Virus record (IMG/VR): IMGVR_UViG_3300032287_001770
Coordinates: 1-24,121 of that record
Length of the DNA: 24,121 bases
Strand: one strand, 5' to 3'
From: a virus
This document shows positions 1-24,121 of the stretch, one piece after another. The number at the start of each line of letters is the position of its first letter. Position 1 is the first letter of the stretch. The position numbers and the translations under genes are program-made. The notes beneath the pieces are model-generated. The model saw only the letters and a list, made by a program, of their open reading frames with translations. It was not told where the DNA came from and made no database searches.

Positions 1-435
1 CCACGCGCCCCATGCCTGGACGAGACGCGACGCGAGCTGCGCCCACCGGCCAAGGTCAGCAGGCGCACCCGCAGCGGCGAGCACGAGCGCGTCGACGTAC
101 GCGTCATGCGTCAGGCGCAGCGCGTCGTATGCCTCGAGCGCGGGCAGGAAGCGCGCGACCACGACCTCGACGCCGCTCTCTGCGACCTCGCGTGACGGGG
201 CCTCATCGACGGCCTCATGCAGCGCACGACCGCGCGCGGCTACGAGCTCGTCGCCGGTCGCGTTGATGGCGACGCCCGCGATGTCGGCTGCGCCTGCGTG
301 GATGGCGAGCGCGCTGGGACCGCAGCCGGTCAGGCACGCCGCGAGCACGAGGCCCGCCATGCCGACAAGCCACGCGACGCCGAGCGCGATGACGCCCCTA
401 CGCTGAAACTCGCGCGATGCGAAGAGCGCGATCAT
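1..435 (-). CDS. Putative phage lipoprotein (lysis-region, possible outer spanin-like), 3' end cut by window edge
   Basis: This open frame starts with ATG at 435 and runs without a stop to position 1, giving 145 residues of a longer protein. The start overlaps the stop of the holin-like gene by ATGA, which supports it. The N-terminus has basic residues (about 8-13), a hydrophobic stretch (about 14-33) and then two closely spaced lipobox-like sites, LAAC (Cys34) and LTGC (Cys38). This suggests a lipoprotein anchored to a membrane. The remainder looks mostly helical and polar. Its place straight after a coiled-coil membrane protein and a holin-like protein makes a lysis role, such as an outer spanin, plausible, but it is already longer than most outer spanins. 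I do not recognise a family. The frame is well supported; the function is inference. Confidence 0.6.
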   Translation of the reverse strand, partial: MIALFASREFQRRGVIALGVAWLVGMAGLVLAACLTGCGPSALAIHAGAADIAGVAINATGDELVAARGRALHEAVDEAPSREVAESGVEVVVARFLPALEAYDALRLTHDAYVDALVLAAAGAPADLGRWAQLASRLVQAWGAW

Positions 436-677
436 GTCTCGCCCCCGCTCGCGTCAGATGCCGACGACGTCGACGGCGCGCGCCACGATTGCAGCGTCGC
501 AGCGATGCCGACTGCGAGCACGGCAAGCACCTCGCGCAGCCACGACGGCGTCGCGTCGGGCAGCACTGGCAGCACCGCCGCGAGCACCATGCTGACGCTC
601 GTCAGCCAGCCGACGATCATCGGCAGCGTCACGCGGATTCGCGCACGCGGCGCGGGCTTGGTCTTTCGCTTCGTCAT
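432..677 (-). CDS. Putative holin (two membrane segments)
   Basis: This 81-residue protein has a strongly basic N-terminus (KRK and RAR motifs within the first 15 residues). Two hydrophobic segments follow, at about residues 17-39 and 48-64, joined by a short linker, and the tail is Ser/Ala-rich and polar. That size and topology match small phage holins with two transmembrane helices, which form the membrane lesion that triggers lysis. Positive charge at both the N-terminus and the linker makes the exact topology uncertain. The start is supported by an AGGAG ribosome binding site 7 bases upstream and by a 4-base ATGA overlap with the upstream coiled-coil gene. It sits at the end of the tail-gene cluster, a usual place for a lysis cassette. 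It could instead be another small membrane protein; there is no sequence-specific holin motif. Confidence 0.55.
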   Translation of the reverse strand: MTKRKTKPAPRARIRVTLPMIVGWLTSVSMVLAAVLPVLPDATPSWLREVLAVLAVGIAATLQSWRAPSTSSASDASGGET

Positions 678-1024
678 TCGCCGTCTCCTGATTGCTGACT
701 AGCCCATCGCATCACAGCACGCATTCCGAGCAGGTCTTGATGCGCGACGTCAAGCTCGGCTTTGAGTTCGATGTTGCGTCGCTCAAGCGAGTTGATCGCC
801 TTGCGCTGCGTCTCGTGCACTTCGATCTGATACGCGATGCGCGCCTCGAGTTCGGTCCTCTCATCGGCGCACTGCTGGCGCTCGCGCACCAGCTCACCGC
901 GCAGGTAGTCGACCTCGCGAGACGTGGTGCGCGCACTGCCATCGAGCCGCCGAAAGATGGACCTGATAACGAGCGCGACAGACGGCGTGCCCGCGAGCGC
1001 GGCGACGAGTTGCCAGATGTTCAT
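674..1024 (-). CDS. Small coiled-coil membrane protein, possible inner-membrane spanin-like lysis protein
   Basis: This 116-residue protein has one hydrophobic N-terminal segment (about residues 3-25). A long, highly charged helical region follows (about 35-105), rich in Arg, Glu, Gln and Leu with heptad-like spacing, as expected of a coiled coil. An N-terminal anchor plus a coiled coil is the architecture of inner-membrane spanins, which pair with an outer-membrane lipoprotein to complete lysis in Gram-negative hosts. The gene is followed by a holin-like gene and then a lipoprotein gene, which fits this idea. The start has a GGGAGG ribosome binding site 7 bases upstream. A structural or holin-accessory role is also possible. 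Family membership is not recognised; the assignment rests on architecture and context only. Confidence 0.5.
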   Translation of the reverse strand: MNIWQLVAALAGTPSVALVIRSIFRRLDGSARTTSREVDYLRGELVRERQQCADERTELEARIAYQIEVHETQRKAINSLERRNIELKAELDVAHQDLLGMRAVMRWASQQSGDGE

Positions 1025-1046
1025 CGCCGCGCCTCCCGGTCATGCG

Positions 1047-1439
1047 TCACACCGCCAGCGTCGGCACGTCGAGGTATCCCGCGATGCGCCCGTCGATGAC
1101 CAGCTCTTCGCCGAGCCACGCGGCCTTCACGTCCTGCGCTGCTGCGCTGTCGTCTGCGCCGAGCGCGGCAGTGCCGGGCCACCACGTCGTCGCAATCGCG
1201 AGGAGCGCGGTCATCGTCGTCGCGTCGCACTGCACGAAGAAGCCGACCTCGCCGCCCGGCAGCGTCGACGTAACTGCACGGCCGTTCGCGAAAGCGTCGC
1301 GCGCGGCAACACGACCGAGCGGCCACGTCGTCCACCACGCAGCGTCCTCAGCCATCGTGTCAGGCCACGGCGCGACCGGCACAACGACGTCGAGCAGCGT
1401 CGACGGCGAGCACGTGAAGATGGCGACCTCAGGCGGCAT
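1047..1439 (-). CDS. Hypothetical protein between tail and lysis genes
   Basis: This 130-residue protein is not recognised. It has no obvious signal peptide or membrane segment, is rich in Ala, Val, Thr and Trp (WW pairs near residues 35 and 86), and has a few acidic patches. Its start overlaps the end of the receptor-binding-like gene by 11 bases. A GGAG motif 6 bases before the ATG at 1439 supports that start. A longer frame in another register across the same region is less convincing because it lacks a matching ribosome binding site and conserved spacing. Its location just after the receptor-binding-like gene is where phages often keep tail-fibre chaperones or accessory tail proteins. That role would be a guess. 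Confidence 0.6.
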   Translation of the reverse strand: MPPEVAIFTCSPSTLLDVVVPVAPWPDTMAEDAAWWTTWPLGRVAARDAFANGRAVTSTLPGGEVGFFVQCDATTMTALLAIATTWWPGTAALGADDSAAAQDVKAAWLGEELVIDGRIAGYLDVPTLAV

Positions 1440-2562
1440 ATGGCTCTCCGATGCGTGCGAACGCGGCGCGAGCTCCGGTGTAACTTGAGCCGATACGCAG
1501 GTACGTCGTGCCGTAACCCGGACTGGTGCCGACAGCGCCGGTGCCGTTGCCAGCGGTAGCGCCTGCGACAGTCATCGTGAACACGCCACAATCAGGCGTC
1601 AGCACAATCGCTTGATGGCGTGAGTATGTCAGGCCAGTGCGCGTGAAAGACGTTGCGCCAGCCGAAAATGCCGAAGCGCTGGTCGTCGTGAGGCCGATGA
1701 AACTTTCGGCTGCAGACGCCACATGAAACATCGACGACGCGCTTAGTGGATTGACCGTCTCAGTGCTAGCGCGCTGCGGACGAATCTCCGCGCGCCATCG
1801 ACCTGTCGCCATGACTTGCGGCAGCGACGCATACGTGAGCACGTCGGCGTTCCGCGTCGCGCTGCCAACAGTTGTGCGAATGTAACTCGACGCAAAGCTA
1901 CCAACCGTCACAGTGCTCTTGACGTCGAAGCCCCAGACCTCGACGCTTTGTGCGCCACCACCAGATGCGTTGATGACGCCGACTTCCGGTGTCGTCGCGC
2001 CCGTGCCCCAGCTGACGACGTACTCGATGCGGGACCATGTTGTCGAGATCGGAAGATCCGCTGACGTCGCCGCTACGCCATCACGACCAACGATGCGCAG
2101 CCGCACGTTGCCCGTGCCACTCGTGCGCCGCGCAAACACAGTCGTGACGTACGTCGTGGCATCGGCAGTGCCAGACACCGTGCGCATCACCATGTCGGTC
2201 GCAGAGGCGGTGAATGCAACGGTGTTGCAGTCGGCCGCGCCATCAGGCGCTGTCGCCGTCGTTCCGCTGATGCTCGCGCCGGTCTTGACCCATGACGCTT
2301 GATTTAGGTCTTCAGAATATTCGCAGAGGTTCGTCTGCGCACCTTCGAAGAGCGCGAGCGGCGAGCCGTCGATCGCGTCGTATCGCAGCACGTTGCTCGA
2401 GGCCCACGCGATAAACGTGGAGCCCGCGCCGCCCGGAGGAGCGAGGTAGTAGCTGCCCTCGCTCGCACGCGTGAACGTGCCATCAGCGAACCGCACCAGC
2501 GGCTGTTGCTGGTACACCGCGCCGCGACGACCTCCGCGCGCGCCAGCGAGTCGACGCGTCAT
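1429..2562 (-). CDS. Putative receptor-binding / tail fibre-like protein with carbohydrate-binding-type fold
   Basis: This 377-residue protein carries a motif common in phage tail and virion surface proteins: a TRAS segment (31-34), an LRYD-type segment (59-62), then a Leu-Phe-Glu-Gly...Thr-Asn-Leu block (71-79) followed by YSED (82-85) and a Trp at 91. In relatives this pattern precedes a beta-sandwich, often carbohydrate-binding, domain. The rest is rich in Thr, Ser, Val and Gly with alternating beta-like segments, which fits a jelly-roll or concanavalin-like fold. It is the last large protein of the tail module, a usual location for the receptor-binding protein. The gene looks less GC-rich than its neighbours, as host-range modules often are. 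A GGAG lies about 11 bases upstream of the start. The host receptor cannot be inferred. Confidence 0.6.
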   Translation of the reverse strand: MTRRLAGARGGRRGAVYQQQPLVRFADGTFTRASEGSYYLAPPGGAGSTFIAWASSNVLRYDAIDGSPLALFEGAQTNLCEYSEDLNQASWVKTGASISGTTATAPDGAADCNTVAFTASATDMVMRTVSGTADATTYVTTVFARRTSGTGNVRLRIVGRDGVAATSADLPISTTWSRIEYVVSWGTGATTPEVGVINASGGGAQSVEVWGFDVKSTVTVGSFASSYIRTTVGSATRNADVLTYASLPQVMATGRWRAEIRPQRASTETVNPLSASSMFHVASAAESFIGLTTTSASAFSAGATSFTRTGLTYSRHQAIVLTPDCGVFTMTVAGATAGNGTGAVGTSPGYGTTYLRIGSSYTGARAAFARIGEPYAA

Positions 2563-2565
2563 GGC

Positions 2566-2934
2566 TCAGAGCACTCCGGGGCCGCTGCTGCGATACCACT
2601 TGAGCGTGCCGCCCGGCGTCGAGATGACACGGAAGTAGCGCTGAGTCGGCGTCACGCGAAAGGGCACTTGCACGCTCGCGGGAAACGGGCCGAAGCACGT
2701 CGCGGTCGTGACGACAGGAGCCGTGATGGTCGACGTGCCGTCCTTGCTGAACACGATGAAGAACTCAGCAGTCGAGCAGAACGTCACGAACTGCGGCCCG
2801 AGAGCGTTGGTCGCGCCAGTGACGCCCGTGTCCTGCGCAGCCGTCGCCGTCGCAGCGGTCATCGTCACCTGGCTGATGGCGTCCTGCTCAGGCGGCAGGA
2901 TGTCGGCGTCCTCACGGAGAATCGTATCGCTCAT
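2566..2934 (-). CDS. Small tail-tip-associated protein, function unknown
   Basis: This 122-residue protein lies between a 336-residue beta-rich protein and the receptor-binding-like protein. Its N-terminus is acidic (DTILREDADI). The remainder is rich in Thr, Val and Phe with alternating beta-like pattern, and ends in a short Trp/Tyr/Ser segment. A GAGGAG ribosome binding site lies 6 bases before the ATG. The stop is 3 bases before the next gene, so it belongs to the same transcription unit. I do not recognise a family; a small virion decoration or tail-fibre attachment protein is a contextual guess. Confidence 0.6.
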   Translation of the reverse strand: MSDTILREDADILPPEQDAISQVTMTAATATAAQDTGVTGATNALGPQFVTFCSTAEFFIVFSKDGTSTITAPVVTTATCFGPFPASVQVPFRVTPTQRYFRVISTPGGTLKWYRSSGPGVL

Positions 2935-2960
2935 GGTCTGCTCCTCTGCGCTCGTGGCGC

Positions 2961-3971
2961 TCAGTATTCGATGGCCGCGATGCTCGCGACGTAGAAGGTG
3001 CCAGCGCCGCCGCTGACGCGGAAGTCGATGTCGAGGGTCTTGCTCACGGTCGTCAAAAGCGCGTTGTCAGGCCATCCGGTGGCCTCGGCGAGGTCTTCGC
3101 AAAGGATGTCGGTCGGGAAATCCACCGTGAACCAATCGAACGTGGTGCCGGGATTGGTGACTGTCAGCGTGACCGTGTTCGCCGTCGCGTTGTTTGTGAT
3201 GCGGATCTCACCATCAGTCGTCGCATCAGACGCACGGCACAGCGCAGCAAAGCGCACGTTTCCCGTGGTGTCTGCGGGCAACAGCTTCCGCGCGAGAATC
3301 GGCACTTCGTCAAGCACGATGACGAACGTCCCGCTCGTCGTGCCCCACGCGTCGGTCGTGTTGTCAGGGCGCGCGATGTTGAAATACTGCCGACGCTGCG
3401 CAGCGCCGAGGGCTGCTGCGATGCCGCCGAGCGACGTGTACGCGTTCTCTTGAATCGGCTCGCGCACGCTGACGCTGGTGAGCTCGACTCCGAGGTCGGT
3501 CGCGTCCTTGTCGAGAACGATGCGCGGGTCTTCGTAACAGGCAATCGATTTGACATCGAGGCCAGCGCTGCTTGCCGCGTTCGTGATGGTGAGCGAGATT
3601 TCCTGTAGCGCCGATGACTTCGCGGTCAGGTCTTCGACGTAGCGCACCCACGTTCCGCCACTGTCGACGATGTAGTCAGTCGCTGGTCCGACGTTGCCGT
3701 CAAGCGTGATGGCGCAGTTTCCCTCGAGATACAGCACCCACACACGACGCACCGCGCGACCGGGTGGAGTCACACGATAGCGGAACACACGCGTGCTGCC
3801 TGCCGGGACGGTCTGCTCTGGCGAATACGCAGGCACCAGCGTCTCGCCGTTGCCGCCGCACCAGTTCGCAAGCTCGGCCGCGTCAAGCCACGTACGCGCG
3901 CGAACAGCCTGCCCGCTGACGACGTCGCCCTGCTGGACGATAGTGCGTGCTGCCGGGACTGTCGCGCTCAT
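2961..3971 (-). CDS. Beta-rich tail-tip protein, function unknown
   Basis: This 336-residue protein has no signal peptide or membrane segment. It is rich in Thr, Val and Ala, with repeated alternation of hydrophobic and polar residues that suggests beta-sandwich domains. Residues about 60-170 resemble a jelly-roll-like accessory domain (RVFRYRVTPPG, then a segment with isolated aromatics), and a second such region covers about 210-335. The start overlaps the preceding stop by ATGA and has an AGGTGG motif upstream. Its position between the large hub-like protein and the receptor-binding-like protein suggests a virion tail-tip or fibre component. No family is recognised, and the domain comments rest on composition only. 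Confidence 0.6.
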   Translation of the reverse strand: MSATVPAARTIVQQGDVVSGQAVRARTWLDAAELANWCGGNGETLVPAYSPEQTVPAGSTRVFRYRVTPPGRAVRRVWVLYLEGNCAITLDGNVGPATDYIVDSGGTWVRYVEDLTAKSSALQEISLTITNAASSAGLDVKSIACYEDPRIVLDKDATDLGVELTSVSVREPIQENAYTSLGGIAAALGAAQRRQYFNIARPDNTTDAWGTTSGTFVIVLDEVPILARKLLPADTTGNVRFAALCRASDATTDGEIRITNNATANTVTLTVTNPGTTFDWFTVDFPTDILCEDLAEATGWPDNALLTTVSKTLDIDFRVSGGAGTFYVASIAAIEY

Positions 3972-4576
3972 GTCGCCACCTGCTCAGCGGCGTATGCCTG
4001 CGTCGCGATGCACGCCGAGCCCGTCGCGCTCTTGCCCCACACCTCGACGGTCACGAGCACAGCAGCCACCGTCGACGGCGTCGCGCCCGAGAGCGCATTG
4101 ACGATGCCGTAATCCTGAAAGACAGGGTCGACCGTGACGAATCCGTCTTTGCGCCAGAGGTTCGTGCCGTTGTTGAAGGCCACGCTCTCGAGCACGTTTG
4201 CGGGCGCAGTAGTCGCGCTCATATCCGCGTCAGCCGCTCCGACCACGCAGACACCGATGCGCAGTTGGCTCGATGCCGTCGAGCGCCCACCGACCGCGAG
4301 ACGCACGGGATATGGCACGCCGTCAGCGCCGACAAGCAGCGGGAACGGACCGAAGCTCATCAGCCGCGTCCACGCGCCCGCGACTTTGATGGTGTAGCCG
4401 CCGGTCGTCGTGGAGCGCGGCGACCAGCACACGAGCACGCGCGAGCGCTCATCGGCCGTGTGGTTGAGGTTGTTCGCGATGCTCTGCCATTCCGACGTGC
4501 GGACAGGCCGATTGCCGTAGTTGCTGTACGTCGTGTCGACGCCGAGAATCAAGCCGCCCGCGTTGCTTGTGCTCAT
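3968..4576 (-). CDS. Tail-tip-associated protein, function unknown
   Basis: This 202-residue protein follows the large hub-like gene by only 6 bases. It begins MSTSNAGGLILGVD and is mainly beta-like in pattern, with several Trp, Cys and Tyr residues and no membrane segment. A short GAGGG lies close to the ATG. It overlaps the next gene by ATGA, so its translation is probably coupled to the 336-residue protein. Context (hub upstream, receptor-binding-like protein downstream) argues for a minor tail protein. I do not recognise the family. Confidence 0.6.
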   Translation of the reverse strand: MSTSNAGGLILGVDTTYSNYGNRPVRTSEWQSIANNLNHTADERSRVLVCWSPRSTTTGGYTIKVAGAWTRLMSFGPFPLLVGADGVPYPVRLAVGGRSTASSQLRIGVCVVGAADADMSATTAPANVLESVAFNNGTNLWRKDGFVTVDPVFQDYGIVNALSGATPSTVAAVLVTVEVWGKSATGSACIATQAYAAEQVAT

Positions 4577-4582
4577 GTGCCC

Positions 4583-7252
4583 TCAGCTCGCGAACTGTCG
4601 CGGCGCGACGTTGCCAGATGCGAACTCGATCACGTTGCCGCCTGCGCCGTCCTCAAGCGCGATGAACGCGTACCGCTCCTGCTGCGCCGCCACAAGCGTT
4701 GCTGAGCGGTACTCCAGCGTCAGCGTGCCCGAGGGCGCAGCGCCCGACAGCGTGGCGCGCACCGTGCGCGTCGAGGGCGTGACCGTGGTGACCGTGCCCG
4801 TTACCGACGTCGGCGACGTCGCATTGTACTGCGTGACCTGGATGACGTCGCCGCTTTGCCACGTGCTCGTCGTCGCGTAGCCCGTAGGCTGCGTCGCATC
4901 GAGGACGATGTCGTACGTACTTCCGCTGACGAGCGTCACCGACGAGATGAGCGAGGACGGCGCATAGCCCGCGACGCGCACCTGAGTCGTCAGCACCGTG
5001 AGCTCGACGATGGCGTCCAGCGGGCGCACGCGGCGTCCGATGACGACGCCCGACGCGAGAGTTATCCCGCGCCCGCCGTCGAGCGTATTCGGCAGCTGCG
5101 CGACCGTGACGGCTACCTGCGAGCCGATGACCGCGTCGATGGCATCGAGGCGGCACGCAACGGTGATAGTTTGGTACGCCGCGCCGAGCACGCCGAGCCA
5201 CGTCTGCGCCATTGCAAGGACTTCGCTGTACGGGATGGTGAGGTCGTCAGCCCACGACGAGCGCGGCTCGATCTTCATTGTGCGCGGCAGCGGGTTACGC
5301 GACAGCGCCGCCGAGTCGCGCACGACGAACGTGCGGCCGATGTGCTTTCCGGTCTTCGGGTCGAAGCCGGTCTTGAGCTGGATAGTGTTCAGCAGGCCGA
5401 ACGCGGACGGCTCGAAGCCCGGCATCTGCGCGCCGCTGAGGTTCTTTGTCTCGTCGACGGTGTAGCTCGTCGCCTCAGTCGCAGCGCCCACGCGGAAGGG
5501 CACGAACGACAAGCGCCCGTCAGTCGTGATCGACGGCACGAGGCCATAGAGCTTGCACTCCTCTTCGATCATCTTTGCCAGCGAGACGTCGCTGGTGCCG
5601 AGGTAGCTGCGCGATGCCAGCCAATCGCGACCGGCCGTGATGGATGCGATGGTCGTCGCGAGGCCGGTGTTGTCGATGTGCTCGGCAGTGACGAGCGGCA
5701 TCCGGCCAGTCGCCGAGTACTCTGGCGAGTCATTGATGAGGACGAAGATAAAATCGCTGAATGGCCCCGAGGTGATGTAACTGCGCGACGTTGTCACGCT
5801 CGGAACCGACGATGCGGTGTAGTAGCGGTCGACGACGCCGGGCCGAGGGCCATGCACGCGACGACGGCGCACGGTCGCGCGTCGCAGCGTTGAGTCCCAC
5901 GCCACCACGTAGTAGTCGCGCGTGAAAGCCTCTTTGCCGTCGAAGGCAGGCCAGTCGATAGAGATGGTATCGCCGACGTCCAGCGTCAGCGTGCCGCCGA
6001 TAAACACCGTGTCGGTGTATGCGTCGGTCTGCTCGCCAATAAATCCGCGCGGAACGGTGCCAGCGCCGTCAAGGCGCGAAAGCGACTGGCATTCGTAGGA
6101 ATCGCTTGAGCTGACTTGGTCGGTGCGTACACCATCGGACAGTCGGCGCAGAAACAGCGTGCTGATAAACTCAGGGTCGACGCGCGTCGTGCTGCCGCTC
6201 TCGCTATCCACTAGGCAATAGCGGTGCGACGCGCTTGGCGTCGAATACGTCAGCGTGTATGCGCCTGACGAGCCGGGGCGCGCAATAAGCGTCGGACGCT
6301 CGCCGCTTGTGCGATTCAACGCAGCCGTGCCCCACGTGCTCGAGGCCGTGCGAATCAATGCGTTCAGCGCGTCGCAGAACTCCTCTTGCGTCTCGTAGAA
6401 GCCTGCGAGGTCAGGGCCTCCGACCGTCGCGGTGTGCGCGATGGCGCTGTCGATGTCGTCGCCGCTGAGGATGCTGATTTGCAACGTCGGCGCGGTCTGC
6501 GCGTTGTAGTTGATGCCGCGCAGAATCGACGGCTCTGCGAGGTCCGCACCGAGCGTCTGGTCGAGCACGCTCGCGACGCTGTCGAGCTCGACCTCCCACA
6601 CGGTGAGGTCACGCAGTTTCGGCTGCGCCGCGACGATGCCACGCCAGACGAGTGTGCCCGTGCCCGTCTCGCCGTCGCCGTACGCGTAGAGGTACGCGAG
6701 GCTGCCTTCGATGCTGGGACGCCCGTTGTACTGGCCGGGCTCCTCGAACGTAATCTCAGGCCGCGACAGACCCAGCGTCGGGTCGACGTAGTGCGCCGTC
6801 GCGATGCTGTCGCGATAGCCACGCGTTCCGGTGCACGATGGCGCAGCGGTGCCGCCTCCGCTCGTGATTTTGAAGCACTCGTTTCCGAGGTAGAAGATGT
6901 CGCCGTTCGCGGTGTTCGTGTTCGCCATCGGGATGGCGACGGTGCCTGACATGACCGACGACGTGAGGTAGTTGATGCGCGACGGCTGGCGCACGAACGA
7001 GTCGCCGGTGCGGTGACTGCCGTCATCGACGATGCGTGCCGTGAAGCCCTGCGCACGCAGCTTGACGGCCGCAGGGTCCAGCGATTCCGACCACTGAATG
7101 CTGCGAGCCTCGAGGCCGCCAATGCGCGCGCGGTCCTCAGTGCCCGAGCCGACGAGATACGACGCGCTGACGAACTCAAGCGGGTGGCCCGCGATGACGA
7201 GGCGATACGCGATAGCCCCGCTGCCGCGCGCGATGACGTCGGCCCAGCTCAT
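4583..7252 (-). CDS. Large tail tip / baseplate hub-like protein
   Basis: At 889 residues this is the longest protein in the window. It lies two genes after the tape measure, where siphophages encode the large hub or central fibre-initiating protein that closes the tail tube. It is mostly beta-like. A central region (about residues 540-720) has SYLGTSDVS and KMIEEECKLYG segments and a GRLSFVPF motif, reminiscent of hub proteins that contain tail-protein-like domains. The C-terminal third is rich in Val, Thr and Ser. I chose ATG 7252 (MSWADV) because it overlaps the previous stop by ATGA; an ATG 11 codons earlier would overlap the previous gene further. The ribosome binding site is weak, so translational coupling is likely. 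The structural tail role is well supported by size and position; the exact hub role is inference. Confidence 0.65.
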   Translation of the reverse strand: MSWADVIARGSGAIAYRLVIAGHPLEFVSASYLVGSGTEDRARIGGLEARSIQWSESLDPAAVKLRAQGFTARIVDDGSHRTGDSFVRQPSRINYLTSSVMSGTVAIPMANTNTANGDIFYLGNECFKITSGGGTAAPSCTGTRGYRDSIATAHYVDPTLGLSRPEITFEEPGQYNGRPSIEGSLAYLYAYGDGETGTGTLVWRGIVAAQPKLRDLTVWEVELDSVASVLDQTLGADLAEPSILRGINYNAQTAPTLQISILSGDDIDSAIAHTATVGGPDLAGFYETQEEFCDALNALIRTASSTWGTAALNRTSGERPTLIARPGSSGAYTLTYSTPSASHRYCLVDSESGSTTRVDPEFISTLFLRRLSDGVRTDQVSSSDSYECQSLSRLDGAGTVPRGFIGEQTDAYTDTVFIGGTLTLDVGDTISIDWPAFDGKEAFTRDYYVVAWDSTLRRATVRRRRVHGPRPGVVDRYYTASSVPSVTTSRSYITSGPFSDFIFVLINDSPEYSATGRMPLVTAEHIDNTGLATTIASITAGRDWLASRSYLGTSDVSLAKMIEEECKLYGLVPSITTDGRLSFVPFRVGAATEATSYTVDETKNLSGAQMPGFEPSAFGLLNTIQLKTGFDPKTGKHIGRTFVVRDSAALSRNPLPRTMKIEPRSSWADDLTIPYSEVLAMAQTWLGVLGAAYQTITVACRLDAIDAVIGSQVAVTVAQLPNTLDGGRGITLASGVVIGRRVRPLDAIVELTVLTTQVRVAGYAPSSLISSVTLVSGSTYDIVLDATQPTGYATTSTWQSGDVIQVTQYNATSPTSVTGTVTTVTPSTRTVRATLSGAAPSGTLTLEYRSATLVAAQQERYAFIALEDGAGGNVIEFASGNVAPRQFAS

Positions 7253-8091
7253 GGCGCAGCCGTCGTCGCCGTGAGCACGCGACACACCATCGGGATCGTC
7301 CAGTGCCCATCGTAGTCAGCGGTGATTCGAGTCGGGTCGAAGTGCGCGCCCTCGCCGCGTAGCTTGTAGAGCTGGCCCTCGCCCTTCACCGACGTCGCGC
7401 GGTCCACGAGCTGAAACGGCAGCGTCGCGCGGCAGTGCTTGACGAAATCCTCCCACGTCCACGTCACCTTCGTCGCGCTGCCCACGTCAGCCCTGCGCAC
7501 AGCTGCGCCGCCGACTGAGCCGCTGGCGTTCCACTCGGCATCAGTCGGACCGGACTGCGTCTCGAAAGGCTGCGTCCAGTCGCGATACGTCGGCAGCTCG
7601 ACAGGGTGCGTCGAATACGCCTGCCCGTCGTCGCTCTCCGCGTACGAGATGCGCCCACCGGGCTCATACGTCTCATGCACTTGCGACTGGCCCGCGAGCC
7701 GCGCGACGATGAGGTACTTCGGGCGCTTCGTGCTGGTGTACGACGAGAACAAACTGAGGTTGCTTTCGAAGCCAAGGAGGTCGCGCATCACCGTGCCTGC
7801 CGCGCCTGTCCAGGTGACCGAGAATGCGCCCGCAGCGCTCAGCGTGTATTTCAGCGTCGACAGCGAGAACGTCACCGTGAGCCCGGCAATCTGCGTCTGC
7901 ATCGCCGTGCGGAACGACCCGATGGTGACGCCGTCCGCGCTGCCTACGACGTCGCCGTGCGCGTAGACGCCAGTCGCAAAGCCCATGTTGCCGCTGATGG
8001 TGCCCGCGATGACGGCCGCGTTCGTGCCGCTGATGGTGCCCATGCCGAGCGTCGCGAAATCCCACGCTGGCGAGTACAGGTCACGCGGCAT
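7249..8091 (-). CDS. Putative distal tail protein
   Basis: This 280-residue protein directly follows the tape measure gene, the standard place of the distal tail protein that joins the tube to the tail tip. The N-terminal half is rich in Gly, Thr and Ala with beta-like pattern. The C-terminal half has conserved-looking Trp and Tyr residues (YRDWTQPF, TWTWEDF, HWTIPM). I chose the ATG at 8091 because it overlaps the tape measure stop as TGATG, the same junction seen repeatedly in this genome; a GTG one codon earlier is an alternative. The ribosome binding site is weak (a G run). No specific family motif is recognised, so the name rests on synteny. Confidence 0.55.
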   Translation of the reverse strand: MPRDLYSPAWDFATLGMGTISGTNAAVIAGTISGNMGFATGVYAHGDVVGSADGVTIGSFRTAMQTQIAGLTVTFSLSTLKYTLSAAGAFSVTWTGAAGTVMRDLLGFESNLSLFSSYTSTKRPKYLIVARLAGQSQVHETYEPGGRISYAESDDGQAYSTHPVELPTYRDWTQPFETQSGPTDAEWNASGSVGGAAVRRADVGSATKVTWTWEDFVKHCRATLPFQLVDRATSVKGEGQLYKLRGEGAHFDPTRITADYDGHWTIPMVCRVLTATTAAP

Positions 8092-9662
8092 CACATCCCC
8101 CGACCGAGACGACCGTGCGCCTCGCTGATCATGCCGCTGATGTCGCGCCCGAGCTGCGCGCGGTCAGCCGCGTACACAAGCCCGCTGCTGCCCCAGTTGA
8201 TGACGACCGTCGTGCCCGCGCCCTCGCGAGCGCCAGCCGTCAGCGCAGGCCCGCCAGTGGCCGCAGCAGGGCCAGCGCCGCCACCGCCACCTCCACCGCC
8301 GAACGCGCCAGACGCAGCGCCCACGACGCCAGCAGCGACGCCGACAGCGGCCCACTTGCCAGCCTCAGCGAAGTGCAGCGCAGCACTAGGTGAGCCGACT
8401 GCGAGCGCGCCGAGGCCCATCGCCGTTGCTTTCAGTCCTTGGATGATGGCTTCGCTCGCCAGCGACTTCGCGATCTGTTTGACCATGTCCTGCATGGCCT
8501 CGCCGATGGAGCGGCTGCCGTCAAGCATCGCGTCGACGCTAGACTGCATCGCGGTTTCAATCGAAGAGAACACGGCGTCAGTGCTCTCTTGCAACAGCGC
8601 AGCCTGCTCGTCTTGCAGCGCTTTCAACACGTCGCGCTGTTCAGCGGCCACCTCGATTGCACGGTCCTTCGCTGCGTTCGACTCGTCGATTTCCTGCTGG
8701 CGCATCCGCGCGCGTACGTCGGCCTCGTCGGCCATCGTCTCTTCGTTCCACGCGATATCACGCTGAATCTGCTCCGCGATTGCGGCGCGCTGCTCCGCGT
8801 AGACGTCGACGAGCGCCGCCGTCGTGTCACGCACAGATTGCACGCGTGACGATCGATTGCGACGATCAGCTTCCTCTTGATTCTTAGCTGCCTCTTTCGC
8901 GGCCTCTTCGCGGATTTGCTCAAGCTCGATGTTCGCGCGGTCTTGTTCCTCAGCGACGGCCTGATTCTGCAAGCGCACACGATAAAGCGCGACCTGCTCC
9001 GCGCGCGTTTCTTCAGTCCGCAGCCGTTCAATCTCTGCCTGATATCGACGCTCATTTTCGAGGCGCGTGCCAAGACTCAGCGATCCCTCTGGTCCGCGCT
9101 GCTCAAGTGCCGCACGACGTTGACGCACCGTCTCTGCGTATTGCTCCGCTTGACGGGTAAACGCCTCCTGCTCAATCGATGTTCCGAGGCCCATCGCAAC
9201 GCGCGAGCGCGTTGACATCGCGCGGTTCGCTTCTTGTACCTTGGATACAAGGTCACCGAGCGTCGGGATGACTTGCTCTTTGATATCCTTCGCGGAGTCT
9301 TTGGCTTCCTTGCTGTACTCAGCCCACAATGACGTACCCGCAGAAACCGCGATGCTTAGTGCGCTGAGCGCGATGCCAAGCGGACCAAGACCAGCAGTCG
9401 TCAGCCCTTGAATGACGCCAGTCGCAGAGCCAGCCATCGTGACCAGCCCACCGAGTGCCGGGTTCAGTTTGCCGACAGCCTGACCAGCAAGGCCGAGCGC
9501 GCTGCCGTACTGCCCAATCTTGGTCTGCGCCGCTTGCGTCGCGTCGCCAACTTTGGTTGTGGCTGCCGCCGTTTGCGTTGCCGCTTGCGTAACGCCCTTG
9601 AGCGCGGTGGTCGCCTGCGAAGTATCGAACTCGACTTTGACGTGGATGTCCTGCTCAGCCAT
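8091..9662 (-). CDS. Tail tape measure protein
   Basis: This 523-residue protein has the classic tape measure composition. A short N-terminal region (EFDTSQATTALKGV) is followed by Ala/Thr/Gln-rich helix, a hydrophobic segment (about 68-112), and a long charged helical region (about 115-380) full of Glu, Arg, Ala and Gln. A second hydrophobic helical zone follows, then a Gly-run/Ala linker and a conserved-looking C-terminus. The protein spans the tail lumen and sets tail length. By the usual ratio of about 0.15 nm per residue, a tail of roughly 75-80 nm would be expected; this is inference. ATG 9662 is chosen because GGAGG lies 6 bases upstream; an adjacent GTG (9665) is too close to it. The helical middle looks less GC-rich than flanking genes. 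Confidence 0.85.
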   Translation of the reverse strand: MAEQDIHVKVEFDTSQATTALKGVTQAATQTAAATTKVGDATQAAQTKIGQYGSALGLAGQAVGKLNPALGGLVTMAGSATGVIQGLTTAGLGPLGIALSALSIAVSAGTSLWAEYSKEAKDSAKDIKEQVIPTLGDLVSKVQEANRAMSTRSRVAMGLGTSIEQEAFTRQAEQYAETVRQRRAALEQRGPEGSLSLGTRLENERRYQAEIERLRTEETRAEQVALYRVRLQNQAVAEEQDRANIELEQIREEAAKEAAKNQEEADRRNRSSRVQSVRDTTAALVDVYAEQRAAIAEQIQRDIAWNEETMADEADVRARMRQQEIDESNAAKDRAIEVAAEQRDVLKALQDEQAALLQESTDAVFSSIETAMQSSVDAMLDGSRSIGEAMQDMVKQIAKSLASEAIIQGLKATAMGLGALAVGSPSAALHFAEAGKWAAVGVAAGVVGAASGAFGGGGGGGGAGPAAATGGPALTAGAREGAGTTVVINWGSSGLVYAADRAQLGRDISGMISEAHGRLGRGM

Positions 9663-9665
9663 CAC

Positions 9666-10049
9666 TCACCTCCGCTGAGCCTCTGCCATCCGACGCTCCG
9701 ACTCGCGGCGCTCGCGCTCCGCTCGCAGGTCCATCGCTTCGATTGTGTTCTGCGCGCCGTCGATCTCGAGCAGCGCGTCGACGACGACCGCGAGCTGCTG
9801 GTCTACGTCGATCGCGCCGTGCGACCAGTGCCGACGCATCGCCATCGCAGCCGACACGACCGGGTCGCCGTACGCGCGCCACGGGCACGACGTCGGCGTG
9901 TCGTTGGTCATCCGGCCGATGCCGTTGCGGATGCGCTCGACAGCAGCGCCTAGGCCCGCGCTAGAGCCGCGACGCACCGCGACTAGCCGCTCACCGCCAC
10001 AGTCGCAGTCCCACGCGATACGCACGCTCCTAGCGTCCGCACGGGCCAT
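9666..10049 (-). CDS. Tail assembly chaperone, downstream (T-type) ORF, probably made as a -1 frameshift extension
   Basis: This 127-residue frame lies in the -1 register relative to the upstream chaperone ORF, immediately before the tape measure gene. That is the position and register of the T part of the lambda-type G/GT tail chaperone pair. Visible motifs are WDCDC (a Cys-X-Cys), a CPWRA segment near the middle and a charged helical C-terminus with RERRESERR. The first ATG (10049) comes 2 bases after the upstream stop but has no good ribosome binding site. The frame is open far upstream, past a C CCT TTC slippery heptamer at 10178-10172. A -1 shift there would add 168 residues, from 10172, to 157 of the upstream protein, for about 325 in total. 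Independent translation from 10049 remains possible. No enzymatic role is expected; these proteins bind the tape measure during assembly. Confidence 0.65.
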   Translation of the reverse strand: MARADARSVRIAWDCDCGGERLVAVRRGSSAGLGAAVERIRNGIGRMTNDTPTSCPWRAYGDPVVSAAMAMRRHWSHGAIDVDQQLAVVVDALLEIDGAQNTIEAMDLRAERERRESERRMAEAQRR

Positions 10050-10051
10050 GT

Positions 10052-10642
10052 CTAGCCCGCGACGGTGGTCGACGTGTCGGATGCGGTCGCCGTGTGGGTG
10101 TCCGCATGGGACAGGGACTGACGCGCCAGCACGAACGCCGAGGTAGCCGGAAGCGGCGCAAAGCCCTCGACGAAAGGGCCGAGTCTGCTCCGCGCGTAGG
10201 CCACCGCGCCAATCTCGTAGAGCGCTTCGATGCTCACGCATTCCATCAGGTAATCCAGCGCGTCAGCGTCGAGCGCGGGACGCCCGTCGTGCTGCTCGCG
10301 CGGGAAGATAGCCTCGCTCTTCCAGGCAAGCGGCGGGCACACCTCTGCGCGCACCAGCGCATAGGACAGCGCACGCAGCCAGCGTGACTCCGCAGTCGGC
10401 AGCGAGTCGCATTGAGCGCGCTCGTACGCACGCAGCGGGCGCAGCACAAAGACGCTTGCGCGCTTGCCCGCGACGTACTTGAGCAGCGCCTTGTCGCGCG
10501 TGCCGTAGCGTGCCTCATCGACCGTCTGGCCGACGTGCCCGAAGTGCCTGACGAAGTCGCGCCCCATCGCCGCGCGGTCAATCGCAGGGTCGAAGGAAAC
10601 GCAGCAATGGAGTTCGCGAGTCGGGTCGGATTCGTAATGCAT
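10052..10642 (-). CDS. Tail assembly chaperone, upstream (G-type) ORF
   Basis: This 196-residue protein sits between the tail tube and the tape measure genes, the invariable place of the first tail assembly chaperone. It is mixed helical, with a RHFGHVG segment, a YVAGKRASVFVLRPLRAYER segment and a Thr/Ser/Ala-rich tail without hydrophobic anchors. A GAGGAGG ribosome binding site lies 7 bases before the ATG, so it should be well expressed. At codons 156-157 (Pro-Phe) the sequence is C CCT TTC in the correct phase for -1 slippage into the downstream frame, which runs on to 9666. Unshifted translation ends at the TAG at 10054-10052. I see no recognisable family signature; the call rests on synteny and the frameshift signal. 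Confidence 0.65.
   Translation of the reverse strand: MHYESDPTRELHCCVSFDPAIDRAAMGRDFVRHFGHVGQTVDEARYGTRDKALLKYVAGKRASVFVLRPLRAYERAQCDSLPTAESRWLRALSYALVRAEVCPPLAWKSEAIFPREQHDGRPALDADALDYLMECVSIEALYEIGAVAYARSRLGPFVEGFAPLPATSAFVLARQSLSHADTHTATASDTSTTVAG
10135..10178 (-). promoter_or_regulatory. Candidate -1 programmed frameshift signal in tail chaperone gene
   Basis: The heptamer CCCTTTC (10178-10172) has the canonical X XXY YYZ form in the zero frame of the upstream chaperone ORF. Two bases later a two-tier stem can form: CGAGG (10169-10165) pairs with CCTCG (10043-equivalent arm at 10143-10139), enclosing an inner GCCG-CTTC-CGGC hairpin (10157-10146). The -1 frame is open from here to 9666. 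Frameshifting at this locus is well known in other phages; this heptamer's efficiency is untested. Confidence 0.6.
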
Positions 10643-10681
10643 ACGTGCGCCTCCTCAAGCGCAGTTCTGCGTGTGTGGCTA

Positions 10682-11947
10682 TCAGAAGATGTGAACGCGG
10701 AAGGCGCTGCGCTGCACGTCCGTAGATGGCGCGGCGATGGCTTCGTCGTTGCGGCCAGCCCACGAGACGAGGAAGCCATACAGGTCATTGGCAGGCGTGC
10801 GCGGCGGCACCACCGAGAGCTGCACGGTCGGCGCGCTAAGCAGCACGATGCCCGACGTCGTCATGCCGATCTGCTGGAACAGGCTGAGGTCGGTGCGATT
10901 CGTGTCTGCGGTGATCCAGTTGGTCGCGGTGTCGTCGTAGACCTGCACCTGACCCGTAATCGCGCGACCACGCGCGCGCTTCCAGCCGATGATGCCGCTC
11001 GACGCAGGCCCTTCCGGCGACGTGACCGGCAGATTTGCAAGCCCCGGCGTCCACGTCGACGACGAGTGCGACACGACGTTGCGCGTCTGCGATGCCGTGA
11101 TCGTGCCAGTGCCGAGGATGAGCTCGGACGTCATGTGCGCGATGGGCGAGAAATCGGTGATCGTCGCAGCTGCCAGCGACAACGTGCTCGTGCGCGCCCA
11201 CGACGCGCCCGTGAGCTGCGTGCTGAGCTTCGCGATCTGACCCTGCGTGATGTCGATCGACATCGTGCCCTGCATCCCGAGGCCGACGTACTCATCGCCG
11301 CTTTCCGCGCCTTCGATGAGAAACTGCAGCGTCGAGAGGAAGCCCGCGAGATTGTTGGTCAGGCCGAACGTCGTGGCCCAGATAATGGGCTCGCCAGTGA
11401 CAGGCGCAGCGCTGTGCGCGACCTTCGGCACGACTGCGTTTGCCGTACACGACAGAATCTCACGCGCCTCGTAAAGACCTGTCGACTGGATGCGCACGGC
11501 ATACGCGCCACCGGGCGCACCGAGCGTGTTGCCGTGGCCTGCCGTGACGTTGACGCTGGTCGTCGTGGAGCCTGCCGTGACGGCCGTCGCAGCAGCCTGC
11601 GGCGTGCCCTGGTACGCAGCGCCCATCAGCGCGGCGAGCAGACGGCCGAGTGCCCACGTCGTGGACCACGCGTTGTTGCCGTCTTGCGGTGCGCCCGTGC
11701 CTGCGAGATACGTCGTCAGCGCGAGCGTCGACGACTTCTTCGCGAGCACCATCTTGGAGTTGGTGTAGCTGTGCAGATACTGCTGTTGCAGCTCAGGCTC
11801 GAGATGGTCGGTGAGCGGGACGAAGGTGCCGCTGTTCTCGACAATCGGCAGGTCGAGAAAATTTGCAGGCGTGCCGGATTCATCGACGGCGAACGCAGCC
11901 TCAGCCGCGATTCGCGTACGCCCGAGAGCAGAAACTTGAACGGTCAT
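10682..11947 (-). CDS. Major tail tube protein
   Basis: This 421-residue protein precedes the tail chaperones and tape measure, the expected place of the major tail protein that polymerises into the tube. The sequence is Thr/Ala/Gly/Val-rich with beta-like alternation and no membrane segment. Features include an N-terminal RTRIAAEAAFAVDESG segment, a TTYLAGTGAP motif, a YDDT segment and a C-terminal RVHIF. It is longer than minimal tube proteins, so it may carry an extra surface domain; the Ala/Thr/Gly-rich segment at about 110-160 is a candidate. An AAGGAG ribosome binding site lies 7 bases before the ATG, in line with high expression. No sheath gene lies beside it, which argues against a contractile tail. 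The call is by synteny and composition. Confidence 0.75.
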   Translation of the reverse strand: MTVQVSALGRTRIAAEAAFAVDESGTPANFLDLPIVENSGTFVPLTDHLEPELQQQYLHSYTNSKMVLAKKSSTLALTTYLAGTGAPQDGNNAWSTTWALGRLLAALMGAAYQGTPQAAATAVTAGSTTTSVNVTAGHGNTLGAPGGAYAVRIQSTGLYEAREILSCTANAVVPKVAHSAAPVTGEPIIWATTFGLTNNLAGFLSTLQFLIEGAESGDEYVGLGMQGTMSIDITQGQIAKLSTQLTGASWARTSTLSLAAATITDFSPIAHMTSELILGTGTITASQTRNVVSHSSSTWTPGLANLPVTSPEGPASSGIIGWKRARGRAITGQVQVYDDTATNWITADTNRTDLSLFQQIGMTTSGIVLLSAPTVQLSVVPPRTPANDLYGFLVSWAGRNDEAIAAPSTDVQRSAFRVHIF

Positions 11948-11958
11948 GAGTGTTCTCC

Positions 11959-12501
11959 TTAGACGATATCGGCCGCAGTGAGCACGACACCCGTGAAGCG
12001 CTGCTCGAGCTGGTAGAGGCCACCACCATCGGTCTGCCCTGAGCGTGCCGCGTCATCGCGCGTGACCGTCGTGCCCTGCCACATCAGCACGCCCGACACG
12101 ATGCCCGTCGCCACGCCACCGACAGTCGTTGTGAGTTTGCCGGGCCACGCGAGCGCCTGCGCGACGAGGTCCGTAGACGACGCCGCAGCGGCCTTGACGG
12201 CGGCGTATTCGGTCGGCAGCAGCGACTGCGATTCAAGCAGGTAGCTGTACGTCAGCGTGACCTCGAGGCCGCGCATCCATATGTTGCTCGGCTGCTGCGG
12301 CCGGTCCTCGAGCATCGGATACGCGACGGCAATCTCGACGCGCGCGGTGCTAGCGGTGCGCAGCGACAGCGTCAGGTCTGCGGTGCCCTGCGCCACGTCG
12401 CACGAGAGTAGGCCCGGCGTGATGGCGCGTACGCCCGTGGCGGTGCCTTCCAGCACCTCACGCAGCGCGCGGCGAATGGCGACGTCGGCGACGGCAGTCA
12501 T
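11959..12501 (-). CDS. Putative tail terminator / neck protein
   Basis: This 180-residue protein lies between the virion morphogenesis (Mu G-like) gene and the tail tube gene. Phages with this gene order put the tail terminator or a Mu gp37-like tail completion protein here. It opens with a helical segment (ALREVLEGTATGVRAI), followed by alternating beta-like regions (ADLTLSLRT, RVEIAVAYPM, LEVTLTYSYLLES). The C-terminus (YQLEQRFTGVVLTAADIV) resembles a final strand. A GGGAGG ribosome binding site lies 8 bases upstream of the ATG, which also overlaps the preceding stop. No catalytic motif is seen. The structural role is likely; the exact identity is inference. Confidence 0.55.
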   Translation of the reverse strand: MTAVADVAIRRALREVLEGTATGVRAITPGLLSCDVAQGTADLTLSLRTASTARVEIAVAYPMLEDRPQQPSNIWMRGLEVTLTYSYLLESQSLLPTEYAAVKAAAASSTDLVAQALAWPGKLTTTVGGVATGIVSGVLMWQGTTVTRDDAARSGQTDGGGLYQLEQRFTGVVLTAADIV

Positions 12502-12974
12502 CAGCGCAGCCTCCCGTTGACGATGAAGCTACCTACTTGCGCAGCGATGCGATCAAAGACCAGCTTTGCAGGGCCTGCGTCGTCGGTGAGTTGGCCGTCG
12601 CGCGTGATCGGCATGAATGGCCGCGCTGGGAAGAAGCGTGTGCCGAACTGCTGGAATCCTGCGTATTCGATGTTGCTGCTGAAATAGATGGTGCGTGCAC
12701 CACCGCGCGCGACCGTGCGCTTGCGCAGCATTCCAGTGTCGACAAGCGGCGTATCCGATTTTTTCTTGCGCTTCTTGATCGTCTTCTTGCTGAGTTCTTT
12801 CCAAGGCACGCCAGTCGGCGACGCGCTGAGATCGAAGGTCTTTTTCATGAGGCGGTCAATCGCCTCCGCGCCGACCTTCATTGCGGGCGTCATGTCCTGC
12901 GTGCGCTTCATCATCGCGCTCATCTTACGCGCCAAGTCCTGCGGGCTGCGGCCCGGTGGGTACGTGACACCCAT
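12501..12974 (-). CDS. Phage virion morphogenesis protein (Mu gpG / P2 gpS-like tail completion)
   Basis: This 157-residue protein shows the recognisable family pattern: a helical, Met/Lys-rich N-terminus (about 1-50), a WKELSKKTIKKRKKK segment (about 63-77), the motif PLVDTGMLR, and then a YAGFQQFGT segment followed by PARPFMPI. In relatives the family includes Mu G and P2 S, which act in tail completion or head-tail joining. The start codon overlaps the stop of the preceding gene as TGATG, and no clear ribosome binding site is present, so translation is likely coupled. It is near the usual family length and appears intact. Confidence 0.8.
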   Translation of the reverse strand: MGVTYPPGRSPQDLARKMSAMMKRTQDMTPAMKVGAEAIDRLMKKTFDLSASPTGVPWKELSKKTIKKRKKKSDTPLVDTGMLRKRTVARGGARTIYFSSNIEYAGFQQFGTRFFPARPFMPITRDGQLTDDAGPAKLVFDRIAAQVGSFIVNGRLR

Positions 12975-13438
12975 CAGAACAGCGACAGGTTGCGCATCGT
13001 GAAGACGGGGTCCGACGAGGTCATCGTCGTGCCGTTGATGATGTCCGCGCCACCATCGCCGCCGAGCGGGTCGCGCTCGAGGCCGGGCAAGTCGAGGCGC
13101 ACACCGTCAGTCGCGTAGATGCTCGACGGGTCGGGAATCGTCGCGACGATCGCGGCCGGAATCTCGATGCCGCGCGCGTAGAACGACGCGAGTTTCAGCC
13201 ACGCGCCGAACGACATGAGCCGCAGCAGCTCGAAGGCGTCGCCGCTCGACGGCTGCTGAGGAGACAGCGTGACCGACGAATACCCGCCTTTGCGACACGC
13301 GCTGAGCACCGTCGCGTCGGCCGCAGCGATGTAGACCGCGCGTGCCCCTGCGTCGCTCGCGATGGCCGCGTACTGCGCGGGACCACGCGTGCCGCCACCC
13401 AGCATCGATTCGATGTACGCGTCGGTCAGGAGAGCCAT
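12974..13438 (-). CDS. Putative head-tail adaptor protein (Mu gp36 / DUF1320-like)
   Basis: This 154-residue protein starts MALLTDAYIESML and has a mainly helical core. A GDAFELLRLMSFGAWLKLASFYARGIEIP segment resembles the DUF1320 and other head-completion adaptors, in which a helical bundle docks below the portal. Ala-rich helices with a DAGARAVYIAAADATVLSA pattern precede it. I chose ATG 13438, one base after the previous stop, because GAGG lies 6 bases upstream. A longer frame from 13486 would overlap the previous gene with no added support. It lies between the capsid and tail genes, as an adaptor should. Similarity to DUF1320 is judged by eye and is moderate. Confidence 0.55.
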   Translation of the reverse strand: MALLTDAYIESMLGGGTRGPAQYAAIASDAGARAVYIAAADATVLSACRKGGYSSVTLSPQQPSSGDAFELLRLMSFGAWLKLASFYARGIEIPAAIVATIPDPSSIYATDGVRLDLPGLERDPLGGDGGADIINGTTMTSSDPVFTMRNLSLF

Positions 13439-13439
13439 G

Positions 13440-13733
13440 TCACGCCTCGCGCTGGAAGGTGTCGGGGCCTTCGCCCTCATCAGCAAAGGTGATGAACGTC
13501 ATGCCGCTTGGCTTGCGCACACGCAGCTCGATGCCGTTCATCCAGTCGATGCGGACCACGACGGCCTCGCACACGACGCCTGTGACCGTGATGAATCGGA
13601 CGCGCTCTCCAGGAGCCACCACAGCGCGCGCCGCAGCCTCGACGTGCTCAGCCATGGGGGCGTCGCTGACGACGGGCGCAGCGGCCTCCTCGACCTCAGC
13701 AAGCGACTTCGACGTGCGGCGCGCGCGAGCCAT
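13440..13733 (-). CDS. Small hypothetical head-tail region protein
   Basis: This 97-residue protein has a basic, Ala-rich N-terminal half (ARARRTSKS; about 1-40, probably disordered). The C-terminal half is compact and beta-like (VAPGERVRFITV, then GIELRVRKPSGMTFITF), resembling a small SH3-like or beta-barrel domain. The start overlaps the preceding stop as TGATG and has GAGG 8 bases upstream. The next gene begins one base after its stop. No family is recognised; a minor head or connector protein is the contextual guess. Confidence 0.6.
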   Translation of the reverse strand: MARARRTSKSLAEVEEAAAPVVSDAPMAEHVEAAARAVVAPGERVRFITVTGVVCEAVVVRIDWMNGIELRVRKPSGMTFITFADEGEGPDTFQREA

Positions 13734-14275
13734 CAGCCGCGCCTCTGCTGCGTGGACGCGTCGAGCTTCGCGTTGAGCTTCTCGAGCGCGTTCACCACGC
13801 TCGCGAGAACCGCGTCGCTTGCACCCGGCGACGCAGCCGCCGTCGCTGCCGTCTCCGCGATGGCGCGCGCCTTCGTGCGCTCGTGCTCAATCTCGATGGT
13901 GTCGAGTTCGCGCAGCACCTCGACGCCCGTCAGCGGCAGCACGTCGCGCAGCGTGATGGTGCGGAACTGCGACTCAGCGCTGATAGGACACTCGCCCTCC
14001 GCGCGCTTGGTCTGCGCGCACCAGTCCGCGATGTACGTCGGCAGGTTCGCGATGCACGACTGGTAGTCGGCCTCGCGCGTCTCGACGAGCCGCTGAAGCG
14101 CGGGCAGGTCGCTGCGGTAAATCTGGATGGTGTGCGTGCCTGACGGGTACGCGCGGCCGTCATTGAGCATCTGGCCCATGTGACCGGGACGCACGGTGAC
14201 GCGCACGAGCAGGCGCGCTTCGGGACGCGCATTCGCGGGCACGTGCCCGTATGGCGTGGAGTGATCGTATTCCAT
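13733..14275 (-). CDS. Hypothetical protein downstream of major capsid gene
   Basis: This 180-residue protein is the first gene after the regulatory gap that follows the major capsid gene. An AGGAG ribosome binding site lies 8 bases before the ATG. The N-terminal half is mixed (EARLLVRVTVRPG, then a YRSDLPALQRLVETREADYQ helix) and has two Cys (around 74 and 86). The C-terminal half is helical and ends in a likely coiled coil (VVNALEKLNAKLDAS). It is not recognised. Its position, between the major capsid protein and connector genes, suggests a minor capsid or assembly protein. Confidence 0.6.
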   Translation of the reverse strand: MEYDHSTPYGHVPANARPEARLLVRVTVRPGHMGQMLNDGRAYPSGTHTIQIYRSDLPALQRLVETREADYQSCIANLPTYIADWCAQTKRAEGECPISAESQFRTITLRDVLPLTGVEVLRELDTIEIEHERTKARAIAETAATAAASPGASDAVLASVVNALEKLNAKLDASTQQRRG

Positions 14276-14422
14276 TGCTTCATCTCCTCATGATGAACGC
14301 TGCGATATGCAGCGGGACCAGCGGCGGGAGTTGCACCCGCCATCACGCTTGCGCGCGACTGCGACTCGCATGGTCTGTGGGGACATGATTAGTGCGTGCT
14401 TGCACTAATCATATCTAACCGG
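14276..14422. other. Intergenic gap (147 bases), the only sizeable one in the window
   Basis: This stretch lies between the major capsid gene and the next gene. Apart from the inverted repeat it contains a TATGAT element on the minus strand that resembles a -10 box, but without a convincing -35 element at the right distance. The ribosome binding site of the following gene lies at its left end. Very short open frames occur (up to 26 codons), but none has support. Confidence 0.7.
14382..14415 (-). promoter_or_regulatory. Strong inverted repeat downstream of major capsid gene
   Basis: Two perfect 11-base arms (14385-14395, ATGATTAGTGC, and 14402-14412) are separated by 6 bases. On the minus-strand RNA the stem extends to 14 pairs with a single U-G wobble. 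It begins 7 bases after the major capsid stop and is AT-rich in a GC-rich setting. No U run follows, so it is not a classic intrinsic terminator. It may be an RNA stabilising or processing hairpin, or an operator-type palindrome. Confidence 0.6.
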
Positions 14423-15394
14423 CTACAAAATGCCGCCGTAGATACAGGGCCACATCCCGGCCGCGTACTGACCATCAGCGATGAGGCCGAAGGTCAGCGC
14501 GTCATTCTGCATGACGGTCGGGCTGCTGAGGTCGATGTCGAGCTGCTCACGCGGAGCCGCGCCCTCGACAAAGAACATCGGCTTTGCGCCGCCAGGGCCC
14601 TCGCCGACGAGGTACCAGTAGTCGTCCTGCGTGCCGACGATGCGCGGGTCGACGATGAGGTCGACGAGGCCGTTGTACGCGTTGCTGACTCCCGCGCTCG
14701 CGACGACCGCCGCACCAGCCTCGAGGCCGGTGTTGGCGACCGAGCGACCACGGATATCCATCTTCGTGATCTCCGCGCCGACAAGGCGGTTCTTCGGGCC
14801 GACGACGAGGTAGCGCGGCACGATGCGGAAGGGCTCGCCGTTCTCACGCTGCAGCGACGTCATCGACGCGAACGCCGTGTCGAAGGTCAGCGGGCTGAGA
14901 GCCGACGTGGTCTTATTGCTCTGATTGCCGCTCGGCCCGTTGGGGTGCGACGTCGAGAAGAGGTTGACGCCGTCGTAGCCGACAGGGCCGTCACCGCTGT
15001 TGAGGAAGAGTCCCTGATGCAGCACGTAGTCCTTGTAGGACTGCGCAGCGCTCATGAACTTGCGGACGCGCGCGGCGACGATTCCCGAGCGATCGTACTC
15101 TGCATCACGGCGACGGATCTTGAGCTGCACGGCCCACGTGGTGAGCAGCACGTTGAGGCGGTACGCGCGGCTCACGCCGGTCTGACGCGCGCCGTCGAAC
15201 TCGAGCCAGTTGCCGAGGAAGTCCTCGAGGATGATCGACGTGGTCGTGCCACCGTCAGCGGGGATCGTCTCGCAGAGCGCGTTGACGAGGCCGACGTCAG
15301 CGGACGACGTGAACAGTTCGTCGGCCATCGAACGGAAGACAGTTGCAGCCGCGTCAATGGCGGTCTGATTGATGACGTGTGAAGAGTCAGACAT
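14423..15394 (-). CDS. Major capsid protein (Mu gpT-like)
   Basis: This 323-residue protein matches the Mu-like major head subunit in size, place and features. The N-terminal helical region has ADELFTSSADVGL; there is a YRLNVLLTTWAVQLKIRRRDAEYD segment; a conserved-looking NLFSTSHPNG loop follows; and toward the C-terminus a LVVGPKNR...AGAEIT region precedes a long beta domain. The protein should take the HK97 fold and build the capsid shell. A good AGGAG ribosome binding site (6 bases before the ATG) fits high expression. It lies downstream of the protease/scaffold and decoration-like genes and upstream of a strong hairpin. The family assignment is by pattern from memory; length is normal. 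Confidence 0.85.
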   Translation of the reverse strand: MSDSSHVINQTAIDAAATVFRSMADELFTSSADVGLVNALCETIPADGGTTTSIILEDFLGNWLEFDGARQTGVSRAYRLNVLLTTWAVQLKIRRRDAEYDRSGIVAARVRKFMSAAQSYKDYVLHQGLFLNSGDGPVGYDGVNLFSTSHPNGPSGNQSNKTTSALSPLTFDTAFASMTSLQRENGEPFRIVPRYLVVGPKNRLVGAEITKMDIRGRSVANTGLEAGAAVVASAGVSNAYNGLVDLIVDPRIVGTQDDYWYLVGEGPGGAKPMFFVEGAAPREQLDIDLSSPTVMQNDALTFGLIADGQYAAGMWPCIYGGIL

Positions 15395-15427
15395 TGGTTG
15401 CTCCTGAGTGTGATTCTGATGACGCTA

Positions 15428-15850
15428 TCAGAGCGTCGCCGCGCCGCGAATACGCACCCAGCCAGCGGTGGTGGAGACGGCCTGGATGAGGTCACCGACC
15501 TTGACATCGTTGGTGCCGAGAGCGGCAGTCGTGACGAGGTCGCTGTCCGAGATGACGACGGCAGCGCCGTGCACGCCGACGAGCGTCGACGCCGCGCCGA
15601 GCAGCTCCTCGTGCCCAAACTTGACGTTGATGGTCGCGCCAGCGGCGGCCGAGACGACCGTCTCCGTGGCGATGCCGACGAACACGCACGAGGCGGTGTC
15701 AGCGCCCGGCAGCGCGAGGCCGGTGGACGACGTGAGCATCACGAGCGAGCCCTCGTAAATGGTGGTGCCGGTGGTGCAGGTGTACGTGGCGTACGAAGCG
15801 AGCGAATCGTTGCGCGTCTGACGCGCCGTCATTGCGGTGAGTGCAGCCAT
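15428..15850 (-). CDS. Capsid decoration-like protein
   Basis: This 140-residue protein lies between the protease/scaffold gene and the major capsid gene, the classic position of a head decoration or stabilisation protein. It is almost entirely Ala/Thr/Val/Gly/Ser-rich with beta-like alternation (EGSLVMLTSSTGLALPG, VFVGIATETVV). The ending (VKVGDLIQAVS...WVRIRG) is typical of small beta-barrel decoration proteins such as DUF2190-like proteins. The start is supported by AGGAG 6 bases before the ATG. It probably binds the outside of the shell; this is inference from place and composition. Confidence 0.7.
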   Translation of the reverse strand: MAALTAMTARQTRNDSLASYATYTCTTGTTIYEGSLVMLTSSTGLALPGADTASCVFVGIATETVVSAAAGATINVKFGHEELLGAASTLVGVHGAAVVISDSDLVTTAALGTNDVKVGDLIQAVSTTAGWVRIRGAATL

Positions 15851-15885
15851 GGTGATCTCCTATTGAGCGGGTGAACCGACGCGCG

Positions 15886-16812
15886 TCACGCGTTGGAATT
15901 GCGAGCCGCGTGCTTGCTCAGCATCACGGCGACATGGTCATCCGCAGCCTTGCCACGAAGGCCAGCGGCCTTTGCGTCAGCGCGGAAAATGTTGACGAGC
16001 GGGTCAGTGCTCGACAGCTTGGCGACGCCGTTCTCGCGCGCGGCCTTCGGGCCGGTGACGAGTGCGCCGACAGGCGGCTGCGCGGTCGCGGGCAGCGCGC
16101 TGTAGATGTCGAGCGCCAGCGTCTCGTTCTGCTCGCTTGCCTTCACGAACGTGTCGCGCTGCGCCTCAGTGACGCGGCCCTCGCCGAGCAGCCGCGAGAA
16201 CGACGCCGCGATGCGAGCCGTGCGCTCAAGCGCCTGACGCTGCGCACGCTCCTGCGACAGCTCCGCGACCTGCGCCTGGAGCGTCTGCACCGTCGCCGCG
16301 AGCTCGACCGCGCGAGCCTTGTGCGCCGAGAGTTCCGTGGTCTGGCGCATCATCTGCGCGCCAGCGTCGGCGCTCATGCCGCTCACCGGACCAGCGACGA
16401 GCATCGCCGCAATCTGGTCGAGCTTCTCCGTGATGGCCGCGACGACGCCAGCCTCATCGAGTCCGGTCGCCTCCACGAGCTTGCCGAGCACCATCGTGCC
16501 AGCGGCCTCAGTAGCCTCTTCCGCGAGGTCGGAGACGTCGGGCACGCTCTCGACCATCTCATCGACGAGCAGCTCATCCGCGAGCTTGCGGACGCCAGCC
16601 GCGATGCGCGAGAGGCCCTTGACCTTCTTCTCGTCCATCATCATCTCAGCGACGCCCTCCGACGCGATTTCCGCGACGGGCATCGACTCCTCTGCCATCG
16701 CGCCAGCGAGCGCAACGAGCGCGTCAAAGGCCTTCTTCATCTTCTCCGGCGTGGCGTCCTTCTTGAGGCCGAGCGCCGTCGCGATTGCCATCAAAACCTT
16801 CGTGGGATCCAT
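15886..16812 (-). CDS. Nested in-frame scaffold protein from internal start
   Basis: ATG 16812 (MDPTKVLM) lies inside the protease/scaffold gene and in its frame. AAGGAG sits 7 bases before it, one of the best ribosome binding sites in the window. Translation from here gives a 308-residue protein that covers just the helical scaffold part and lacks the protease. Mu makes such a pair (I and Z) and lambda another (C and Nu3), so a free scaffold product is expected here. The start falls exactly at the boundary between the protease-like and helical parts, which supports it. Protein-level proof is lacking. Confidence 0.7.
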   Translation of the reverse strand: MDPTKVLMAIATALGLKKDATPEKMKKAFDALVALAGAMAEESMPVAEIASEGVAEMMMDEKKVKGLSRIAAGVRKLADELLVDEMVESVPDVSDLAEEATEAAGTMVLGKLVEATGLDEAGVVAAITEKLDQIAAMLVAGPVSGMSADAGAQMMRQTTELSAHKARAVELAATVQTLQAQVAELSQERAQRQALERTARIAASFSRLLGEGRVTEAQRDTFVKASEQNETLALDIYSALPATAQPPVGALVTGPKAARENGVAKLSSTDPLVNIFRADAKAAGLRGKAADDHVAVMLSKHAARNSNA

Positions 16813-17400
16813 TGCGAGACTCCTTGTGGATTTCCGCGACGGAGCCCCGACGCGGGAGAGAGTGATGGGCGTCATGCCCGGCAGAAATGGACTCGGCGTG
16901 AGCCCAAGTTCGTACAGCTCAGCGAGGCCCGCGCTCTCGCCGGTGACGCGGTCAATCGGCGCGAAGTCCACGACCACCGAGCAGAAGCGCTGCGCACCAA
17001 GCGCGATGCGGTCGGCTGCGTCCTTCGTCCATTCGACGTAGCCCCACAACTCGACGCCCTGCGCACCGTCGCGAATCTCAAGCGCCTGAATCCAACCAGC
17101 CGCGTCGATGGGAACGCCGAGGTCGTGGCGCGGGTGACCCCACAGCACAGGCACAGGCTGCTCGCCCATGTCGTAGAGACGCTTGATGTCCGCAAACACC
17201 GCGCGCGTAAATGCGAATGGCCCAGCGGGATGGCCGTTCCATTCGCTCTCATAGGCCATCTCGACCCACGAGCACGCAGCGTCCACGAGGAGCGGCGACT
17301 TCATCGCGGGCTTGATGCCGTCAGCGAACGCGCCCAGCGACGCACGCAGCGCGAGGATGCGGCGGTCAGCGAACGCGGTTGCAGTTTGCTTGGTAGCCAT
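15886..17400 (-). CDS. Prohead protease fused to scaffold (Mu gpI-like)
   Basis: This 504-residue protein has two parts. Residues about 35-190 resemble the Mu I-type prohead serine protease: LWGHP with His89, a GWIQALEI strand, WTKDAADRI, then RFCSVVVDF whose Ser141 aligns with the catalytic-serine site (YxSP in relatives). The usual Ser-Pro is replaced by Ser-Val. Residues about 197-504 are highly helical, Ala/Glu/Lys-rich with coiled-coil segments (QAQVAELSQERAQRQAL) and act as the scaffold around which the shell assembles. The GAGG ribosome binding site is 7 bases before the ATG. A strong internal start at codon 197 makes separate scaffold expression likely. The protease should cut scaffold and capsid proteins during maturation. 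The fusion is normal for Mu I. Confidence 0.8.
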   Translation of the reverse strand: MATKQTATAFADRRILALRASLGAFADGIKPAMKSPLLVDAACSWVEMAYESEWNGHPAGPFAFTRAVFADIKRLYDMGEQPVPVLWGHPRHDLGVPIDAAGWIQALEIRDGAQGVELWGYVEWTKDAADRIALGAQRFCSVVVDFAPIDRVTGESAGLAELYELGLTPSPFLPGMTPITLSRVGAPSRKSTRSLAMDPTKVLMAIATALGLKKDATPEKMKKAFDALVALAGAMAEESMPVAEIASEGVAEMMMDEKKVKGLSRIAAGVRKLADELLVDEMVESVPDVSDLAEEATEAAGTMVLGKLVEATGLDEAGVVAAITEKLDQIAAMLVAGPVSGMSADAGAQMMRQTTELSAHKARAVELAATVQTLQAQVAELSQERAQRQALERTARIAASFSRLLGEGRVTEAQRDTFVKASEQNETLALDIYSALPATAQPPVGALVTGPKAARENGVAKLSSTDPLVNIFRADAKAAGLRGKAADDHVAVMLSKHAARNSNA

Positions 17401-17404
17401 CAGG

Positions 17405-18250
17405 TCACCTCACGAAAGACGATGCGCCGAATCCCGGCGTCATCACAAAGCCAGCGGGAATGCTCTCGACGAAGTCCTTCGCGAGGCCCTCGTCGTCAAA
17501 CTCTTCTTGCGACACGGTGACCAGACTGCACCTACACATGAATCCCGCAGGCGGCGCGAGCACGCTAAACGCAGGATTGTCCGCGCGCCAGACCTTGCTT
17601 TCCATCGGCGCGTGTTCCGCTCGCACGCGATTGTCGCGCGCGGTGAACCATTGGCGGTAGGGCCGTGCGTCGATGACGTCGGGGTCGTTCATCTGCTGCC
17701 AGCGGCCTGCGCCATACGCGCTCGCGACGTTGGTGCGATAGACGTTCTCGAGATACGACGGGTCCGCAGGCGCGATGCCGAGCGTGATGCTCTGGTCATT
17801 CATCGCGCGAGAGAAGTCGCGCAGAGTCGAGCCCGTGTCGAGCGTGCGTTGCAGCTCATCGACCGCACGACGCGAGATGACGTCGAGTTGCTCGTCGGTC
17901 GCCATCGACGCACGCCGCCGATACGCGCGCAGCACTTCCTCAAGGATGGCCGGGTCACCACCGCGCTCGCGCCAGAACGCGACGGCCTCGTTGAACGGCA
18001 TCTTGAGAAATGACGGCCGCAAATCAGTTGCGAGCTGCCGCTGCGCGCCCATCGCGTCGAGCTCGACAAGCCGCACGAACATCTGGCCGGCGAGGTCGCT
18101 CTTGACGCTTGCTTGATAGATGAGCGCTTCGAGGTCCGGGTCGCCCTTGTACGCGGCGATAGCCTCGCGAATCGCGTCCTCTGCCGACGCTGCTCCCGCA
18201 GCACCCTCAGCAGCGCGCGCTATAGCCTCTCTGACAGGCGTGAAAAGCAC
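17405..18250 (-). CDS. MuF-type head morphogenesis protein (minor capsid), possibly expressed by -1 frameshift from portal
   Basis: Read from the only start codon in frame (GTG 18250) the protein has 281 residues. The C-terminal part (about 165-247) matches the Mu F / SPP1 gp7-like domain: YRTNVASAYGAGRWQQM, a WFTARDNRVRAEHA segment and the PPAGFMCRCSL ending with its paired Cys. Such proteins sit at or inside the portal and help DNA packaging or ejection. N-terminal residues about 35-62 (PDLEALIYQASVKSDLAGQMF) look like a helical domain that in related phages can be the C-terminus of DUF935 portals. GTG 18250 has no good ribosome binding site. The frame stays open 77 codons further upstream over the portal tail, past a slippery heptamer at 18418-18412. 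A portal-MuF fusion by -1 shift, of about 911 residues, would use this frame. Independent translation is possible but poorly signalled. Confidence 0.75.
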   Translation of the reverse strand: MLFTPVREAIARAAEGAAGAASAEDAIREAIAAYKGDPDLEALIYQASVKSDLAGQMFVRLVELDAMGAQRQLATDLRPSFLKMPFNEAVAFWRERGGDPAILEEVLRAYRRRASMATDEQLDVISRRAVDELQRTLDTGSTLRDFSRAMNDQSITLGIAPADPSYLENVYRTNVASAYGAGRWQQMNDPDVIDARPYRQWFTARDNRVRAEHAPMESKVWRADNPAFSVLAPPAGFMCRCSLVTVSQEEFDDEGLAKDFVESIPAGFVMTPGFGASSFVR

Positions 18251-18297
18251 GACCGCATCGAGGGTCGTCTCGGCTGCGACGACGTACGGACGGCCGA

Positions 18298-20139
18298 TTA
18301 CCGCGCGAACACGCGTCGCCTCTGCTTCGTCTGCGAGGGCGCGGACGTCACCGAACTCGAAGACGTCGTCGACAAGCTCGGCATCCCACCCGCCGAGCCC
18401 TGTGACGTCGAGAAAGGGAGCCCCGCGAGCGCACCCCCAGGCGCGTCTGTAGCGGGCGTGGCGACGTCGACCGGCGCTGCACTAGCCTCCGCAGGCGCAG
18501 CGGGCGTAGCGGGCGCTGAGGGCGCAGCGACAGGCGCTGGCGTCGCAGGCGTCGCAGGCGTCGCGGGCTGCGCGACTGAGCCATCCTCGCTGATGACCGC
18601 AGGCACGAAGCCCTGACCGACTGCGCCCATGATGCGCTCTGCGTCCTCGCGCGAGATCGGGAACGCAGCGACCATGATCTCGACGCCGCTCGCGCGCGGC
18701 AGCTGGCCAGTCGCGACCTGCGCCACGATGCCCATAAGCGCCTCGACCTGCGCGCCGTTGAGCGCCGTGTCGGATGCGCGTGCGGGCTCCGCGACGAGGT
18801 CTGTCTCTGGATTGAATGCGGGCGCAGCAGGCTCAAGCGGCAGGCCCGGCAGCATCGGCGCGGCAGCCTGCGCGACCTCTGCGATATCCTCGCCACCGTC
18901 CTCGACACTCCACGCAGGCAGGCCGAGCGACGAGCGCACTTCGTTGATGCGCACAGCGCCGACGTTGATGGCGTCAGCGGTAATCGGCAGCGTGTCGTCG
19001 AAGATCGTTGTGATGACAGGCAGCGGGATATCAGCGCGGCGCAGGTTGTAGTACGCGAGCCACCTCACGACGTCGCGCGTGATCGAGCCCCACATGAGCG
19101 TGGCGTCGAGCTTGCTGCCCTCGAGACGCACACCGTCGCGCGTCTCCGTGCTCGAGCGCGAGCCGTTCGCGCCGCTCAGGTAGAGGTCGGGCGACACGCC
19201 GAGCGACAGGAAAATCTCTTCGTTCAGCGACGCTCGCAGTTCTTTCCACACGCCCGTTGAACCCGCGCCCGCAGGGTCGATGATCTTGATATCGCTGGTG
19301 CCGCTCGTGACGCCGACCGAGTCGGCCGTGAGCTGCTGGAGGTCGTCGAGGATGCGCTGGCGCTGCGACGAATCCGACGACGCCGCCATCTGCGCGAGCA
19401 CGAGCGGATTGCCGAATCGCTCAGCGCCGACAAGCCAGAACGTCCATACGTTCCTTTTGAACATCCAGTAGAAAACACACGCGAGGAAATCGCCCTGATC
19501 CATTGGACGGCCGGGGTCTGTCCACGGCACGTGCGTAAGAAACTTCGCGGGGAAGTTTACGGTGTTGTACCACTGATAATCGAAGTCCCTGACCTCGAGA
19601 GTCCAGTCCTGCGCGTACCGCAAGTTGCGTGTCTGCACCGGCACAGGCTGCGGCATCCACGCGCCGTTCATGCGCGACCACACCAGCTCGTGCACCGAGA
19701 TGCCCATGCCGATGCCGTCGAGCACGCGCATCAGAAACGTCTCGCGAGCCTCAAGCGAAGAGAGCCATTCCTTCGTCAGCTCGACCAACTCCTGCGCTGC
19801 ACCGCGCATCTCAGGCGCGACGTCAGGCGGCATCTCGACAGCGTAGCGACGGCCTGCCACCGACGAGCGGCGCGTGGCGTACGCGCGACGTACGACAGGG
19901 TCACGGCGCATCTGCGTCGCCATGTCGGCCCAATACTCGTAGTTGCCGAAGTCGAGTTCACGCAGAGCAGTCGAGATGCGCCCCGGCGACACCGGCTGTA
20001 GCGCACGGCCCGTGATAGCGCTGAGAGGCTGCGGACGGATGACGCGCCCCATCTCAGGGATGCGCGTCACGGTGCCCATCGGCTCAGGCGTGGCGGCTGC
20101 GACGGTGCGTGTCGCGCGCGGCTTGCGGGTTGTCGTCAT
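18298..20139 (-). CDS. Portal protein (DUF935 / Mu gp29-like)
   Basis: This 613-residue protein forms the ring through which DNA enters and leaves the head. Family features include an N-terminal MRRDPVVRRAYATRRSSVAG segment, an ERFGNPLVLAQM segment, a helical core with LGVSPDLYLSGANGS, and a C-terminal LNGAQVEALMGIVAQVATGQLPR helix pair typical of DUF935 portals. A Pro/Ala/Thr-rich linker follows (about 515-560), then a Ser/Thr-rich tail with basic residues (RRR). GGAG lies 7 bases before ATG 20139; a more upstream ATG would overlap the terminase. Codons 575-576 contain C CCT TTC in slippery phase; the reading after a -1 shift runs into the MuF frame. The tail beyond that point is only 37 residues in the zero frame. 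Confidence 0.85.
   Translation of the reverse strand: MTTTRKPRATRTVAAATPEPMGTVTRIPEMGRVIRPQPLSAITGRALQPVSPGRISTALRELDFGNYEYWADMATQMRRDPVVRRAYATRRSSVAGRRYAVEMPPDVAPEMRGAAQELVELTKEWLSSLEARETFLMRVLDGIGMGISVHELVWSRMNGAWMPQPVPVQTRNLRYAQDWTLEVRDFDYQWYNTVNFPAKFLTHVPWTDPGRPMDQGDFLACVFYWMFKRNVWTFWLVGAERFGNPLVLAQMAASSDSSQRQRILDDLQQLTADSVGVTSGTSDIKIIDPAGAGSTGVWKELRASLNEEIFLSLGVSPDLYLSGANGSRSSTETRDGVRLEGSKLDATLMWGSITRDVVRWLAYYNLRRADIPLPVITTIFDDTLPITADAINVGAVRINEVRSSLGLPAWSVEDGGEDIAEVAQAAAPMLPGLPLEPAAPAFNPETDLVAEPARASDTALNGAQVEALMGIVAQVATGQLPRASGVEIMVAAFPISREDAERIMGAVGQGFVPAVISEDGSVAQPATPATPATPAPVAAPSAPATPAAPAEASAAPVDVATPATDAPGGALAGLPFSTSQGSAGGMPSLSTTSSSSVTSAPSQTKQRRRVFAR
18369..18418 (-). promoter_or_regulatory. 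Candidate -1 programmed frameshift signal joining portal to MuF
   Basis: Heptamer CCCTTTC (18418-18412) has canonical X XXY YYZ form in the portal frame. Immediately after it, TCGAC (18411-18407) can pair with GTCGA (18373-18369). This outer stem encloses a perfect 7-bp hairpin, GCTCGGC (18398-18392) with GCCGAGC (18382-18376). The -1 frame is open from here through the whole MuF gene to 17405. The same heptamer, phase and nested-stem layout occur at the tail chaperone gene. Confidence 0.55.
18539..18565. repeat. Short tandem repeat, 3 x 9 bases, in portal linker
   Basis: Three consecutive copies of GGCGTCGCA, the last with one change, encode the PAT-PAT-PAT stretch of the portal linker. It lies within a longer Pro/Ala/Thr-rich region that is probably flexible. 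Such repeats can change length by slippage. Confidence 0.8.
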
Positions 20140-20158
20140 CGGTATTGCTCCGAGGGCG

Positions 20159-21664
20159 TCAGCCCCAGTAGTTCTTCCGGCCGCGTCCATCGCGCGGCGC
20201 GTAATCGCGCGTGAGGTCTGCGCTCACGCGACGGCCAGTGCTCGCGACTGGCGAGCCGACGTGCATCTCTGAGAGCAAGTCGAAGGCCGCTGCGAGCGCG
20301 TCTACCTGGTCGTCGTGCGCGTCGTTCTGCCCGGTGAATCGCGCGACCTCGTCGCACAGGTCACGCGTCCACGCAGCGCCCTCGCGCACGAGCACGCGGC
20401 CTGCGTTCCACGCTGCGGCGAAGGGAGTTGCGCGGCTGTACTTGTCTCCGAGCGCGGGCTTGACGTCGACGCTGAGGCCCACGCCGCGAGGTGGCGGCAG
20501 CGCGAGGAAGTCAAGCGCACCACGGTCTGCGCCGCCTGCGTAAATGCGCGTCGCCGTGTGCGGCCAGCGCGATTTCAGTTCCGCGAGACGCAGCGCGAAG
20601 TCACTCGCACGCATCTGCTCGCGCATCACGTCGAGGACGTAGTACCGCGCATCCGGCCCGACACCGGCTTTGCCCATCACGACGGCCACCGACCAGTCAG
20701 CCGACGTCCGCGCGCTGTACGCGAGGTCGAGGCCGATCGCGCGCGAAAGCTCCGTGGGTGCGACTGCGTACGTCGTCGGCGATGCTGAGAACACCGCGCC
20801 GCCTCGTGCTCGAGGCTGGCCCATGTAGAGCGCTGCCCACTCGTACGGGCCGACCTCGCGCTCGCGCTGGCGCAGGAACTCACGCGGCCTCTGCGACGGC
20901 CAAAGCGACTCGTCGTCAGCGGTAATCGCAGGGAGGTTCACCGTCTCCCATCCATCACTTTCGAGGCGTCCAATCAGGTCGTCCGGGTGCCATCGAGTAT
21001 GGACCACCACACACGAGCCTGTCGGCGCGATGCGCGTAAGCGCCGTTGAGCGCAACCAGTCCTCGACCTTGTCGCGCTCGCGTCTGCTCTCGGCCTCTTC
21101 GCGGTTCTTGTGAGGGTCGTCGACGACTACGATCTGCGCCGCGTATCCGGTGAGCGGACCGCCGATGCCCGTCGCAAGCAGACCGCCACCCTCGACCAGC
21201 CGCCAGCGTCCAGCCGCGCTCGTGTCGTCGCGCAGCGCCAGCCCAGCCTCACGCGCAAGGTCGCGAATCTCTTTGCTGCGGTCGTGCGCGAAGTCGGCCG
21301 AATACGATGCGTAGACGACAGGCCACGTCGGCTGCCGCGACAGCGCCTGGACGATGCCGTGCTGAATCAGCGTCGTCTTTCCAAACTGCGCAGGCACCGA
21401 GACGCAAGCCCTGACGACTTCGCCGCGAATGGCGCGCTCGAAGAGCTCGGCCACCGGCGCAAGGTGATGCGGCGCAGACCAGCGCGGTGACAGCGCGGGC
21501 ACGTACTCCACGAGCGGCAGGCGCGCGCGGAGGTCGCGCTTCGTCGGAGACGCCTTCGCCTCAAGCTCTGCGAGCCTCAGCGCCGCCTGCGCTGCGAGAC
21601 TGCCCCTCGCCCGCTGTAGCTTGCGCGCCCGTATCTGCTCGCGGACGTAGCCGCCCTGCCCCAT
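20159..21664 (-). CDS. terL: Terminase large subunit
   Basis: This 501-residue packaging motor has an N-terminal ATPase and a C-terminal nuclease. The Walker A-type loop is PAQFGKTT (91-98), a variant without the usual Gly before Gln but with the key Gly-Lys-Thr. Walker B is VVVDD (179-183). A coupling-like segment (VVVHTRWHPDDLIGRL) follows. The nuclease part has GLDLAYS (Asp313) and HDDQVDA (450-456), whose acidic residues should bind metal. ATG 21664 is chosen because it overlaps the small subunit stop as TGATG and has GAGG 7 bases upstream; an upstream in-frame ATG at 21751 would overlap the small subunit by 88 bases. Length and motif order are normal for TerL. It is packed against the small subunit and portal, the usual packaging module. 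Confidence 0.9.
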   Translation of the reverse strand: MGQGGYVREQIRARKLQRARGSLAAQAALRLAELEAKASPTKRDLRARLPLVEYVPALSPRWSAPHHLAPVAELFERAIRGEVVRACVSVPAQFGKTTLIQHGIVQALSRQPTWPVVYASYSADFAHDRSKEIRDLAREAGLALRDDTSAAGRWRLVEGGGLLATGIGGPLTGYAAQIVVVDDPHKNREEAESRRERDKVEDWLRSTALTRIAPTGSCVVVHTRWHPDDLIGRLESDGWETVNLPAITADDESLWPSQRPREFLRQREREVGPYEWAALYMGQPRARGGAVFSASPTTYAVAPTELSRAIGLDLAYSARTSADWSVAVVMGKAGVGPDARYYVLDVMREQMRASDFALRLAELKSRWPHTATRIYAGGADRGALDFLALPPPRGVGLSVDVKPALGDKYSRATPFAAAWNAGRVLVREGAAWTRDLCDEVARFTGQNDAHDDQVDALAAAFDLLSEMHVGSPVASTGRRVSADLTRDYAPRDGRGRKNYWG

Positions 21665-22152
21665 CAGTGCGCCTCGTCGCCCTCGTCGGCGTCGCCCTGC
21701 GCATCGCCCTCGCCGACGCCAGCCAGCGCTGCCAAGAGCGCCGCGTACCACTGCGACGGCAGCACCTCGCGCGCGACCTCGAGGACGTCCTGCGCCGCTT
21801 GGTCCTGCGCTTTCAGCACCATCGTCTGACTCGGCGCGTATGCGTCAGGCATCATGCGCTCGAGCATCCACGCTCGCGCCTTCCAGTCTTGAATCTCGCC
21901 GTTGTCGGTAGGCGTGGCTTGCAGCCGAATGACGTCCAGCGTCTCGGCCTCAAACTCTGCGCGAGCGCGAGCGACGGCCGCAAGGAACTCCGAGTATTGC
22001 GCGTGTCCGCGCTCGGCCTCTCGCCGCCAATACTCAAGGTTTCGTTTGTCGACGCCTTCCGCTTGCACGGCTGACTCGACACGCAATCCTGCCCTCACGC
22101 GGGCGCACACACGCTGCGTGAACGCCTCCGTGATCATGCTCGGTCGTGCCAT
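21664..22152 (-). CDS. terS: Terminase small subunit
   Basis: This 162-residue protein precedes the large subunit and ends in the stop that overlaps its start. The N-terminal part (about 8-50) looks like a helix-turn-helix DNA-binding region (AFTQRVCARVRAGLRVESAVQAEGVDKRNLEYWRR pattern). Longer helices follow (ARAEFEAETLDVIRLQ), suited to the oligomeric ring of small terminases, and the tail is acidic (GDADEGDEAH). It should recognise viral DNA and hand it to TerL. The start overlaps the stop of a possible short upstream ORF as TGATG, with GAGG about 9 bases upstream. The combination of fold, length and synteny is convincing. Confidence 0.8.
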   Translation of the reverse strand: MARPSMITEAFTQRVCARVRAGLRVESAVQAEGVDKRNLEYWRREAERGHAQYSEFLAAVARARAEFEAETLDVIRLQATPTDNGEIQDWKARAWMLERMMPDAYAPSQTMVLKAQDQAAQDVLEVAREVLPSQWYAALLAALAGVGEGDAQGDADEGDEAH

Positions 22153-22250
22153 CAGGTGACGCCTCGCCTCGCGATTCTAAGTGAGGACGGCATTTCAACC
22201 CCGTGCAAGCCTGTTGGCGCGAACTGTCGCGAATAGAAACGAACACGCAT
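22152..22250 (-). CDS. Possible 32-residue leader ORF upstream of terminase
   Basis: This short frame starts at ATG 22250, with a GGAAG ribosome binding site 8 bases upstream, and its stop overlaps the ATG of the small terminase gene (TGATG). It starts 5 bases after the stop of the preceding gene, so it fills an otherwise empty interval exactly. The peptide is basic (begins MRVRFYSRQF, ends RIARRGVT) and has no known family. It may be a real small protein or simply a translational coupler for the terminase. Short length makes chance occurrence possible. Confidence 0.4.
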   Translation of the reverse strand: MRVRFYSRQFAPTGLHGVEMPSSLRIARRGVT

Positions 22251-22255
22251 CGGCA

Positions 22256-23284
22256 CTACTTCCGACGCATTTCGCCGCGCATCCACTCGTGCAGCTCGGA
22301 CTGCACAGCGACGACGCCGACGAACGTCTTGTACGTTGGCGCAGGCTTCTCCGCGCGTGCCGCAAGCTTCTGCGCCTGACGGTCGCTGCACCCGAGCACC
22401 GTCGAGATTTCCTTCCAGCCCTGCACGTCCCACGGTGTCGCGCGTGTCGCGGCCATAGCGTCTAGCCTCCCGTCGCGCGGTATCAGCCCGCGCCCTGCCA
22501 GTCGTGAATATAACTCCGCGATGCCCTCGCGCCTGAGTGCGACGACGTGTCCCACCGGCACCTCGACGGCGAACATCGCGCTTGCGTGCTCTGCCACCTC
22601 TCGCGGCGATGGGTCGTCGTATGGGTCAACGCTGTAGGCGCTTGGCTTGCCGCGCACCGTGAGCCTGTAGCGCGGCTGCTTCTGGCGTGCGCCCTCACCG
22701 CGCATCGGCTGCGGATGCTGTAGCGGTACGCGCGTGCCTGGGATGCCGAGCGTCGCCCAGATGACCACCTCGCGAGCCTGCTCGGCGTCGAGGCGTTGCG
22801 TGGCCGGATACGTCGTGAGCGTCCACCCGCTCGACAGGCACTGCGCCCACATACGCGAGACGGGCGCGATGCGCTCGACGGCACGCTGGCCTGCGTCTCC
22901 GCTGGCGGTGCCTGACGCGCCGCGATGCTCCGGCTCGAAGCGCGACGGCGACGACGACGACCTCACCGGCGCACCGTCCACGCGGACCTCGTCGATGGCG
23001 CGCAGGGCTGCGAGCACGCCACGGAACGGCGGGCGCGACGACTCGCCCCTCGACTCACGCGCGAGGATGAGCAGCGCCATCCGCGTGGCCTCGTCTGCCA
23101 GTCGCGCACGGCGGGCCGAGTGCTCGGCGGTGATCGTCTCGATGGCGCGGTCGTCGAGGCTGGCGATGGCCGGGTCGATGACGGGCGCGGCCTCGAGGCT
23201 GGCGACGAGCTCGACCTCCGCGACGTGCTCCGCGAGCAGGGCGCGCACGTCCACGCTGAGCAGGCTGCGAGCGGCCTTCTTCAC
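22256..23284 (-). CDS. DNA-binding protein with C-terminal helix-turn-helix, function unknown
   Basis: I read this as a 342-residue protein from GTG 23284, which overlaps the RusA stop as GTGA and has AAAGG 7 bases upstream. A longer frame reaching 23779 would lie entirely over RusA and is rejected. The C-terminal region (about 285-335) has the pattern of an excisionase or MerR-like winged helix: WKEISTVLGCSDRQAQKLA, then a short wing and LHEWMRG. The N-terminal half is Ala/Leu/Glu-rich and helical, followed by a basic, Ser/Arg-rich linker. A region with RLTVRGKPSAYSVDPYDDPSP follows. It may be a regulator or a DNA-processing accessory. No precise family is recognised. Confidence 0.6.
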   Translation of the reverse strand: MKKAARSLLSVDVRALLAEHVAEVELVASLEAAPVIDPAIASLDDRAIETITAEHSARRARLADEATRMALLILARESRGESSRPPFRGVLAALRAIDEVRVDGAPVRSSSSPSRFEPEHRGASGTASGDAGQRAVERIAPVSRMWAQCLSSGWTLTTYPATQRLDAEQAREVVIWATLGIPGTRVPLQHPQPMRGEGARQKQPRYRLTVRGKPSAYSVDPYDDPSPREVAEHASAMFAVEVPVGHVVALRREGIAELYSRLAGRGLIPRDGRLDAMAATRATPWDVQGWKEISTVLGCSDRQAQKLAARAEKPAPTYKTFVGVVAVQSELHEWMRGEMRRK

Positions 23285-23703
23285 GCGATGGCCTTTGCGG
23301 CGCGCTGGCGGCTCTTTGGCGCGGGCACGACCTCGCGCTCGACCTCCGCGACGGTCACCTCCACACGCGGCTTCTCGCGGTCTATATGCGTCGCGACGAG
23401 CAGCGTCACCACCTGCGAGTCGTCGAGGTAGAGCACGCCGTTGAGCGCGTCGAGGATGGTCTTTGCGACGTTGTCGAGGTCGCGCCTGCGCTCGTCGGGC
23501 AGGTACGCCTCGACGTCGACGCGGTAGCGCTGCGACTTGCTCGGCAGCCACGGCCCACGCGGTCGCGCTGCCATCGCCACGAGGCGCACGGTGCGCTGGT
23601 AGCCGCGCTGCTTCGCGGACGTGTAGCGGCGCGTGCCGACCGATGACGCGCGCTGCCACGGCACGACAGGGCCGGGCACGACGAAGCGGACGTCGAGCGT
23701 CAT
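23281..23703 (-). CDS. rusA: RusA-type Holliday junction resolvase
   Basis: This 140-residue protein has the RusA pattern: an N-terminal strand with a Pro-Gly-Pro turn (GPVVPWQRAS), then a core RRDLDNVAKTILDALNG (73-89) and LYLDDSQV (91-98). Acidic residues Asp75, Asp77, Asp94 or Asp95 and Lys81 correspond to the metal-binding and catalytic site. The enzyme cleaves four-way DNA junctions, which helps clear branched replication intermediates before packaging. Its ATG overlaps the stop of the Cys/His protein gene (ATGA) and it ends as GTGA with the next gene. It lies close upstream of the terminase, as in several phages. The C-terminal tail is basic (PKSRQRAAK). Length is near the family norm. 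Confidence 0.85.
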   Translation of the reverse strand: MTLDVRFVVPGPVVPWQRASSVGTRRYTSAKQRGYQRTVRLVAMAARPRGPWLPSKSQRYRVDVEAYLPDERRRDLDNVAKTILDALNGVLYLDDSQVVTLLVATHIDREKPRVEVTVAEVEREVVPAPKSRQRAAKAIA

Positions 23704-23957
23704 CGCGTCGTCCCGCGCATCGCTGCGAGCGCTTCCTGCCGCACGTACTCCTCGCGACGAGCGCGTGCGTCGGCCTCAAACTGCTCGCGCGATTCTCGCG
23801 ACTGTTCGCTTGTGCGCCCGAAGTGCTTGCGATGCAGCGCGCTAATCTGACGTTCTGCCGTCGCCGCCGCGGGATTCTTCGCTATAGCGCACGCACCGCA
23901 CTTGCCCGCGACGAAGCCGGGATGTCTGCGACACTGCGCTGGGAGTTGACCGGCCAT
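23700..23957 (-). CDS. Small Cys/His (zinc-binding-like) protein
   Basis: This 85-residue protein has a likely zinc site near the N-terminus: Cys9, His12, Cys20 and Cys23 (C-X2-H-X7-C-X2-C). A highly charged helical region with many Arg, Glu and Gln residues follows (about 35-80). The start overlaps the stop of the upstream partial gene as TGATG; an AGGA about 10 bases upstream is a weak ribosome binding site. Its stop overlaps the RusA ATG (ATGA). A nucleic-acid-binding or regulatory role alongside RusA is plausible but not established, and no named family is recognised. Confidence 0.65.
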   Translation of the reverse strand: MAGQLPAQCRRHPGFVAGKCGACAIAKNPAAATAERQISALHRKHFGRTSEQSRESREQFEADARARREEYVRQEALAAMRGTTR

Positions 23958-24121
23958 CAGTTGCTCGTCCTATCTGGTGCGATGTCGAGCTGCACCACAA
24001 TCTCCTCGAGCCTCATCGGACACCAGCGCGGCGGCAGTTCTGGCGGCTCTGTCGCGAGGTCGTCGCTCGCCACGATGACGCGGTCATCGCGCACGCTGCA
24101 CGTGTGCTGGATGCGCAGCTC
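23957..24121 (-). CDS. Unknown protein, C-terminal 54 residues only (cut by window edge)
   Basis: An open frame enters from the right edge and ends in a TGA that overlaps the ATG of the next gene (TGATG). The visible part has an RIQHTCSVRDDRVIVASDD segment, then a Pro-rich piece with PPRWCP, and a LEEIVVQLDIAPD helix. The overlap with the next start supports it as the tail of a real gene. Too little is visible for a function. Confidence 0.5.
   Translation of the reverse strand, partial: ELRIQHTCSVRDDRVIVASDDLATEPPELPPRWCPMRLEEIVVQLDIAPDRTSN

Follow-up and report, generated by a model that had tools for sequence, protein, structure and literature searches.

The heptamer CCCTTTC is found in two genes of this viral DNA, those of the portal and of a tail assembly chaperone, which raises the question of whether both copies are programmed -1 frameshift sites and whether they work through one shared recoding element. 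The window, the whole stretch analysed here, is 24,121 bases of an IMG/VR virus record with its genes on the minus strand, as are all window features given below. These include a terminase (20159-21751), a Mu-type portal gene in the 0 frame (18298-20190, 630 aa; Pfam Portal_Mu PF06074, 2.7e-46), connectors, a Mu I-like protease (15886-17400), a Mu gpT-like capsid (14423-15394), a tail-tube-like gene (10682-11947) and a tape measure (8091-9665). The 0-frame ORF at 10052-10642 (196 aa) was assigned as a G-like tail assembly chaperone by its position between the tail-tube-like gene and the tape measure. Two further domains lie in the -1 frame, MuF, a Mu F / SPP1 gp7-like minor head protein that would be read after a slip (17405-18418), and the T domain (9666-10178). 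The Phage_Mu_F domain (PF04233, 17522-17860) was matched directly downstream of the portal at 7.1e-17 and 62.6 bits against a cutoff of 29.6, placing this protein in the MuF family.

A preliminary description of this DNA had reported three coding-strand copies of CCCTTTC and our recount agreed. Exactly three were present in the window, all on the minus strand (2664-2658, 10178-10172 and 18418-18412), against an expected count of 0.8 for both strands, and 3 of 100 shuffles reached this number. Two copies were in slippery phase as described, the 0 frame reading ..C CCT TTC and the -1 frame CCC TTT, and the long open -1 frames claimed behind them were also found, 358 codons at the portal and 198 codons at the tail gene, overrunning the 0-frame stop by hundreds of bases at both sites. 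The third copy (2658-2664) was correctly described as non-slippery; it reads CCC TTT C in a 122-aa gene and is not a slip site. Across the 18 window genes an in-phase X XXY YYZ heptamer (Y = A/T, Z not G) was found no more than five times; the portal and tail sites account for two of these and lie 40 and 42 codons ahead of a stop that a long -1 ORF runs past. When copies were counted by phase in relatives both sites were conserved, but two or three in-phase CCCTTTC copies also occurred in other genes without a long -1 frame, so the heptamer alone does not suffice. The idea that the host ribosome favours CCCTTTC was weakened by these copies and by the tail gene, as relatives have CCCTTTT, TTTTTTC or GGGTTTT at the same position.

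The portal heptamer (C CCU UUC, 18412-18418) was invariant in relatives. MuF was in the -1 frame behind an in-phase CCCTTTC in 28 of 28 distinct close relatives (~75-98% identity), and the same arrangement and heptamer were found in L109 and L112 (60% identity) and in L113 (56%). The predicted portal-MuF fusion product is 928 aa. Conservation of the -1-frame protein started at the slip codon itself (PF-[LP]-D..), the codon-usage score flipped from the 0 to the -1 frame at CCCTTTC in 9/9 genomes carrying the site, and downstream of the slip variation shifted to the third positions of the -1 frame. The 0-frame end of the portal after the slip was ~38 codons of low complexity and was variable in length among relatives (14 residues in L113), and is therefore probably not important. 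Full-length profile alignment suggested that the portal's own C-terminal helical domain follows the slip, a match that was not significant when this part was aligned alone (hhalign E 0.36). A relative without MuF, G009, has a portal that carries neither the slip site nor the frameshift arrangement. We also considered that the frame break was a sequencing or assembly frameshift or the remains of a decayed portal-MuF fusion gene, as natural in-frame portal-MuF gene fusions exist in Microbacterium phage clusters EA3/EA5/EA8/EB (PMC7302621). However, 31 distinct sequences, assembled independently of one another, break frame at this very base and are under protein-level constraint, and the chance of such an artefact is practically negligible.

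The tail-gene heptamer (C CCU UUC, slip from G to GT, 10172-10178) was CCCTTTC in 14/15 and CCCTTTT in 1/15 distinct relatives, and was replaced by TTTTTTC in G008 and by GGGTTTT in G009. The letters vary while the slippery pattern stays, as expected under selection for slipping. Constraint switched from the 0 to the -1 frame over the G/T overlap, as it did at the portal, and the predicted G-T fusion is 325 aa. The gpG/gpGT layout consists of two overlapping ORFs that immediately precede the tape measure and are joined by slippage; by this layout, which the window has, the tail site is a predicted member of the gpG/gpGT kind, the classic event. Searching the G and T ORFs against Pfam and PHROG gave no family match. 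The T domain has conserved Cys/His residues (CGHP..H..DH, WDCDC) that resemble a metal-binding site and are partly kept even in G009.

If the heptamers were incidental, MuF and T could each be initiated separately, from an internal start or by stop-start coupling. Isolated Mu-like phages have coupled or overlapping portal and MuF genes of this kind, with a start-stop overlap in PA1/KOR and B3 and overlaps of 14 and 8 nt in MMP7 and Lsp-JY19. The window itself has possible starts, as the MuF frame is open from 18481 with a GTG as its first start codon, 56 codons past the slip, and an ATG at 10049-10047, just past the G stop, could start T. However, scanning the MuF frame detected no ATG, GTG or TTG in about half of the close relatives, many relatives had none ahead of the conserved sequence, and where a first start was present it was usually at least 55 codons beyond the slip. 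The T-proximal ATG was missing in L046, L055, L066 and G008, and the T frame of G008 has no start codon at all. Separate initiation also does not fit with a conserved -1 protein that begins at the slip codon or with heptamers that are invariant or swapped for other slippery ones, and we consider it quite unlikely.

The preliminary description had further drawn similar two-tier nested stems behind both heptamers (18369-18411 at the portal and 10139-10171 at the tail gene) and had suggested that one recoding element may be reused. We assessed the shared stem by folding, pair counting and RNAalifold. Complementary segments do exist at both sites, but 62-nt folds did not outperform those of shuffled sequences (z -0.91 and -0.31). 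For the portal stem, pairing as drawn was seen in 69.8% of cells, which is not more than in shuffles, and RNAalifold gave a different, weak structure. Of 24 sequences, 21, 19 and 17 could not form the inner-helix pairs of columns 15/35, 17/33 and 14/36, respectively, and no two-sided changes were found at the drawn pairs among the aligned relatives. The tail pairs were kept in 94.9%, again with no two-sided change, and the DNA there is under constraint from both frames. Covariation was looked for in both stems and no pair with a two-sided change was found in either. The shared nested stem was therefore rejected at the portal, where it is broken in most relatives, and left unsupported at the tail, where it never covaries; because the one breaks and the other is kept without covariation, the stem layout is not a conserved element. 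A conserved downstream stem or pseudoknot, an optional part of -1 frameshift sites, was not found in the window clade and was found in the Bacteroidota junctions described below.

With stems that are unalike and one of them unconserved, the proposal of a single reused element did not hold. In its stronger form, a portable cassette of heptamer and nested stem copied between the portal and tail genes, it would fit with the identical heptamer and the superficially similar complementary segments. The aligned sites show no flanking similarity, however, and the tail heptamer varies independently of that of the portal (in G008 the portal heptamer is CCCTTTC and that of the tail gene TTTTTTC). Together with the broken portal stem this largely refutes the cassette, which we regard as very unlikely.

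The elements common to the two sites are the heptamer and, unequally, an upstream Shine-Dalgarno-like block only. A purine block was present 14 nt upstream of the portal heptamer in 31/31 sequences, mostly as GGAGGTG and in the window as GGGGGUG (18432-18438), and was kept within an otherwise fast-changing linker. Using a 16S tail that may differ from that of the host, the anti-SD duplex of the window block scored -9.7 kcal/mol, in the top 0.9% of genome positions. The same scoring gave -9.4 to -10.8 kcal/mol (top 0.2-1.2%) for the other sequences, with the exception of L113 (-6.9, 4%). Prophage relatives of the window-clade MuF were sought in genome contigs as a clue to the host and none were found. 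Upstream stimulators of this type are expected at about 10-14 nt, a spacing found at the portal (14 nt); the tail gene has only a weak GGAG 9 nt upstream of its heptamer (10188-10191), which is absent in G009. Slipping at the portal is thus probably stimulated by internal Shine-Dalgarno pairing 14 nt upstream and not by the drawn stem. The linker ahead of the slip site (18460-18900) is modular, and ~350 nt of the window, made up of an extra segment and an Ala/Pro-rich repeat, are missing in many relatives.

Both sites have the canonical features of -1 frameshifting, an in-phase X XXY YYZ heptamer and a -1 frame that continues past the stop and is conserved as protein. Based on the frames, heptamers, constraint switch, missing starts and Shine-Dalgarno-like conservation read from the sequences, it is very probable that the portal and tail sites are two programmed -1 ribosomal frameshift sites with the products G/G-T and portal/portal-MuF. 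Conservation in relatives gives strong support to the core of the first description, two genuine recoding sites that share a heptamer. We infer that a minority of ribosomes would slip at C CCU UUC, with tRNA-Pro and tRNA-Phe re-pairing on CCC and UUU and translation continuing in the -1 frame. As in lambda, slipping at 10178-10172 would make G-T alongside G as tail assembly chaperones, and a slip at 18418-18412 would give the portal-MuF fusion, with most ribosomes making portal alone. The efficiency of slipping would then set the stoichiometry, that is, the number of MuF-bearing subunits among the 12 portal subunits. Its proposed role in assembly is to bring a small number of MuF copies into the procapsid bound to the portal from the start; such loading, most likely at a fixed portal : portal-MuF ratio, would be achieved by MuF as a covalent extension of a few portal subunits.

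A second signal was found at portal-MuF junctions outside the window clade. In L116, a distant MuF relative (28% identity), the portal ends ..AAT TTT TTC GAC TAA, with a perfect 7-bp hairpin behind it and MuF in the -1 frame, and its relatives among Bacteroidota phages and prophages (Limnovirga, Chitinophagaceae, Prevotella, Muribaculaceae) repeat the TTTTTTC and hairpin arrangement. The pattern TTTTTTCGANTARGCCC matched at least 120 stretches as compared to 25 for the reversed control pattern, and 73 of the 80 matches examined were between a long 0-frame ORF and a long -1 ORF. Among the matches examined there were 66 distinct junctions, with a portal-like protein upstream in 66/66 and a MuF-like protein downstream in 63/66; no portal- or MuF-like neighbours were found near the 25 control sites. 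Pfam detected Portal_Mu followed by Phage_Mu_F in 5/5 junctions tested. A hairpin of at least 6 pairs was present in 56/71 flanks and in 0/71 shuffled flanks among the matches examined. Pairs 5, 6 and 7 of the hairpin each showed all four Watson-Crick types, so that compensatory changes were abundant, counted beyond the GCCC that the search pattern fixes. No start codon followed the portal stop within 60 nt in 33/62 junctions and within 120 nt in 18/62; in some, a start codon is close behind the portal stop, which counts against frameshifting there. These Bacteroidota Mu-like phages would thus use the same fusion strategy with the heptamer UUUUUUC and a covarying hairpin. In the Bacteroides phage Hankyphage p00 the overlap of portal and MuF contains TTTTTTC and the complementary segments GCCCCG/CGGGGC, and the annotation gives the pair as two ordinary genes. 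Some relatives of the L116 type have one long ORF in place of portal and MuF (judged by the ORF only) or start-stop coupled genes.

The homopolymer runs at these junctions could also point to slippage by RNA polymerase rather than by the ribosome, both in the Bacteroidota TTTTTTC and in an A10 run of Winogradskyella phage Peternella_1. CCCTTTC has no long run, however, and the slippery codon phase together with the Shine-Dalgarno-like or hairpin elements is what ribosomal slippage needs, making transcriptional slippage extremely improbable. In Peternella_1 (L374, 2219-2246) runs of A10 and A7 directly precede the portal stop, MuF is in the -1 frame and the only start is a GTG 99 nt later, and L242 has an A-run. 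From their sequences these two may be further cases of portal-MuF slippage, with Peternella_1 possibly a third variant.

Tail chaperone frameshifting is textbook, and the lambda gpG/gpGT -1 frameshift was reportedly described by Xu, Hendrix and Duda in 2004. The lambda event, also reviewed in PMC5009743, resembles the window tail site in its location between the major tail gene and the tape measure, an X XXY YYZ heptamer near the end of G, a long -1 T ORF and a minor fusion product. Unlike lambda, the window has CCCUUUC as its heptamer, a T domain with conserved Cys/His and no recognisable G/T family match. That review also gives frameshifted structural genes in A2 (major head), T3 (capsid) and PSA (capsid and tail), where, similarly, some copies of a virion protein gain a C-terminal domain; in the window it is instead the portal that would be extended, by an entire minor head protein. 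Portal binding and a few copies inside the capsid are established for SPP1 gp7 only (PMC5576092, PMC6316719), a protein that is dispensable for assembly and helps infection (PMC6316719). SPP1 gp6 portal and gp7 are products of separate genes that bind non-covalently (PMC5576092, PMC6316719), unlike the covalent fusion predicted here, and the SPP1 frameshifts are located at 17.1 and 17.5, not at gp6/gp7. The Microbacterium fusions join the same two partners in one polypeptide (PMC7302621), but there every portal subunit would carry MuF, whereas in the window only the frameshifted fraction would.

The portal-MuF frameshift appears to be unreported and to recur in many gut and environmental Mu-like phages. 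No description of it was found in the open-access literature, preprints excluded, which is not proof of novelty, and the part of the main recoding review consulted names head, tail and coat genes only, with no mention of portal found there. The PRFect paper has MuF-like genes among its unannotated frameshift predictions (PMC10885494), but these are VIP2 ADP-ribosyltransferase/MuF-like pairs in which MuF is discussed with a toxin partner, and the word 'portal' is absent from the text. We consider it likely that this frameshift is widespread and overlooked, that it tethers a set, small number of MuF proteins to the portal ring, some of them bearing C-terminal toxin-like domains, and that it has at least two origins with different signals, Shine-Dalgarno plus CCCUUUC in the window clade and UUUUUUC with a hairpin in phages of Bacteroidota, among them Hankyphage. 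Frameshifting, separate coupled genes and in-frame fusion would then be three solutions that can replace one another. If true, this would explain a sub-stoichiometric, portal-tethered MuF, predict a portal ring of hybrid make-up in which a few subunits are extended, and correct how many Mu-like phages and prophages are annotated, Hankyphage of gut Bacteroides among them, as their MuF starts are now guessed. The frameshift signal would be easily testable.

Pfam places CdiA_C or LPD3-like domains at the C-terminus of some of the MuF proteins that follow the Bacteroidota portal frameshift (L253:4248-5621, L301:2952-4316 and L259:3794-5122), suggesting that in these three slipping may control how much of an effector is loaded into the capsid. 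Hankyphage p00 (L402) also has in-phase CCCTTTC and CCCTTTT at 22107 and 22221, in the second gene upstream of the tape measure, with a -1 frame that extends 239 nt past the stop of this gene. This gene is likely an unannotated tail chaperone frameshift with the heptamer found in the window.

Follow-up and report, generated by a model that had tools for sequence, protein, structure and literature searches.

The window (the whole stretch of DNA analysed, a virus record of 24,121 bases) carries a Mu-like portal gene and, directly downstream of it, a reading frame for a MuF minor head protein. The features referred to below all lie on the minus strand and are listed in the direction of transcription.

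20159..21751, minus strand: terminase large subunit, upstream neighbour (phrog_38, E 1.5e-79)
18298..20139, minus strand: portal ORF, Mu gp29-like, 613 aa, from ATG 20139 to TAA 18298-18300
18432..18438, minus strand: internal Shine-Dalgarno (SD)-like element GGGGGTG, GGAGGTG in most relatives, bases near-invariant
18412..18418, minus strand: candidate slippery heptamer C_CCT_TTC (re-pairing in the P site from CCT to CCC and in the A site from TTC to TTT)
17405..18418, minus strand: -1 frame extension with a linker, a portal C-terminal-like domain and MuF; an open frame conserved in relatives
18301..18411, minus strand: 0-frame tail 3' of the heptamer, 37 codons, disordered
18380..18397, minus strand: downstream block CTCGGCGGGTGGGATGCC, 16 of 18 bases invariant in 35 distinct close relatives
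18074..18280, minus strand: residues 47-115 of the -1 frame, homologous to the portal C-terminal domain (hhalign)
18248..18250, minus strand: GTG, the sole ATG/GTG/TTG start in the MuF frame, with 77 codons open upstream
17522..17860, minus strand: MuF domain (Phage_Mu_F, PF04233; Pfam E 7.6e-17)
15886..17400, minus strand: head maturation protease-like gene, downstream neighbour (phrog_328, E 7.7e-23)
15850-15428, minus strand: virion structural protein
15394-14423, minus strand: major head protein
beyond the major head protein, minus strand: Neck1-like connector protein

The portal ORF was matched to Portal_Mu (PF06074) with an E value of 2.5e-46 and 159 bits, against a curated cut-off of 23.9. 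An alternative in-frame portal ATG is present at 20190. The AlphaFold model of the portal was ordered to about residue 423 and contained a further helical module at 460-511; residues 522-613 were disordered, and the slip site corresponds to residues 575-576, inside this disordered tail. The helical domain with which Mu-like portals end was absent from the 0 frame; profile comparison located it in the -1 frame. The 0-frame product thus looks like a portal truncated ahead of the usual Mu-like C-terminal domain.

The codons CTC CCT TTC place C CCT TTC (18418-18412) in exact X_XXY_YYZ phase, 37 codons 5' of the portal stop. This had been claimed in a sequence-only reading of the same DNA and agreed with the codons when they were checked. 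No other in-phase X_XXY_YYZ heptamer is present in the portal gene, and this one sits within the overlap of two open frames, those of the portal and of MuF. The -1 frame is open from 18481 to a stop at 17405-17407, 337 codons counted from the heptamer (the earlier count was 336), and the MuF domain lies within it, as had been proposed. The predicted fusion would be 911 aa long (576 shared residues and 335 from the -1 frame), with a junction peptide predicted to read ...ALAGLPFLDVTGLGGWDAELVDDVF...

The Phage_Mu_F match scored 62.5 bits (curated cut-off, 29.6), and MuF was also matched to the minor head proteins of phrog_220 (E 1.6e-31). A fold search of BFVD with the MuF model returned minor capsid and head morphogenesis proteins; the same model gave no significant match in a fold search of the PDB. 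Modelled by AlphaFold, the -1 product had a mean pLDDT of 84 and was folded from about residue 20. Residues 47-115 of the -1 frame were aligned by hhalign with the C-termini of eight separately encoded Mu-like portals (probability 91%, E 1e-6), which supported a likeness to which the sequence-only reading had pointed. Because of this profile alignment, the shifted frame was read as a linker followed by the portal C-terminal domain and MuF, and the shifted product resembles a full portal joined to MuF.

Relatives were collected at two levels of divergence. Two IMG/VR scans yielded 48 loci that cover the junction, which together with the window make a close set of 49 sequences, among which 35 distinct complete MuF genes are represented; more distant relatives, with 28-41% (MuF) and 22-31% (portal) identity to the window, came from profile scans. 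CCCTTTC was present in the same phase in 49 of the 49 close sequences and was unchanged even in members only about 57% (MuF) and about 39-47% (portal) identical to the window. In every distant relative that covers the junction, including those whose MuF is only about 28% identical to that of the window, the heptamer reads C_CCT_TTC, C_CCT_TTA or C_CCT_TTT, again in phase, and the -1 frame protein starts with PF and is conserved from residue 1. In the portal genes of 29 representatives, in-phase CCCTTT was found at 0 of 11,571 other codon positions. The heptamer recurs in about 60 related viral contigs from many samples. A check of homologues had been suggested earlier; it showed the heptamer and the open -1 frame kept across large divergence and the two genes not separated. 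The window's clade yielded no in-frame portal-MuF fusion. An initial genome scan with the close family gave no match, and a wider profile returned a single genome contig (L111), from an uncultured Myxococcales MAG. Among cultured phages no close relative was found, the best tblastn match having 33% identity over 52% of the query.

The SD-like element, the likely stimulator, had gone unmentioned in the sequence-only reading. It lies 5' of the heptamer at a distance of 13 nt measured from the 7-mer and 15 nt measured from its GGGGG core, at or slightly past the 9-14 nt that a review gives for stimulatory SD elements of -1 shifts (PMC5009743). Its duplex with the anti-SD (aSD) sequence was computed at -11.7 kcal/mol, a value equalled by 0 of 290 controls from the same gene, with an anti-SD that may not be that of the host. 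An aSD-complementary element was found upstream of the heptamer in 29 of 29 representatives, 21 of which had no equally strong aSD site among 290 upstream controls from the same gene; the spacing from core to heptamer was 10-16 nt in most of them and ranged from 7 to 18 nt overall. The heptamer C_CC.U_UU.C supports high-level frameshifting in E. coli (PMC4066793). The nearly invariant nucleotides were GG[A/G]GGTGCG upstream, CCCTTTC itself and CTCGGCGnnTGGGATGCC downstream. In the downstream block (18380-18397), GAT was kept in 35 of 35 sequences at a synonymous site, and the block is a possible clade-specific stimulator. A 3' stem-loop or pseudoknot commonly stimulates -1 shifts, although bacterial sites can do without one. 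A conserved downstream RNA structure was not found here with RNAalifold, whose helices were weak and showed little covariation, and local folding energies near the site were not consistently low, with two loci as exceptions (L121, z -3.2; L108, z -2.0).

GC content by codon position followed the portal frame to about 18609, was uninformative in the Pro/Ala-rich linker and followed the MuF frame from about 18430; for this reason the 0-frame tail was taken as non-coding-like and the -1 frame as coding-like from the heptamer onwards. Between the portal stop and GTG 18250, where coding-like third positions had been pointed out before, third-position GC in the MuF frame was 0.81. In divergent pairs, synonymous-codon identity over the first 15 codons past the heptamer was 0.961 (0.638 expected); the constraint falls off through the overlap and is back at baseline beyond about codon 39, the position of the portal stop. 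Over nt 45-117 of the overlap the -1 frame had an amino-acid identity of 0.707, and the 0 frame and the third frame had 0.587 and 0.586; over nt 120-168 (past the portal stop and ahead of GTG 18250) the values were 0.904 for the -1 frame and 0.543 for the 0 frame. The higher identity in the -1 frame marks it as the protein-selected frame. By the same measure the 0-frame tail, level with the third frame, is free of amino-acid selection, and the alignments place the constraint around the heptamer at the nucleotide level.

Taken together, it is very probable from these sequences that the portal gene carries a programmed -1 frameshift signal, made up of C_CCU_UUC and an internal SD-like stimulator, and that it yields both a truncated portal and a portal-MuF fusion. 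In the mechanism that we infer, slippage on C_CCU_UUC would be stimulated by GGGGGUG 13-15 nt upstream. Ribosomes that do not slip would meet the stop 37 codons further on and release a portal truncated before its C-terminal domain; those that slip would make the 911-aa product, in which the portal is followed by a flexible linker, the portal C-terminal domain and MuF. A fixed slip ratio would then place a few MuF-bearing subunits in the portal ring, and the MuF minor head protein would reach the procapsid covalently and in low copy. Such a low-copy role is suggested by analogy with phage SPP1, in which the MuF protein gp7 is brought to the procapsid by the portal gp6 and is present in one to two copies per capsid (PMC5576092, PMC6316719).

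In the annotated Mu-like phages examined, MuF mostly starts at the portal stop or a few bases before it, with ATG or GTG, and CCCTTT near the junction was absent. A different arrangement was found in RcapMu, whose GenBank record describes the portal as 'shorter than related mu-like phages; possible +1 frameshift would allow readthrough'; the record also notes a MuF start that lacks a good ribosome-binding site. The RcapMu portal frame stops shortly past an A8 run, and its -1 frame holds the portal C-terminal domain (profile probability 96%, E 1e-9) and MuF. An A9 run was found in 23 relatives of RcapMu, most of which need -1 slippage for a fusion; in five (L188, L189, L190, L191 and L193) the portal and MuF are in frame through A9. 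Both of the in-frame fused proteins tested contained Portal_Mu, Phage_Mu_F and a PBECR2 nuclease domain. One further locus (L163) is a possible A-run case and has no relatives for comparison.

The sequence-only reading had named a frame disruption, real or sequencing-induced, as the main alternative. In-frame portal-MuF fusions are indeed known in other phages (PMC7302621) and in some RcapMu relatives, and a recent indel or an assembly error might have split such a gene; but the identical break, at the same heptamer, recurs in the approximately 60 independent contigs and in the deep relatives, and the synonymous sites that flank the heptamer are frozen. This explanation was refuted by conservation across independent assemblies and deserves almost no credence. 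Separate translation of MuF, initiated at GTG 18250, at a non-standard codon close to the SD-like element, or by reinitiation past the portal stop, would resemble the stop/start overlap of ordinary Mu-like phages, and both a GTG at residue 56-57 in some relatives and the SD-like sequence upstream speak for it. Such a start is not conserved, though: in at least 12 loci of the close set the MuF frame has no ATG, GTG, TTG or CTG from the upstream stop to residue 70, and no start codon is found where one would be expected from the position of the SD-like element. GTG 18250, which an ORF check upheld as the only MuF start with 77 open codons before it, is residue 57 of the -1 product and falls within a predicted helix (44-58), so that a start there would, in the model, cut the fold together with the portal C-terminal domain; the residues that precede it show protein-level selection in the -1 frame. 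Its use as a start is unlikely, and an independent MuF start of any of these kinds, ruled out on the lack of a conserved start codon and on the structural model, was judged very improbable.

Slippage by RNA polymerase, which probably contributes at the A8-A9 run of the RcapMu-like clade, could also yield a second product; the site in the window's clade has runs of just three or four identical bases, however, and an upstream SD-like element works in translation only, which leaves this source with a very slim chance. Frameshifting that is near-complete or merely tolerated, in which the fusion alone has a function and the truncated portal is a by-product, would fit a 0-frame tail under no amino-acid selection and a truncated portal that has no usual C-terminal domain. 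Against it, a one-base indel would fix the fusion permanently, yet none of the clade members has one and the signal is intact in all; in the RcapMu-like clade, moreover, A9 persists in members whose portal and MuF share a frame, and this suggests that having two products is important. We regard the by-product account as unlikely. The conserved heptamer, the SD element, the frozen synonymous sites and the missing MuF starts together exclude an indel and favour SD-stimulated -1 frameshifting.

The class of mechanism, virion proteins made by frameshifting and in-frame portal-MuF fusions are all known (PMC5009743, PMC6316719, PMC7302621), and the Microbacterium clusters among them confirm the single-gene fusions to which the earlier reading had referred. 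Its view that a portal-MuF fusion made by slippage is new held in part: literature searches, mainly of non-subscription papers, so that an earlier mention is possible, returned no frameshift-made fusion besides the RcapMu annotation note, but RcapMu-like phages appear to do something similar with an A-run. If SD-stimulated frameshifting operates here, it would add a new gene pair to the few virion proteins that phages make by programmed frameshifting, and would account for how a minor head protein in low copy comes to sit at the portal. The 12 subunits of a portal ring are assumed to be identical; a mixture of subunits set by frameshifting would predict symmetry-broken portals. In automatic annotation of these phages the portal would come out truncated, ending in a spurious tail, and MuF would be given the wrong start; a very deeply conserved, SD-driven C_CCU_UUN signal would be useful for mechanistic work.

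Among known systems, E. coli dnaX is likewise a coding gene with an internal SD 5' of an X_XXY_YYZ heptamer, and shifts to -1 (PMC5009743). Its heptamer is A_AAA_AAG, it has a 3' stem-loop and the shift truncates a polymerase subunit; at the locus described here no conserved 3' stem-loop was found, and the shift would extend the portal. The tail assembly chaperones gpG and gpGT are similarly two structural proteins with a common N-terminus, made in a set ratio by a -1 frameshift, but they are tail chaperones, and their heptamer and gene are unrelated. Frameshift-extended virion proteins are also found in the capsid of Lactobacillus phage A2 and in the tails of Listeria phage PSA and SPP1 (PMC5009743; PMC6316719); these are major capsid or tail proteins and not a portal-MuF. 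Microbacterium phages of clusters EA3, EA5, EA8 and EB join portal and MuF in a single polypeptide (PMC7302621), in their case in one reading frame, with all subunits fused, and in SPP1 gp6 and gp7 are encoded by separate genes and bind non-covalently.

A parallel in layout is offered by RcapMu with its relatives: there, as in the window, a conserved slippery run marks the end of the 0-frame portal, and the portal C-terminus and MuF are encoded in the -1 frame. They differ in that the run is an A8-A9 homopolymer, no SD-like element was seen and some members are in frame. Their way of mixing portal with portal-MuF would likely be of independent origin, possibly through polymerase slippage. A broader proposal, to which we give even odds, is that frameshifting at the portal-MuF boundary arose convergently, through SD and C_CCU_UUN in the window's clade and through A8-A9 in the RcapMu-like clade. 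Both would then build mixed rings in which a few subunits carry the C-terminal domain and MuF (and, in some RcapMu-like phages, the toxin-like PBECR2 nuclease domain), the slip frequency setting the number of MuF copies in each capsid and breaking the 12-fold symmetry of the portal.

The portal tail encoded by the window (minus strand) contains a helical module, ALNGAQVEALMGIVAQVATG...AERIMG, which was found in the window and some relatives and is absent from many close relatives. Residues 460-511 are an optional C-terminal module preceding the linker. Within the close clade sharing CCCTTTC in phase, 16 of the 18 bases of CTCGGCGnnTGGGATGCC (18380-18397) are nucleotide-invariant, synonymous sites included; this block may be a stimulator or have some other role.

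Features of the window:
about 18606-18761, helical module, portal residues 460-511
8091-9665, tape-measure-like ORF
1429-2562, tail protein-like ORF

The last two are the exceptions in the tail half (1429-10788), where most large ORFs gave no PHROG match at E 0.01; this region is a poorly charted tail module.

Other candidate slippage sites near MuF were located in three further loci:
L163, 2904-2912, AAA AAA AAA in the portal frame
L164, 3731, T TTT TTT in portal phase, near the upstream gene's end
L065, 3614, T TTT TTC, likewise

In L163, an unrelated MuF locus, the -1 MuF frame opens exactly at the A-run, and GGAGGGG lies some 20 nt upstream of it; a search for relatives in which the run could be compared found none. 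The MuF frame is also open in -1 at the T-rich heptamers of L164 and L065, which are possible further cases.

In the RcapMu-like phages (L172-L195), an A8-A9 run is retained at the portal/MuF junction (at 2350 in L172 and about 3000 in most of L173-L195) both where portal and MuF lie in different frames and where they share one, the latter being the case in L188, L189, L190, L191 and L193. Two single ORFs carry Portal_Mu, Phage_Mu_F and PBECR2, a nuclease toxin-like domain, in one polypeptide:
L188, 1636-4548
L190, 1639-4386

The RcapMu-like run is likely to represent a separate slippage-based portal-MuF system of independent origin.
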